Assembly (NCBI GenBank): GCA_905182015.1
Contig: CAJIZT010000008.1
Location: 1-57,800 of the forward strand
Length of the DNA: 57,800 nucleotides
Direction of reading: 5' to 3'
Source of the DNA: an alpha proteobacterium MED-G09
GTDB lineage: Bacteria; Pseudomonadota; Alphaproteobacteria; MED-G09
Shown: one piece after another, positions 1 to 57,800 of the stretch
Layout: each line of letters opens with the position of its first letter
Position numbering within the stretch: the first letter of the stretch is position 1
Notes under the pieces: model-generated
What the model was told of the DNA's origin: nothing
What the model saw: the letters and a program-made list of their open reading frames with translations, nothing else
The model's database searches: none
Made by a program: the position numbers and the translations under genes

Positions 1-120
1 CACGCGTTACTAAGCCGTCTGCCACTGTCCACCTGAGCAAGCTCAGGTTTCTCGTTCGACTTGCATGTGTTAAGCGTGCCGCCAACGTTCGTTCTGAGCC
101 AGGATCAAACTCTTAAGTTT
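1..120 (-). rRNA. rrs: 16S ribosomal RNA, 5' end (partial)
   Basis: Read on the minus strand, positions 114-95 give the universal 16S 5' motif AGAGTTTGATCCTGGCTCAG. It is followed by conserved sequence including ACACATGCAAGTCGAACG, then a variable V1 hairpin and GTAACGCGTG at the window edge. The mature 5' end is placed near 119-120 by analogy with the Escherichia coli start. The gene runs off the left edge, so only about 120 nt are present. The type is alphaproteobacterial-like, but too short here to name a genus. Confidence 0.97.
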
Positions 121-242
121 AATCTTACTATGACTCGCTTGTTCTTTATTTAAATCTCAAAAACTTTTGACAAGAGCACTAACTATAAAAGTTAACACAC
201 TTGTACGTTGGTTTGAAACGTAAAGACGAGTCAAATAAATTT

Positions 243-266
243 GATATATTTCATAAGAAATATATC
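243..266 (-). other. Hairpin in the rRNA leader
   Basis: Perfect 10-bp inverted repeat: arms GATATATTTC (243-252) and GAAATATATC (257-266) with a 4-nt loop. It lies between boxA and the 16S 5' end in the transcribed leader. It could be a leader fold or part of an RNase III processing stem, but the matching sequence downstream of 16S is outside the window. Confidence 0.5.
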
Positions 267-306
267 CGCTTGGACATCGCCACCTACGTTTCTCTTTCTT
301 TTATCA

Positions 307-322
307 CAATTTCAAAGAGCAC
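307..322 (-). promoter_or_regulatory. rRNA leader boxA antitermination motif
   Basis: On the minus strand the sequence reads GTGCTCTTTGAAATTG, a close match to the boxA element (TGCTCTTTGA core) found in bacterial rrn leaders. There it loads NusB/NusE (S10) for antitermination. It lies about 190 nt before the 16S 5' end and downstream of the promoter at 431-459, which is the expected order. Confidence 0.75.
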
Positions 323-430
323 ACTAAGAGATAACTGAACCGAGCTAGATAAACCAGCAATTATTTAAGATACAATTTCTAAAAGTGTTTGGTTAAAAAC
401 CACCCAAACTTTTTATAGCTTGGAATAGGG

Positions 431-459
431 TTTATAAGTACCTGGAATGGCAATGTAAA
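431..459 (-). promoter_or_regulatory. Probable sigma70-type rrn promoter
   Basis: On the minus strand there is a -35 TTTACA (459-454), a 17-nt spacer, and a -10 TATAAA (436-431). Transcription would start near 424 and run through boxA into 16S. It is the best promoter-like pair seen in the 436-nt gap between the 16S gene and the DUF4167 gene. Nothing else coding was seen in that gap. Confidence 0.6.
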
Positions 460-556
460 CCTTTTTCTTATAATTCTTTTCCAAAATTTTAATAAAAATC
501 TAATATAATATATTATACATATTTATCAGATATTTAGTTAGTAATTTATAGTACTT

Positions 557-1000
557 TTAAGAACCCTCAGCAACGTCTAAATCTGCACTCTCTGGGATTG
601 AAATAACATTTTCTTTATTTTCTTCTTTAGAATCTAATAATTTTTCTTCTTTAGTGTCTGATAACCTTACCTCAGTATTCTTATCTTTTGCTTTTTCATT
701 ACTTTTCTGGGGAGCCGGAGCTTTTTCATCAGAATTATTTTCGTTTTTTTCAAACTTACCACTTTCTATTAAAAGACGAGCATAATGCTCTCCGTGCTGA
801 AAGTAGCTTTCCTGAAGAACGTTATCCCCCGCCGATTGTGCGTCACGCGCTAAAGTGAGGTATTTCTCATAAATTTGTTTTGCAGATCCCCTTACTTTGA
901 TAAATGGACCATTAGATTCTAGGTTATTTCCATTATTACCACCGGGACGACGATGATTATTATTTCTTCTTCTATTGTTATTATTTCTAGGTTTAACCAT
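557..1000 (-). CDS. DUF4167 domain-containing protein
   Basis: A 147-residue protein whose first ~22 residues are almost only Asn, Arg, His and Gly. This basic, probably nucleic-acid-binding tail is typical of DUF4167. The conserved core follows (roughly 30-85, containing KVRGSAKQIYEKYLTLARDA and QHGEHYARL), then an acidic, Lys/Glu-rich, probably disordered tail. DUF4167 genes in alphaproteobacteria usually lie just downstream of prfA-prmC, as here. The molecular function is not established; a role in RNA or ribosome biology is only suggested by context. The gene is 179 nt downstream of prmC and may have its own promoter. Confidence 0.85.
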   Translation of the reverse strand: MVKPRNNNNRRRNNNHRRPGGNNGNNLESNGPFIKVRGSAKQIYEKYLTLARDAQSAGDNVLQESYFQHGEHYARLLIESGKFEKNENNSDEKAPAPQKSNEKAKDKNTEVRLSDTKEEKLLDSKEENKENVISIPESADLDVAEGS

Positions 1001-1179
1001 AACAACACATTATAAATATTGATGAATCAATCATTAAAAATCCTAATTTTTTTTGATAAATAATTCTAAGTAAACTTAATAAAACTTTAGCTTTAACTGA
1101 GAATAATTTTGTATATATACAAAAACTGCACGAACATTAACCTTAAGTTAATTTTAATACCACATTTTTTTTAATTATT

Positions 1180-2028
1180 TTAAGTTTTTTTTGTTTCAAA
1201 AGTAAGGATTCTATCTAAACCACTAATATCATTATATTTTTTTAGTAAATAAAATTCTTTGGATTCAAATATTTTAATAACATCATCAGCCTGATTGTAT
1301 CCAATCTCTAATATTATTCTTCCATTTTTTCTAATAATTCTATTTAAGTTATCTGCAATTTCTTTGTAGCAAACCAGACCATCGCTCCCGCCATCTAATG
1401 ATACAAGAGGATCATAATTTTTTACACTGCTAGATAGATTCGTGATTTCAGTTGATGAAATATATGGTGGATTGGATACTATTAGATCATAACCACCATC
1501 AACAGAATCAAACCAATTAGACACTATAAATAACGCTCTTTCATCTAAATTAAGATTACTGCTATTTTGTTTTGCAATATTAATTGCATCAAAAGAAATA
1601 TCTGTGCCAATTCCATTCATTTTCTTATTTTCCTTAAGAATGGATAAAAGTATACATCCAGAGCCAGTCCCTAAATCTATAACATTTTTAAATTTTTTAT
1701 CTAAAATAAAATTATTAGCAATATCAACAATAAGTTCCGACTCTGGCCTTGGGTCAAGAACTTCAGTTGAGATTAGAAATGTAGAAGAATAGAAATCCCT
1801 TCGCCCAAAAATTTTGCTAATAGGTTCTCCCTTTAATCGTCTTTCTACTATTTTTTGAATCTTACCGAGGTTCTCAGAGGATACTTGGATTTTTGGTTGA
1901 AGAATAAACTCTTTTTCATCGAGATTTAAAACTTCTCGCAAAACAATCCGTGCATCGAGCGAATAAGTTGTAATTTTATTATCAAGAAAAGTCTTGGCGA
2001 TAAGTTTTTGTAAGTCATCTAAAAACAA
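1180..2028 (-). CDS. prmC: Peptide chain release factor N5-glutamine methyltransferase PrmC
   Basis: Methylates the Gln of the GGQ loop of release factors using S-adenosylmethionine. The N-terminal helical release-factor-binding domain covers about 1-90. The SAM-binding DLGTGSG motif is near 118 and the catalytic NPPY motif (SNPPYIS) near 185; the 282-residue length is normal. Translation starts at a TTG preceded by GAGGG with 8-nt spacing, 4 nt after the prfA stop. This indicates cotranscription and probably coupling with its substrate gene prfA. Confidence 0.95.
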   Translation of the reverse strand: MFLDDLQKLIAKTFLDNKITTYSLDARIVLREVLNLDEKEFILQPKIQVSSENLGKIQKIVERRLKGEPISKIFGRRDFYSSTFLISTEVLDPRPESELIVDIANNFILDKKFKNVIDLGTGSGCILLSILKENKKMNGIGTDISFDAINIAKQNSSNLNLDERALFIVSNWFDSVDGGYDLIVSNPPYISSTEITNLSSSVKNYDPLVSLDGGSDGLVCYKEIADNLNRIIRKNGRIILEIGYNQADDVIKIFESKEFYLLKKYNDISGLDRILTFETKKT

Positions 2029-2032
2029 GAAA

Positions 2033-3106
2033 TTATCCCTCGAGTAATTGTCTAGTTTTCTCTTCTGATGTTAGAGCATCAATTAAAATATTAAGATCTT
2101 GCCCCTCTAGAATTGTATCTAATTTATGCAAAGTAAGTGTTATTCTATGATCCGTTACTCTACCTTGAGGGAAATTATAAGTTCTAATTCTTTCGGATCT
2201 ATCCCCTGATCCAACTTGAGAACTTCTATGTGCAGCTCTTTCTTGCTGCTGTTTAAACCTTTCTGCTTCATATAACCTAGCCCTTAAAACCTTCATGGCC
2301 TTTGCCCTATTCTTATGTTGAGATTTTTCATCCTGCTGACTTACAACTAGGCCTGATGGAAGATGTGTAATCCTTACAGCGCTATCAGTTGTGTTTACTG
2401 ACTGACCACCTGGACCACTCGCCCTAAAGACGTCAACCCTAATATCCTTTTCCTCTATCACAATATCAACATCTTCAGGTTCTGGGAGAACCGCGACCGT
2501 TGCAGCAGATGTGTGGACGCGGCCGCTTGATTCAGTTGTCGGAACTCTTTGAACCCTATGAACGCCAGATTCAAATTTTAATCGTGAAAAAACTCCTTTG
2601 CCAGCTATAGAAAGAATGACCTCTCTAAATCCTCCAACATCACCATCAGAAATAGAAATTATTTCAGTTTTCCATCCATTTGAATCCGAAAATCTTTGGT
2701 ACATTCTATATAGGTCGCCTGCAAATAGAGCAGCCTCATCGCCACCTGTACCAGCTCGAATTTCTAAAATTACATCGCTTGAATCAGCCTTATCCTTTGG
2801 TAATAACAATAATTTTATTGCATCATTTAGATTAATAATTCGAGCCTGTAAATCCTTCAGTTCTTCATTTGCTAATTCTCTCATCTCACTATCATTAGAT
2901 GAGTCTTCAGATAGATTCTGTAAATCAGAAATTTCTTCATAAATACTTTTCCACTCCTTTACAGCTGAATATAAAGACTGAATCTCAGCATACTCTTTTG
3001 AGAGCTCAACAAATCTATCAGATGTATTCTCTTTACCTAGTTCATCTTCAAGTTCCTTGCCTTTCTTAAGGATGCTTTCTATTCTATCCAATGGAATTGT
3101 TGTCAC
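2033..3106 (-). CDS. prfA: Peptide chain release factor 1
   Basis: RF1 reads UAA and UAG and triggers peptidyl-tRNA hydrolysis. The catalytic GGQ lies in SGPGGQSVN near residue 233. The stop-codon-recognition PxT tripeptide appears as PTT in [10 protein letters not shown] near residue 187, in the place where E. coli RF1 has PAT. Length (357 aa) is typical. The start is a GTG whose last two bases overlap the ispG stop (GTGA), so translation is probably coupled. The order ispG-prfA-prmC is compact and all leftward. Confidence 0.96.
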
Positions 3107-4209
3107 ACTCTTTCCTCATTAATGATTATTTGAGATTTTTTTTCTACATGCTTAACGATTTCATCAATCATCTCGCTATTATTTAATTTTGATAATTGTT
3201 TACCACTTATATAAATCATACCACTACCTTTTCCGCCACCAGTGAAACCAACATCTGTATAAAGAGCCTCGCCCGGGCCATTAACTACACAGCCAATCAC
3301 AGAAAGAGTTATTGATTGAGTAATATGAGATAACCTCTCTTCTAGAGTCTTTACAGTATCAATGACATTAAAGCCCTGTCTCGCACAAGATGGGCATGAA
3401 ATTATAGTAACGCCCCTGTGCCTTAGGCCAAGACTTTTAAGAATATTATAGCCTACCTTAATTTCCTCAACTGGATCTGCTGACAAAGAGACTCTTATTG
3501 TATCTCCAATACCATTAAGAAGAAGTTGTCCGATTCCAATAGAGGATTTTATTGATCCCGCCATTAAACCCCCCGCCTCAGTTACGCCTAAATGAAGGGG
3601 GGCGTCTGTTACTTTGGCTAATTGTTTGTATGCCTCAATAGTTAACAAAGCATCGGAGGCTTTGACTGAAATTTTATATTGATCAAAGTATAGATCTTGT
3701 AATATTTTCTCATGCATCAAGGCGCTTTCAACCATGGCTTCTGGACAAGGGCTTCCGTATTTTTCTAATATTTTTTTTTCTAATGATCCCGCATTAACTC
3801 CAATACGAATAGAACACCCATTATCTTTTGCTGCATTAACCACTTCCTTTACTCGGTTAATATTCCCTATATTGCCCGGATTAATTCTTAAGCAAGACGC
3901 CCCCGATTTTGCAGCCTCAATTGCTCTTTTGTAATGAAAATGGATATCAGCAATTATTGGAACGTTACACTCTGGAATAATTTTTTTTAAGGCCGCCGTA
4001 GAGTCCTCGTCGGGACAAGAAATCCTTATTAAGTCGGCCCCTGCCGATTCTATTTGTCGAATTTGATCTAGCGTCTTAGAGACATCAGAGGTATTTGTAT
4101 TAGTCATAGACTGAACTGAAATAGGGAAATCACCACCAACATTCAAAGATCCGACGGCAATAATATTGCTTTTCCGCCTTTTAATATTTCTCCAATAATA
4201 CTCTTCCAT
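3103..4209 (-). CDS. ispG: 4-hydroxy-3-methylbut-2-en-1-yl diphosphate synthase
   Basis: Penultimate enzyme of the MEP isoprenoid pathway. It reduces 2-C-methyl-D-erythritol 2,4-cyclodiphosphate to HMBPP using a [4Fe-4S] cluster. The TIM barrel fills most of 1-250. The cluster ligands are visible as SCPSC (Cys near 270 and 273) and Cys near 305 in [10 protein letters not shown]. Start ATG at 4209; the 368-aa length fits the bacterial form. It begins 32 nt after lysC, and its last bases overlap the prfA start. Confidence 0.96.
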
Positions 4210-4241
4210 GAATTAACTCACTTTATGTTCTATTAAGATAT

Positions 4242-5480
4242 TTATTCAGTAATTTTTCCTAACTCAAAGTGCTCATGCAGCATATTTAATGCTCTTTCAG
4301 TAAGATCTCTGCTTATTAAAACAGAAATTTTAATCTCTGAGGTAGAGATAACATCAATATTTATGTTATTTTGAGATAATACTCTAAACATTTGACTCGC
4401 AACACCTGCATTACTTCTCATTCCAACGCCTATTATTGAAATTTTTGAGATATTAGAATCCACTATTAAATCCTTATAGGAAAGGTTTGATGATAGGTCT
4501 TCCATGAGTTTCTTGGCCTTATCAGATTCATCAACAGGAACTGTGTAGGTTAAATCAGTTGTTCTTCGGTCATCAGAAATATTTTGTACAATCATGTCTA
4601 CATTAATACCATTGTCAGCAAGAACTCCTAGTATTTCCGCAGCTACTCCAGGTTTGTCTTTAATACCTTTTAGGGTTAGTTTTGCATCAGTCGATGAAGA
4701 TGTTACTCCTGTTACAATTTTTTTATCAGAAATTCCATTCTCCGAACAAACTAATGTACCTTTCTTACCTTCACTTAAATCACTAAAACTTGAAAGCACC
4801 CGCAAAACAACATTATTATTCATTGCTGTTTCCACAGAGCGTGTTTGCAATACTTTTGCGCCAAGTGAAGACATCTCGAGCATCTCTTCATAAGAAATCT
4901 TATCTAATCGTTTTGCGTTTGGCACTTTATTAGGATCTGATGTGTAAACACCATCAACATCAGTATATATATCACAAAAATCTGCTTTAATAGCGGCTGC
5001 AATAGCCACAGCTGAAGTATCTGATCCCCCTCGCCCTAAAGTAGTTATTCTGCCTTCGGAGGTTATTCCTTGAAAACCAGGTATTACAACCACCTCATTA
5101 GATTCTAATAAATTCAATATTTCTTCAGAATGAATCGCTTTGATACGAGCAGACCTAAAATCATCATTTGTAATAATTGGAATTTGCCATCCCATCCTTG
5201 ATTGAGCCTTAATACCTTTAGAGCTTAATAAGCCGGCTAGAAAACCAGCACTAGTTTGTTCGCCGCTAGATATAACAACATCATACTCTGAACTAGGAAA
5301 ATTATCAGAAAGGTCTTTTGTCAAATTTATTAATCTATCTGTCTCGCCAGACATCGCGGATAGAACTACTACAATTTGATTACCCAAATCTAACTCAGCC
5401 TTAACAATATCGGCAACATGATTAATGCGTTCGACGCTACCAACCGAAGTTCCACCAAATTTCATTACTATCCTAGACAT
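4242..5480 (-). CDS. lysC: Aspartate kinase
   Basis: Phosphorylates aspartate at the head of the Lys/Thr/Met/diaminopimelate pathway. The kinase domain begins with the KFGGTSVG motif; two ACT regulatory domains occupy about 265-412, suggesting feedback control by lysine and/or threonine. The chosen ATG at 5480 is preceded by GGAG at a good distance and gives the normal N-terminus MSRIVMKFGGTS. An in-frame upstream ATG at 5519 would add 13 atypical residues without a better ribosome site. The gene is divergent from ubiG across a short promoter region. Confidence 0.95.
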   Translation of the reverse strand: MSRIVMKFGGTSVGSVERINHVADIVKAELDLGNQIVVVLSAMSGETDRLINLTKDLSDNFPSSEYDVVISSGEQTSAGFLAGLLSSKGIKAQSRMGWQIPIITNDDFRSARIKAIHSEEILNLLESNEVVVIPGFQGITSEGRITTLGRGGSDTSAVAIAAAIKADFCDIYTDVDGVYTSDPNKVPNAKRLDKISYEEMLEMSSLGAKVLQTRSVETAMNNNVVLRVLSSFSDLSEGKKGTLVCSENGISDKKIVTGVTSSSTDAKLTLKGIKDKPGVAAEILGVLADNGINVDMIVQNISDDRRTTDLTYTVPVDESDKAKKLMEDLSSNLSYKDLIVDSNISKISIIGVGMRSNAGVASQMFRVLSQNNINIDVISTSEIKISVLISRDLTERALNMLHEHFELGKITE

Positions 5481-5577
5481 TTTATTCTCCAAAACATTTA
5501 AATACCTGAAATTATTCAAAAAATATAATAATTTTGAATTTTCTTATTGGGCGTGAGATATAGATAGTGTATAGGCG

Positions 5578-6354
5578 ATGAAGGAGCAAGTAATAGTGAC
5601 GAAAGAAAGAAAAATAAAAAATACAACAATTGACCAAAAGGAACACGATAAGTTCTATAAGATGGCCGAGGAATGGTGGGATCCTAAAGGAAAATTTAAA
5701 GCTCTACATAAATTCAATCCTGCTAGAATAGCTTTTATTAGGGAAAAAATTATTAACCATTTTAAAATTAATGGCCAAGACATAACTCCATTTAATAATC
5801 TCAATCTTTTAGACGTTGGTTGTGGCGGAGGTTTACTAAGTGAACCAATGTCAAGATTGGGGGCAAGCGTAACGGGAATTGATGTTGTAGAAAAAAATAT
5901 CAAAACTGCATTGGCACATGCGAATGAGCACGCTCTTCCAATTAATTACCAGGTCAGTACGGTTGAGGACTTGGCGAAGAAAAGAAAAAAGTATGACATT
6001 ATCCTGAATATGGAAGTAATTGAGCATGTTGCTGACACAAGCTTATTTATAAAATCATGCAGCCACCTATTGTCACCTAATGGTATTATGATATTTGCAA
6101 GTTTAAATAGAACTATTATGTCTTATGGATTGGCAATAATTGGAGCTGAATATATACTTGGGTGGCTTCCAAGAGGAACGCATGATTGGAATAAATTCAT
6201 AAAACCTGACGAATTAAAAATTTTATTTAAAAGCAATAAGCTGACAATAGACGAAATAAAGGGGGTTAAATATAATCCGATTTTTGATTCTTGGAAGGTT
6301 TCAGAGGATTTATCAATAAACTATCTAGGCTCTTCAACAAAAATTAGTTCTTAA
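5578..6354 (+). CDS. ubiG: Ubiquinone biosynthesis O-methyltransferase UbiG
   Basis: SAM-dependent methyltransferase that carries out both O-methylations in ubiquinone synthesis. Family hallmarks are an N-terminal FYKMAEEWWDPKGKFKALHK segment, SAM motif I DVGCGGGLLS near 79-88, and RGTHDWNKFI near 200. The divergent lysC/ubiG arrangement is common in alphaproteobacteria. The ATG at 5578 has a weak ribosome site. An in-frame GTG at 5596 is preceded by AAGGAG with 9-nt spacing and may be the true start. The end overlaps the convergent DUF1178 gene by 11 nt. Confidence 0.94.
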   Translation: MKEQVIVTKERKIKNTTIDQKEHDKFYKMAEEWWDPKGKFKALHKFNPARIAFIREKIINHFKINGQDITPFNNLNLLDVGCGGGLLSEPMSRLGASVTGIDVVEKNIKTALAHANEHALPINYQVSTVEDLAKKRKKYDIILNMEVIEHVADTSLFIKSCSHLLSPNGIMIFASLNRTIMSYGLAIIGAEYILGWLPRGTHDWNKFIKPDELKILFKSNKLTIDEIKGVKYNPIFDSWKVSEDLSINYLGSSTKISS

Positions 6355-6763
6355 GTTTCGGGTTAATGCCTGGTACTGGATGAACATTAATACCTTCCTC
6401 AATTAGCTCAACAGCATCCTCAATAGTCGTTTCTCCATAAATTTCTCTTTCATCTTTTTCGCCGTAATGCATTGACCTTGCTTCATCAGCAAATTTATCA
6501 CCAACATAATCAAAGTTAGCTTCAATGTTTTTACGAGCCTTATTAAGAAGAACCTCAACATTATCTTTTTTTTGAATTGATTCTTTAGAGCTTTGTCCCT
6601 TAGGTGAAATATTAGGAGCCATTATTGACTTTTCAATCCTTAAGGAGCCACAACTAGGGCAGGAAATTAATTTTTTTTTGTTTTGTTTTTCAAAGCTTGA
6701 TGAAACCGAAAACCAAGCTTCAAAAACATGATCTTTATTACACTTTAAAGAATATTTAATCAT
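6344..6763 (-). CDS. DUF1178 family protein
   Basis: A 139-residue protein opening MIKYSLKCNKDHVFEAWF, the standard DUF1178 N-terminus. A zinc-ribbon-like pair follows (Cys near 8 and CPSC near 36-39). The C-terminal region is acidic and ends in the family-typical HPVPG. The function is unknown. It lies 2 nt downstream of the carbon-nitrogen hydrolase gene and probably shares its transcript with grxC; this cluster recurs in alphaproteobacteria. Confidence 0.88.
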   Translation of the reverse strand: MIKYSLKCNKDHVFEAWFSVSSSFEKQNKKKLISCPSCGSLRIEKSIMAPNISPKGQSSKESIQKKDNVEVLLNKARKNIEANFDYVGDKFADEARSMHYGEKDEREIYGETTIEDAVELIEEGINVHPVPGINPKLKN

Positions 6764-6765
6764 AA

Positions 6766-7590
6766 TTAGTTACTCACAATACTATAAGCCGGACTTTTTT
6801 TCAAAGAAGGAATTTTTGAACGCGCTAGCTTTACCTCATTAAGATTAATTTTGAATTCGAGAAGCCCAATACCTTTTACCTTTTCTGCTATAATCTCACC
6901 CCATGGATTGACGACTAAAGAATGGCCATAAGTCTTTCTTCCATTCTCGTGCAGACCCCACTGAGCAGGCGCAACAATAAAAGACCCAGTCTCAATCGCC
7001 CTTGCTTGAATAAGCTTATGCCAGTGAGCTTTGCCGGTCTCAAAGGTAAAAGCTGATGGAACAAATATAATTTCCGCCCCTGATTTTGCAAGATCACGAT
7101 ATAAGTAAGGAAACCTAAGGTCGTAGCAGATAGTAAAACCTATTTTTCCAAAAGGGGTTTTTGAGATAATTGCCTTGTCGCCAGAATTATAAGTTTTGCT
7201 TTCTAAATATTTCTCCGTCTCAGAAAGTTCAACATCAAATAAATGGATTTTATCATACCTACTATTTATTTTACCATCAGAATCAATCAAAATAGTTCGA
7301 TTGAGGGCTTTCCCGTTCAAATCCTTTACCACCCAAGATCCGAGATTAATCCAAACACTTAAATCGTTCGCTAATTTCATTAGATTTTTTAAGAATAAGT
7401 CATCCCCTTCGGCAGAAATATTTTTAAAAAGTTTAGTACTTTTTAATTCCATAATATTGGATGTTTCAGGCGTCGAAATAAGATTTGCACCATTATTTGC
7501 TGACTTCACAATATATTTTTTTAAGGATTCATATGAATCCTTTGGGACACACCCAGTACTTAATTGAATTAAGGAATATCTAGCTAACAC
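6766..7590 (-). CDS. Carbon-nitrogen hydrolase (Nit-type amidase)
   Basis: Member of the nitrilase superfamily with the Glu-Lys-Cys triad: Glu42 in STPETSN, Lys near 112 in RYDKIHLFD, and nucleophile Cys near 153 in TICYDLRFP. The whole sequence resembles the Nit1/Nit2 branch, whose members hydrolyse deaminated glutathione or omega-amides. The adjacent glutaredoxin gene makes a glutathione-repair role attractive, but this is inference. The start is GTG, overlapping the grxC stop by one base (TAGTG) with AAGGA upstream, so translation is probably coupled. Confidence 0.9.
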   Translation of the reverse strand: MLARYSLIQLSTGCVPKDSYESLKKYIVKSANNGANLISTPETSNIMELKSTKLFKNISAEGDDLFLKNLMKLANDLSVWINLGSWVVKDLNGKALNRTILIDSDGKINSRYDKIHLFDVELSETEKYLESKTYNSGDKAIISKTPFGKIGFTICYDLRFPYLYRDLAKSGAEIIFVPSAFTFETGKAHWHKLIQARAIETGSFIVAPAQWGLHENGRKTYGHSLVVNPWGEIIAEKVKGIGLLEFKINLNEVKLARSKIPSLKKSPAYSIVSN

Positions 7591-7847
7591 TAGTTTCCTT
7601 CCAATAATTTACTTAGCTCGCCATTACGATCTAATTCATATAATTCATCATAGCCGCCTACATGCACTTCACCAATAAAAACCTGAGGAACAGAACGTTT
7701 ACCGCCTGATCGCTCAAGCATTTCTTCCATAATTTTAGAATCATTCCCAATGTATAGCTCATTGTATTCAAGATTTTTATGAGACAAAAGTTCTTTTGCT
7801 TTGCTACAATAAGGGCACATTGGTCCTGTATAAATATCTATGTTCAT
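7590..7847 (-). CDS. grxC: Glutaredoxin 3
   Basis: Small dithiol glutaredoxin (85 aa) that reduces disulfides with glutathione. The active site CPYC is at residues 11-14, and the glutathione-binding segment RSVPQVFIGEVHVGG follows near 50-65. It is the first gene of the leftward grxC-nitrilase-DUF1178 unit and divergent from the NDUFAF5-like methyltransferase gene. In many alphaproteobacteria comF sits between these two genes; it is absent here. Confidence 0.95.
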   Translation of the reverse strand: MNIDIYTGPMCPYCSKAKELLSHKNLEYNELYIGNDSKIMEEMLERSGGKRSVPQVFIGEVHVGGYDELYELDRNGELSKLLEGN

Positions 7848-7941
7848 ATCTAATCTCCTGATAATTTATATGATATATAATAAATTATAATGAATAAGAC
7901 TATATACTATTTGTATTTAACCTAATTACGAGATTTAAAAA

Positions 7942-8778
7942 ATGATACATAATCGAAAAATGGGCCGCATAAGGAGAAAGCGATCCTATGGAAACAGTCC
8001 CGATTCTAAGTTATTTTTCAATGATTATTCAGAGGAAATGTTTGAAAGAATTGAGCTTATTAACAATCAATTTGAAAATGGATTAGCTCTTGGATTTAGG
8101 AATCTAAATATTCAAAAAGCAAAGAATATTATTGCCCTCAAGACTGCAGAGCTTAGTATGAATCCCGGCATTGATTTTGTTTGTGATGAAGAGCTTCTTC
8201 CTATAAAAAAATCTAGTTTAGATTTAATTATTAGTTTCTTTAATCATCATTTTTCAAATGACCTTCCTGGTATTTTATCTCAGATAAATCAGTCACTAAA
8301 ACCAAATGGATTATTCATGGGCTGTCTTTTTGCTGGAGACACCCTTAAGGAGCTAAGATTTTGTTTTGCTAAGGCGGAAGAAGAAATATCAGGAGGAATA
8401 AGCCCAAGAATAAGTCCTTTTGCAGACCTACAAGATTTATCGAACCTTTTACAGAGAGCAAATTTTAATCTACCTGTTGCAGATATTGATCGCCAGAAGG
8501 TTTTATATGATAGTCCAATAAAATTAATGAATGATTTGAGGTTGATGGGAGAAACCAATATCCTTGATGAGCGGCAGAAAACATTTCTTAGAAAAGATAT
8601 TTTAGAACGATCTATTGAAATTTATAACCAAAATTTTAGATTAAAGAATGGAAAAATTTTTGCTACTTTCGAAATTGCTTGGGTAATGGGCTGGAAATAT
8701 CATGAGAGCCAACAAAAACCTTTGCAGCCAGGTTCTGGAAAAAAAAGTTTATCTGAGGCAGTTAATGAATTAGATTAA
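7942..8778 (+). CDS. NDUFAF5-like methyltransferase-fold protein
   Basis: The C-terminal two-thirds match the alphaproteobacterial relatives of mitochondrial complex I assembly factor NDUFAF5: LKPNGLFMGCLFAGDTLKEL, ISPFADLQDLSNLLQRA, YDSPIKLMNDLRLMGE. The expected SAM-binding motif I (DLGCxxG type) is missing; at that place the protein reads GLALGFRNLNI. It may therefore bind SAM poorly or use another ligand. NDUFAF5 itself is a hydroxylase of a complex I arginine, not a proven methyltransferase. Start ATG at 7942 with only a weak ribosome site. The end overlaps convergent lysS by 9 nt. Confidence 0.82.
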   Translation: MIHNRKMGRIRRKRSYGNSPDSKLFFNDYSEEMFERIELINNQFENGLALGFRNLNIQKAKNIIALKTAELSMNPGIDFVCDEELLPIKKSSLDLIISFFNHHFSNDLPGILSQINQSLKPNGLFMGCLFAGDTLKELRFCFAKAEEEISGGISPRISPFADLQDLSNLLQRANFNLPVADIDRQKVLYDSPIKLMNDLRLMGETNILDERQKTFLRKDILERSIEIYNQNFRLKNGKIFATFEIAWVMGWKYHESQQKPLQPGSGKKSLSEAVNELD

Positions 8779-10347
8779 TTCTTTATTTATCGCTCTTTTA
8801 ATTAACTCACGGGTTTTGTCAATTCCATAAAGGGCCACAAAAGAACCAAATCTTGGACCCTGTTCTTGGCCTAGAAGAATCTGATAAAGGGCCATAAACC
8901 AATCACGAAGATTCTCATATTTAGCTTCTTTTCCGATATCATAAACAATAGTTTGGATAGTTTCTGCATCAGCATCCCTTTTTAGACCGTCAAGGCGAGA
9001 TGATAGCTCATTTAATTCGTTAATTTCATCTTCAGATGGTTCTTTGTAAGTCTTGGTAGGTAAAACAAAATCATTAAAATAAGATAGTGCGTAATCAAGT
9101 AATTTATCAATATAATTCTCCGCATCTTTCGGAATATCTCCAATATATCTCCGGATGAACCCCCATAAAGTTGTCTTATCGTCAGCTTGTGATGCATTCA
9201 CTAAATTAAGAATCAATGCAAAGGTTACAGGCACCTTAAAGCAGTTTGGTTCACCGTTGTGAATATGAAAAACGGGGTTATTTAATTGCTCTGCTATAGT
9301 CTGGTTTGAATATTTTTCTAAAAAAGTTTGATATTCATCAACTGCCTTGGGTATGACATCAAAGGAAAGCTTTTTTGCTCGTCTTGGTTTTTGATACATA
9401 TATAACGAAAGACTTTCAGGATTTGCATACTTAAGCCATTCGTTAATTGTAATACCGTTTCCTTTTGATTTAGAAATTTTTTCACCATTCTCATCAAAGA
9501 AAAGTTCATAATTGAAACCCTCAGGTGGAACTTGCCCTAGTTTCCTACATATTTTTCCAGATAAATTTACAGAATCAATTAAATCCTTTCCAGACATTTC
9601 ATAATCAACACCGAGCGCTACCCACCTCATAGCCCAGTCAACTTTCCACTGAAGTTTACATTTTCCTCCAAGCACAGAGGTTTCAACTTCCTCGTTTTTT
9701 AGCTGATTGAAATAAAGTATAGTGTTTTTTTCTTTATCGACCTCCAAAACCTTCGCCATTAAAACTTTCCCAGTTTCATGACAAATAGGAAGAAAGGGGG
9801 AATAAGTTTCACGTCTTTCCACACCTAATGTTGGTAGTATTATATTCGAAACAATATCATAATTTTGCAAAATATTTTTAAGAGTATCATCAAAATTTCC
9901 AGCTAAGTATTGCTCTGTTGCGCTCATAAACTCGTATTCAAAACCAAATTTATTAAGAAAGTCCTTCAAGATAGTATTATTATGATCAGCATAACTCTTA
10001 GCTTCACCATAAGGGTCCGGAATGCTTGATAGGGGTTTTTCAAGATTGTCCTCGAGTACTTTTGCATTGGGAATATTATTAGGCACTTTTCGTAATCCAT
10101 CCATATCATCAGAGAAGCATATTATTTTTGATTTTATTAAGGGATCAAGTATTTTTAGAGCAGATCTTACCATTGAAGTTCTGGCAACTTCTCCAAAGGT
10201 CCCAATATGAGGCAAACCAGAGGCCCCATAGCCAGTCTCAAATACTACATCCCTTTTATTTTTTTCAAGACGCTTAATAATTTTTCTAGCCTCTTCAAAG
10301 GGCCATGACTTGCTTTCTGTTGCATCTGCTATTAAAGATTTATTCAT
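8770..10347 (-). CDS. lysS: Lysyl-tRNA synthetase, class I
   Basis: Charges tRNA-Lys. This is the class I (archaeal-type) enzyme, not the usual bacterial class II form. It has a Rossmann-fold HIGH-type motif as HIGT at 47-50 and a KMSKS-type motif as KISKS near 292, with the alpha-helical cage domain after it. Class I LysRS is widespread in alphaproteobacteria. Length (525 aa) is normal. The ATG at 10347 overlaps, on the opposite strand, the ATG proposed for the TerB-like gene, in the palindrome TCATGA. Confidence 0.95.
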   Translation of the reverse strand: MNKSLIADATESKSWPFEEARKIIKRLEKNKRDVVFETGYGASGLPHIGTFGEVARTSMVRSALKILDPLIKSKIICFSDDMDGLRKVPNNIPNAKVLEDNLEKPLSSIPDPYGEAKSYADHNNTILKDFLNKFGFEYEFMSATEQYLAGNFDDTLKNILQNYDIVSNIILPTLGVERRETYSPFLPICHETGKVLMAKVLEVDKEKNTILYFNQLKNEEVETSVLGGKCKLQWKVDWAMRWVALGVDYEMSGKDLIDSVNLSGKICRKLGQVPPEGFNYELFFDENGEKISKSKGNGITINEWLKYANPESLSLYMYQKPRRAKKLSFDVIPKAVDEYQTFLEKYSNQTIAEQLNNPVFHIHNGEPNCFKVPVTFALILNLVNASQADDKTTLWGFIRRYIGDIPKDAENYIDKLLDYALSYFNDFVLPTKTYKEPSEDEINELNELSSRLDGLKRDADAETIQTIVYDIGKEAKYENLRDWFMALYQILLGQEQGPRFGSFVALYGIDKTRELIKRAINKELI

Positions 10348-10768
10348 GAACTCACTCAGCTCTATTGATAGTCTTATTTATACCATGACATTGTCTGCCG
10401 CAACAGATGGTGACATTTCTGATAAAGAATTAAACATTATTAATTTTCTTTTTACCACTTTGCCAATATTTGAAAACATAAATAATGATTATTTGTCAAA
10501 AAAAATGATCGAGTGCATGGAGCTGACTGAGATAGAGAATAATTTTGAAAATATTTTAGACTTGATTAATAGTGGTTTAAGCTCAAATAAGGACTTAAAA
10601 AAAACTGCATACATTCTAGCCCTAGAGGTCATGATGGCTGATCTAAATATTATTGAAGAAAGCGTAAGGTTTTTAGAATTACTCGGGGATTCTCTAGAAC
10701 TAAATAATTTAGAGATATCAGCAATTAAGCACACAATACGATCGAAATATGCAGAGCTTAAAAATTAA
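10346..10768 (+). CDS. TerB-family protein
   Basis: A 140-residue, all-helical protein resembling the TerB fold. The N-terminal segment LIYTMTLSAATDGDISDKEL carries a metal-binding-like Asp/Glu cluster. A second similar half around residues 85-125 contains AYILALEVMMADLNIIEE. TerB-like genes next to class I lysS are common in alphaproteobacteria, and most have nothing proven to do with tellurite. ATG at 10346 gives the family-typical N-terminus (MNSLSSIDSLIYTM); an upstream in-frame start at 10310 would add 12 residues that overlap lysS further. Specific function unknown. Confidence 0.8.
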   Translation: MNSLSSIDSLIYTMTLSAATDGDISDKELNIINFLFTTLPIFENINNDYLSKKMIECMELTEIENNFENILDLINSGLSSNKDLKKTAYILALEVMMADLNIIEESVRFLELLGDSLELNNLEISAIKHTIRSKYAELKN

Positions 10769-10780
10769 CATTTAATCTCT

Positions 10781-11950
10781 TTAGTCTTGAATAAAATGCT
10801 TTGAAAGTCTTAGGTTTTGTTTCTGATAATTTGATCCTATTGAAGAGCCATAAAATTTTTCAGGAAACTCCGTAAGCTTCTCATACATTAGACGTCCGAC
10901 TATTTGATTGTGCTCTAAAATAAAAGGAACATCATAGCCCCTTACCTCTAAAACAGCTTTTGATCCTTCACCATTTGAAGACCCGTGACCAAAACCAGGA
11001 TCAAAGAATCCTGCATAATGGACTCTAAATTCACCAATAGAAGGATTAAAAGGAACCATTTCAGCTGCATGACTAGGAGGAATAGCAATTGATTCATGAG
11101 ATGCCAAAATATAAAATTCGCCCGGATCTAGTATAAGTCTATTTTCATCATTAAGTAAAACAGGGTCCCAAAACTTTGAAACCGAATATTTATTTGGCTT
11201 ATCTAAATCTATTAACCCAGCATGTCTCTTGGCCTTATATCCTATGATTTCTTCTTTATTATTACCATTTAGGTTTACTGAGATTGCTAATCCCTCTGAT
11301 ATATCGGCCTTACCATTATAGACAATGCTCTCCTCAGAATGTAGTCGTTTTAACTCAGTATCAGAACTTGTTAGTCTTCCCCTTCTAAATCGCATCTGAT
11401 TTAACCGCGTGCCTTGCCTAACAATAACGGGGAATGTTCTAGGCGATATTTCTAACCAAAGGTGCCCCTTATAGCCCCCGGGAATTTTATCAAATTCGTG
11501 GCTACCATCACATATTAATCTTGTAAAAACATCTACTCGGCCCGTTGAACTCTTGGGATTTGAAATAGCGGTTATTCTTTCTGGAAGTGATAATGCCTCC
11601 ATCAACGGTACCAGATAAACACATCCAGTTTCAAGAACTGCGCCATCGGATATATCAATTTTATGAAGAGCTAATTCGGATAACTTATCTTTGACAGATC
11701 CATCAGATGGTAAAAAGCTTGCTCTAATTCTATAAGCAATATCACTAAGTCTAAGGTCTAAACTTGCAGGCTGAATCTGTTCCTCCGAAATATTGCCTTG
11801 TGACCAAATTTCACCACTTTCAATCATCGATCGAATAATTTGTCCAGGCAGGATTCCCGAAAGAGATATTTTTTGACCTGGCGCGCGCCCAGGGTCAGCT
11901 GAGCTAATTTCAGAATCAGGGAAAAGGTCTGGTGATTTTTTTTTAGTCAT
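10781..11950 (-). CDS. dcd: 2'-deoxycytidine 5'-triphosphate deaminase (two-domain form)
   Basis: Converts dCTP to dUTP, feeding thymidylate synthesis. This is the long alphaproteobacterial form (389 aa), in effect two dUTPase/Dcd-fold halves. The first half has QPASLDLRLSD near 60 and SNPKSSTGRVDVFTRL near 130. The second repeats the logic with LDPGEFYILASHE, the conserved AGFFDPGFGHGS and a final LRLSKHF. The N-terminal ~25 residues are polar and probably flexible. It converges with no recognised partner; trkH diverges from it. Confidence 0.9.
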   Translation of the reverse strand: MTKKKSPDLFPDSEISSADPGRAPGQKISLSGILPGQIIRSMIESGEIWSQGNISEEQIQPASLDLRLSDIAYRIRASFLPSDGSVKDKLSELALHKIDISDGAVLETGCVYLVPLMEALSLPERITAISNPKSSTGRVDVFTRLICDGSHEFDKIPGGYKGHLWLEISPRTFPVIVRQGTRLNQMRFRRGRLTSSDTELKRLHSEESIVYNGKADISEGLAISVNLNGNNKEEIIGYKAKRHAGLIDLDKPNKYSVSKFWDPVLLNDENRLILDPGEFYILASHESIAIPPSHAAEMVPFNPSIGEFRVHYAGFFDPGFGHGSSNGEGSKAVLEVRGYDVPFILEHNQIVGRLMYEKLTEFPEKFYGSSIGSNYQKQNLRLSKHFIQD

Positions 11951-12058
11951 AATAATTCGGTTTCCAAAGAAAAAATAAATCGTAATAATCTATTTTATAA
12001 TTACTTAGAAGATTATAAGTTCTTATGAAATGATATCAAAGAGGTATATGATAAAAAA

Positions 12059-13516
12059 ATGAAAACTGCATCAAATATTATACAACCTATAATTTCTATA
12101 ATAGGAATTTTTTTAATTGGTCTATCATTTACTATGATAATTCCGGGATTTTTAGATTTAGCCGAAAATAATATGAACTCGTCTGGTTTCTTTCTCAGCA
12201 GCCTTTTTACTTTTTTTATAGGCTTTTCTCTAATTTTAGTTAATAGAGGCAGTAATAAAAAAATTGAATTAAAAAGTGCCTTTATTTTAGTAGTGATTAG
12301 TTGGTTAATTTTATCAATTTTTGCATCACTGCCTTTTATTGCCTCTACCGGTAACTTAAATATTACAGACTCTTTTTTTGAAGCAGTGTCGGGACTAACA
12401 ACCACAGGCTCTACGATTATTAATGACATCGAAAATACTTCTAGGGGAATTATTCTTTGGCGAGCAATCCTCCAATGGTTAGGTGGAATTGGTATAATAG
12501 TCAGCGCAATTTCTATTTTACCAAATCTGGGGGTCGGCGGTATGCAGTTATTTAGACTGGAAAGTTCAGACACTTCTGAAAAACTTCTCCCCAGAGCGGC
12601 AAGCATTGCTTCAGAAATTTCAGTTTTATATATAGCATTATCTGTAGTTTGCGGAATATCGTATTGGCTGATAGGACTTTCTCCCTTTAATGCATTAGTT
12701 CACGCGATGTCAACTATTGCTACTGGTGGATTTTCTTCAAAGTCTGGCTCAATTGGTAGCTTTAATAATATAAATCTTGAATTTATAGCTGTATTTTTTA
12801 TGATAATATCTAGCCTTCCCTTTGTACTTTACCTTAAGGCTGTCAGAGGAAGACCATCCGTTATTATTAAAGATCAGCAGGTAAGGGGATTTTTTCAAAT
12901 CTTAATACTTTCCTCGATAACGGTAATGTCTTACCTAATTATAAAAGGTAATTTTTCTTCACTTGAAGCAATTAGATATTCATTATTTAATGTTACATCA
13001 ATCCTGACAGGGACAGGTTTTGTAACGGCAGAATATGATATGTGGGGTACCCCAATTATATTAATATTTTTATTTATAACATTTATTGGTGGGTGCGCTG
13101 GATCAACAACATGTGGAATTAAAATTTTTAGACTACAGATCATTTATTACAACTCGAAGGAAACAATTGGGAAGTTAATAAGTCCAAACAGAGTCATAAA
13201 TAAAAAGTATAATGGTGAACATTTAAGTTCGGAAATAACTCAATCAGTCATAACTTTTCTTTTTATTTTTATAGTAACATTTGTAGTGCTTTCACTTTTG
13301 CTAAGCTTCACAGGACTTGATCTTTTAACATCATTTTCAGCTGCTGCTACTTCAATTTCTAACGTAGGGCCTGGGCTTGGAAGCATGATTGGACCTTCGT
13401 ACAACTTTTATGAAATTTCAGATGCTGGAAAATGGCTACTATCTATTGGAATGCTGGCAGGTAGGTTAGAATTTTTAACCTTAATAGTGATTTTTAATAA
13501 ATCTTTTTGGAAATAA
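12059..13516 (+). CDS. trkH: Trk-type potassium uptake protein TrkH
   Basis: Inner-membrane K+ channel subunit with about ten hydrophobic segments. The four selectivity-filter repeats are visible: GLTTTGST, ATGGFSS, LTGTGFV and SNVGPG. The conserved QWLGGIG near 140 is also present. Length 485 aa is normal. The partner TrkA is not in the window. The ATG at 12059 has GAGGT about 13 nt upstream, a rather long spacing. The 3' end stops 4 nt before the convergent argF stop. Confidence 0.95.
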   Translation: MKTASNIIQPIISIIGIFLIGLSFTMIIPGFLDLAENNMNSSGFFLSSLFTFFIGFSLILVNRGSNKKIELKSAFILVVISWLILSIFASLPFIASTGNLNITDSFFEAVSGLTTTGSTIINDIENTSRGIILWRAILQWLGGIGIIVSAISILPNLGVGGMQLFRLESSDTSEKLLPRAASIASEISVLYIALSVVCGISYWLIGLSPFNALVHAMSTIATGGFSSKSGSIGSFNNINLEFIAVFFMIISSLPFVLYLKAVRGRPSVIIKDQQVRGFFQILILSSITVMSYLIIKGNFSSLEAIRYSLFNVTSILTGTGFVTAEYDMWGTPIILIFLFITFIGGCAGSTTCGIKIFRLQIIYYNSKETIGKLISPNRVINKKYNGEHLSSEITQSVITFLFIFIVTFVVLSLLLSFTGLDLLTSFSAAATSISNVGPGLGSMIGPSYNFYEISDAGKWLLSIGMLAGRLEFLTLIVIFNKSFWK

Positions 13517-13520
13517 TTTT

Positions 13521-14453
13521 CTAATCACTCAAGCACCAGTCAATAATTCCTTTTTGGGCATGTACTCTATTCTCTGCTTCATCCCAGACATGTGAATTGG
13601 GTCCATCAATTACTTCTGCTGTAACCTCCTCACCTCGATGAGCAGGCAAGCAATGAAGAAACATTACATCATCTTCAGCAAGTTTAATTAGTTTATTATT
13701 TACCTGATAACTTTTTAGCATTTCTCTTTTTGAGGCATCCTCTCTATCACCCATAGAAAACCAAGTATCTGTTACAATACAGTTCGAATGTCTAGCCGCT
13801 TTCTCTGGAGAAATATTATCAATTATTTTTGCACCCTCATTTAAAGCTTTTTTTATAATTTTTTTGTCAGCACTAAATTTCTTAGGTGCGCAAATTCTTA
13901 ACTCAAAATCCAATAAAGAAGCCGCATGTATCCAGCTATGGGTCATATTGTTTCCTGGCCCAAACCAAGTCACAATTTTTCCATTAATTTTCCCTCTCTT
14001 TTCTTCAAATGTCATTAAATCAGTTAACACCTGGCATGGATGAGACCTGTCGGAGAGCCCGTTGATAACGGGAATAGAAGATTCAGAAGCAAAATCAATT
14101 AAGGTCGAATGCTCATTAGTTCTGAGCATAACTAAATCGACGTAACGGGATAAAACCTTCGCTGTATCCTCTATAGTCTCGCCTCTATTTAACTGCATAT
14201 CATTTGAACTGGCGGTAATTGTTTTTCCACCCAATTGGAGCATGGCGGTTTCAAAGGAAAACCTTGTTCGCGTAGAAGGTTTTTCAAAGATCATTGCTAG
14301 TATTTTATCTTCCGCACACATATCAAGATCGAGCTCAGCATTACCCTTTCTAATTTTAGAATTCTTTCGCGTATGACACTTATCTAAAAGGACTCTAAAG
14401 TCTTTTTTTGAAAAGGAGTCCAGGTCAATAAAATGTTTAATTTTTTTAGTCAT
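13521..14453 (-). CDS. argF: Ornithine carbamoyltransferase
   Basis: Forms citrulline from ornithine and carbamoyl phosphate in arginine synthesis. The carbamoyl-phosphate site is PSTRTR near 60 and HPCQ near 139; the ornithine-binding HCLPAHRGEEV is near 264. Length (310 aa) fits the anabolic enzyme. It starts 13 nt after argD on the same strand, forming an argD-argF operon that is common in alphaproteobacteria. Confidence 0.96.
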   Translation of the reverse strand: MTKKIKHFIDLDSFSKKDFRVLLDKCHTRKNSKIRKGNAELDLDMCAEDKILAMIFEKPSTRTRFSFETAMLQLGGKTITASSNDMQLNRGETIEDTAKVLSRYVDLVMLRTNEHSTLIDFASESSIPVINGLSDRSHPCQVLTDLMTFEEKRGKINGKIVTWFGPGNNMTHSWIHAASLLDFELRICAPKKFSADKKIIKKALNEGAKIIDNISPEKAARHSNCIVTDTWFSMGDREDASKREMLKSYQVNNKLIKLAEDDVMFLHCLPAHRGEEVTAEVIDGPNSHVWDEAENRVHAQKGIIDWCLSD

Positions 14454-14466
14454 ATGAAACCATATA

Positions 14467-15639
14467 CTATAATTTTATATTTGATAATGCCTGGTCAAGC
14501 TTTTCTATTCCTAACAGTGCGTCTGATTCAGAAATATTAAGCGGCGGAAGCATTCTAACAACATTATCACCCGCATTAACTAACAGGAGACCCTCTTTAA
14601 ACGCTTGCTCAGTGATTAGTGAGTTTTTTTCCAGGCACTCAATTCCAATCATCAAACCTTTACCGCGAATACCGAATATTTTATTATCATGCTTTTTAAG
14701 CAGATCAGACAAACCCTCAAAAAGAATTTTTGAAATAACACTGACATTAGTAATAATTTTTTCTTTCTCAATTATCTCCAAAACCTTATCTCCAATCATG
14801 CACGCAAGTGGGTTACCCCCAAATGTTGAACCATGAGAACCATTTACCATACTTTTTGCAACTTCATTGGTTGTAAGAATTGCACCCAAGGGAAAGCCAC
14901 CGCCTAAGGCTTTAGCTAGTGTCACTATATCAGGTTTAACAGATGCCCACTCATAGCCAAAAAACTTACCAGTTCTGCATACTCCTGACTGAACTTCATC
15001 AAAAATTAATAAAATTCCTTTTTCAGTACATATTTTTCTAATTGCCCTTAAGCAGTCCTCAGGTATTACCCTAATACCGCCCTCTCCCTGAATGGACTCA
15101 ATAAGAACTCCCGCAGTATTTTCGTTAATAGCATTTTTAAATGCTTCGTGGTTTCCAAAGGGAACTGAAACGAACCCTTTTGGAATTGGACCAAACCCTT
15201 CTAAATAGCTAGAATTTGCTGCTGCAGCAAGAGTTGCAAGAGTTCTTCCGTGAAAAGACCCAGAAAAAGTAATAATTTCATTTCGTTCAGTCTCGCCCAT
15301 AGTATAAAAATACTTCCTAGCAATCTTAATTGCTCCCTCAACAGATTCAGCTCCAGAGTTACAAAAAAATACTTTCTCGGCAAAACTTAGGCTGCATAAT
15401 TTTTTTGCTAATTTTTCTTGCTCGGGTATCTCGTATAGATTTGAAAGGTGCCAAATTTTATCTGCACTCACTTTCATAGCTTCATTTAAATCAGGGTGGT
15501 TATGGCCTAAAATATTCACTGCTATTCCTGCAGCAAAATCTAAATAATCCTTTCCATCTTTAGATTTTAACCAAGGGCCATGACCCGATTCAAAAGAGAC
15601 AGGATAGCGATTATAAGTATTCATTATTGAACTATTCAT
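14467..15639 (-). CDS. argD: Acetylornithine/succinyldiaminopimelate aminotransferase
   Basis: PLP-dependent class III aminotransferase of arginine (and possibly lysine) synthesis. Family motifs are HNHPDLNEAM, the FCNSGAESVEGAIKIARKY segment near 90-110, FDEVQSGVCRTG near 215, and the PLP lysine in TLAKALGGGFP near 243. An in-frame second Met five residues in could also be the start; MNSSIMNTYNRYP is kept because a weak purine-rich site precedes it. The downstream gene is argF. Confidence 0.95.
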   Translation of the reverse strand: MNSSIMNTYNRYPVSFESGHGPWLKSKDGKDYLDFAAGIAVNILGHNHPDLNEAMKVSADKIWHLSNLYEIPEQEKLAKKLCSLSFAEKVFFCNSGAESVEGAIKIARKYFYTMGETERNEIITFSGSFHGRTLATLAAAANSSYLEGFGPIPKGFVSVPFGNHEAFKNAINENTAGVLIESIQGEGGIRVIPEDCLRAIRKICTEKGILLIFDEVQSGVCRTGKFFGYEWASVKPDIVTLAKALGGGFPLGAILTTNEVAKSMVNGSHGSTFGGNPLACMIGDKVLEIIEKEKIITNVSVISKILFEGLSDLLKKHDNKIFGIRGKGLMIGIECLEKNSLITEQAFKEGLLLVNAGDNVVRMLPPLNISESDALLGIEKLDQALSNIKL

Positions 15640-15695
15640 TTTTTTCTCAGAATATAATTACTTAAAAAAACAACATTTTAAAGATAGTCTTCTAA

Positions 15696-16511
15696 TTAAG
15701 TTTTCAGTCTCCATCCGCTTTTAAATAAATAAAAAGTTAATGCCCACATCGTAACATTTAAACTAGTTATAAAATAAACACCAAAGATAATTGAACTATC
15801 CGATGACCCAATAAAGCCGTAACGAAAACCATCAATTATATAAAAAAATGGATTATAGTCTATCAATACTCTAGCAAATCCAGGCATCCTTTCTACCGAA
15901 TAAAAAGTACCTGATAAAAAAGATAACGGCACAATTATAAAATTTGTAATTGTTCCCAAATGATCAAACTTTTCAGACCAAATACCCGTCAATATTCCCA
16001 GTAAGGATAATAATAAGGATCCCGAGATACTAAAAAATAAAATAGCCCAAAGATGCTCTATACTTAATTCAACAAATAATAGATGGATACAGGGGAGGGA
16101 TGCCAAGGCAACAACAATGCCTCGGGTAACTCCGCCCATGGAAATTGCAATATTCATTTCGACTGCAGAAATAGGAGGCATTAAAATATCAATAATATTA
16201 CCTTGTATCTTAGACACTAGAAGTGACGATGAGGTATGGTTAAACGCTTGTTGTAAAATTGACATCATAATTAAGCCAGGTGCCAAAAATTCTACAAAAG
16301 GAACCCCATTAATATCTGGGCGAAGATTACCTAAGGCCAATTTAAAAATAGACATAAATAATATTGTAGTTGCAATGGGGGCCGCAATAGTTTGAAGGAA
16401 AATTTTAAAGAATCTTTGAACTTCTTTTTTATAAAGCGTCCAAAGCCCATACCAGTTAATTGAACCAGGGTCTCGAGGTTGTATCCATTTAAATTGAGAA
16501 TTATCAGACAT
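15696..16511 (-). CDS. ABC-2 type transporter permease
   Basis: A 271-residue inner-membrane protein with about six transmembrane segments and the ABC-2 permease signature near 190-225 (PLSFLSGTFYSVERMPGF, then DYNPFFYIIDGFRYGF). It is like the YadH/NodJ family of exporters. No ATP-binding partner gene is next to it, so it must pair with a subunit encoded elsewhere. It ends 56 nt before argD on the same strand and is divergent from gcrA. Substrate unknown. Confidence 0.88.
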   Translation of the reverse strand: MSDNSQFKWIQPRDPGSINWYGLWTLYKKEVQRFFKIFLQTIAAPIATTILFMSIFKLALGNLRPDINGVPFVEFLAPGLIMMSILQQAFNHTSSSLLVSKIQGNIIDILMPPISAVEMNIAISMGGVTRGIVVALASLPCIHLLFVELSIEHLWAILFFSISGSLLLSLLGILTGIWSEKFDHLGTITNFIIVPLSFLSGTFYSVERMPGFARVLIDYNPFFYIIDGFRYGFIGSSDSSIIFGVYFITSLNVTMWALTFYLFKSGWRLKT

Positions 16512-16652
16512 CCGAACATTCTCACTAATAATAGAAATAAAGAAAGCTATTTTTTAAAAAAACTATTTTTTTTGTTTTTTTTTAACTACATCTTGTATGA
16601 AAGGAAAATATGTATACCATATATATTATAAATAACCTTTGGAGAACGAATA

Positions 16653-17156
16653 ATGGCATGGACTGATGATCGAGTTGAAACTCTAACTAAACTATGGGGT
16701 GAGGGACTTAGTGCAAGCCAAATAGCGAGGGAGTTAGGTGAAGTTACGAGAAATGCTGTGATTGGTAAAGTTCATAGACTTGGCCTAGCAGGAAGAGCTA
16801 GTCCCACCCGCCCAAAAAGCAGAGTGAGACATAGAGAACCTTCAAACTTTTCATCAACCTTTGACACAAAAGATAGATTTTCTGAAAATATTCGTCCACT
16901 ATCTGTTCCGGAACCTGCTGTCAGCTCAAGCGGAGAGCCAATTAATATTCTTATGCTTACAGAAAAAATATGTAAGTGGCCTATCGGTGAACCAACTGAT
17001 GAAGATTTTAGGTTTTGTGGTTTAGGAAGGAACCCTAATTCTGTATATTGCGAAGAGCATACCAAATTAGCTTATCAGCCACTAGATTCGAGAAGAAGAA
17101 AAAAATCAAAGTTTTCCGTTAAGAGAGTAACAAAATCAAGTATAGGTAATTATTAA
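16653..17156 (+). CDS. gcrA: GcrA cell-cycle regulator
   Basis: Alphaproteobacterial transcription factor that works with sigma70 and CcrM-methylated promoters. The N-terminal helix-turn-helix is very conserved (MAWTDDRVETLTKLWGEGLS, then NAVIGKVHRLGLAGR). The variable basic linker follows, and a C-terminal region (about 110-150) carries CKWPIG and Cys residues typical of the RNA polymerase-interacting part. A good ribosome site (GGAGAACGAATA before ATG) supports the start. The gene order gcrA/argD/argF is common in the class. Its last four bases overlap the convergent phoB stop. Confidence 0.95.
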   Translation: MAWTDDRVETLTKLWGEGLSASQIARELGEVTRNAVIGKVHRLGLAGRASPTRPKSRVRHREPSNFSSTFDTKDRFSENIRPLSVPEPAVSSSGEPINILMLTEKICKWPIGEPTDEDFRFCGLGRNPNSVYCEEHTKLAYQPLDSRRRKKSKFSVKRVTKSSIGNY

Positions 17157-17860
17157 GAAACCTTTTCTATCGAATACCCTACTGCCCTAATTGTTCTTAT
17201 TGGATCTTTCTTATTCCTGACATTTAAAGCCTTCCTTAGCCTACCAATGTGCACATCGACTGTTCTTATTTCTACATTAATATTGTCAATGCCCCATACG
17301 TTATCTAAAATTTTTTCTCTAGTGAAAACCATATTAGGGTGCTCAATCAAGGTATTAAGAATCTTGAATTCTGTAGGCCCAAGGCTAATTGGATGTCCGC
17401 CCCTTAGAACTCTATACTCATCACGATTAATCGAAATATCGCCTAAAGTTATTATATTTTCTCCCTTCAGTAATCTTGAGCGTCGGAGAACCGCTTCGAT
17501 CCTAGCAATTAGCTCAGCAAAGGAAAATGGCTTAGTTATATAGTCGTCTGCTCCCGCCTCTAATCCTTTAATCTTATCAGCCTCTTCACCTAAAGCAGTT
17601 AGCATTACAATTGAAGTATTGTTATTATTTATATTTCCACGTAACTTTCGACATACCTCAATACCGGAAATATTTGGTAGCATCCAATCTAATAGGACCA
17701 GATCAGGTAAAAAGTCATTTACCGCAGAAGAAACTAAATCACCATTACTTACAATATGAGTTTTATAACCCTCCTTAATAAGATTATAATCTATCAGCAT
17801 GGCTAGATTTTCTTCGTCCTCTGCGATTAATATTTTCTTTAAATTTTTTAATTCTTTCAT
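17153..17860 (-). CDS. phoB: Phosphate regulon response regulator PhoB
   Basis: OmpR/PhoB-type response regulator. The receiver domain has acidic residues EDEE near the N-terminus, a phospho-acceptor Asp near 56 in LVLLDWMLP and a conserved Lys in ITKPFS. A winged-helix DNA-binding domain follows, with RTVDVHIGRLRKAL. It would bind Pho boxes, such as the one proposed at 24153-24170, when phosphorylated by PhoR. The ATG at 17860 (16 nt after phoU) gives the normal 235-aa length; an upstream in-frame start at 17905 would intrude 29 nt into phoU. Confidence 0.94.
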   Translation of the reverse strand: MKELKNLKKILIAEDEENLAMLIDYNLIKEGYKTHIVSNGDLVSSAVNDFLPDLVLLDWMLPNISGIEVCRKLRGNINNNNTSIVMLTALGEEADKIKGLEAGADDYITKPFSFAELIARIEAVLRRSRLLKGENIITLGDISINRDEYRVLRGGHPISLGPTEFKILNTLIEHPNMVFTREKILDNVWGIDNINVEIRTVDVHIGRLRKALNVRNKKDPIRTIRAVGYSIEKVS

Positions 17861-17876
17861 TTCGTTTCTCGCAAGA

Positions 17877-18581
17877 TTAAAAAACGGTTTTCTCTTCGGC
17901 CTCAAGTTTTCTATCGTCAGTTAAGACTTCGCCAGTAACAATAAAGTGATTAACTTCTGCGATATTGGTAGCCTGATCCCCTATTCTCTCGAGGTATCGA
18001 GCAATAAAAAATAACGGTACTAATGCCTCAATAGCCTCAGGCTTGTTTCTAATATCCTCTAAAATTGCAGTTAGTATGCTTGCATAAGATGAGTCAATTT
18101 TAATGTCAGATCTCCAAACATTCAAAGCATTATCGGCCTTACCCTGAGCATAATCATCTAAAACAAGATCCAGATTGTTTTGAACATCTTTAGTTAGGCC
18201 AACAAGCGCATCGATAGTTTTTGGAGACTTAGCATTGAGCAAATCACCTTTTGCAATTCTCTTGCAAACTCCTTTGCACATGTCACCTATTCTCTCTAAA
18301 AAAAGAATAATCTTAACTGAAGAAAAGACACTTCTAAGGTCGTTGGCCATAGGTTGTCTTTTTGCCAATATATTAAAGGTCATTTCTTCAAGCTCAAATT
18401 GAAGAGCGTTAATTTGTTTATCGGCCTCTATGGTTTTTTTTGCAAGATCATGATCATTCATTTTTAAAGATTTTTCGACATTCGCCAAAGCAATTTGAGC
18501 AAGCCCCCCAAGATGAATCAGGCCATCAGTTAGCTCTCTTAGCTCATCATCAAATGATGTTACAATATGTTCTTCAGTCAT
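17877..18581 (-). CDS. phoU: Phosphate signalling protein PhoU
   Basis: A 234-residue all-helical protein with two PhoU repeats; conserved LERIGDMCKGVCKRI and the matching LERIGDQATNIAEV late in the protein are the metal-binding helices. PhoU links PstSCAB transport activity to PhoR and dampens the Pho response when phosphate is sufficient. It starts 9 nt after pstB and precedes phoB in the same leftward transcript. Confidence 0.95.
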   Translation of the reverse strand: MTEEHIVTSFDDELRELTDGLIHLGGLAQIALANVEKSLKMNDHDLAKKTIEADKQINALQFELEEMTFNILAKRQPMANDLRSVFSSVKIILFLERIGDMCKGVCKRIAKGDLLNAKSPKTIDALVGLTKDVQNNLDLVLDDYAQGKADNALNVWRSDIKIDSSYASILTAILEDIRNKPEAIEALVPLFFIARYLERIGDQATNIAEVNHFIVTGEVLTDDRKLEAEEKTVF

Positions 18582-18590
18582 TTTACCCTC

Positions 18591-19382
18591 CTATCCATAC
18601 CTTCCGGTTACATAAGCCTCAGTTTGCTCATGCTCTGGACTTCTAAAAATTTTTTCAGTATCCCCAACTTCAATTAATTTACCAAGATGGAAAAATGCAG
18701 TCCGCTGAGAAACACGTGCTGCCTGCTGCATAGAGTGAGTTACAATGGTAATTGTGTACTTGCTCTTTAACTCATCAATTAATTCTTCAATCTTCGCCGT
18801 TGCGATTGGATCTAACGCCGAACACGGCTCATCCATGAGTATAACAGAAGGGTCGATTGCTATTGCCCTTGCAATACATAGCCTCTGCTGTTGACCGCCT
18901 GATAAGCTAGTTCCGGGCTCATGAAGCCTATCTTTTACCTCAGACCATAATCCTGCTCTTTCTAAACTTTCTTGTACCTTGCGATCAAGATCCTCTTGAT
19001 GCAATATCCTTCCGTGCAATTTTGGCCCATAAGCAACGTTATCGTATACTGATTTTGGGAATGGGTTTGGCTTTTGAAAAACCATCCCAATACGCGACCT
19101 TAATTCTACAACGTCCACCTCAGGATCATAAATATTTTGGTTATCGATACTTATAGACCCCTCCACTTTGCAGATATCAATTACATCATTCATTCTATTT
19201 ATACACCGAAGAAATGTTGATTTTCCACATCCAGAAGGCCCTATAAGAGAGGTAACTTCATTTTCCCTAATATCAAGATTTATATCAAAAAGAGCCTGCT
19301 GATCAGCGTAAAAAACATTAACATTGCTGCATTGAATCAAAGACTTATTATTTAACTGGTCATTCATAATAACACTGTCCAT
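18591..19382 (-). CDS. pstB: Phosphate ABC transporter ATP-binding protein PstB
   Basis: Cytoplasmic ATPase of the high-affinity phosphate importer. Walker A is GPSGCGKST, followed by the family-typical [10 protein letters not shown]. The signature is LSGGQQQR and Walker B is VILMDEP with the switch His in [10 protein letters not shown]. PstB proteins are recognisable by [19 protein letters not shown], which is present. The start is either 19382 or the Met five codons further in (19367); neither ribosome site is decisive. It sits between pstA and phoU. Confidence 0.96.
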
Positions 19383-19400
19383 AGCATTTATTTAAAGAAT

Positions 19401-20639
19401 TTACCATTTAACTTCGTATCTTTTTCTTAAAATAACAGCAACTAAATTAATAACTATTAGGAGCCCAATCAGTATTAGGGTTGCAGCACTTGTTTTAGCA
19501 ACAAAAGCCCTTTCCGGACTATCCGCCCATAAATAAATTTGGACTGGTAGGGCTGTAGCTGGATCATTAATACTAGCGGGAATATCAACTATAAAAGCAA
19601 CCATCCCTATCAGTAGAAGAGGTGCGGATTCTCCAAAAGCGCGAGCTAATCCGATTATTGCTCCAGTAAAAATTCCTGGCAAAGCAGCTGGGAGTAAATG
19701 CTGAAAAACGACTTGCATTTCAGATGCCCCCATGGCTAAAGCCGCTTCCCTTATCGAGGGAGGTACAGATTGTAGTGAGGATCGTGTGGTAATTATTATT
19801 GTTGGTAATGTCATTAGCGATAAAACTAACCCACCAACTAAAGGAACAGACCTCGGCATACCAAAAAAATTAATGAAGACCGCTAAGCCCAAAAGACCAA
19901 ATATAATAGAAGGAACTGCCGCTAAATTATTTATATTAACTTCAATAAAGTCAGTTATTCTATTTTTAATTGCAAAATTCTCTAAATAAATTGCAGTTAT
20001 CACGCCAATAGGAAAGCTTAATACAAGAGTCACAAAAATAGTTATTAAAGAACCTATAGTTGCTCCATAAAAACCTGCAACCTCTGGTTCACGACTATCT
20101 CCATTTAAGAATAGATTTCTTGAAATTTTACTTTCAACTCTTCCTCGAGATTGTAGCTTAGTTAGCCAAAAAATTTCTTGGTTATCTAGTCGACGTTCAT
20201 CTTCAGGCAAATACACATCCACATAACCTTTATAGAAAAGATCAGAATCGTCAGTAAATAAAACACTAAAATAGAATTTTTTATTACCATACGTTGGATT
20301 TTCTATAATAAAATCTCTTAGACTATAGCCCGCGCTTGAGGATATTAATTTCGATAATTTTCTTTTTTCGGATCGATCCTGAACCTCAGGGAAAAGAGAG
20401 AAAAATGAGTCCCTTACAATCCCTCGGTAATTAATTTCTTCAATATCTGTGTCTAAAGACTGAGATACCATATTCACTTCAAGATCTAGGGTGTAATTAG
20501 TAAAAGCCGGAATCGATTTATAGATCATAGAACCAATTATAACTATTAACATAATGGCAGCTGTTACAAGTGATATTAGTCCATAAGCTTTGAATCTTTT
20601 TTCAGCTCTGTGTCTTTTTTTAAAATTATTACTACTCAT
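19401..20639 (-). CDS. pstA: Phosphate ABC transporter permease PstA
   Basis: Inner-membrane permease. The first ~180 residues form one membrane anchor plus a soluble domain (DUF3333-like, seen in alphaproteobacterial PstA). The transport domain with about five membrane segments follows, including the EAA loop IREAALAMGASEMQVVFQHL. The ATG at 20639 is chosen because GAGAG lies just upstream and the overlap with pstC is then only 8 nt. The ATG at 20663 would add eight residues. Confidence 0.94.
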   Translation of the reverse strand: MSSNNFKKRHRAEKRFKAYGLISLVTAAIMLIVIIGSMIYKSIPAFTNYTLDLEVNMVSQSLDTDIEEINYRGIVRDSFFSLFPEVQDRSEKRKLSKLISSSAGYSLRDFIIENPTYGNKKFYFSVLFTDDSDLFYKGYVDVYLPEDERRLDNQEIFWLTKLQSRGRVESKISRNLFLNGDSREPEVAGFYGATIGSLITIFVTLVLSFPIGVITAIYLENFAIKNRITDFIEVNINNLAAVPSIIFGLLGLAVFINFFGMPRSVPLVGGLVLSLMTLPTIIITTRSSLQSVPPSIREAALAMGASEMQVVFQHLLPAALPGIFTGAIIGLARAFGESAPLLLIGMVAFIVDIPASINDPATALPVQIYLWADSPERAFVAKTSAATLILIGLLIVINLVAVILRKRYEVKW

Positions 20640-22020
20640 ATCGCTCTCTATATTTGCGAACAATAATCATTGCAAAAATATTTAAAATTAATGTGATTAC
20701 AAATAACATTAATCCTAACGCAAAAGCCGCAAGAGTTTTTGGACTATCAAACTCTTGATCTCCAACAAGCAATGTCACAATTTGGACCGTTACAGTTGTG
20801 ACAGCAGATAGTGGGTTTGCTGTAAGATTCGCCGCCAGACCAGCAGCCATAACAACAATCATAGTCTCGCCAATCGCTCTGGAAACAGCCAGTAAGAGGG
20901 CGCTAACTATGCCAGGTAAGGCAGCGGGGAAAATTACTTTTGAAACTGTTTCAGCTTTTGTCGCACCTAAAGCAAGGGAGCCGTCACGTAGTGAAACCGG
21001 AACAGCTGACATAACATCATCTGATAAAGAAGATACATAAGGGATAATCATTACTCCCATCACAGCTCCAGCAGCTAATGCAGATTCTGTAGCAACAGTG
21101 AGTCCTAAATACTCGCCACATGATCGGACAAATGGACCAACAGTAAGGGCCGCAAAAAAACCATAAACAACGGTTGGTATTCCAGCTAAAATTTCAAGAA
21201 TTGGCTTTAGTAAATCCCTAGTTCTTGGCTTAGCATACTGCGATAGGAATATTGCCGAATAAAGACCAAGCGGCGCTGCTATTAGCATTGCGACAGAAGT
21301 TATAAGAAGTGTCCCAGTAAAAAGAGGTATCGCGCCAAAACTCCCCGAGGATCCAACTTGATCTTCACGAATTGCAGTTTGTGGTGACCAGTGGGTACCA
21401 AAAACAAATTCGAAGAAACTTACCTGAGAAAAAAATCTTAAGGTTTCAAAAATTAGAGAAAATATAATTCCCATTGTTGTTAGGACTGCCATTGTTGAAA
21501 ACAAAAAGAAAATAAACTGAAAGATATTTTCAACCTTTCTTCTTGCATCAAACCTTACCGATAAACTCTTAAACGAGGCAATAGATGAAATAACAGATAA
21601 AATAAAAATTAGACTAAAGAGAATAATCCTTCCAAAAGAATGTTTATCAGAAAGCGACTTTGCCTTATCAATGGTCAAAAATTCACTATCAATTAAAGTC
21701 TTTAAGTTAGAAATATTATTGATAAGAAAATTTTTTACATAAATAATTTCATCCGAGCCTAACTCTCTTGTTGTATCGGAAATATACGGAATAACCAATG
21801 CACTTAAAATATTAGATTTAAACAAAAGAAAAAGAAAAAGTAAGAAAAGGGAGGGTAGCATTCCCCACAAAGAAACATAAAGACCATGATAAATTGGCAT
21901 TGATCTAAGCGGTTCATTATTAACGAGGTATAATCTAGCCCTTCCCTTTGCTAAAGAGAAGGAAAGTAATCCCGATACAATGATCAAAGACAAGCTTATT
22001 AAAAGATCAGTATTGATCAC
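20632..22020 (-). CDS. pstC: Phosphate ABC transporter permease PstC
   Basis: Inner-membrane permease partner of PstA. It is long (462 aa) because of an N-terminal extension with two or three extra membrane segments before the permease core. The core has FVFGTHWSPQ, the EAA-type loop LRDGSLALGATKAETVSKVI and a polar membrane segment VSRAIGETMIVVMAAG that are typical of PstC. It starts 30 nt after pstS and overlaps pstA. Confidence 0.94.
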   Translation of the reverse strand: MINTDLLISLSLIIVSGLLSFSLAKGRARLYLVNNEPLRSMPIYHGLYVSLWGMLPSLFLLFLFLLFKSNILSALVIPYISDTTRELGSDEIIYVKNFLINNISNLKTLIDSEFLTIDKAKSLSDKHSFGRIILFSLIFILSVISSIASFKSLSVRFDARRKVENIFQFIFFLFSTMAVLTTMGIIFSLIFETLRFFSQVSFFEFVFGTHWSPQTAIREDQVGSSGSFGAIPLFTGTLLITSVAMLIAAPLGLYSAIFLSQYAKPRTRDLLKPILEILAGIPTVVYGFFAALTVGPFVRSCGEYLGLTVATESALAAGAVMGVMIIPYVSSLSDDVMSAVPVSLRDGSLALGATKAETVSKVIFPAALPGIVSALLLAVSRAIGETMIVVMAAGLAANLTANPLSAVTTVTVQIVTLLVGDQEFDSPKTLAAFALGLMLFVITLILNIFAMIIVRKYRERYE

Positions 22021-22050
22021 TATCCTCCACTATAGATACAAATTTCAGTT

Positions 22051-23100
22051 TTATAACTCTAACTCAACTAATTCCTTACCAGCAGTTTTGTATTTAGTAT
22101 ACTCTTCTTTTGACAAAGGAATTAAGCCCTTCTCGATTAAATATCCATCAGGCCCCATCGCACTCTGGCTCGTAAACTCTTTGATAAATTCTTTAATAGA
22201 AGGCTTCATTCTAATATGGTTTTTCTTAACATAGAAGAATAAGGATCTAGAGATAGGGTATTCCCCTCCAAGAATATTATCAAAAGTTGGCTTGGCACTA
22301 TTAACAATGGATCCTTGAATTTTATCAATATTCTGATCTAGGAAGCTAAAGCCAAATATACCAATTGCATTTGGATTTTGATCAAGTTTCTGAATAATTA
22401 AATTATCATTTTCACCAGCCTCAACAAACGCACCGTCTTCACGAATAGTTCGGGCAATTTTCTTAAATTCTCTCTTCCCTTCTTTTGAGCTCTCCCTCAA
22501 GGTCTTAAGCGCAGAAAAAGACTTTGCACCTCCATCCATTGCTAACTCAACAAAAGCATCTCTTGTGCCTGATGTTGGCGGAGGTCCAAGAACTTCAATT
22601 TTAATATTAGGAAGATCTGGGTTTACATCCTGCCAAGTTTCATGGGGATTATCTTGCAACTCTGAACCATTGGCATTTGCTGGAATTCTCTCAGCAAGCG
22701 CTAAGTAAATATCACGAGTAGTTAATTGAAAAACATCAGCTTTTTTAGAATTAGCTAAAACAATTCCATCATAACCAACTTTTATCTCAATAATTTTAAT
22801 GCCGTTTTTAGAACACTTCTTGAATTCTTTACTTTTAATTCGGCGAGATGCATTTGTAATATCAGGATGCTTAGCACCCTTTCCAGAACAGAATAATTTC
22901 ATTCCACCGCCTGAACCTGTTGATTCAACAATTGGTGTTCTATATTTATATTTTCTTCCAAATTCTTCTGCGACAGCAGTTGAAAACGGAAATACTGTTG
23001 ATGATCCAACAATTTTAATTTGATCCTCAGCATTAACTGAGGGGCCAAGAATTAAAAATATCAAAAGACCAATAACAAACGATTTAAAAGTATTTTTCAT
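22051..23100 (-). CDS. pstS: Phosphate ABC transporter substrate-binding protein PstS
   Basis: Periplasmic phosphate receptor. A Sec signal peptide of about 24 residues ends at SVNA|EDQ. The phosphate-binding motifs are IVGSSTVFPFS, ESTGSGGGMKLFCSG and PPTSGTRDAFVEL. ATG at 23100 is preceded by AGGAG with good spacing; a more upstream in-frame ATG at 23136 would abut the porin stop and put 12 extra residues before the signal peptide. It lies 35 nt downstream of the porin gene. Confidence 0.96.
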   Translation of the reverse strand: MKNTFKSFVIGLLIFLILGPSVNAEDQIKIVGSSTVFPFSTAVAEEFGRKYKYRTPIVESTGSGGGMKLFCSGKGAKHPDITNASRRIKSKEFKKCSKNGIKIIEIKVGYDGIVLANSKKADVFQLTTRDIYLALAERIPANANGSELQDNPHETWQDVNPDLPNIKIEVLGPPPTSGTRDAFVELAMDGGAKSFSALKTLRESSKEGKREFKKIARTIREDGAFVEAGENDNLIIQKLDQNPNAIGIFGFSFLDQNIDKIQGSIVNSAKPTFDNILGGEYPISRSLFFYVKKNHIRMKPSIKEFIKEFTSQSAMGPDGYLIEKGLIPLSKEEYTKYKTAGKELVELEL

Positions 23101-23135
23101 TTTATTTCTCCTATTTGACAATTGAGCTAACATCA

Positions 23136-24083
23136 TTAAAACATATCGAGGCTAAATTTATATTGTAATCCAGCCATAATGTGTTGTGATTCTTTTGAAG
23201 AGTCAGCATATGATTTATCAACATAATTTAAGTATAATTTTAATGGTTTAGCGACCTTATAATCGAAGCCAATGCCTGTAAGTTCGCCCCCGGCTCTGAT
23301 CATGTCTGATTCACCATACATTACCTTAAAAGCTGCTTTTTTAGACATTTTCATCTTTAATGAAACGACATAACCATCATCATCATATTTACCAGTAGTA
23401 TCCTCAGATTCTTGCCAAATAACACCTAGGGTAATTGGTTTTCCAAGAGGGATTGTTGCAGCAAATCTTGTTGTATCAAAGAAATATCCTTTTTGAGGAA
23501 CCTCTGAATCAAATGCAACAGAAAAATGAGCTTTATTTCCAGCAAGTTTACCCTTCCAATCCAAAGATACTGAAAAAGCTTCTTCATCACCCTCTTCAAG
23601 AATTAACATTGTTGAAATATTAAAACCATTAGCCTTAGGTGAAGTCCATTGAACAATTTTTTTACTACGGTTTTCACCCCAAAGGATATTTTTAATATCA
23701 CCAGCAGTATCATTAAATAAATCTATTTTACCTTGTGCTTTTTTTGTTGGTGTATCATGTATACCCATGAATACCTTACCGAAAGCACCTTTTAAACCAA
23801 CATAACTGTTACGTTGTTTAAATACATTATCTCCTGAAACAGGGTCTGTTTGCCATTCATATTTATAAATAACGGACACTCCATTATCAAATATTTGCGA
23901 ACCCTTAACCCCAATACGTGATGCGTGTGAAACAACATCAGTTTCTGAACCAGAATCTTTATCGTCACTAGTGATAGCAAGATCTAGACGACCATATACA
24001 TTTATGCTAGCAATTGCTTCATTAGAAACAATTCCTAGTGCAAGAATAAATAGACCAAATTTTAAGCAATTTAATTTTTTCAT
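23136..24083 (-). CDS. Outer-membrane porin, Pho-regulated by context
   Basis: A 315-residue Gram-negative porin: signal peptide ending near AIAS, then INVYGRLDLAITSDD, the characteristic first strand of porin_4-type proteins, alternating beta-strand pattern, and a C-terminal aromatic end (GLQYKFSLDMF) for BamA recognition. As first gene of the porin-pst-phoU-phoB series with a Pho box upstream, it probably lets phosphate or organophosphates through the outer membrane, like PhoE/OprP in role though not in close sequence. Anion selectivity is not shown by the sequence. Confidence 0.88.
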   Translation of the reverse strand: MKKLNCLKFGLFILALGIVSNEAIASINVYGRLDLAITSDDKDSGSETDVVSHASRIGVKGSQIFDNGVSVIYKYEWQTDPVSGDNVFKQRNSYVGLKGAFGKVFMGIHDTPTKKAQGKIDLFNDTAGDIKNILWGENRSKKIVQWTSPKANGFNISTMLILEEGDEEAFSVSLDWKGKLAGNKAHFSVAFDSEVPQKGYFFDTTRFAATIPLGKPITLGVIWQESEDTTGKYDDDGYVVSLKMKMSKKAAFKVMYGESDMIRAGGELTGIGFDYKVAKPLKLYLNYVDKSYADSSKESQHIMAGLQYKFSLDMF

Positions 24084-24138
24084 AACTACACCTTTGTTTA
24101 ATTAATAATGATCGGAAAAGACACCTTTTATATGAAGA

Positions 24139-24145
24139 ATTTATA
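24139..24145 (-). promoter_or_regulatory. Likely -10 element of the porin-pst-pho promoter
   Basis: Minus-strand TATAAAT lies 7 nt downstream of the Pho box at 24153-24170, which would replace the -35 element. Transcription would begin near 24132, giving a leader of about 50 nt before the porin ATG. The spacing is a little shorter than in E. coli Pho promoters, so this is tentative. Confidence 0.5.
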
Positions 24146-24152
24146 CCTTTTA

Positions 24153-24170
24153 TGTGACAGTTTTATGAAA
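24153..24170 (-). promoter_or_regulatory. Pho box (PhoB binding site)
   Basis: Minus-strand sequence TTTCATAAAACTGTCACA fits the 18-bp Pho box, two 7-bp CTGTCAT-like repeats separated by AT-rich 4-bp steps. The second repeat, CTGTCAC, is perfect for the common variant; the first reads TTTCATA. It sits between the phoR stop and the porin start, directing transcription into porin-pstSCAB-phoU-phoB. Confidence 0.82.
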
Positions 24171-24194
24171 TAAATCAATAATAAATTATAAATG

Positions 24195-25499
24195 CTAAAA
24201 TTTATTAAAAATAAGCGTAAAAGAAGAACCCTTTCCTAATTCACTAGATATTTCAAGAGTGCCATTATGTCTAGTAACAGTATTTTTGACTATAGCTAAG
24301 CCAAGACCTGTACCACCTACAGCCATACTGGTAGGTACATCTACTCGATAAAATCTATCTGTGAGTCTTGAAATATCACCTTGCGGAATACCCAGGCCAC
24401 TATCCTCAACTATGAATAATATTTGTTTATCATTATCCTCAAGACTTATATTAACCTCACCATTCTCCCGGTTATACTTAATCGCGTTCTCAATAAGGTT
24501 AATGAAGGCCTGTTTAATATCTTTTTCGTCCCCCAACATCAGATATCTCTTTTTCCTGATAGTCCTTTTTAAGGTAATTTTTTGTTTTTTTGCTATATCC
24601 GACAAAGCATCAAAAACATCATCAATAATAGAAACTAAATTTATCTTGATATCGGGCAGAAGGTGTTGACGCATCTCAAGTTGATTTAAAGATAATAGGT
24701 CTTCAATTAAAGATTGCGCACGTTCTGATTCCTTTAATAGTTTAGATAGAAATATTTTTGAATTTTCTAAATCATCCGCACCATATCTATCTAATGTCTC
24801 TGCAATTCCTTTTATGACAGCTATTGGCGTTTTTAATTCATGACTAGCATTCGCAATAAAGTCACTGCGGAGATTAATTGATTTTTTTAGATCAGTTGTT
24901 TCTCTAAACAGTATCATAATATTGAATTCGTCCTTAACTAGCGATGATATTTTAGACAAAAAAATGTCATAAGACTTCTCAATTTGACCTGGTAAAATAA
25001 TTTCAATTTTTTTTGAATCTTTCGACAGCCAAATATCCTTAACACAATCAGACAGTGGAGTTGATCGAATTAGGTTAGGCAACCTCAGGCCAACAACCGT
25101 GTCTAAATTATCAGAAGTTCTAAACTCTTGATTGCCTTTTTTATTTGCAGCAATAATTGTCTCATTACTATCTATGATAAAAATTGAGTCAGGTAGTAAT
25201 TTAATTCCATCGCTTAAAATTCCCAAATAATTAGCATCTTTCAATTTTTTCGATGCACCGAAATCCTCTCTTCCCGATGTCTCTTCAAAATAATAACTCT
25301 GCTCAGGATTCTGTATTGCCAGTAAAAAAGCAATGAAGACTGACCCAAAAAGAATAGAAGAAAATAAAGAAAATAAGCCAACTAAATAAAAAATAAATAG
25401 CATAGATATTGTAATGAATATTACAGGAATCTTAGGTTCAATAATTTCAGAAATTACTTTTTTTAAGTTGAATGATTTTTCAAATTTTTTATCAGTCAT
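24195..25499 (-). CDS. phoR: Phosphate regulon sensor histidine kinase PhoR
   Basis: Membrane-bound kinase that phosphorylates PhoB under phosphate limitation. Two N-terminal membrane segments cover about 28-65. A PAS domain follows near 95-210 (PDSIFIIDSNETIIAANKKG). The dimerisation/phospho-acceptor H-box is ASHELKTPIAVIKG near 220, then N-box NLIENAIKYNRENGE, G1 EDSGLGIP and G2 GGTGLGLAIV. PhoR architecture is normal at 434 aa. Unusually it lies upstream of the rest of the cluster, separated from it by the Pho box, so it may be expressed independently of the phosphate-induced operon. Confidence 0.92.
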   Translation of the reverse strand: MTDKKFEKSFNLKKVISEIIEPKIPVIFITISMLFIFYLVGLFSLFSSILFGSVFIAFLLAIQNPEQSYYFEETSGREDFGASKKLKDANYLGILSDGIKLLPDSIFIIDSNETIIAANKKGNQEFRTSDNLDTVVGLRLPNLIRSTPLSDCVKDIWLSKDSKKIEIILPGQIEKSYDIFLSKISSLVKDEFNIMILFRETTDLKKSINLRSDFIANASHELKTPIAVIKGIAETLDRYGADDLENSKIFLSKLLKESERAQSLIEDLLSLNQLEMRQHLLPDIKINLVSIIDDVFDALSDIAKKQKITLKRTIRKKRYLMLGDEKDIKQAFINLIENAIKYNRENGEVNISLEDNDKQILFIVEDSGLGIPQGDISRLTDRFYRVDVPTSMAVGGTGLGLAIVKNTVTRHNGTLEISSELGKGSSFTLIFNKF

Positions 25500-25617
25500 C
25501 TATTATTATAAGAATAAAAATATTAGTAAATCAATATTGTAATAAAATATTCATAATTATCCTTTAACTTTATATAGATTTTTATAATATATAAGTATTC
25601 ATTTGGAGGTATACAAA

Positions 25618-26115
25618 ATTTCTAGATCTTTAATACTGTGGAGGCATGCTCATGCAGGGATTGGCTCTGATGATTATAATAGAAAGCTCGACGAAAGAGG
25701 AAAAAATGAAGCAAAAATAATGGCAAAATTTTTATTAAAAAATAAAAACCCTGACCTTATTTTGTGTTCCACTGCATCACGTGCCATCGAAACGCTCAAT
25801 GCATTGTTAGAGGTAGACCAATTAGTCTCGCCGGTATTTGATAAGAATTTATATTTAGCTGAACCAAGGACAATAATTAACTCTATTATTAAGGCTGCAG
25901 ACAATCAGAATACTATCTTATTAATAGCTCATAATCCCGGTATCCACGAGCTATCCAAGTCCTTAACAAAGAATAATAAGAAAAAATCTCTACAAGATGG
26001 TTTTCCGACTGCATCAATGGCATTTATTTCTATGGAGAGTGAAGATTGGTGTAATCTTGGAAATAATCAATTAAGGCTAGAAAAACTTATAAGACCAAAA
26101 GATTTAAATAATTAA
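25618..26115 (+). CDS. sixA: SixA-type phosphohistidine phosphatase
   Basis: Histidine phosphatase superfamily protein that removes phosphate from phosphohistidine, known from HPt domains and phosphotransferase components. The catalytic RHG-type motif is LWRHAHAG at the N-terminus, followed by YNRKLDERGKNEA, and the second catalytic His is in LLIAHNPGIHEL. The start is odd: no ATG/GTG is near. A perfect GGAGGT at 25605-25610 is followed, 7 nt later, by ATT at 25618, which gives the usual short N-terminus. The TTG at 25603 overlaps that ribosome site itself. Divergent from phoR. Confidence 0.85.
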   Translation: MSRSLILWRHAHAGIGSDDYNRKLDERGKNEAKIMAKFLLKNKNPDLILCSTASRAIETLNALLEVDQLVSPVFDKNLYLAEPRTIINSIIKAADNQNTILLIAHNPGIHELSKSLTKNNKKKSLQDGFPTASMAFISMESEDWCNLGNNQLRLEKLIRPKDLNN

Positions 26116-26487
26116 AGCCTTATAAATAAAAAAATAAATACATGCAATTGACATGACCGATATTAATAAAAAGGTCCCTTGAGCTCCTATTAGCCTAGGA
26201 TAATTCGCCCCTTGACTATTACTCATACCCCAGGCGTGTAGCAATCGGAAGATAACTAAGAAGCTACCAAATACATGAATCATCTTATCATCCGATGAGG
26301 CTATCTCAAAAAGATATAGTATTATTAAGGCAAGAGGAACATTTTCAATAAAATTAGCCTGCACTCTTTCAGTTGCATTTGCTCTCCAACCCTCTTCCTT
26401 ATCCCCTTTGAGGCGAACATACAGAACTTGATTAGCAAGAAGGACGGATAGTAAGCCCAAAACTCCAGCATAAAATAAGGTAATCAT
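26104..26487 (-). CDS. MAPEG family membrane protein
   Basis: A 127-residue inner-membrane protein with four hydrophobic helices. The MAPEG signature is present: ERVQANFIENVPLALIILYL, then FRLLHAWGMSN. MAPEG proteins include glutathione transferases and peroxidases that act on lipophilic substrates, but bacterial members are mostly uncharacterised. Met at 26487 is chosen: it gives the family N-terminus and an ATGA overlap with the upstream small membrane gene. The 3' end overlaps convergent sixA by 12 nt. Confidence 0.85.
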   Translation of the reverse strand: MITLFYAGVLGLLSVLLANQVLYVRLKGDKEEGWRANATERVQANFIENVPLALIILYLFEIASSDDKMIHVFGSFLVIFRLLHAWGMSNSQGANYPRLIGAQGTFLLISVMSIACIYFFIYKALII

Positions 26488-26714
26488 TTTATTACACCTA
26501 TCAGTATAGATCCAGCACCCAGAAAAGATAAGCCAATACCAATCCAAGAGTATTGGTCAAGCCAAAACAGCATAAAGGATTTTGCACTTCCCTTTTTGGC
26601 AACGCCCTTGGCGGCAGACCTCAATTGACGTGGCAAACCTCCTACCCAAATTATTTGCACTCCGTGCCACAAAAAGCCTAACCCTATAACTAAAAGATAA
26701 TCAGAAATTGCCAT
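26484..26714 (-). CDS. Small two-helix membrane protein, unrecognised
   Basis: A 76-residue protein I do not recognise. Two hydrophobic stretches (about 6-25 and 52-74) flank a basic linker with LPRQLRSAAKGVAKKGSAKS. It overlaps the MAPEG gene by four bases (ATGA) and follows the DapB-like gene by 36 nt, so the three are probably one transcript. Basic residues between the helices suggest the loop is cytoplasmic. Confidence 0.65.
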   Translation of the reverse strand: MAISDYLLVIGLGFLWHGVQIIWVGGLPRQLRSAAKGVAKKGSAKSFMLFWLDQYSWIGIGLSFLGAGSILIGVIK

Positions 26715-26750
26715 ATAAATAATCTATCCACTTAAGCCCCATAAAACAAA

Positions 26751-27803
26751 TCAATTAAATTTAGATGATATCAAGGGAAGATCTAAAAAAGATTTAAACC
26801 CTGGTGATGCATCACAGACCATGGGTATTGCATGAATACCGTGCAAGGCAGTTGAAACAAGAGGGTCATCATTCCAATCATGAGAAAAATCAATCTTCAT
26901 ATTAGGCTTTCCTTTGATTTCAACACACATGCCAACAGGCTCTTCCCAATCAGGCGCCGCATCTGGATAAGCCCTCCAAATAGTTTCTTGGATAATCTTA
27001 ACATTATTATCGCAATGGCCTATCCACTTTCGTCTTTGACCTGATATTTTACCTTTTTTTATTAATCCGGCAGCAATTTCTACATCTCTATCAGAAGTTA
27101 TAAGATCGATGCTTTGTTCAATGTTAATAATTTTTGATCCAATGCCATCTGCTATAAGATAAATTGCCTCTTTAAAAAGTCCGCTGATCCAATTTTCATA
27201 TCTGACTGATTCCTTATCATACTCTTCGAGAGATTTTCCCATTAACATTGTATTAAAAACTATCTCCTCCGAAGGGTAATATGAAAATTCAGAACTTTCG
27301 GTTACACACACTTCCAATATTTCTTCTGACATTCCACTCATTGTTAATGGAACCAGGTCAGAAAGCCAGCCTGGAGCGATTCCCGTTCCGTGCAAACTAG
27401 AAGCACCTTCTAGGCAAGCATCATTTATTTCCTTTTCAAAATCTTCGCCGAAAGCTTTTGGATATAAAAACCCAACAGTTGTAACAACATTAAATCCTTT
27501 TCTCAGAAGTGATAATATATTTTTTTTATCTGCATCAGGATCGTCGCCTAACCGAAGGGATGCCAAGGGTGTATAATTCACACAATCCGCCTGAATTGAT
27601 AATACTTTTTCAATATCTGTTGAGGCTAAGACACCTACCTTACCTATCCCAGATATTATACCTGCGTCAATACCATTTTTTTCTTCATTGGAAACTATGA
27701 GTCCAACAAGCTCAAGATCACTTCTATTGCAAATCCCTCTTATTGATGCTTGCCCTACATTCCCCGAGGACCATTGTATTACTTTGTATGTTTTTTTAGA
27801 CAT
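26751..27803 (-). CDS. DapB-like NAD(P)H-dependent dehydrogenase
   Basis: A 350-residue protein with an N-terminal Rossmann fold (VIQWSSGNVGQASIRGI) and a C-terminal domain like dihydrodipicolinate reductase. It is longer than true DapB (about 270 aa) and matches the family around 2,4-diaminopentanoate dehydrogenase and related amine dehydrogenases. A conserved middle segment reads GTGIAPGWLSDLVPL. The substrate is unknown; it should not be taken as the lysine-pathway enzyme. GGAGG lies upstream of the ATG. Confidence 0.82.
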   Translation of the reverse strand: MSKKTYKVIQWSSGNVGQASIRGICNRSDLELVGLIVSNEEKNGIDAGIISGIGKVGVLASTDIEKVLSIQADCVNYTPLASLRLGDDPDADKKNILSLLRKGFNVVTTVGFLYPKAFGEDFEKEINDACLEGASSLHGTGIAPGWLSDLVPLTMSGMSEEILEVCVTESSEFSYYPSEEIVFNTMLMGKSLEEYDKESVRYENWISGLFKEAIYLIADGIGSKIINIEQSIDLITSDRDVEIAAGLIKKGKISGQRRKWIGHCDNNVKIIQETIWRAYPDAAPDWEEPVGMCVEIKGKPNMKIDFSHDWNDDPLVSTALHGIHAIPMVCDASPGFKSFLDLPLISSKFN

Positions 27804-27901
27804 TTATTACTTCCGATCCTCCGTTAAAAAATAATTAAAATATTATTTAATATTACTACTTATTTAGGTGCTAAATAAAATAAAAATGTTAAAATAGCAT
27901 T

Positions 27902-28879
27902 ATGAAAAAAAATTTATATAAACTCATTCTACCATTTCTTTTAATTATTCTAACATCGTGTGAAAAAGAAGATAGCATATTTGATTTCTCAAGCGAGCAG
28001 AATCAAGTTTTCAAGGCATTTGGATGGGATTTTTCAAATCAAGATATATTGAAAGTAGAAAAAGTTAAAAATAATATTTCAGTAATCTTTGGTTATGGTG
28101 GTAATATTTTAGTCTCAATAGGAGAGGATGGTACCCTTATTATCGATAATCAGTTTCCGCAATTACAAAAGAATATTATGACAGAAATTAAAAAATTAGG
28201 CGGTAAGAATATTGATTATGTCATTAATACTCATTGGCATTTTGATCACGCAGAAGGAAATCGTGCCTTTGGTCCCAAGGGGTCGATCATAATTGCGCAT
28301 GAAAATTCAAAAGAGTTTATGAAAAAAAATAATACAATTAATATTGTTTATGTTGAATATCCCCAGCAAGCATATACCGGTTCCTCGCTGCCAAAAATTA
28401 CTTTTAAAGATAGGATGGAGTTAAAGTTTAACAATAACAATATTAGTCTTCATAATTTTGGTCCAGGGCATACAACAGGAGACACAATAGTATTCTTTAG
28501 AGAAGCAAATATCATTCACTTTGGCGATATATTAAATACGGATTCAATGGTTTTTATTGACTCAGCTAACGGAGGCTCATTAGCCGGTATGATAAAAAAT
28601 TTAGAGGGGGCGCTAAAGATTATAAATAAAGATACAATTGTTATACCTGGACATGGGAAAATAACAGATTATGAAACAGTAAAAAAATATCTCTCAGCCT
28701 TAATTATAACAAAAGATAAGCTTACCGAAATGATTGGTAATAATATGTCTTTAGAGGAGATTACTAAGAATAATCCTGTGAAAGATTTAGAGAGTATTCT
28801 GGGAGATACAAATGTCTTAATTGATCGATCTTATCTTTCCTTAATAAGAGAAGGGAGGAATAATGAAGTTATCAATTGA
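27902..28879 (+). CDS. Metallo-beta-lactamase-fold lipoprotein hydrolase
   Basis: The N-terminus is a lipoprotein signal with lipobox LTSC (Cys20). The MBL fold carries the metal motif NTHWHFDHAEGN, then GPGHTTGDT, a bridging Asp in HFGDILNTDS, and the last His in IPGHGKI. The pattern resembles secreted MBL hydrolases related to quinoprotein relay and beta-lactamase-like enzymes; the substrate cannot be read from sequence. The 3' end overlaps the next gene by 17 nt, with that gene's ribosome site inside this one. Confidence 0.88.
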   Translation: MKKNLYKLILPFLLIILTSCEKEDSIFDFSSEQNQVFKAFGWDFSNQDILKVEKVKNNISVIFGYGGNILVSIGEDGTLIIDNQFPQLQKNIMTEIKKLGGKNIDYVINTHWHFDHAEGNRAFGPKGSIIIAHENSKEFMKKNNTINIVYVEYPQQAYTGSSLPKITFKDRMELKFNNNNISLHNFGPGHTTGDTIVFFREANIIHFGDILNTDSMVFIDSANGGSLAGMIKNLEGALKIINKDTIVIPGHGKITDYETVKKYLSALIITKDKLTEMIGNNMSLEEITKNNPVKDLESILGDTNVLIDRSYLSLIREGRNNEVIN

Positions 28880-29111
28880 AATAACAATGTACCCTTTGGC
28901 AGATAAATATCTTCCTATTATTGAAGGGTTTATTGATCACTTAAAAAAGTATGAAAATATTAAATTGGAAGTTTTTCCAACAAGTACCGTTGTAATGGGA
29001 GACTTTGATAACGCAATGGAGGTTTTAGCTAGCTCTATTAAATGGAGTGTCGCAAATAAAGATAAGGCAGTATTCATTACAAAGTTCCTTCCAAATTACG
29101 AAGCTCTATAA
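28863..29111 (+). CDS. YkoF/thiamine-binding-like small protein
   Basis: An 82-residue ferredoxin-like alpha/beta protein starting MKLSIEITMYPLADKYLPII. It resembles one repeat of YkoF-type proteins, which bind thiamine or hydroxymethylpyrimidine; the family match is by eye. It has a strong ribosome site (GGGAGG) inside the end of the MBL lipoprotein gene, so translation is probably coupled. A cytoplasmic ligand-binding protein coupled to a lipoprotein hydrolase is an unexplained pairing. Confidence 0.7.
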   Translation: MKLSIEITMYPLADKYLPIIEGFIDHLKKYENIKLEVFPTSTVVMGDFDNAMEVLASSIKWSVANKDKAVFITKFLPNYEAL

Positions 29112-29112
29112 T

Positions 29113-30120
29113 TTAGATAGCATTATATTTATTATTAGGGTCTGTGTAGAAGTGATTTGACTCGTCACCCAGTTTCCCAAAATTTTTCTCTTGAATTTTA
29201 TATAAAATACTCATCATCCAAGCGTGAGACGCATCATTCTCTGATCTCTTATTCCATATTAATCGAACGGAGTATTCTTCTGTCTCAAAAGGAAGAGGGG
29301 CAATAATAAAATTATTAGATTTATTAAAAAATGAAGCAAGATGTCCAGACAATGTAATCAAATAATCTGACGTGCGAACTATCTCTTTAGCAACAGAAAC
29401 ATAATTAACAGACATTGCAATTCTTCGTTTCTTATTTGATTTATTTAAATAATCATTAACAGGACTGTCAATAGTCCCATCATAGCTAACATGTACATGG
29501 CTAGCTTCTATATAATTATCCAAATTTATAGCCCCTTTATCATCAAAGAAAGGGTTTCCCTTTCGTCCAACACACTTGGGCCGGTCTCTATAAATAAGAA
29601 AACTATTAAAATATTCGTCAAATCTCTGACCAACAGGTGTTTTAAAGTTATTTCTTAAAGCCTCGTCAGAAGCAATAATAAAGTCTAACTCTTGGTCCTT
29701 TAATTTTTCTAAATCACTTTTAGAGGTGGCAACTGCAACCACCCCTATCTTAGGGGCTTTTTTTTGAAAAACTTCAGCAAGCTGAGGAAGGATTCTTCCA
29801 GCCGCTATATCCGGCAAACAAAACTTAAAAACTCTTTCTGATGTTAGGGGTGAAAAATTTTCTTCGCTTAGAGATTGCTCAATTAGGTTAAGGGCATTTT
29901 GAATTGGATACGATAATTCCTCTGCTCTTTTTGTTGGCTTCATCATATCGGAGGATCTAAAAAATAGATCATCATCCAATGTGTATCTCAACCTATTTAA
30001 GGCATTACTTACAGCAGATTGAGATAAATTAAGCTTTTCTGCTGCCTTTGTTATAGTTTTCTCGTTATAGATTGATGAGAAAACTAGAAGAAGATTTAAA
30101 TCTATTCTTGATAAATTCAT
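29113..30120 (-). CDS. LysR-family transcriptional regulator (NodD/PhnS-like)
   Basis: N-terminal winged helix (about 5-65) with SRIDLNLLLVFSSIYNEKTI and SQSAVSNALNRLR, typical of the NodD/LeuO-like branch. An effector-binding periplasmic-binding-protein-like domain follows. Likely starts are Met at 30120 (MNLSRIDLNLLL, chosen because it matches the family) or 30135. Neither has a clear ribosome site. LysR regulators often control divergent genes; here the divergent gene is the small secreted PAN-like protein at 30252. Effector unknown. Confidence 0.88.
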   Translation of the reverse strand: MNLSRIDLNLLLVFSSIYNEKTITKAAEKLNLSQSAVSNALNRLRYTLDDDLFFRSSDMMKPTKRAEELSYPIQNALNLIEQSLSEENFSPLTSERVFKFCLPDIAAGRILPQLAEVFQKKAPKIGVVAVATSKSDLEKLKDQELDFIIASDEALRNNFKTPVGQRFDEYFNSFLIYRDRPKCVGRKGNPFFDDKGAINLDNYIEASHVHVSYDGTIDSPVNDYLNKSNKKRRIAMSVNYVSVAKEIVRTSDYLITLSGHLASFFNKSNNFIIAPLPFETEEYSVRLIWNKRSENDASHAWMMSILYKIQEKNFGKLGDESNHFYTDPNNKYNAI

Positions 30121-30251
30121 AATATAAATACTCATTAATTGATAACAAAAATATATAAGCATTTATTTTATAAATAGTAAAGATTTATATAATTGATTTG
30201 ATAAATAGTAATATGCTGGAGTATAACAGGCTAAAGTTTATGGAGTTTAAA

Positions 30252-30560
30252 ATGTCTTTATTAAAAAATTTAGTAATCATTGGTTTATTTGTTTCAGTAT
30301 ATGTCGCTGTCTCTCCAGCGTTTGCAAGCTCTGAATTAAGTAAAAATGAATATGAGGTAACTGGTGGAAAAATTCTTAGTTACAAGACAACTTCAAAATA
30401 CAGAGTAGCAGAGAACTGTCAAAAAGAGTGTAGCAGGAAATCTAAATGTGAAGCATTTAGCATTAATACTAAAGGCTCCTATTGTGTTCTATATACAAGT
30501 ATTCGTTCAATCCAGCCTAAAAAAGGTGCGTTTACATCCATAAGGTCAGAGTTTAACTAA
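30252..30560 (+). CDS. Small secreted PAN/Apple-like protein
   Basis: A 102-residue protein with a signal peptide cleaved near AFA|SSE. The mature part has Cys in an ENCQKECSRKSKCEAFSIN pattern and a fourth Cys in SYCVLYTS, as in PAN/Apple domains, which bind proteins or sugars outside the cell. GGAG precedes the chosen ATG with 6-nt spacing; in-frame ATGs at 30198, 30213 and 30240 would add residues ahead of the signal peptide. It is followed by an unusual C-rich hairpin and a small ORF. Confidence 0.75.
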   Translation: MSLLKNLVIIGLFVSVYVAVSPAFASSELSKNEYEVTGGKILSYKTTSKYRVAENCQKECSRKSKCEAFSINTKGSYCVLYTSIRSIQPKKGAFTSIRSEFN

Positions 30561-30590
30561 TTCAGTTACGGTCCTAGTGATCGTTACGAA

Positions 30591-30639
30591 ATGGACAATC
30601 CCTTCATCCCCCCCTCCCAACCCCGAGGGGATTGTCCAT
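30591..30639. other. Perfect 12-bp inverted repeat with a C-rich loop
   Basis: Arms ATGGACAATCCC (30591-30602) and GGGATTGTCCAT (30628-30639) enclose a 25-nt loop holding a 7-C run, CCC and CCCC. On the minus strand the loop reads as several closely spaced G-runs, compatible with a G-quadruplex. No T-run follows on either strand, so it is not a standard intrinsic terminator. The C-rich composition stands out sharply against the AT-rich background. Two GTTACG repeats 18 nt apart (30565, 30583) lie just upstream. Confidence 0.8.
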
Positions 30640-30659
30640 AAAAAATTAAAGGAGAAGTC

Positions 30660-30794
30660 ATGGTAATTAATAAAATAATTGATTTTAAAGATCCTAAACT
30701 GTCTCAAGATCTTCAAACGATCGAGGCAAGTCGAACTATGATATTCAACAACCTAAATAAATTTTTAACTAAGGTATTTTCTATTATTTTTTAA
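30660..30794 (+). CDS. Small ORF (44 aa), unrecognised
   Basis: ATG at 30660 is preceded by AAAGGAG with 5-nt spacing, one of the better ribosome sites in the window, and follows the 30591-30639 hairpin by 20 nt. The product begins MVINKIIDFKDPKLSQDL, has a polar first half and a hydrophobic C-terminal end (FLTKVFSIIF). I recognise no family. It overlaps the convergent lipoprotein gene by 11 nt. It could be a small membrane-associated protein, or an accidental ORF. Confidence 0.45.
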   Translation: MVINKIIDFKDPKLSQDLQTIEASRTMIFNNLNKFLTKVFSIIF

Positions 30795-31812
30795 GGGTAC
30801 TAACTTCTTTATCAAATAGATAAATTTGACCTGGGCTTATCGTCTTAAAAAAATCCTCTTCCAAATTGTTAACTATTATCAACTTATCTAGGAGTACTTT
30901 TGGCTCCTCGATTGGCTCAGTTGTTAATATAAAGGTACCCCAATGCATCGCAATTGAACGTTTTGCATTCAAATCTAGAGCAGCATTTAAAGCTTCCGTT
31001 GGGTTCATATGACTTTTCTTCATAATCCGCCTTGGTGAATATGCCCCAATGGGAATAAAGGCAACATCGGGACTCCCTAATCTTTTATTAACCTCAAGAA
31101 AATCTTTTGTGTATCCTGTATCACCTAAATGAACTAATTTTATATCACTATTCTCTATCCACCAACCGCCCCACAGAGTCTTATTTTTATCAAACAACCC
31201 TCTCCTCGACCAATGCTGAACTGGAATAAAAGTAAAAGTTGTGTTCCCAATAGTTTTTTCTTCCCACCAATTAAATTCGTATACATTTTTAGCTCCAATC
31301 CTTTGAAACCATTTCTTTAGCTTTAATGGAACAAGAAAAATTATATTTGGATATAATCTGCTAAGGTTTTTTATACTTTTAATATCTAAATGGTCATAGT
31401 GATTATGACTTATAACGATCACATCAATATCAGGAAGATCCTTATAATTTATTGCAGGCTCTATAAGTCTTTTTGGACCAAAAAAAGAAAAAGGCGAGGC
31501 CCTATTAGAGAAAATTGGATCAGTAATAATATTTAAATCGTAGTTATTAATAAGAAAAGACGAGTGTCCAATCCAGGACGTATATCCTCTAGAATTTTTA
31601 TCTAACTTTTTGTATTCATCGGAAACCTCTATTTGGACTCGCTTGACTGACTGAATGGCCTTCCAAAAACCATACCCCGGACCAAGAAGATCCCTAGATT
31701 CCTGCTTAGCCTTAGGATTAGTATCTTTATCATTATTTTGAAATATCTCACCCTCAAAAACAGTACATGCTGATAAGGAAAATATTAAGAAATAAGAGAG
31801 TACTTTCTTCAT
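30784..31812 (-). CDS. NAPE-PLD-like MBL-fold lipoprotein
   Basis: Lipoprotein signal with lipobox LSAC (Cys16). The MBL domain has WIGHSSFLI, TDPIFSNRASPF, the metal motif ISHNHYDHLD, VQHWSRRG and LGDTGY, closely resembling bacterial relatives of N-acyl-phosphatidylethanolamine phospholipase D. It would be tethered to the outer or inner membrane and may act on lipids; the substrate is not proven. The start overlaps the panD stop by four bases (ATGA), which ties its expression to pantothenate genes for no obvious biochemical reason. Confidence 0.85.
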   Translation of the reverse strand: MKKVLSYFLIFSLSACTVFEGEIFQNNDKDTNPKAKQESRDLLGPGYGFWKAIQSVKRVQIEVSDEYKKLDKNSRGYTSWIGHSSFLINNYDLNIITDPIFSNRASPFSFFGPKRLIEPAINYKDLPDIDVIVISHNHYDHLDIKSIKNLSRLYPNIIFLVPLKLKKWFQRIGAKNVYEFNWWEEKTIGNTTFTFIPVQHWSRRGLFDKNKTLWGGWWIENSDIKLVHLGDTGYTKDFLEVNKRLGSPDVAFIPIGAYSPRRIMKKSHMNPTEALNAALDLNAKRSIAMHWGTFILTTEPIEEPKVLLDKLIIVNNLEEDFFKTISPGQIYLFDKEVSTLKK

Positions 31813-32192
31813 AATAGTTTTTGAACAGGAATTTCTTTCTTTATAGACTTAATATTATTCTTTTCGTCAAAATAAACTAATACCGGCTTATGTTCTAGAA
31901 CCTCTTCCTCATTAAACAGCCCATAAGAACAAATAATAATAATATCGCGAGGTGATACCTTATGAGCTGCTGCACCATTAATAGAGACGGTCCTTGAACC
32001 AGCTTCGGCAGCAATAAGATAGGTGGAGAACCTTTCTCCATTTGATACATTATAAATATCAATCTTTTCATATTCTTGCATATTTCCTTTAGCTAAAATA
32101 TCAACATCGACAGCGCAAGAGCCTTCGTAGTCAAGTTCAACTTGTGTAACATTTATTCTATGCAATTTTGATCGTAATAATGTTTTTTTCAT
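31809..32192 (-). CDS. panD: Aspartate 1-decarboxylase (pyruvoyl enzyme)
   Basis: Makes beta-alanine from aspartate for pantothenate. The pro-enzyme self-cleaves between Gly and Ser in YEGSCAVD near 24-25 to create the pyruvoyl group. The ATG at 32192 gives MKKTLLRSKLHR, matching the family N-terminus, and has GAGGCG upstream; the start at 32213 adds seven residues. Length 127 aa is normal. Last pan gene of the leftward panB-panC-panD unit. Confidence 0.95.
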   Translation of the reverse strand: MKKTLLRSKLHRINVTQVELDYEGSCAVDVDILAKGNMQEYEKIDIYNVSNGERFSTYLIAAEAGSRTVSINGAAAHKVSPRDIIIICSYGLFNEEEVLEHKPVLVYFDEKNNIKSIKKEIPVQKLL

Positions 32193-32234
32193 TTTTTCGC
32201 CTCGTTGAACCACTTCTAAATCAAAAACACCTTA

Positions 32235-33047
32235 TCAATCAATAAGAATATTATCAATCAAACGGACATTTCCTAATTTTATAGCTATAGCAATTAATAC
32301 ACTTCCATCATAGTTATTTGCCTCGGCTAAAGTTTCTGGATCGCAAATAGTTAGATACTCAGCCATTAAACCCTTACTTGAAAAAAAATTAAATGAATCC
32401 TTTATAAGAGATTCTTTTGGTAACTTCTTAATATTATCTTTTATCCAAAGCAATTTTTTATAAATTATTGGCGCAATCAAGCGCTCTTCAGGAGTTAATA
32501 AATTATTCCTAGACGACATGGCAAGGCCATCCCTCTCTCTTATAATAGGACCCCCAGTAATTTTGATATCTAAATGATTTTGAGTAACGAATTTTTTTAT
32601 AATCAAAAACTGTTGATAATCTTTTAAGCCGAAGACTGCATGCTGGGGTTTAATAATATCAAAAAGTTTCCCCACGATAGTTACTACTCCGTCAAAGTGA
32701 CCTGGCCTAGTCTTGCCGCACATTTTATTGCTTAAATCAGAGGCTTTATGCTCCATAATATTTTGTAAAATATTACCAGATGGATTAAAAACATAATCAC
32801 AACCCGCCAGCTCCAGTTTCTTTAAATCAACATTCAGTGTTCTCGGATAATTATCAAAATCTTCATTTTTTCCAAACTGTAATGGATTAATAAAAATAGA
32901 GGCTACGATTGTTTTGCCTAGTCTTTTAGCTTCGCCTATTAAGCTAATATGGCCTTTATGGAGGTTACCCATGGTTGGAACTAAAACAATATCATGATTA
33001 TTTCTTAAGGTTTCTTTAGCCTGGAGTTCTGAAGAAATTACTTCCAT
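32235..33047 (-). CDS. panC: Pantothenate synthetase
   Basis: Condenses pantoate with beta-alanine using ATP. The HIGH-type motif is in VPTMGNLHKGHISLI near 25-38; GLKDYQQF and a KMSKS-type position near MSSRNN lie further on. Length 270 aa is typical. It starts 3 nt after panB on the same strand and ends 42 nt before the panD start. Confidence 0.95.
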   Translation of the reverse strand: MEVISSELQAKETLRNNHDIVLVPTMGNLHKGHISLIGEAKRLGKTIVASIFINPLQFGKNEDFDNYPRTLNVDLKKLELAGCDYVFNPSGNILQNIMEHKASDLSNKMCGKTRPGHFDGVVTIVGKLFDIIKPQHAVFGLKDYQQFLIIKKFVTQNHLDIKITGGPIIRERDGLAMSSRNNLLTPEERLIAPIIYKKLLWIKDNIKKLPKESLIKDSFNFFSSKGLMAEYLTICDPETLAEANNYDGSVLIAIAIKLGNVRLIDNILID

Positions 33048-33050
33048 GAT

Positions 33051-33866
33051 TTAAAAAAAGGTATGAGATTTTGCAGGAAATTTTTTAGATTTTACACTTT
33101 TTACGTACTTCTTAAGCGCATCCTCTATTGAAGAGGATCCCTTTAGAAAATTTTTAACAAACTTTGGAGGTTTTTCTAAACATGAAATACCCAAGAGATC
33201 ATGTATAACCATAATTTGACCGTCAGTTTCTGGTCCTGCTCCAATGCCAATAACAGGGATATTTAAAAGATTTGTTATTTCTTTAGATAAATCATTCGGG
33301 ACGCATTCTAACAATAGCATTGCAGCCCCGGCGTTTTCTAGAGACCTTGCTTCTTCGAGAAGAATTTTTCTTTTTTTGGTATCACGCCCTTGAACAAAAT
33401 AACCCCCAATACGATTAATCGATTGCGGCGTTAGCCCCATATGAGCACAGACTGGAATCCCTCTTTCAGCCAATGTACTAGTCATTTTACATATCCAAGA
33501 TCCACCCTCAATTTTAACTGAATGAGCGCCATTTTGCATAAGCATAGTTGCATTTTCCAAGGCAAGCTCATCTGTGGAATAACTCATGAATGGCATATCT
33601 GCCATAATATGGGAATTAACATTTCCTCGAGAAACGCATTCTAAATGATACACTAGCTGATCCATTGTAACTGGGAGCGTACTATCATGGCCTTGAATGA
33701 CCATACCAAGGCTGTCACCAACCAAAATAACCTCAACACCTGCTTCGCTTATTCGTTGAGAAAGAGTTGCTTCATAGGCTGTTAAACAAGAAAATTTTTC
33801 TGAGTTTTTTTTCAACTTACGCAAGGTAGAGATGGTAACTAGTTTATTTTTTGATTGAATTGACAT
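33051..33866 (-). CDS. panB: 3-methyl-2-oxobutanoate hydroxymethyltransferase
   Basis: First committed step of pantothenate synthesis, adding a hydroxymethyl group to alpha-ketoisovalerate from methylene-THF. Family motifs include CLTAYEATLSQ, VGDSLGMVIQGHDSTLPVT and MADMPFMSY with metal-binding Asp residues, and IGIGAGPETDGQIMV. Length 271 aa is normal. It is the first gene of panB-panC-panD-lipoprotein; the 173-nt AT-rich gap upstream would hold the promoter, though no clear one was found. Confidence 0.95.
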   Translation of the reverse strand: MSIQSKNKLVTISTLRKLKKNSEKFSCLTAYEATLSQRISEAGVEVILVGDSLGMVIQGHDSTLPVTMDQLVYHLECVSRGNVNSHIMADMPFMSYSTDELALENATMLMQNGAHSVKIEGGSWICKMTSTLAERGIPVCAHMGLTPQSINRIGGYFVQGRDTKKRKILLEEARSLENAGAAMLLLECVPNDLSKEITNLLNIPVIGIGAGPETDGQIMVIHDLLGISCLEKPPKFVKNFLKGSSSIEDALKKYVKSVKSKKFPAKSHTFF

Positions 33867-34039
33867 AAATTTTATAGATTATAAAAATTAAAATGATCTT
33901 TGTCATCGTCTTAAATTTTTAAATTGTCTATCTCTTTTTTTTATTTGGATTATTAACACATACTAAGTTTCTATAAATAGCATAAATATTTTATTTGTTA
34001 AAATTTAATATGATATACGGCCAAATATTATCTTGAGGC

Positions 34040-35410
34040 CTACAACGATAAATACTTATCTATAGTTTTATGAAAATGACGAATACGACTTTCTTGATAC
34101 AGTGAAAAGGTGGAACCTTTTTTATTACTTGCCTTTAGGCCCAATTGCCCCGATCGGAATGCTGCCTCATCTTGATCAAAAAGCATACCCAGTCCTCCTA
34201 GCTCCTCTGCCTTTTCCCAGCTATCACCCTCATCTAGCCAATGTATTCCTGGGCTAGTCTCCTTTTTCTCATCATCATTTTCATAAAGTAAAATAACTTC
34301 AAAAATAGATGTATCCGGGTTATGTCCATTTGGTCTAAATCGATAAACAATCGGTACACCGTATCCCGCCCATGGAATAAAATTTGGAAAAACAAAATAT
34401 TGAATTGCATCAATAATTTCTGATGTTGAAAAATCTTTATGGTTTACCCCTGTGGCAGATGTAAGCATCTCCCTCATTGTATTTGACAAAAAATCTCGAG
34501 GCTTTTCATTTTTATTAATATTTTTTTTATCAACATCACCATCTAAATATGAAACTAAATCTTGCATACTTTCAATTACATCAGAATCAGATATTTTTTG
34601 ATCTTTTAAGGATGGGCTAGGGGTCCCAAGCCCGGACATCATACGGCTTACGTGTAGCCCCCAATAATCATACTGACAATTTATATCACCGGTATAAGGG
34701 AGTGCTTGAGGGTGAGTTTCTCCAACATGATATCCCTCTAAAAAAGCCTCGATAGCAAATTTCCAATTACAAGGAACTATTTTAGCAACATGCGCAGCTT
34801 TTCTTCTCTTGCTCATATCCCAATCTTTAAAATGCTCTGGAAGGATTGATAGAAAATCCTTTAAAGGGATTGAATTTTTATCCAAATTAATAAAAACAAA
34901 ACCACCCCAAATATCTAACTTTACCTCTGGAAGTGAAAATTCTTCTTTTTTTACATGAGGAAAATCCCAATCAGATGGGATATTTTTTATTTTTCCATCA
35001 AGAGACCATGACCAGCCATGGAATGGACATTTTAGAATATCTGAAAAACCACAAGAATTAGACGGTTTTAGTTGTGTGCCTCTATGCAGGCATGAGTTGT
35101 AATAAGCTTTTATATCACCGTTATCGGTTCTTACTATTAGTATGGATTGGTCAACTATATCGTAAACATAATAATCACCTGACAAAGGAATATCTTCCTC
35201 GCGACATGCAAATTGCCATACCTTATTCCATATATTTCTAATTTCAAGATTATGAAATTCTTTACTAAAGTAACGTTCACGGTCTACATCATCACTCCCT
35301 ATGTACTGGCATGATTCCTCTGTAAGCACTGAAGGGGGTTTTAAGTGATCTTTCTTAATGATGTCTTGGAAATAAGGCTTTGGCCTATCCTCTAAAACCT
35401 TACTATACAT
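34040..35410 (-). CDS. Rieske non-heme iron oxygenase, alpha subunit (copy 1)
   Basis: Hydroxylates or demethylates an organic substrate with O2. The Rieske [2Fe-2S] motif is CLHRG and CPFHGWSW. The mononuclear iron site has EGYHVGETHP near 250. No reductase, ferredoxin or beta subunit lies nearby, so electrons must come from elsewhere. The ATG at 35410, 4 nt after the GST stop, gives the usual N-terminus; an upstream in-frame start at 35506 would overlap GST heavily. Last gene of the TonB receptor-PhyH-ThuA-GST-Rieske operon. Substrate unknown. Confidence 0.9.
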   Translation of the reverse strand: MYSKVLEDRPKPYFQDIIKKDHLKPPSVLTEESCQYIGSDDVDRERYFSKEFHNLEIRNIWNKVWQFACREEDIPLSGDYYVYDIVDQSILIVRTDNGDIKAYYNSCLHRGTQLKPSNSCGFSDILKCPFHGWSWSLDGKIKNIPSDWDFPHVKKEEFSLPEVKLDIWGGFVFINLDKNSIPLKDFLSILPEHFKDWDMSKRRKAAHVAKIVPCNWKFAIEAFLEGYHVGETHPQALPYTGDINCQYDYWGLHVSRMMSGLGTPSPSLKDQKISDSDVIESMQDLVSYLDGDVDKKNINKNEKPRDFLSNTMREMLTSATGVNHKDFSTSEIIDAIQYFVFPNFIPWAGYGVPIVYRFRPNGHNPDTSIFEVILLYENDDEKKETSPGIHWLDEGDSWEKAEELGGLGMLFDQDEAAFRSGQLGLKASNKKGSTFSLYQESRIRHFHKTIDKYLSL

Positions 35411-35414
35411 TTTA

Positions 35415-36029
35415 TTACTTTTCGTTAGATTTTGCACTCTTCCTTTCTCCAAATTTTTTATGCCACGAGGTAATTTTAGAAAATTCTTTTTGTATCTCAA
35501 CACCAATACTTTCTGCGAAGGTGAAAGTTGAAAAGAGTGTACAATCAGCTATGGTTGGGCGATTGAGAATTATAAATTCATCCCCTGAAATCAGTCCCTC
35601 AAGTATTTCTAAGTTTTTCTTATAGCAATTAAGAGCCATTTCTGAAGCTTCTTTAGATTGCGGACCTTTATCGGCAAAAAATGGTGAAATATTATGAACA
35701 TGGTGACCCAACTCAAGCATTAGTCCCAATTCAGCTAGTCTATCTAACTCCTGGACCCTTGCCTTTTCTATAGGATCCTTGCCCAACATATTTGGTCCTT
35801 CTTTAATACCCTCAAGGTATTCAATAATTGCCCTAGATTCTCTTATAACCAAACCATCATCAAGCTCTAAGAATGGAACCGTAGCCATAGGATTTTTAGC
35901 TAGCATTTCAGGTTTTCTTAAAGCATGGTTAATTAAATCAACTTGAACATATTCAATTCGAATATTTTTTTCATGCGCAAAGATTCTAACTTTCTGAGCA
36001 TTCGGCGCTGGATAATCATACATTTTCAT
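35415..36029 (-). CDS. Glutathione S-transferase
   Basis: Two-domain GST, 204 aa. The thioredoxin-like N-terminal domain has MKMYDYPAPNAQKVRIFAHE, cis-proline ATVPFLELDD and the glutathione-binding ESRAIIEYLE. The helical C-terminal domain contains RPTIADCTLF with the N-capping Asp. The catalytic Ser/Tyr is not obvious; Ala8/Asn10 lies in the usual place of a Ser. In this operon it could open or detoxify an electrophilic oxidation product made by the PhyH or Rieske enzymes (inference). Confidence 0.92.
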   Translation of the reverse strand: MKMYDYPAPNAQKVRIFAHEKNIRIEYVQVDLINHALRKPEMLAKNPMATVPFLELDDGLVIRESRAIIEYLEGIKEGPNMLGKDPIEKARVQELDRLAELGLMLELGHHVHNISPFFADKGPQSKEASEMALNCYKKNLEILEGLISGDEFIILNRPTIADCTLFSTFTFAESIGVEIQKEFSKITSWHKKFGERKSAKSNEK

Positions 36030-36038
36030 CGTTAACTC

Positions 36039-36815
36039 CTATATAGTTCCTATACCCCACTTAATACCCCGTCTTAATAATTCGTAGAATATCTCGCTAT
36101 CCCAACCACCCTTATCGACTGGGCACTCGTCCATTAAGGGACGCATATCGTACTTACCCCGACAGTGACCGAACATAAGATATAAGACATTTCCCCTACC
36201 AACATCGTGCAAGTACATTTGAGGTCTTGGAATATCCTCTTCCCATGATGAACTTACGTAAGAATCTGCGCTATCTGTGTAACGAGACTCTAAGAGAACA
36301 TTTACACCGTCAGAAAATTCGCAATAATAAGGTTCTTCAAAAATCTCAAAATCATCCAAACCTCTTGTAAGGGGATGGTTTTTATCAGAAACTTTGACCT
36401 TAATGGTCATATTTGCAGGGTGGGCGATAAATCGACTACCTAATAATTCCATTAATTGTGGATTTTTGTTTGGAGTATCAGTTTTTCCTGGAATTTCAAT
36501 ACCGTCAACAATTTGTTTCTCTCCTACAAATTCAATAAGTGCATTCGTTCCATGCAATCCAAACCACTTACCTCCTTTATTTAAAAAGGATCGAAGAACA
36601 TCAACTTCCTCCTCGGCCGGTGAAAGATCACAAGTATAAGTGACTAATAAATCTGAGTCTGTATATTTATGAAAGTCACTATAATCTTGGGAAATTGAAA
36701 CACCAAGATCATCGTGCTCAGAAAAAAGTTTAACTAATTCAGCACGAGCAAAATCTGTGTCATGATATTTAGCATTACAAATTAGATGAACGTGGTGTGG
36801 TTTAATTCTTGTCAT
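36039..36815 (-). CDS. ThuA-like domain protein
   Basis: A 258-residue class I glutamine-amidotransferase-like (ThuA) domain, with GGKWFGLHGTNALIEF at the position of the ThuA core, RFIAHPANMTIKVKV and the late HDVGRGNVLYLMFGH. ThuA proteins are linked to uptake and degradation of sugars and other carbon sources, with unclear chemistry. Start at 36815 has AAGGA upstream and lies 11 nt after the PhyH stop; the in-frame start at 36869 would add 18 unrelated residues. Third gene of the tight receptor operon. Confidence 0.82.
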   Translation of the reverse strand: MTRIKPHHVHLICNAKYHDTDFARAELVKLFSEHDDLGVSISQDYSDFHKYTDSDLLVTYTCDLSPAEEEVDVLRSFLNKGGKWFGLHGTNALIEFVGEKQIVDGIEIPGKTDTPNKNPQLMELLGSRFIAHPANMTIKVKVSDKNHPLTRGLDDFEIFEEPYYCEFSDGVNVLLESRYTDSADSYVSSSWEEDIPRPQMYLHDVGRGNVLYLMFGHCRGKYDMRPLMDECPVDKGGWDSEIFYELLRRGIKWGIGTI

Positions 36816-36826
36816 TACTTTTTTCC

Positions 36827-37705
36827 TTATGAAAATTTTGAATATGAGGTGGGCCAGATATGCTGCCAACGACTTTCTAATAATGAGTTGGCTTCATCAT
36901 GAGACTTCCAATCGAATGGATACTCACTTCCCATTAATAAAGAAAAATCATCAGAACAATCTTTTAAAACTTCAGGTGTAATTAAATTAGAATAATTCTC
37001 CTGAGGTCTAATATATTTCCTACAAAAAGTATTAATAAGATTCACTCTGTATCCCTCAGTCTTTTTTGGTAGCCCAGTATGCCAGGTATTTCCATGCCAT
37101 ATAATAATTGAACCAGCTTTTGCTTTAACGGCCCTGACAAGATCGATTCCATCATTACCCTTAGGTTGTCGACAAAATTTATGGCTCTCAGGAACATAGC
37201 ACAAGCCACCATCTTCCTCGGAGTAATCTGTCAAAGCCCATGTTGCATTAGCATGCTGGGCATACTCTGGAAGAGGTGGTGGTTGCATAAAGTTATCACA
37301 ATGAAGTTGAAACGGACTATCACCTCTTGTTTTAACTTGAGCAACACAATTATAAAGAAGGCAACTTTTACCTAACAAATACCTAACAACAGCTAGAGTT
37401 TTAGGATAACAGACAGCTTCTTGAAATATTTTATCTTCAAAGAGGAGGTAGTAGAGATAATACTGATTATGTTGAAAGTTGACGTCTGAATCTTTAATAG
37501 AAAGATTAAATTCTAACTTTTTTTCAGCTATAAATAAAAGTTTTTCTTTTAGTTTTTCTGCAAAAGCAACTTGTTCTGCATCTTTGGGTGGAATAACAGT
37601 TAGCCCAACTTTATTAAGCTCTTTAATATTCGACTCTAGACCAAGTCTAGATATTTCTGATTGAATTAAAGTATCATCAATATCTTCGACTTGGTCTAGA
37701 GCCAT
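36827..37705 (-). CDS. Phytanoyl-CoA dioxygenase (PhyH) family oxygenase
   Basis: Fe(II)/2-oxoglutarate oxygenase fold. The iron triad is visible as the HxD in QLHCDNFMQPP (near 133-135) and a distal His in IWHGNTWHTGLP (near 205), with an Arg in GYRVNL for 2-oxoglutarate. The N-terminal ~70 residues are helical. Members hydroxylate CoA esters, ectoine, small halogenated compounds and natural products, so the substrate is open. It starts 11 nt after the TonB receptor stop and precedes ThuA by 11 nt. Confidence 0.88.
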   Translation of the reverse strand: MALDQVEDIDDTLIQSEISRLGLESNIKELNKVGLTVIPPKDAEQVAFAEKLKEKLLFIAEKKLEFNLSIKDSDVNFQHNQYYLYYLLFEDKIFQEAVCYPKTLAVVRYLLGKSCLLYNCVAQVKTRGDSPFQLHCDNFMQPPPLPEYAQHANATWALTDYSEEDGGLCYVPESHKFCRQPKGNDGIDLVRAVKAKAGSIIIWHGNTWHTGLPKKTEGYRVNLINTFCRKYIRPQENYSNLITPEVLKDCSDDFSLLMGSEYPFDWKSHDEANSLLESRWQHIWPTSYSKFS

Positions 37706-37716
37706 AATTTTAACTA

Positions 37717-39861
37717 TTAAAAGTTTCTATCAAAAGAAACTCCTAAGGTCCGTGGGAAAGGGACCGTATGCTGTCCACCAACCATAGAAGATACACCGTC
37801 TTCTTGAGCCAAATTACGGCCAAACAGTCCTAACTTCCAGCTATCTGTTCCAACACTGATGTTAGCAGATAGTAGCTCAATTTCGTCAGATACACGTCCA
37901 TCAAAAACACTAGTGATTTTATCACGATGAGTAAGGAGTGTATTGGCGGTAAGCATCATTCCGTTATCAAGCTCGCGCAAATAGTTCGCTCTTAGGGAAT
38001 ATGTGCTTTTTGCTGTTCCAGGTAATTGACTACCATTTGCCATAAATGGATTTTTAGTTGAGATAGCTTCATCAACGTTATCCAGCTCTACTTCATTTAT
38101 ATTCCCTGCGAAATACAATGAAAGACCTTCCACAGGAGTATCCCATGCAATCGTTAAATCAATACCTCTACCTTCAATATCCCCTACCGGTACAACAATT
38201 GATTGCAGCGCTGGTGAAATCTCTATTTGAGCATCGGACCAATCGTAGAAGAATGCAGCAAGGTCAATCTGTACTGACCCTAGGTTCCATTTTCCGCCAA
38301 CAGTATAATTCCAAAGAGTGTCAGGTTCTGATGAATTATCATAATCAGTTCCACCTAAAGTTGCATTCGATGCAGTCATAATTGATGAAGAAGTAATAGA
38401 GCCACTTCTAAAGCCCTTAGCAGCTTCAAAATAAACCATGGAATCATCATTGGGATAATAAGCTATATTCAATTTTGGATTAAAAGTATCATTTGATGAA
38501 CTGTCAACACCGACTGTTTTTGTTATAATCGGCTCTGGTGCTCCTGTTATTGCAGGCAATAATTCAACAGCACTGTTTTCAGCGAAACTTCTTTTTTCGT
38601 CATAGAATCTTCCGCCAACAGTAACAATCCACTTTTCATCAGCTGATGTTCTGTTTGCCTCACCATAAATAGCCCATGATTCACTTGAAAGTAAATTTGA
38701 CGCATTAATTGAGTTAAATCCAAAATCAGGTAAAAGCACGTCTTGGCCACCAAATGTTTCGCCGTCTTGATAGAATACGCCAGCGATCCAACCCCAGGCA
38801 CCATCACCATTTGATATAAGCCTTAAATCTTCATTGAAATTTTCTGATTCCAACGGCCATAAGGAAGAGAAGTTGCCAATACCTGGAATAAACCCTCCAT
38901 TATTTGAAATAACAGTATTTTCTACATAGCCCGTTGTGCTTTGTAGTGTAGCAAAACCCAAATCATATTCAATATCCATCATGTAGATAGTAAAATCAGA
39001 ATATGTTTCCCCAAAAGTATTATCGATAGCTGGTGGATTAGGATAGGTTAACCTATTAGCAAACTTCTGTTCAGAATCTTGATGCCAATAAGTTAATTTA
39101 ATACTTAAATCTTCACTTGGCTCTACCAATAATTTTAAACGTCCAGTAATTCCATCATAAGGATTACCATTAGTTTGATTCGTTGGAAGAATTTCAGCCC
39201 AACCGCCAATATCTTTAATACTTAAAACACCCCTTAGAGCAGCCTTATCTGATAAAGGAATATTAATCATAAGATCCCCTGTGTGACTACTATCACCACC
39301 ATCAATATCAGCAAGAGTTGCTTTGAAAGATCCTTCAAATTCACCAATAACTGGGTCTTTTGTTATAACCTTTATTGTTCCACCAAGAGAGCCTAGGCCG
39401 TACAAAGTTCCAGAAGGTCCACGAAGAACCTCAACTCTTTCTGTGTCATAAATATCTGTTACAGGCGCAAAAGGACGACCAGGTAAAGAAAAGGCAAAAT
39501 TATCGAGATAATAACCAATAGTTGCATCACCGTCTGTTTCAGAAGAGGCAACACCTCTTATTGAAAAAACATTACTACCTTGACTAATAGAAGAATTTTG
39601 AACAGCACCAGGAATAAGGTCTATCATTTGTTCGAAATCAGTAATTTGTAAATCTTGCAGGTCATCGCCCGAAAGTGCTTGTACTGCTTGTGCAACATCA
39701 CTAATAGATTGTTCGGTTCTATTTGCTGTCACTAAGATTTCTTCAACCTCAAGCTTTACATTTTCGTCCGTAGCTTCATCAGCGTAAACATCAGCAGCAA
39801 GTAGGTTGGCTAATACTAATGGTAGTGCAAACAAACAATATAAATATTTTAAAGATCTCAT
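37717..39861 (-). CDS. TonB-dependent outer-membrane receptor (copy 1)
   Basis: A 714-residue receptor. The signal peptide ends near VYADE, a TonB-box-like EEILVTANR follows, then a plug domain with VEVLRGPSGTLYGLGSLGGTI, and a 22-strand barrel ending in LGVSFDRNF. It imports a large or scarce solute using TonB energy; plug and barrel look like the sphingomonad/alphaproteobacterial carbon-uptake class rather than a known siderophore receptor. GGGAG precedes the ATG. First gene of a five-gene operon, with only 11 nt to PhyH. Confidence 0.92.
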   Translation of the reverse strand: MRSLKYLYCLFALPLVLANLLAADVYADEATDENVKLEVEEILVTANRTEQSISDVAQAVQALSGDDLQDLQITDFEQMIDLIPGAVQNSSISQGSNVFSIRGVASSETDGDATIGYYLDNFAFSLPGRPFAPVTDIYDTERVEVLRGPSGTLYGLGSLGGTIKVITKDPVIGEFEGSFKATLADIDGGDSSHTGDLMINIPLSDKAALRGVLSIKDIGGWAEILPTNQTNGNPYDGITGRLKLLVEPSEDLSIKLTYWHQDSEQKFANRLTYPNPPAIDNTFGETYSDFTIYMMDIEYDLGFATLQSTTGYVENTVISNNGGFIPGIGNFSSLWPLESENFNEDLRLISNGDGAWGWIAGVFYQDGETFGGQDVLLPDFGFNSINASNLLSSESWAIYGEANRTSADEKWIVTVGGRFYDEKRSFAENSAVELLPAITGAPEPIITKTVGVDSSSNDTFNPKLNIAYYPNDDSMVYFEAAKGFRSGSITSSSIMTASNATLGGTDYDNSSEPDTLWNYTVGGKWNLGSVQIDLAAFFYDWSDAQIEISPALQSIVVPVGDIEGRGIDLTIAWDTPVEGLSLYFAGNINEVELDNVDEAISTKNPFMANGSQLPGTAKSTYSLRANYLRELDNGMMLTANTLLTHRDKITSVFDGRVSDEIELLSANISVGTDSWKLGLFGRNLAQEDGVSSMVGGQHTVPFPRTLGVSFDRNF

Positions 39862-40192
39862 ATTCTATTCTCCCAAAATTAATAATAATATTAACTATAG
39901 GGAATTGAAGATAAAATGAAAATACCGTTAATTAAGAATAGTACTCAGCTATGAGCATGCACTTTATCAATACTATGGATTTCTCAATTTTAATCTTAAT
40001 CATTGAGCTAACATTATTTTTTAATCCTTTATTTATTAACTAAGATATTTTCCTTACTTAATGCGGAGGTATAACATAAAATTTCAATGATTCTTATTAA
40101 GTTAATCCGCTAAGGTGCGTATGAAATATAAAAAGCTGTATTGACAGTTTACAAGATTTAAATGCAAATTATAAGAAAGTTTAGAGGAAAAT
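39862..40192. promoter_or_regulatory. Divergent intergenic region between the receptor operon and Rieske copy 2
   Basis: 331 nt without a convincing gene. It must hold promoters for both directions. For the rightward gene, TTTACA (40148-40153) and TATAAG (40170-40175) are 16 nt apart, and AGAGGA precedes the ATG at 40193. A GCGGA/TCCGC pair (40063-40067 and 40106-40110) could form a weak hairpin. No operator was recognised. Confidence 0.45.
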
Positions 40193-41575
40193 ATGGCTAA
40201 AATAGAAAAAGATCTTTTAGAAAGAAAAAACCAAACACAAAGAAATTTTAAGGCCGAACCATTTGTTCCGAGAAAACCAATACCTGACCTTGGCCACGAA
40301 AGGTTGGATGGAAAAAGATTTTATACTAAGGATTTTATGCAAAAGGAATGGGAATCCGTCTGGACTAAAACATGGCAGGTAGTATGCAGAGAGGCGGACT
40401 TAAAGTTTAATGGTTCTTTTGTTACACATGAGATTGGAAAAGAATCTTTTTTAATTGTTCGCGGTAACGACAACAAATTAAGGGGCTTCTATAATGTATG
40501 CCAGCACAGGGGGAATAGACTCTGTCAGATCGAAACTGGTGAACTAGATCACTTCTCTTGTCCCTTTCATGGGTGGAAATGGAATAATGATGGAACACTT
40601 AATTCAGTCTTTGCACCAGAACTTTATAAACAATTTGATGGCGGTGTTCCCAATGATGAATTAGGCCTTACCAAGGTAAAAATTGAGACATGGGGTGGCT
40701 GGATTTGGCTAAATATGGATTCAGAATCTATCTCACTTAAAGACTACCTTGCCGAGTATGGAGAGCACTTAGAAAGTTATAATTTGGAAAATTGGACTCT
40801 TATTGATTACCAAACATTTGAATGGAATGGCAACTGGAAACATGCTGTTGATGCCTTTAACGAAAGCTACCACTTTACAGCTCTTCACCCAGATATGATT
40901 CAATTTGGAGAAGGTCATGATGTTCCTATAGAAATTTCAGGAATTCACTCAAGAATGATAAATTTTAATGAAACGGTTAGTGAGGTCGTTGAAGACCGGG
41001 ATACTTTTACACCTCTACGTGAAGAAATGATGGGAGACCGGGCAATAGGAAAAATGAGTGATGTTGATGACGCCTTTAATGGAGCGGCTAAGGATCTTCA
41101 TTTACATTATATAAATAAGAGAAGAGGCCAAGAGGATCAAATAAAATATTATAAAGATCTTAATGATGAGCAGCTTATTCATCAATATCATTACTTCTTT
41201 TTTCCAAGTGCTGTTTTTACCAACAGGCCAGAAGCTGGAAATGTATTCCGTTATAGACCTCACGCTACCGATCCTGATAAATGCTATTATGATTTTTTTA
41301 TATTGGTTAATAATTCTGACGGAAAGGAACTACCTCCAAGGCCGGAGCACAAAATATATAAAGGCAATGGACCAGAGCTATACAATGAGGCTTTTAGAGG
41401 AACATTCCCTCCAGTCTTTAATAATGTATTAGCGCAAGACGGCTCTAATATGGAAAGTATGCAATGGGGCTCTAAGTCAGATAGTTTTAAAGGTGGAATC
41501 CTTTGCGAACAAGAGATTAGGGTTAGACACTTTCACCAGACAATTGACAAATTCATAAAGGAAAATAAATCATAA
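40193..41575 (+). CDS. Rieske non-heme iron oxygenase, alpha subunit (copy 2)
   Basis: A 460-residue oxygenase component. The Rieske motif is CQHRGN and CPFHGWKW. The catalytic iron site is FNESYHFTALHPD near 222-235. It differs considerably from copy 1, with which it is divergently arranged, and from copy 3. No reductase, ferredoxin or beta subunit gene is present. The start has AGAGGA 4 nt upstream. It is followed by a small membrane protein, two paralogous unknowns and a broken SMP-30 gene on the same strand. Confidence 0.9.
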   Translation: MAKIEKDLLERKNQTQRNFKAEPFVPRKPIPDLGHERLDGKRFYTKDFMQKEWESVWTKTWQVVCREADLKFNGSFVTHEIGKESFLIVRGNDNKLRGFYNVCQHRGNRLCQIETGELDHFSCPFHGWKWNNDGTLNSVFAPELYKQFDGGVPNDELGLTKVKIETWGGWIWLNMDSESISLKDYLAEYGEHLESYNLENWTLIDYQTFEWNGNWKHAVDAFNESYHFTALHPDMIQFGEGHDVPIEISGIHSRMINFNETVSEVVEDRDTFTPLREEMMGDRAIGKMSDVDDAFNGAAKDLHLHYINKRRGQEDQIKYYKDLNDEQLIHQYHYFFFPSAVFTNRPEAGNVFRYRPHATDPDKCYYDFFILVNNSDGKELPPRPEHKIYKGNGPELYNEAFRGTFPPVFNNVLAQDGSNMESMQWGSKSDSFKGGILCEQEIRVRHFHQTIDKFIKENKS

Positions 41576-41613
41576 TAAGTAGATTTTTACAAATTACTTT
41601 AGTAGTAGGATTA

Positions 41614-41883
41614 ATGACGGTGATTTATTTTACCGCCCAAGCGGTAATCAATGACGGGTTCAATTTTGCATTCTTCTATCAGCCCGATATGAATAACCCT
41701 TGGATATTTGCAGTAACCACAGACTTATACTTAGGTTTTATTGTTACATCAATACTAATATATTTAGTTGAAGAAAATAAAAAGATATCAATACCGGTTA
41801 TTCTTCTTCAACTATTAATAGGAAATGTAATAGGCTGCCTCTACCTAATATTTAAGATTACTTCCCTTAATCGCAAAGGATAA
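41614..41883 (+). CDS. Small membrane protein, DUF1475/DUF2834-like
   Basis: An 89-residue protein with three hydrophobic stretches and a central NPWIFAVTTDLYLGFIV that recalls DUF1475/DUF2834 proteins (assignment tentative). Read from ATG 41614, the first helix is truncated. In-frame codons back to the Rieske stop (SRFLQITLVVGL) would complete it, but no ATG/GTG/TTG is available there. So the true start may be unusual, or the gene begins at 41614. Function unknown. It lies 38 nt after Rieske copy 2. Confidence 0.6.
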   Translation: MTVIYFTAQAVINDGFNFAFFYQPDMNNPWIFAVTTDLYLGFIVTSILIYLVEENKKISIPVILLQLLIGNVIGCLYLIFKITSLNRKG

Positions 41884-41964
41884 ACTATAAATGACTTGAA
41901 CCTCAATAAAATTTTCTATACGATTCTAGTAATCGAGGAAAAAGTTTAGGGGAGCTAAATTAAT

Positions 41965-42570
41965 ATGAAAAAATATAATCGTTTAAAGGCAAATACTCCC
42001 GCACATAACTGGTGGAAAAGTTTTGATACTGAGCAACAATGTCTGATATGGGATAAGATTTTTAATATTCGACAAAAATATGATTATACATTTACCTATA
42101 TACAGAATGAAGGAATAGCTCCGGAGTTTGGAAAAAAATATTCAATCCCACAGAAAGAAAGGGATGTATTGTGCTCAATACTTATAACAAAGTTTGCCTC
42201 TATTGCAGATTTAGAAAGTCCGTGGTTAACTATGCAACAGGTTATAAACTTTATTCACTCTAAGGATCATTCTTTTGAAAATCTTAGCAGAGATACTATT
42301 AATAGAAAGATAGATCTGTTATGTCAAAGTGGTGAAATTAAAAAAGCTAAAGCTAAATCATTGACTGAGGAAGAGTTAAAAAAAATCTCTCATAATAGAA
42401 CATTTAAATATGTGTATAAATCCAGCTCTGAGGCTTTAAAGATTTATAAATCCGGCTTTACTACTGCTGCAAGAGTGGCTCCGTTAGAAGAATTTATTAA
42501 CGATATGATCGATGTAATAAATCTTATGCCCGATGAAAAAAAAGAAAAAATTCTAAAAAGAATTAATTAA
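41965..42570 (+). CDS. Tandem unknown paralogue A, probable winged-helix DNA-binding
   Basis: A 201-residue protein I do not recognise. Clear paralogue of the next gene: both share SPWLTM/CPWATM, RDTxxR(K/R)I and SHNRTFxxVY motifs. The middle (about 75-120) is a helical block followed by VINFIHSKD..LSRDTINRKI..LCQSGEI, which looks like a winged helix with the recognition helix at RDTINRKI. Charged C-terminal helix. GGGGAG precedes the ATG. Inferred role is regulation of the neighbouring oxygenase genes, not demonstrated. Confidence 0.75.
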   Translation: MKKYNRLKANTPAHNWWKSFDTEQQCLIWDKIFNIRQKYDYTFTYIQNEGIAPEFGKKYSIPQKERDVLCSILITKFASIADLESPWLTMQQVINFIHSKDHSFENLSRDTINRKIDLLCQSGEIKKAKAKSLTEEELKKISHNRTFKYVYKSSSEALKIYKSGFTTAARVAPLEEFINDMIDVINLMPDEKKEKILKRIN

Positions 42571-42583
42571 GAATTTTTAGTAT

Positions 42584-42604
42584 AACCTCTAATAAGAGAG
42601 GGTT
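42584..42604 (+). promoter_or_regulatory. Hairpin covering the ribosome site of paralogue B
   Basis: AACCTCT (42584-42590) can pair with AGAGGGTT (42597-42604) with one bulged G. The AGAGGG arm is the best ribosome site of the gene starting at 42610. Its sequestration could limit translation of the second paralogue relative to the first. A small, AT-rich region can form such pairs by chance. Confidence 0.4.
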
Positions 42605-42609
42605 TAAAA

Positions 42610-43218
42610 ATGACGTCGAGACTAGAAGAAGAAATAGAACATCAGTCAATTGATTGGGCGGATTTATCACTAGAAAAAAGGTGTAAGCTCGTAGATGATC
42701 TCACAAATATTTATGTTAGCTTTCAAAATATAGCCTTAGGTGATGATAATCCTAAGAAAATAAACCCTACTAGTAAATCTGGTGCCCCCACTAAAAATCA
42801 TGATGCGATTAGCACAATGATTAAAATAAAAATTATTTCACTTATAGATACTGATTGTCCATGGGCCACAATGAATAATATCATTCATTATATCAAAAAA
42901 AAAGGTGGTAAATATTCTTCTGTAACTAGGGATACCGTTGATAGAAGAATTAATCATCTTATTAAGGAAGGAGTGATAGAGAAAATTAACACCGATATTC
43001 TTACCGAAATTGAACTTAGACAAATAAGTCACAATAGAACGTTTAATTTTGTTTATCGGGCCACTGATTCATATACTGAAACATTAAAAAACTTAAAAGG
43101 TTACCGCCCCGCTCCGCTTAACGGATTTATAAGCTACATAACAGAATTTATTTCACACCTACCAGAAGAAAAAAGAATTGAGATTGGGGAAAAAATTGCC
43201 AATAGTTCTAAGAATTAA
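42610..43218 (+). CDS. Tandem unknown paralogue B, probable winged-helix DNA-binding
   Basis: A 202-residue partner of the preceding gene, with the same order of motifs: CPWATMNNIIHYI, VTRDTVDRRINHLIKEGVIE, LTEIELRQISHNRTFNFVY. The N-terminal 50 residues differ (acidic here, more basic in A), which suggests divergence after duplication. No known family was recognised. Separated from A by 39 nt and from the broken SMP-30 gene by 2 nt. Either two subunits of one complex or regulators with different signals. Confidence 0.75.
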   Translation: MTSRLEEEIEHQSIDWADLSLEKRCKLVDDLTNIYVSFQNIALGDDNPKKINPTSKSGAPTKNHDAISTMIKIKIISLIDTDCPWATMNNIIHYIKKKGGKYSSVTRDTVDRRINHLIKEGVIEKINTDILTEIELRQISHNRTFNFVYRATDSYTETLKNLKGYRPAPLNGFISYITEFISHLPEEKRIEIGEKIANSSKN

Positions 43219-43220
43219 TT

Positions 43221-44081
43221 ATGGAAAGAAAATTAAAAACTTTAATAAAAGGTCTAACTTTTACCGAAGGTCCAAGGTGACGAAATAATGAATTATATTT
43301 TTCGGATTTTTTTACTCATAAAGTTTATTCCACTGATATGAGTGGAAACTTGGAAGTAATAGTTGAAATCCCAGGTCAGCCATCTGGGCTAGGCTGGCTT
43401 CCAGACAATTCAATGTTAATTATATCCATGATTGATCAAAAACTTATGAAACTTAAAGATAAAGAATTAAGTATTGAAGCTGACTTAAGTAAACTGGTCC
43501 ATTTTCATTGCAATGATATGGTTGTTGCAGAAAATGGTAACGCTTATATAGGTAATTTTGGTTTTAACCATGAGGTAGAAGAATTAAAACCTACCAATCT
43601 TATTTTAGTTCGCCCAGGGGAAGAGCCTTGTATTGCTGCAGAAGATCTTTTTTTTCCAAATGGTGCAATTATAACGCCTGACAATAAAACTCTTATTATA
43701 GGTGAGACATGGGCAGCACGAATTACTGCTTTTGATATAGAGCCGGACGGCTCTCTTTCAAACCGAAAGGTATGGGCTGAATTATCGACTATTAAAGAAG
43801 GTTACCTTCCTGTTTTAGACGGAATATGTCTCGATGAAGAAGGGGCTGTTTGGATGGCATCACCCACTACAAATGAAGTTATAAGGATTGCCGAGGGGGC
43901 AGAAGTTATAGAAACAATAAAGGTCGATACAAACGCCTATGCTTGTATGCTTGGAGGGTAAGATCGAAAAACATTATTCATTTGTACCTCAGGTGGAACA
44001 GACATCAATTCTTGTATTGAACAAAAAGCAGGTAAAATAGAATTTGTTAATGTCAGTACTCCAGGTGCAGGAACTCCCTAA
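43221..44081 (+). pseudogene. SMP-30/gluconolactonase-like gene with two in-frame stops
   Basis: A single uninterrupted frame encodes a six-bladed beta-propeller sugar-lactone hydrolase of the SMP-30 type. Two codons are stops: TGA at 43278-43280, where the family has the Trp of EGPRW, and TAA at 43959-43961, just after AYACMLGG. Sequence on both sides stays in frame (RNNELYFSDF; DRKTLFICTSGGTD). An ATG at 43338 still allows a 207-residue fragment. TGA is a normal stop in this genome. It is a recently broken gene, an assembly error, or readthrough. Confidence 0.8.
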
Positions 44082-44100
44082 TAAAAATATAAATATAAAA

Positions 44101-44125
44101 AAACCCCGCTCAAAGAACGGGGTTT
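44101..44125 (-). terminator. Intrinsic terminator of TonB receptor copy 2
   Basis: Arms AAACCCCG (44101-44108) and CGGGGTTT (44118-44125). Read on the minus strand the stem is followed by a run of Ts (44100 downward), a textbook intrinsic terminator 25 nt beyond the receptor stop. It may also weakly stop rightward transcription from the SMP-30 pseudogene. Confidence 0.9.
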
Positions 44126-44149
44126 AATTAATTTATTAGTAAATGTTTA

Positions 44150-46615
44150 TTACCAACGATAGCCTGCTTCAACACCATACTCTAATGGAGCTCCATAAAG
44201 AGTAAAGTTCCAAAGACCGGCAACACTATTTGAGCCAACTCTATGAGTTTCATCAGTAAGATTTTTCCCATAAACAGTAAGCCAATATTTATCCTCAGTA
44301 TCTCTCCAAGTAATATTAGCATTTACAAGAGTTCTATCTTCTAACTGACTATAAATTGGATTTGTTGGTTGAGTTTGAGCCTCATCCTGATAATTAGCAG
44401 TTACATTATAAGTTAATGAACCATTCGTAGCCATATCCTGATCATAAGTTAATGATAGGCCCCAGCTTAGCTCAGGTGAGAAAGGAAGCTGATATCCGCC
44501 AAAGTCAGTTGGGTTATCAATACCATCATTAGGTGTTTCATCCCAAACAAATTCATCATAGCTATGATCTTGTGTAGCCACGTTAGCGTCAATACGGAAG
44601 TTATCAGAAACTAAGTAATTCAACTCAATTTCAATACCTTTGTTTGTTGATTTACCAGCATTAACTTTAACAGTTTCCTGGAAAGGTGGTCCCGGTAAAG
44701 GAAGAACTTGATTTCTTTGAAGATCTTCAAACTCTGTATTAAAGACGTTAACATTAAATCTTAAACGACCATCCATAAAATCACCCTTCATACCTAATTC
44801 AATATTTGTATTAGTTTCAGGATCGTATGGATATGCACATGAATAATCCGTTGAACATGTTTCAGTATAACCACCGGCCATAAAACCAGTTGCTAATGAA
44901 GCATAAAACATAACATCTTCATTCATCGTGTAATCAACAACAAATCTGTAAGTTGTCTCACTCCAGTCATCTTTATTATCAACACAAATTGATCTAGTAG
45001 AACAATCAAGAGCAGAATTAAACTGAGGAACATTATCGTCTCTCGTTAAACCAAATGTACTTATAGTATTATTTGGTCTTCCAATAGCATTGACACCGTT
45101 AGAGCCTTGCTGACGAACAAATTGTTTTTCATCCTGAGTTTCACGAACACCTGCGGATACTCTCCACTGTTCATTTAGTTCATAAGTGAAATCAAAGTAT
45201 ATAGCTTTACTTACCCTGTTTTGCGCTGATGATGCTCCAGTATAATCATAATGCAACCAATCTTGGTTTGGTCCAAAGAACCATGACAAACCAACAGAAG
45301 CATAATTATTATAGTTTAGATTGTCTTCAGCATAACTTACGCCGGCTACAAAATTAAACGGCCCATCATACTCACTTGTAAGACGGAATTCTTGTTGCAT
45401 TTGATCTCTATTGGTATTTCTTGATGCATCATATAAACTTGCAAAAGCTTCGCCAGTATAAGTACTAGCATTCAGCTCCTTATGATTTCTCCAACCAGTT
45501 ATAGATTTAAGAGTTAGATCATTTCCAAGTGCAAAAGTTTGATTTAAATAAACCCCTCTTGTGTCCATTCTATGACCCTTACAAATTGAAATTGCAGCAT
45601 TACAGTGATCACTCTCACCTGTTGCAAAAACATTATCCCAAGCCTTATCACCCCAATTAGGTGATGCTGTGGCTACACCAGGAAATCCTAAAAGACAGAA
45701 TAACATGCTGCTAGGGCAATCAGTTTCATTGACTGCTGCAGGAGTAGCAGAATCATCCTTACTAAGCTCAAAAGTTAAAAGAGCTGAATAAGATGGAGAT
45801 GCTTCATATAAAAATTTTATTTTAGCAGCCATAACATCTTTACCACCTAAATCACCGCCATCACCAACATTCGAAAGATCTGTTCCATCAGTTGGGTCAC
45901 CGCCGATAAAGGGGCCAGTTGAAGAATAGACTCCAGCAGGTTTTGAATTGTTATAGAATCCTTGACCTTTATCCCAAATAGCAGCAACTCTCATAGCTAA
46001 TTTACCTTCAATAATTGGAACATTTAAAGCAAGCTTAAATTTATTAACACTTCCTTCATTCCAATCATATTGACCAGCTAATACACTAAATTCACCTGAA
46101 TATTCATCAAGAATAGGTTTTTTTGTTGTTACGGATATAACGCCACCTGTAGAATTTTTACCAAATAAAGTTCCTTGAGGTCCACGATATACTTCGATTT
46201 GCTCAATATCAAACATCTCAACAAATTGTGCTTGAACATGATTAATACCAAAGTCATCGATTAAGAAGCCAACAGATGGATCTTCGGTAACCAAGATAGA
46301 AACACTACCAGTACCTCTAATACCACCAGATACGGCATTAAAGCCTGGTTGAGTTGTTAGTGTAAGATTAGGAACAAGCGCGGCCAATGAAGGCACATCG
46401 TTAGAAAATGTATTTCTAAAGGCTTGTTCAGAAATAGCAGAAACTGCAATTGCAGCATCTTGTTGTCCAATGTCTCTTTTTGTTCCAGTAACAACAATCT
46501 CTTCAATACTAAGTCGACTTGAAGGCGTTTCAGCTTCTTGAGCTGATGCTGTTCCTGCATTTAATCCAAAGATTAAAGCAAAAGCGATTAATGAAAGGTT
46601 CAATAGTTTTGTCAT
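44150..46615 (-). CDS. TonB-dependent outer-membrane receptor (copy 2)
   Basis: An 821-residue receptor. The signal peptide ends near ASAQ|EAE, then the TonB box-like IEEIVVTGTKR, a plug with IEVYRGPQGTLFGKNSTGGV and a barrel ending in YGVEAGYRW. Long extracellular loops carry Cys pairs near residues 300/307, 337/344, 537/543 and 586/592, likely disulfides. GGGGAGG precedes the ATG. Single-gene unit with its own terminator. Plug features are of the sphingomonad/alphaproteobacterial carbon-uptake type; the substrate is unknown. Confidence 0.93.
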   Translation of the reverse strand: MTKLLNLSLIAFALIFGLNAGTASAQEAETPSSRLSIEEIVVTGTKRDIGQQDAAIAVSAISEQAFRNTFSNDVPSLAALVPNLTLTTQPGFNAVSGGIRGTGSVSILVTEDPSVGFLIDDFGINHVQAQFVEMFDIEQIEVYRGPQGTLFGKNSTGGVISVTTKKPILDEYSGEFSVLAGQYDWNEGSVNKFKLALNVPIIEGKLAMRVAAIWDKGQGFYNNSKPAGVYSSTGPFIGGDPTDGTDLSNVGDGGDLGGKDVMAAKIKFLYEASPSYSALLTFELSKDDSATPAAVNETDCPSSMLFCLLGFPGVATASPNWGDKAWDNVFATGESDHCNAAISICKGHRMDTRGVYLNQTFALGNDLTLKSITGWRNHKELNASTYTGEAFASLYDASRNTNRDQMQQEFRLTSEYDGPFNFVAGVSYAEDNLNYNNYASVGLSWFFGPNQDWLHYDYTGASSAQNRVSKAIYFDFTYELNEQWRVSAGVRETQDEKQFVRQQGSNGVNAIGRPNNTISTFGLTRDDNVPQFNSALDCSTRSICVDNKDDWSETTYRFVVDYTMNEDVMFYASLATGFMAGGYTETCSTDYSCAYPYDPETNTNIELGMKGDFMDGRLRFNVNVFNTEFEDLQRNQVLPLPGPPFQETVKVNAGKSTNKGIEIELNYLVSDNFRIDANVATQDHSYDEFVWDETPNDGIDNPTDFGGYQLPFSPELSWGLSLTYDQDMATNGSLTYNVTANYQDEAQTQPTNPIYSQLEDRTLVNANITWRDTEDKYWLTVYGKNLTDETHRVGSNSVAGLWNFTLYGAPLEYGVEAGYRW

Positions 46616-46928
46616 AAATTCCTCCCCAGAAATTTTATTATATAAATAATATAGTCTTAATTATGTTTTAAGGTGAGACTATCGCTTATCAAAAGGATAA
46701 GTTCAAGAATTTTTATTAATATTAATTAAGCTGGCAATAAACTCCTCCGCTTAAAAAAGGTTTTAAATATTGTATTTAATAATTTCTTACTCACTTCAAA
46801 TACATTTTTGAGGATGGTAGCCATATATAGATAATAAGAATTATTAAATAAATAGATGAGTTGAAATAATAAACACATGATAATATTATTTTTGAAATTA
46901 AAATATAACAAATTGATCATGGAAAAAA
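46616..46928. promoter_or_regulatory. Divergent intergenic region with a short palindrome
   Basis: 313 AT-rich nt between the receptor and the TPR-methyltransferase gene. CTTATC and GATAAG (about 46684-46700) form a small palindrome with an AAAAG spacer, a possible regulator site. No strong promoter pair is evident. A 64-codon frame on the minus strand is judged accidental. Confidence 0.4.
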
Positions 46929-48395
46929 ATGACTGATACTGAAATGATATCTCAATTAAATTTAGGCATGGAACAGCTTAAGTCTGGAAAAAATAAAGAA
47001 GCTGAAGAAATATTCTTAAAGATACTCAAAATTAATCCCAACGATAATAATGCTTTGCACCTTTTGGGTTATTTGAATGCTGAAAGGGGTGATGTTGATG
47101 AGGGAATACTATTGATAAATAAATCCCTTTCCATATTCCCTAATTTTCCTGAGGCGTTAATTAATTTAGGGAATGCTTATCTGAGAATAAAAAAATACGC
47201 TAACGCAATTAATTCTTTTCAGAAGGCACTTTCTTTAAAGAAATTACCGGCTATTTGGACGGCTCTAGGCAATGTCTACCTTACGAAAGTTCAAGATGAA
47301 ATCAATGCTACAGGCGGATATAGTTCTGGTGATATTGATAATGCAAAGATGTATTATGAAATGTCAATTTCTTCAAATTTGAATGATCCAACGGCTTATA
47401 ATAACCTTGGGATTATTGCTAGAAAAGAGGGCAAGAGAGACAAGGCTAAACATTACTTTATGCAAGCGATTAATCATAATAAAAATTTTGTAGACGCCAA
47501 CTGTAATTTAAATTCACTTATGTTGGAAATGGTTCCAAGTTGGCACATAGGGATGATGAATGATAGTGGCCGTAATGATGCTTTGTTAAGGGCTATTAAA
47601 GATGTAGTTAATAAAGGTGATTTTATATTTGAAGTTGGTTCTGGGTCGGGTATTTTATCCATGATGTCGATTGAACAAGGTGCCGATAGAGTAATAAGCT
47701 GCGAGTCTTCTAGTGAAATTGCTTCTGTGGCAGAAAAAGTTATAAAAAAAAATGGGTTTGAAAAAAAGATTAAAATTATCAATAAAAACTCTAACAATAT
47801 TAATGTCGGAACTGATCTTCCAGGAAAAGCTGATGTGATTATCTCAGAAATTTTGTCTTCAGAATTTGTTGGTGAAAAAGTTTTGTCATCTTTGTATGAT
47901 GTTAAAAGGAGATTGCTGAAAGAAAATGGCAAGATGATTCCAGAATCTGGTAGTATTATGATTTCCTTGCTTGGCGAAAATGATATTATAAAAGAAAATC
48001 TTTATGTTGATGAAGTTCATGGCTTCGACCTCTCTGATTTTAATTCTGTTATTAACAGAAAGCATGGAATAAAATATCGACCGAGTGATATTAACCTCAT
48101 TAGTGACCCAATTGAGGTATTTCACTTTAATTTTTATGATGAAGAAATTTTTCTTAAAAACACAATTGATTTAGATATTAAAATTAATAATTCTAGTAAA
48201 TGTTACGGTGTTATAACCTGGAATAAATTAAATTTATCACAAAATATAACATACGAGAATCACCCAAAAAAATTAAAATCGCACTGGGCAAACCCAGTAT
48301 ATTTATTTGAAAAACCAATCGAAGTTAAAAAAGATCAAAAAGTTGCTATATCCTGTTCTATAGAAAAAGATAGAACTTGGTATAATCTAAGGTAA
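46929..48395 (+). CDS. TPR protein fused to PRMT7/PRMT9-like methyltransferase
   Basis: A 488-residue fusion. Residues ~1-195 are tetratricopeptide repeats (AEEIFLKILKINPNDNNAL, AINSFQKALSLKK, AYNNLGIIARKEGKRDKA). Residues ~210-488 resemble eukaryotic protein arginine methyltransferases: motif I VGSGSGILSM near 234, acidic CESSSEIA, KIKIINKNSNNINVG, a double-E-like segment SEILSSEFVGE near 306-315 and SHWANPVYLF near 450 in place of the THW loop. It therefore probably methylates protein arginines, with TPRs choosing the target. Not proven. Confidence 0.8.
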   Translation: MTDTEMISQLNLGMEQLKSGKNKEAEEIFLKILKINPNDNNALHLLGYLNAERGDVDEGILLINKSLSIFPNFPEALINLGNAYLRIKKYANAINSFQKALSLKKLPAIWTALGNVYLTKVQDEINATGGYSSGDIDNAKMYYEMSISSNLNDPTAYNNLGIIARKEGKRDKAKHYFMQAINHNKNFVDANCNLNSLMLEMVPSWHIGMMNDSGRNDALLRAIKDVVNKGDFIFEVGSGSGILSMMSIEQGADRVISCESSSEIASVAEKVIKKNGFEKKIKIINKNSNNINVGTDLPGKADVIISEILSSEFVGEKVLSSLYDVKRRLLKENGKMIPESGSIMISLLGENDIIKENLYVDEVHGFDLSDFNSVINRKHGIKYRPSDINLISDPIEVFHFNFYDEEIFLKNTIDLDIKINNSSKCYGVITWNKLNLSQNITYENHPKKLKSHWANPVYLFEKPIEVKKDQKVAISCSIEKDRTWYNLR

Positions 48396-48496
48396 TGTAT
48401 TAAACAGTATCTAAAAATCTAAAAATTAATAATCTTTTTCTAATAAATAATAAAATTTTTATTGAATAAAATAGATTAGATTGAGATAATGAAAGA

Positions 48497-49270
48497 ATGA
48501 TAATATTACTTTCGCCAGCAAAAACATTAGATTATGAAACTCAAATTAACAATGTTAAGTATAGCATTCCTTCGTTTTTATCTAAATCAAAAGATCTTAT
48601 AAAGAATCTTAAAGATAAGAAGCCTGATGAAATTTCAGATCTAATGAAGATTAGTGAAAAACTAGCAGTATTAAATAGTGATAGATATAATTCATGGAAG
48701 GGACTTAAAAAAGAGTCGCCCAGTTCAAGGCAGGCTATATTCGTCTTCAAAGGAGATGTTTATCAAGGGCTGAATGTGCAAGAGTTTACAAAAAATGATT
48801 TGGACTACACTCAAGATCACTTAAGATTATTATCTGGCTTATATGGGGTTCTAAAGCCACTTGATATTATTGAGCCGTACCGTCTAGAAATGGGAACAAA
48901 GTTAAAAATATCTGAAACTAAAAATCTTTATGATTTCTGGAGTGATGATATGGCAAACGATATTCTTGAAGATCTTAAGCTTATAAAATCAAATACAGTG
49001 ATAAACCTAGCTTCCAACGAATACTTTAATTCAGTTAAAAGTTTAGAAAAAAATACAAATCTTATTTCACCAATCTTTAAGGACCTTTCAAAAGGAAAAT
49101 ATAAAATCATTAGTTTTTATGCAAAAAAGGCTAGGGGCTTAATGGCTGCATGGATCTTAAAAAATAAAATTAAAAAGGAACAAGATCTAACAAATTTTAG
49201 CATAGACGGTTACTATTTTTCAGAAAACGATTCCTCAAAAAACTCACCTGTTTTTTTGAGAGACCATTAA
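48497..49270 (+). CDS. yaaA: Peroxide stress protein YaaA
   Basis: A 257-residue YaaA/DUF328 protein: MIILLSPAKTLDYE at the N-terminus, FKGDVYQGLN near 90, LSGLYGVLKPLDIIEPYRLEMG near 115, and YAKKARGLMA near 210. In E. coli YaaA limits intracellular free iron during hydrogen peroxide stress and binds DNA. ATG at 48497 gives the standard N-terminus. It is 10 nt upstream of the fatty-acid-hydroxylase-like gene on the same strand. Confidence 0.93.
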   Translation: MIILLSPAKTLDYETQINNVKYSIPSFLSKSKDLIKNLKDKKPDEISDLMKISEKLAVLNSDRYNSWKGLKKESPSSRQAIFVFKGDVYQGLNVQEFTKNDLDYTQDHLRLLSGLYGVLKPLDIIEPYRLEMGTKLKISETKNLYDFWSDDMANDILEDLKLIKSNTVINLASNEYFNSVKSLEKNTNLISPIFKDLSKGKYKIISFYAKKARGLMAAWILKNKIKKEQDLTNFSIDGYYFSENDSSKNSPVFLRDH

Positions 49271-49280
49271 AAGAATTTCA

Positions 49281-49910
49281 TTGTTAAACATTTTTCAAAT
49301 TTTTTTTAAACATAATACAATTAGATTCCTAATTCTATTTTCAATTATATCAGGCTCCCTTGTCAATTATCTTGGGCTTTGGAATAAGTGGCCCCTTATG
49401 TTATTGGCAGTCATATTCGCTCCTTTTTATGAATGGTATGCCCATAAATTTGTGCTCCATAAAAAATTAACACCAAAAAGGGGGTGGTTAGAAAGATTTC
49501 AAATTAAACTACACCACGGTCATCATGCTGATCCTGATAATATAAAACTTCAATTTGCACCTTCATTAGGAATAGTTATTTTATTTATCCAAACTTATAT
49601 TTTCTATTCGATTTTATGCTTAAGCTTTAGTAATGCTTTAGTTCCTATTTTTTCAACTTTTTTATATTATCTATTTTATGAATGGGTTCATCTTGCTCAT
49701 CATTCTAAAAAATATAAACCTATAACAAGCATAGGAGGAGATTTGAAAGAGGCGCATATGCAACATCATTTTCATAATGAAAATTATAACTGGGGTATAA
49801 CAAATCTATTAGCCGATTACTTTTTAAAAACTTTAAAATCTTCAAAAGAAATACCTAAAAGTTTAACAACTAAAACAATTTCAGGGTACACAAAAGATTT
49901 GCATCAATAA
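49281..49910 (+). CDS. Fatty acid hydroxylase/sterol desaturase family membrane protein
   Basis: A 209-residue membrane protein with histidine motifs of the di-iron family: HKFVLH, HHGHH, HLAHH and HMQHHFH. Four hydrophobic segments are visible. Family members hydroxylate fatty acids, carotenoids or sterols. The start used is TTG at 49281, 10 nt after yaaA; no ATG gives the conserved N-terminal part. Substrate unknown. Confidence 0.85.
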   Translation: MLNIFQIFFKHNTIRFLILFSIISGSLVNYLGLWNKWPLMLLAVIFAPFYEWYAHKFVLHKKLTPKRGWLERFQIKLHHGHHADPDNIKLQFAPSLGIVILFIQTYIFYSILCLSFSNALVPIFSTFLYYLFYEWVHLAHHSKKYKPITSIGGDLKEAHMQHHFHNENYNWGITNLLADYFLKTLKSSKEIPKSLTTKTISGYTKDLHQ

Positions 49911-49963
49911 TTAATATTTTCTGTTGAGGTATTTTCTCTCTTGCCCTATAAGAGTTTATCAGT

Positions 49964-50039
49964 GGGGCCATAGCTCAGTTGGGAGAGCGCCTGGTTTGCA
50001 ACCAGGAGGTCGTCGGTTCGATCCCGTCTGGCTCCACCA
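49964..50039 (+). tRNA. tRNA-Ala (TGC anticodon)
   Basis: A complete 76-nt cloverleaf with encoded CCA. The acceptor arms GGGGCCA and TGGCTCC pair with a G3-T70 wobble, the known alanine identity element. The D arm has AGCTCAGTTGGGAGAGC. The anticodon arm is CTGGT-TTGCAAC-CAG region with anticodon TGC, and the T arm has GGTTCGATCCC. It stands alone here; the tRNA-Ala gene is more often inside the 16S-23S spacer. Confidence 0.97.
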
Positions 50040-50059
50040 GATTCCTCACTTAGTGACTT

Positions 50060-51367
50060 TTATTGATTAGATAGTAAGGCCTTATTAAGTGATTTTCTTC
50101 CAAGGAAGAAGATTGCAAAAGACAAAGGTCCAAAAATTAAGAACGTATAACTTAATGCTAAATTTATAGACATATCATTCTGAAAGATCACGCTAGTAAA
50201 AAAGGGAACCACTGTAGGCCCAAGACTGAGGCCAACAATATTCATAATAAAAACATACAGCCCTGAGATAGAACCTCTATAGTTTTGTGGAGTCATTTTT
50301 TGAAGACCTGATGCAAAACAAGCCATTGGCAAGGTAATAAAGAAACTTATTATGAACATTCCCGGTAAAATAAAATTCTCAGTAACAAATAAGAAGGTCA
50401 AAGGGGGGATGATTGCTAGAGTTGATGCTGAAATTAGAAAAACAGCATGAGTTGAATTTTTAATACCTCTTTTATTAAGAAATCTCTCTAATACAGGACC
50501 CGACAGAACACCTAAGGATCCAGATATTAGGGTAACAATTCCAAAAAGATAACCAACCCTTGATAAATCCCATCCATGAACTCTCGATATATAGGTAGGA
50601 ACCCAAGCCTGAAAGGTATACAACAGAACAACTATAAATGACGCAGCAATCATCAAAGTAAAGTAGGCAGAAGATTTACTTTTTATATAGGACACTACAT
50701 CGGAAAAAGATTCATCTTTTTGTTTTTCTTTATTAATGAGGCCTTTTCTTTTTGGTTCTGTGAGAAAAGCAAGACCAAAGGATAAAACAAAACCCGGAAT
50801 GGCAATAAGAATAAAAATCATCTGCCAGGGCTGAAAGGTAAAACCAAGAATAACTATGGGCGATGTATAAAGCTGTATAATAAATCCACCAAAAAGAAGA
50901 GCCAGACCTTGGCCTATATAAGGCCCCATAAGATAAAAACTCATTGGAAAAGCTCTATCCTCAGGGCGAAATAAATCAGCTATAAGTGACCACGAAGCGG
51001 GAGTTACGGCGGCCTCACCGGCCCCCACACCAGCGCGAGAAACAAAAAGGCTATAATAATCGCTAGAAAATCCATGGGCAGCAGTTGCTATACTCCAAAG
51101 AAGAATACCGCCTATCAAAACGGCAATTCTATTAAACTTATCAACCATCCTACCAATTGGAAGGCTAAAAAGTATGTAGCTGATCATAAAGCCAGGGCCT
51201 AATATTTGCCCCATCTGTATATCAGAAAGATTTAAATCACTTCGGATAGGATCAATTAGAAGATTAATCATTGCTCTATCAATAAAAGAAACTGTGTAGC
51301 TGATTAATAAAATAGTAGTAAAAAACCATGCATATTTTTTACTTGGCCAAATAGTTTGATCGGACAT
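50060..51367 (-). CDS. MFS transporter, spinster-like
   Basis: A 435-residue, 12-helix major facilitator. It has the FIDRAMINLLIDPI and GAGEAAVTPASWSLIADLF segments typical of the bacterial spinster-like branch found near oxygenase and TonB-receptor clusters. GRMVDKFNR is the loop 2-3 signature. ATG at 51367 is preceded by GGGAG, which decides it over the TTG at 51379. Probably an importer of the substrate, or product, of the downstream-oriented Rieske/OYE/amidohydrolase cluster (inference). Confidence 0.9.
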   Translation of the reverse strand: MSDQTIWPSKKYAWFFTTILLISYTVSFIDRAMINLLIDPIRSDLNLSDIQMGQILGPGFMISYILFSLPIGRMVDKFNRIAVLIGGILLWSIATAAHGFSSDYYSLFVSRAGVGAGEAAVTPASWSLIADLFRPEDRAFPMSFYLMGPYIGQGLALLFGGFIIQLYTSPIVILGFTFQPWQMIFILIAIPGFVLSFGLAFLTEPKRKGLINKEKQKDESFSDVVSYIKSKSSAYFTLMIAASFIVVLLYTFQAWVPTYISRVHGWDLSRVGYLFGIVTLISGSLGVLSGPVLERFLNKRGIKNSTHAVFLISASTLAIIPPLTFLFVTENFILPGMFIISFFITLPMACFASGLQKMTPQNYRGSISGLYVFIMNIVGLSLGPTVVPFFTSVIFQNDMSINLALSYTFLIFGPLSFAIFFLGRKSLNKALLSNQ

Positions 51368-51473
51368 GTTCTCTCCCAAAAATAAAACCCAAAAAAAATA
51401 TAACTGGGTTTACTTTAACTGCAAGCTTGTATTAAAAATTTATTTAAATAACCTTTAATTGTCTTACAGATTT

Positions 51474-52601
51474 TCATGATAAAAAATTTAATGCTTCAGG
51501 GTTATAAGATTGCAGTTCGTCAAATAAACCCTCTTTTATTTTATTTGTCCATTCTGGATCAACAAGTAAGGCCCTCCCAACAGCAACAAGATCAAATTCA
51601 TTGCTTTCCAGCATAGTAAGGAGTTTATCAATTCTTGCAGGCTGGCTTTCTGCGCCATACAAAGTTTCAATTAATTCCTTATCTAGGCCAACAGAACCAA
51701 CTGTCATTGTCGGCTTCCCTGATATATTTTTGACCCATCCAGAAAAACTAAGGTCCGAATCTTTAAACTCTGTTTCCCAAAATCTTCTTTGAGAACAATC
51801 AAAAAGATCAACACCTGCATCAACGAGTGGGGCAAGAAAAAGTTCTAACTCTTTAGGATTTTTTGCGAGACGAGCTCCATAATCCTGTCCCTTCCATTGA
51901 GATATACGCATTAAGATTGGAAAATCAGGGGAAGTTACACGCCTACAAGCTATAATAATCTCTTCAGCAAACTTTTGCCTCGCATCGAAGTTATACCCAT
52001 AACGATCTTTACGTCGATTAGTTTTAGACCAAAAAAATTGGTCAATTAAATATCCATGAGCCGCATGAATTTCTATTCCATCAAAACCCATCTTGTAAGC
52101 GGAGGATGCAGCCCTTTCAAATGACAATACAACTTCTTGTATATCTAAAAGACTCATTTCAGAGTGAGTTTTTTTTATTTTTTTCTCCATCCCGCCCGCA
52201 TAACCGGAGGGACCAACATGTTTGCAATCTATGACACCCTCTTCGTCATAAAGATTTTCTATCTCAGCTTTTAATAAAAGTCCTACATGCCATAGTTGAG
52301 GCATAATTTTTCCGCCTGCACTGTGAACTTCATGAAGTATTCTTGACCACCCCAATAATGCTTTTTTACCATAAAAATCTGGGCAATTAACATCGTTTGC
52401 TGCACCGGGATGTGGCACATGGGTACCTTCTGTAATAATAAGCCCTACACCACCTTCAGCTCGCCTTCTATAATAGTCAGCTACATCTTGACCCGGTACT
52501 CCATTGGGAGAAAAACATCTGGTCATGGGGGACATAACAACTCTATTACTTAAAGAAACAGACCCAATTTTATATGAGCTAAAAAGTTTATCAAGATTCA
52601 T
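51474..52601 (-). CDS. NADH:flavin oxidoreductase, old yellow enzyme family
   Basis: FMN-dependent alkene reductase, 375 aa. The TIM barrel shows MSPMTRCFSPNGVPGQD, IITEGTHVPHPGA, the substrate-binding HAAHGYLIDQFFW near 185-197 and a C-terminal VAVGRALLVDPEW. Reduces activated double bonds of unsaturated ketones, aldehydes or nitro compounds with NAD(P)H. It starts 5 nt after the Rieske gene, making an amidohydrolase-Rieske-OYE operon. Confidence 0.92.
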   Translation of the reverse strand: MNLDKLFSSYKIGSVSLSNRVVMSPMTRCFSPNGVPGQDVADYYRRRAEGGVGLIITEGTHVPHPGAANDVNCPDFYGKKALLGWSRILHEVHSAGGKIMPQLWHVGLLLKAEIENLYDEEGVIDCKHVGPSGYAGGMEKKIKKTHSEMSLLDIQEVVLSFERAASSAYKMGFDGIEIHAAHGYLIDQFFWSKTNRRKDRYGYNFDARQKFAEEIIIACRRVTSPDFPILMRISQWKGQDYGARLAKNPKELELFLAPLVDAGVDLFDCSQRRFWETEFKDSDLSFSGWVKNISGKPTMTVGSVGLDKELIETLYGAESQPARIDKLLTMLESNEFDLVAVGRALLVDPEWTNKIKEGLFDELQSYNPEALNFLS

Positions 52602-52606
52602 AATAT

Positions 52607-53935
52607 TTATTTTGAATTATATTCATCTAGCCTTCTTTCAACATCGTTAGGGTAAATCCAATCATCAGTCATTACCTGTTTAACCTGAAGATCTTGAGGG
52701 ACTTTATTAAGCCCAATAATTTTATCAAGCTCTTGATGCCAATGATAGATTCTGGCCTCCTGGTAGCTTAAAGGAACACCATCAAAAACGTATGAATCAA
52801 CTGCTTTTTGGATCCACCCTCCAAACTGTAAGTCTTCACTCAAAACATCGTTAAATGCTTTAATTTGCGAATCCCATACCTTGGGTCTTTTACCCTCCCC
52901 CCAATCAGGGGCAATCCACAAAACATCGAACACACACTCATTAATACTTTTTGGCCACCACATTAAAATAGGAAAGCCCCTCTCAGATACAGGTGTTACT
53001 AAATTTGGCATCAGATTGTAGGATTGGGTACAAGTTCTAGAAATGTAACCTGCGGTTTTAATCTCAGGCCTAGGATCGTCATCTATGGTTTGTTTTTTTG
53101 AGGAATTAGGAAGTGGATGGTAACTAGTTGAATTAGGGTCTTCGTTGGAGCCTCCATATATTGGTAATTCTGGATAAGACCTACTAGGAGCGACCATTCG
53201 TCCGTGTCCATTAGAGTAAAAAGTATTTACATTTCCCTTGTAGTCTAATCCAACATGTACAGTTTTGGGGTGAATTGATTGAACATGATAAACCTCCAGG
53301 TTTGCCTCCATAGCAATTTTCCAATTACATTTAACATCGTAGCTATATTGATCGACCAGTCGAAGGGAGCCGAGCTGAAACTCTTGAAGTTCTTCATGGA
53401 TAGGGCCCAGACTTTCCTTTAAACTCATTGCCTCTAAATCAAAATTTATAAAAATAAGATTGCCCATTAATTCAATCTTGATTTTATGGAGGCTCCTACA
53501 GCTATCATCAAAATCTACAAAATCTTGGGGATCCCTTTTTCCTATCAAATCTCCGTCATAATTATAGTTCCAACCATGATAGCCGCAAATTAAGCTCTTT
53601 GCCCGACCATACTTTTTCCTAACAATGGCAGCACCTCTGTGACGACACATATTATAGAAAGCTGTAATTTCATTTTTGTTTTTTCTAACGATAATTACTG
53701 GCTGACCAGTTTTTTCCCATAATTTATAGCTTCCTATCTCAGGAATTTCATCTAAATGACCTGCCAATAACCAAGTTTTTTTCCATAAATTCTCTTTCTC
53801 TAATTCAAAAAAATCTTTATCGGTATAACGTTTTCCAGGCAAATCAGGAAATTTTGGAAATCCTTTTGGCGGCGCCTTTCTTTCCCTCTCATAAGAAATT
53901 AGGTCTTTAATTTTATCTATTTGCGCCTGATCCAT
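52607..53935 (-). CDS. Rieske non-heme iron oxygenase, alpha subunit (copy 3)
   Basis: A 442-residue oxygenase component. The Rieske motif is MCRHRGAAIV and CGYHGWNY. The iron site is EANLEVYHVQSIHPKT near 210. It is distinct from copies 1 and 2 in all linker regions. It lies 36 nt downstream of the amidohydrolase and 5 nt upstream of OYE. As with the others, no reductase or ferredoxin gene is nearby. Substrate unknown. Confidence 0.9.
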   Translation of the reverse strand: MDQAQIDKIKDLISYERERKAPPKGFPKFPDLPGKRYTDKDFFELEKENLWKKTWLLAGHLDEIPEIGSYKLWEKTGQPVIIVRKNKNEITAFYNMCRHRGAAIVRKKYGRAKSLICGYHGWNYNYDGDLIGKRDPQDFVDFDDSCRSLHKIKIELMGNLIFINFDLEAMSLKESLGPIHEELQEFQLGSLRLVDQYSYDVKCNWKIAMEANLEVYHVQSIHPKTVHVGLDYKGNVNTFYSNGHGRMVAPSRSYPELPIYGGSNEDPNSTSYHPLPNSSKKQTIDDDPRPEIKTAGYISRTCTQSYNLMPNLVTPVSERGFPILMWWPKSINECVFDVLWIAPDWGEGKRPKVWDSQIKAFNDVLSEDLQFGGWIQKAVDSYVFDGVPLSYQEARIYHWHQELDKIIGLNKVPQDLQVKQVMTDDWIYPNDVERRLDEYNSK

Positions 53936-53971
53936 AAAATATCCTTTTTTTAATTATACCAACTCAATAAT

Positions 53972-55639
53972 CTACACAATTTTTCCAGGCTTAACATCAG
54001 TATAGCTGTTGTCTTGATAGACCACAGATCCGTTCAAAATAACAGTTTCATAGCCCTTCGAGTAACGCATATATCTGCTAGCCTCTCCAGGGAAATCATT
54101 GACAAATTCTTCACCAGATATACTAACTTCATCAATATTAAACAAAACAAGATCGGCAGCCTTACCTTTTGCAATTACGCCTCTGTCACGTATACCCCAA
54201 TCATCCGCTACTTCTTTTGTCATTCTGTGGACAGCAGCTTCTAGCGTTAGTTTTTTTGTATCTCGGACATAGTGCTCCAGTAAATGTGTTGTATCCCCGG
54301 TTCCACAAAATTGGGTAATGTGAGCCCCTGCATCCGAAGCACCAAAATGACATAGATCACTAGTAATTAAATATGCCACAGACTCTTTATCCGAATTAAC
54401 TACATCAACTAACTGAAATTCTGTTTTTAAATTATCAGCCAAAGCAATATCGAGGATAACCTGCCCAATCTCTTTTTTTTCAGTCTCTGCAATTTCCATT
54501 AAATATTTTCCGATATATTTTTTATTTTGATCAGAATAGACTTCACCAACTTTAAGCATTGGAAGGGAAGAGCTCATTCCTCTGGCATTTTTAGCTTCCT
54601 TAACAAGGATTTTTTGTTTACCTTTATCAGCAAAGGCCTTTTTTCTTTCTTCAATCGGAGTATCCATGATGGCTCTCCAGTTAGGTAGGCCAAATAACAA
54701 CATGCTTGTTTCTGATAACCTCATATTGAGGTCAAAGCACCTTGGCATTGTTTGTCCAAAAACCTTAGCTCCCCTATCTCTTTGTTCCCTTAAGGCTTCC
54801 ATTATTCTTTCGGCTTTTGGATTGTCAGGTGTTGATAGGACTGGTTGAAAGGTACACATTATTCCTGTCTCTAGGCTTATATCACCCAGCTCTTGAATAT
54901 TTTCTAACTGTGTTTTCATGTCAATAAAAAAAGGTACGACCTGCCAAACTCCTCTTCCAGTCTTTGTTGCGGCACGGGCAAGTTCCATTTTTTCTTTTCT
55001 ACAAGAAAAACGGCTTGGTACCGGTTTAAAATTTTCATCAACATCAACATAAGATGATGAAACTCCCAAAGCACCTTCCTCCATTGCTTTTTCAACAATT
55101 TCACTCATTTGTTTTATTTCTTCATCAGTTGCTTTTCTTTTCTGACTATCAGAGCCCATTACATATAAGCGAACTGCTGAATGCCCAACCAAAGCACCTA
55201 CATTTATGCCAAGGTTTGGTTTAATATGATCAAGGTACTCACCAAAGGTCTCCCAAGAGAAAGGAACTGCGGCATCGAATGTTGGTTTTTTAATATCTTC
55301 TATCACCTGAAACATTGAAATAATTTTTTTCTCTCCGCCATTTCTTATCGGCGCAAGAGAAAGGGAGCAGTTTCCTGTTACTACTGTAGTAACTCCGTGC
55401 TCGATTGATGGAGTTGCATATCCATCCCAGCATAACTGAGGATCAAAATGAGTATGAATATCAATAAAGCCTGGACTCAGAACTAGACCTTTTGCGTCAA
55501 TCTCATTCTCATAATTTTTCTTTACCTGACCTATATCAACTATAAAGCCATCTTCGACGGCAACATCACCATAAAACGGCTTATTTCCAGTTCCGTCTAC
55601 AATTCTCGCATTGCGTATCACTAGTGAGTTTTTAATCAA
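53972..55639 (-). CDS. Amidohydrolase, N-acyl-D-amino-acid deacylase family
   Basis: A 555-residue metal-dependent amidohydrolase: IRNARIVDGTGNKPFYGDV, the metal motif FIDIHTHFDPQLCWDG near 60-75, TGNCSLSLAPIR, and a late SDAGAHITQFCG motif with a catalytic Asp. The family hydrolyses N-acyl amino acids and related cyclic or linear amides, and cannot be narrowed further. First gene of the amidohydrolase-Rieske-OYE operon, divergent from the VOC gene. Confidence 0.88.
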   Translation of the reverse strand: MIKNSLVIRNARIVDGTGNKPFYGDVAVEDGFIVDIGQVKKNYENEIDAKGLVLSPGFIDIHTHFDPQLCWDGYATPSIEHGVTTVVTGNCSLSLAPIRNGGEKKIISMFQVIEDIKKPTFDAAVPFSWETFGEYLDHIKPNLGINVGALVGHSAVRLYVMGSDSQKRKATDEEIKQMSEIVEKAMEEGALGVSSSYVDVDENFKPVPSRFSCRKEKMELARAATKTGRGVWQVVPFFIDMKTQLENIQELGDISLETGIMCTFQPVLSTPDNPKAERIMEALREQRDRGAKVFGQTMPRCFDLNMRLSETSMLLFGLPNWRAIMDTPIEERKKAFADKGKQKILVKEAKNARGMSSSLPMLKVGEVYSDQNKKYIGKYLMEIAETEKKEIGQVILDIALADNLKTEFQLVDVVNSDKESVAYLITSDLCHFGASDAGAHITQFCGTGDTTHLLEHYVRDTKKLTLEAAVHRMTKEVADDWGIRDRGVIAKGKAADLVLFNIDEVSISGEEFVNDFPGEASRYMRYSKGYETVILNGSVVYQDNSYTDVKPGKIV

Positions 55640-55730
55640 AGCTCTATCCTCTTATTATTATTCAAGATATATTTTCTTATATAAGAAAATTTGTCTAGGA
55701 TTTTTAAGAAATAATTATTAGAGTAACATT

Positions 55731-56261
55731 ATGTTCGACTCAGAAAGACCCATAATACAGATTGCATATGCAGTAGATGATATTAAAAAATCTGCTGAAA
55801 TGTGGTCAAATAAATTTAAGATTGGACCCTTCTATGTCAATGAGCATATTAAGGTAGAAAACGTGTTCGTTAACGGAGAAGAGGGGTCATTTGATCACTC
55901 GTCAGCTTATGGATGGAAAGAAAATATGATGATCGAGCTAATCTGTGATCATAGAATACAAGAAACGCCTAAAAATAGCCATACAACGGGACTCCATCAC
56001 ATTGCCTGGATAGCTCCTAACTTCGAAATGGAGCGGCTTAAATTAAAAAAAGAAGGTTGTACTGAGGTTCTTTTGGCTAATGTTGGTCATAGGGACGGTA
56101 TGAAGTTTTCATGGTTCTATCCAGGAGATGAGATCAATCACTTTTATGAAATTTACGAAGATACCAACGATATAAGAAATTTTTATTCCTTCCTCCAGAG
56201 GGAGTCAAGGAAATGGGATGGTAAAAACCCCATCAGAAATATTTCTGACATAAGTGGTTGA
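55731..56261 (+). CDS. VOC (glyoxalase/bleomycin resistance) family protein
   Basis: A 176-residue vicinal-oxygen-chelate domain. The first half has IAYAVDDIKKSAEMW and IGPFYVNEH; the second has GLHHIAWIAPNFEME with the metal His pair, and GDEINHFYEIYED with a His/Glu. This resembles methylmalonyl-CoA epimerase-like or ring-cleavage-like enzymes in the glyoxalase superfamily. By position it may act on the product of the oxidative cluster. Divergent from the amidohydrolase. Confidence 0.85.
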   Translation: MFDSERPIIQIAYAVDDIKKSAEMWSNKFKIGPFYVNEHIKVENVFVNGEEGSFDHSSAYGWKENMMIELICDHRIQETPKNSHTTGLHHIAWIAPNFEMERLKLKKEGCTEVLLANVGHRDGMKFSWFYPGDEINHFYEIYEDTNDIRNFYSFLQRESRKWDGKNPIRNISDISG

Positions 56262-56333
56262 ATTAAATTATAAAAATATTACAAATTAAAATACTATTTT
56301 AGTATTTTTCTTGAATAAAATTAGGAGTTAAAA

Positions 56334-57260
56334 ATGAAATTAGTAACAGTTTTTAGTGCATCAGGTAGACCTGGTCTTGCACAAGTAAAGCAGCTATTAT
56401 TAGCAGGCTATAAAGTTCGCGCGGTAACGCGTGAAAGAAAAAGGCTAGAGCACTTTGAAAATATAGAAATAGTGTCAGCTGATTACAATGACCCCGATTC
56501 AATTTACGATGCATGCGTCGGTTCAGATACAATATTCTTTACCGTACCTTCTTTTGAAGAGTCCTATAAGGGCATGGATTTTTGCGCTACAGTAGGTACT
56601 TCAGCAAAAAAATCTGGGGTAAGAAGAATTATTTTTAATACTTGTTGTTGGGGCAATGATGAAGAAGAGGTTGGCCAGGCGGGTTACGACGCGAGTAGAC
56701 TTATGATTAATACCCTCATGCAAGCAGGGGTTCCTACAACAACATTTCGTCCAGTGATTTTTATGGATAATCTTCTTACCGACTGGGCAAGGAAAGATAT
56801 TTTAGTAAATAATCTATATACATACCCTCACTATCCCGACCTAGAGGCTAATTGGATTTGTTTAGACGATGTGGCAAAATTTATGATTGCTGCGATTGAT
56901 AGAGATGACCTAATCGGTCGAAGAATAGTGATAGGGGGAGAAGAGTCCTTTGTCCCTCAAAGAGTTGCCGATATGCTATCAGGGCGCTTTGGGAAAAAAA
57001 TAGAATATAAGCAATTACCATTAAAAGATTTTGCAAAAAGACTCTTTGATATTTTTTATTCAGACATAGAAGGTGCTGATGAGGCTGCATTTATTGAATC
57101 AATGTCAGATTTTTATAGGTTTACAAATGAGTCTCACTACAAGCCATTTAAAGTTGATATGGGCCCTGTTTTAAAAGAGATTCCAATAAAATTAAAACCA
57201 TTTAGTGAGTGGATGAATGAAATAGATTGGGCTGAGAAAGTTGATACAAATGCTGGTTAG
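56334..57260 (+). CDS. NmrA-like NAD(P)-binding protein
   Basis: A 308-residue atypical short-chain dehydrogenase. The Rossmann motif is ASGRPGLAQVKQLLLAGYKV, an altered GxxGxxG; VRAVTRERKRL gives the NADP-type Arg residues. FRPVIFMDNL and the segment EANWICLDDVAKFMIAA are typical of NmrA/HSCARG proteins. The active-site Tyr-x-x-x-Lys of classical SDRs is not present, so it may be a redox sensor or a reductase. It overlaps the convergent korB gene by 4 nt. Confidence 0.85.
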   Translation: MKLVTVFSASGRPGLAQVKQLLLAGYKVRAVTRERKRLEHFENIEIVSADYNDPDSIYDACVGSDTIFFTVPSFEESYKGMDFCATVGTSAKKSGVRRIIFNTCCWGNDEEEVGQAGYDASRLMINTLMQAGVPTTTFRPVIFMDNLLTDWARKDILVNNLYTYPHYPDLEANWICLDDVAKFMIAAIDRDDLIGRRIVIGGEESFVPQRVADMLSGRFGKKIEYKQLPLKDFAKRLFDIFYSDIEGADEAAFIESMSDFYRFTNESHYKPFKVDMGPVLKEIPIKLKPFSEWMNEIDWAEKVDTNAG

Positions 57261-57800
57261 CGAAAACTAGCATTAACATAATCAAGACCCTTGGATCCTG
57301 GGCAAAGGTCCTTTTCTGTTAAAATATTTAAAGGTTTCTGATTTGAATTAATTGTATCGTGTAAATCTCTTTCCTCTTTATCAAGATAGATTAATCCAGT
57401 TACAATTGATCCTTTCGTTTGATGGTCATTTAAAATTTTTATAGAATTTCCTCTATCATATAAATTGTGACTCTTATCTAATTTATGCAAAATCATTTTT
57501 GATCCATCGTGCATTTGAACCTGGGCAGATGAGCCCTCTTTATAATTAACTTTTATTTCTTCTGTCTCAGGAATAACATCTAAATAACCAAGAGCTTCAT
57601 TGTGTTCGCGAAAATATTCATAGCTCTTTGTTGATTGAGAGTGGTTGTTAAAGGTAACACAGGGCGACACAACATCGATGAAGGCAAAACCCCTGTATTT
57701 TAAGGCTGCTGTCATTAGGGGAATAAGCTGATCCTTGTCACCTGAAAAACTTCTGGCAACAAATCCAGCGCCCAATTGAATTGCGAGAGCTGCTAGATCA
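57257..57800 (-). CDS. 2-oxoacid:ferredoxin oxidoreductase beta subunit (partial, C-terminal part)
   Basis: The frame stays open to the right edge, so the N-terminal part is missing. The visible ~180 residues hold the end of the thiamine-diphosphate beta subunit: GAGFVARSFSGDKDQLIPLM, YRGFAFIDVVSPCVTFNN, YKEGSSAQVQMHDGS, and LDKSHNLYDRG. It resembles the KorB type that oxidises 2-oxoglutarate using ferredoxin. The alpha subunit gene should lie just outside the window. Confidence 0.85.
   Translation of the reverse strand, partial: DLAALAIQLGAGFVARSFSGDKDQLIPLMTAALKYRGFAFIDVVSPCVTFNNHSQSTKSYEYFREHNEALGYLDVIPETEEIKVNYKEGSSAQVQMHDGSKMILHKLDKSHNLYDRGNSIKILNDHQTKGSIVTGLIYLDKEERDLHDTINSNQKPLNILTEKDLCPGSKGLDYVNASFR

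Follow-up and report, generated by a model that had tools for sequence, protein, structure and literature searches.

The five genes at positions 34040-39861 of the window (the whole stretch of 57,800 nt that was analysed), together with a Rieske oxygenase gene transcribed in the opposite direction, probably form a catabolic module of a streamlined marine alphaproteobacterium for the uptake and oxygenation of a hydrophobic, presumably cyclic, organic compound, in which a ThuA-domain protein would act on the product of oxygenation. Uptake combined with Rieske-type catabolism is an already known kind of system. Rieske-dependent catabolism of ring compounds is well studied, yet no description of a Rieske-linked ThuA was found in the open-access literature searched. 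If ThuA catalyses a step after oxygenation, it would represent a testable missing enzyme for many unexplained clusters of sphingomonads and marine bacteria.

Organization of the gene cluster

The five genes are arranged on the minus strand in the order of TonB-dependent receptor (TBDR), PhyH, ThuA, glutathione S-transferase (GST), and Rieske A (Table 1), and are separated by 11, 11, 9, and 4 nt. The sequence-only reading had given the same gaps for five leftward genes, which proved exact upon recount, and all of its five family assignments exceeded the Pfam gathering scores. It had also taken these gaps as a strong sign of a single transcript. Gaps of 11 nt or less were, however, identified for 14 of the 32 same-strand neighbour pairs in the whole window, and being so common in a streamlined genome they are a hint of an operon but unremarkable alone. 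The tight spacing thus suggests one transcript for the five genes, but was dropped as strong proof. Upon pattern scanning for sigma-70 promoters and terminators, the predicted sites were no more numerous than in shuffled sequences.

Table 1. Predicted genes and intergenic region of the module and its vicinity
Feature	Position	Strand	Basis
Rieske oxygenase A, alpha subunit only, clade A, accessory	34040..35410	-	Pfam Rieske + Ring_hydroxyl_A
Glutathione S-transferase, Gtt2-/MaiA-like, below equivalog cut-offs	35415..36029	-	Pfam GST_N/GST_C
ThuA-domain protein, Rieske-associated subfamily	36039..36815	-	Pfam ThuA PF06283
PhyH-family Fe(II)/2-oxoglutarate oxygenase, accessory	36827..37705	-	Pfam PhyH PF05721
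TonB-dependent receptor (TBDR), putative uptake gate at the head of the predicted operon	37717..39861	-	Pfam Plug + TonB_dep_Rec_b-barrel
Divergent intergenic region, presumed control region for both transcripts	39862..40192	.	sequence
Rieske oxygenase B, divergent, conserved-core member	40193..41575	+	Pfam Rieske + Ring_hydroxyl_A
Candidate regulator 1, winged-helix, MarR-fold-like	41965..42570	+	no Pfam family; AlphaFold + Foldseek
Candidate regulator 2, paralogue of candidate regulator 1	42610..43218	+	31% identity to candidate regulator 1

The TBDR contains both plug and beta-barrel domains, and the GST both N- and C-terminal domains. By score, the GST is not a maleylacetoacetate isomerase (zeta GST), with 71.9 bits for maiA against the cut-off of 171. 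The iron ligands (HxD...H) and the 2-oxoglutarate-binding Arg of the PhyH protein are intact (HCD135, H209, and R220). The ThuA-domain protein, with a class-I-amidotransferase-like fold, scored 59.8 bits for PF06283 against the cut-off of 33.4. Its predicted model (pLDDT 75) matched best in PDB with the ThuA-like protein 4e5v (TM 0.66), while a sequence search of PDB gave no match. H18, D19, H88, H132, E161, H203, and H217 are the invariant residues of this protein (P0003).

Comparison of the related loci shows that the predicted Rieske B, on the other side of the presumed control region, belongs to the module. The sequence-only reading ended at 39861 and omitted this gene. Neither a dehydrogenase nor a full pathway is encoded inside the module itself.

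Association of the ThuA subfamily with Rieske oxygenases

Among the 14 alphaproteobacterial loci of this ThuA subfamily, 11 carry a Rieske oxygenase within 8 kb (1.34 expected; P ~1e-10) and seven within 1.5 kb (0.27 expected). On plasmids, a Rieske oxygenase was located near ThuA at all the 11 loci read, at two of which the partner was identified in separate analyses, and the ThuA start overlaps or touches the oxygenase stop at four. Furthermore, the ThuA phylogeny follows the clade of the partner oxygenase, with 13 changes against a mean of 27.5 upon shuffling. Genes for ThuA and Rieske oxygenases both reside in catabolic islands, and their co-location is possibly inflated; the direct adjacency and the shared phylogeny indicate that the island effect is not the whole cause. 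Since ThuA loci without Rieske partner also exist, in Binatia (L040-L042 and L046) and Litorirhabdus (L044), the oxygenase is not an obligatory partner. The Litorirhabdus ThuA gene is located 3' of a PhyH gene, which belongs to another subfamily; because of no detectable similarity, it was ruled out as the same PhyH.

In the larger Rieske-ThuA clusters, the downstream genes encode SDR, acyl-CoA dehydrogenase, thiolase, MaoC, and E1/E2 2-oxoacid dehydrogenase, a set that fits the breakdown of ring compounds. The recurring location beside Rieske oxygenases across many bacteria indicates that ThuA may be an unrecognised enzyme of ring-oxygenation chemistry. It is tentatively proposed, at somewhat less than even confidence, that the Rieske-associated subfamily is a dedicated enzyme class for processing Rieske products, for instance with hydrolase or lyase activity on hydroxylated cyclic ketones, and that it dispersed together with various oxygenase clades among Proteobacteria of marine and soil habitats.

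Alternatively, the substrates could be glycosylated or sugar-like, with a role for ThuA like that in trehalose/3-keto-sugar metabolism and one for the oxygenases limited to trimming an aglycone. The fold and the Pfam domain are indeed those of canonical ThuA proteins, which sit with Gfo/Idh/MocA dehydrogenases and sugar transporters, and in the sister genus two PQQ-dehydrogenase-like genes, of the glucose/quinate/shikimate subfamily type but below the cut-off, replace other enzymes of the module. No Gfo/Idh/MocA gene or sugar transporter is, however, annotated beside the subfamily at the 11 plasmid loci, where the neighbours are genes for CoA-ester and ring-compound catabolism. The subfamily also differs in sequence from canonical ThuA (23-29% identity; 23-27% to rhizobial ThuA) and forms a separate clade (98% SH-aLRT). 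Five outlying ThuA loci all lack a Rieske oxygenase and, where annotated, are mostly located beside Gfo/Idh/MocA or sugar-type genes. A sugar-type ThuA was ruled out by the neighbours and the separate clade, and a sugar-like substrate is considered unlikely.

Conservation of the module and similarity to plasmid clusters

The closest relatives bear the names OCS116 cluster, PS1 clade, or Rhodobiaceae. The conserved core in the genus and its sister genus consists of TBDR, ThuA, and usually GST, beside the divergent Rieske B. Sequence identity is 75-86% for TBDR across the module loci of the same family, 80-83% for Rieske B in most of them, and 79-82% for GST in the genus relatives. The exact order of the five genes is absent from every relative examined, PhyH is present in only two of the 10 genus genomes (G000 and G003), and Rieske A is missing from the module loci of some relatives. 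The idea that the five genes are one conserved pathway unit was thus dropped: both order and content vary, and the better-conserved oxygenase is located outside the five, on the opposite strand. As to the adjacency of the five genes in a relative, a single locus (L031, AH-657-K06) corresponds loosely, in that all five families are present in one locus but ThuA is detached and adjoins the divergent Rieske gene.

Outside the family, the strongest match was found on plasmid p4 of the estradiol-degrading Novosphingobium sp. ES2-1, where genes for Rieske oxygenase (53% identity to Rieske B), TBDR (51%), GST (29%), VOC, and ThuA (43%) form a contiguous annotated row on one strand (196721-202375). 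This plasmid gave the top plasmid match of both Rieske B and TBDR, the next being 36% and about 30%, respectively. It differs from the module in that VOC stands in place of PhyH, Rieske A is absent, and the Rieske gene is co-directional instead of divergent; in addition, the row is carried by a conjugative plasmid and has an IS110 transposase as its neighbour. The reunion of TBDR, Rieske oxygenase, GST, and ThuA in Sphingomonadales, another alphaproteobacterial order, supports the combination of uptake and oxygenation proposed in the sequence-only reading. Degradation of estrogen was considered by analogy with ES2-1 but not taken up as the function; ES2-1 is named in a recent review on how estrogens are degraded, which mentions neither ThuA nor Rieske. 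In the large catabolic clusters of N. aromaticivorans pNL2 and N. resinovorum pHR1a, ThuA likewise follows the Rieske gene directly and TBDRs are located nearby, but the downstream SDRs, acyl-CoA dehydrogenases, and E1/E2 complex (on pNL2 also thiolase) are lacking in the module of the window.

The same comparison bears on the view that chance brought the five genes together in a streamlined genome, with no pathway in common. The abundance of short gaps in the window, the lack of a conserved order, and the variable gain or absence of PhyH and Rieske A among relatives agree with such a view, but it accounts for neither the sphingomonad reunion nor the ThuA-Rieske proximity, and is judged to be rather improbable.

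Rieske oxygenases A and B

Both proteins (P0001 and P0006) are Rieske alpha subunits, scoring above the cut-offs for PF00355 and PF00848. The motifs CxH...CxxH and E-x-Y-H-x4-H are intact, the latter in the mononuclear iron domain with the 2-His-1-carboxylate ligands; in Rieske A, these are CLH...CPFH and EGYHVGETH, which includes the bridging Glu. The tree clade of Rieske A includes ThuA-adjacent oxygenases from other alphaproteobacteria.

Demethylation of a quaternary or N-/O-methyl compound, such as a betaine-like or methylated nitrogen compound, is very unlikely: a betaine-like substrate was considered because both enzymes, alpha-only as are Group V members, have a bridging Glu like E205 of CntA (PMC10952381) and match best in NCBIfam with GbcA, glycine betaine monooxygenase, but the scores (125.9 and 128.8 bits, mainly over the Rieske half) are far below the equivalog cut-off of 670, the Cys-x-x-Cys pair described by the catalytic iron of some Group V members (PMC10952381) is absent (EGYHVGETH and ESYHFTALH contain no Cys), the Glu is also present in most other Rieske oxygenases of the genome, long-branched YeaW/CntA (E. 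coli YeaW) groups elsewhere in the tree rather than with A or B, and small soluble betaines need no TonB receptor. Identification of either enzyme as a glycine betaine or carnitine oxygenase was rejected on the GbcA score and the missing Cys pair.

By genome searches, a total of 16 Rieske oxygenases were identified in 1.35 Mb. No dedicated reductase was seen in the module, and the genome search detected no FAD_binding_6 reductase but one Reductase_C ferredoxin reductase elsewhere. For SAR202, an attack on resistant dissolved organic matter has been proposed as the role of its expanded ring-hydroxylating oxygenases (PMC6946804); many Rieske oxygenases in one marine bacterial genome are common to both cases, but SAR202 belongs to another phylum, and no linkage to ThuA or TBDR was seen in the text consulted. 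Recalcitrant dissolved organic matter may be used by several clades, OCS116 being among those named (PMC7575717). The module offers a handle on the possible exploitation of resistant dissolved organic matter by such a small ocean genome with so many Rieske oxygenases.

Predicted pathway and candidate regulators

In the uptake-and-oxygenation module proposed here, the compound would be taken across the outer membrane by the TonB receptor, and then hydroxylated by the stand-alone Rieske B, as the core enzyme, and by Rieske A, as an accessory. Electrons for both may be supplied from a ferredoxin reductase and a ferredoxin encoded elsewhere in the genome, for which the reductase at C7:132397 and the ferredoxins at C5:61938 and C2:57733 are candidates. 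ThuA would then work on the oxygenated product, probably a keto or hydroxy-keto compound, by a hydrolytic or lyase-type step, and GST might handle or isomerise a reactive intermediate. In those few strains that carry it, PhyH could introduce one more hydroxyl group.

Two winged-helix-like proteins encoded downstream of Rieske B may participate in regulation of the module. The AlphaFold model of candidate regulator 1 (pLDDT 72) gave Foldseek matches nearly all to the MarR family, with low TM of 0.3-0.45, and its homologues are present in three module loci of relatives (L031, L033, and L038).

Composition of the gene row

The sequence-only reading of five minus-strand genes at 34040-39861, separated by gaps of 11, 11, 9 and 4 nt, was confirmed, as were their families (TonB receptor, PhyH, ThuA, GST and Rieske oxygenase; each exceeding its Pfam gathering score), and the catalytic motifs were intact. 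Short gaps are common in the window (14 of 32 same-strand gaps are 11 nt or less), and the spacing alone is therefore modest evidence for a single transcript. A second Rieske oxygenase, RieskeB, divergent from the row, had been left out. The proposed pathway is plausible in outline, but its unit was drawn wrongly.

Features of the window and gene layouts of compared loci
Locus	Position	Strand	Feature
Window	31809-33866	-	panB, panC, panD-like genes
Window	34040-35410	-	RieskeA
Window	35415-36029	-	GST
Window	36039-36815	-	ThuA
Window	36827-37705	-	PhyH
Window	37717-39861	-	TonB-dependent receptor (TBDR)
Window	40193-41575	+	RieskeB
Window	41965-43218	+	Tandem small proteins (at 41965 and 42610)
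Window	50060-55639	-	Amidohydro_3, Rieske oxygenase, OYE-type FMN oxidoreductase, MFS transporter
Window	52607-53935		Rieske oxygenase
L076/L077 (contig C8)	80-118 kb		Further oxygenase island
L031 (AH-657-K06)			RieskeB(-), ThuA(+), regulator-like gene, TBDR, PhyH, GST, RieskeA, panB
L032 (AG-390-I16)			RieskeB(-), TBDR, ThuA, GST, RieskeA; without PhyH
L033 (AG-390-A19), L034 (CPC93)			RieskeB(-), TBDR, ThuA, GST, panB
L035, L036, L038, L039 (sister genus)			ThuA near PQQ-dehydrogenase-like genes; TBDR in L038, RieskeB in L035, L036, L039
L035	6057-9983		Tandem PQQ-dehydrogenase-like genes
L044 (Litorirhabdus)	9009-12215		PhyH of another subfamily, ThuA, MFS

The closest loci come from bacteria under names such as OCS116 cluster bacterium, PS1 clade and Rhodobiaceae. 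All five families are present in L031, in an order unlike that of the window, and the window-type PhyH was found in only two of 10 genus genomes, several of which are incomplete. TBDR, ThuA and RieskeB are thus the core of the module, PhyH and RieskeA are accessory, and GST hardly varies within the genus. The pan genes lie directly downstream of the module in the window and in all genus loci covering that end, which makes this flank a conserved insertion point. Where the window has PhyH and GST beside ThuA, L035, L036 and L038 carry PQQ-dehydrogenase-like genes in tandem (resembling the glucose/quinate/shikimate type but below its cut-off).

The tandem small proteins gave no Pfam match, and their homologues are located beside the module in three relatives (L031, L033 and L038). 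Their models are winged helices closest to MarR regulators, with low TM-scores, and the two proteins are candidate regulators.

Linkage of ThuA to Rieske oxygenases

The part worth following is a Rieske-linked subfamily of ThuA. Plasmid matches of the ThuA of the window fell into two groups, close (36-47% identity) and distant (23-32%), and the close-group ThuA was located near a Rieske oxygenase in all 11 plasmid loci read, the oxygenase being identified by annotation or motif at 10 and through the oxygenase tree set at TomTYG65. Among 14 alphaproteobacterial loci outside the family, an oxygenase was located within 8 kb of ThuA in 11 (1.34 expected from the oxygenase density of each genome; P about 1e-10, an optimistic value because genomes and oxygenases, taken as independent and evenly scattered, are neither) and within 1.5 kb in seven (0.27 expected). 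At L103, L106, L124 and L127, the start of ThuA overlaps or touches the oxygenase stop. No Rieske oxygenase was found near ThuA at five outlying ThuA loci, and the annotated outlying loci mostly adjoin sugar-type genes. No open-access paper was found on ThuA together with Rieske and TonB proteins, or on a ThuA domain with a dioxygenase; absence from open-access papers alone does not prove novelty.

In the ThuA tree, four outlying ThuA used as outgroup fell on one side (98%), and the clade of the partner oxygenase tracks the ThuA tree, with 13 changes where shuffles averaged 27.5. RieskeA and RieskeB belong to two separate, well supported oxygenase clades, each with ThuA-linked members, and most other ThuA-linked oxygenases fall into a third clade. 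The AlphaFold model of ThuA (16 homologues; pLDDT 75, pTM 0.80) best matched the solved ThuA-like structures 4e5v and 4jqs, followed by other amidotransferase-like folds; the invariant polar residues include H18, D19, H88, H132, E161, H203 and H217.

On plasmid p4 of Novosphingobium sp. ES2-1, a host studied as an estradiol degrader, a Rieske oxygenase (53% identity to RieskeB), TBDR (51%), GST (29%) and ThuA (43%) are shared with the window, and form one row with a VOC protein between GST and ThuA. A search of 72,556 plasmid records with RieskeB and with TBDR ranked this locus first each time, the runner-up standing at 36% and about 30%, respectively. No paper tying the p4 cluster to estradiol degradation was found in the open-access literature.

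Proposed pathway

The genes, motifs and linkage are observed; the step order, substrate and ThuA chemistry we infer as follows. The substrate would be taken up through TBDR and hydroxylated by RieskeB and RieskeA, ThuA would carry out a further conversion, and GST and PhyH would play auxiliary roles. Larger clusters combine the Rieske-ThuA pair with SDRs, acyl-CoA dehydrogenases, thiolase, MaoC and E1/E2 2-oxoacid dehydrogenase, a combination that suggests ring opening towards CoA esters. In Litorirhabdus, where no Rieske oxygenase was detected at the locus, ThuA lies directly behind a PhyH from a different subfamily, which hints that ThuA follows an oxygenation step, whichever enzyme performs it.

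In relatives, a paralogous module (L049-L055, L057) holds Rieske oxygenase, Rieske ferredoxin, SDR, ThuA, SDR and TBDR, with a second ThuA and E1/E2 2-oxoacid dehydrogenase close by; it was not found in the genome of the window.

Oxygenase content of the genome

The genome (1.35 Mb, 97.9% complete) carries a total of 16 full Rieske oxygenase genes (17 profile matches, two within one gene), 13 with Glu at the bridging position and eight on the contig of the window, three of these inside it. The sole other Rieske match, a 173-aa frame on contig C9, is possibly, as a guess, a bc1 subunit. One Reductase_C ferredoxin reductase and two small Fer2 ferredoxins were found, and no FAD_binding_6 reductase was detected in the genome search. 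SnoaL_4 proteins resembling small subunits adjoin three other oxygenases and are absent beside RieskeA and RieskeB, which are therefore probably alpha-only. Marine SAR202 is a documented case of Rieske oxygenase expansion (PMC6946804), and OCS116 is among the clades named as possible users of recalcitrant dissolved organic matter (PMC7575717).

The further oxygenase island (L076/L077) contains five Rieske oxygenases, three with SnoaL_4 partners, together with P450, amidohydrolases, SDRs and dienelactone hydrolase. The Amidohydro_3-to-MFS gene set of the window is likely a second operon, and L031 contains an 88% relative of its Rieske oxygenase. In another alphaproteobacterial family (L151, L152 and L153), RieskeB relatives (40-43%) adjoin PhyH genes weakly similar to that of the window.
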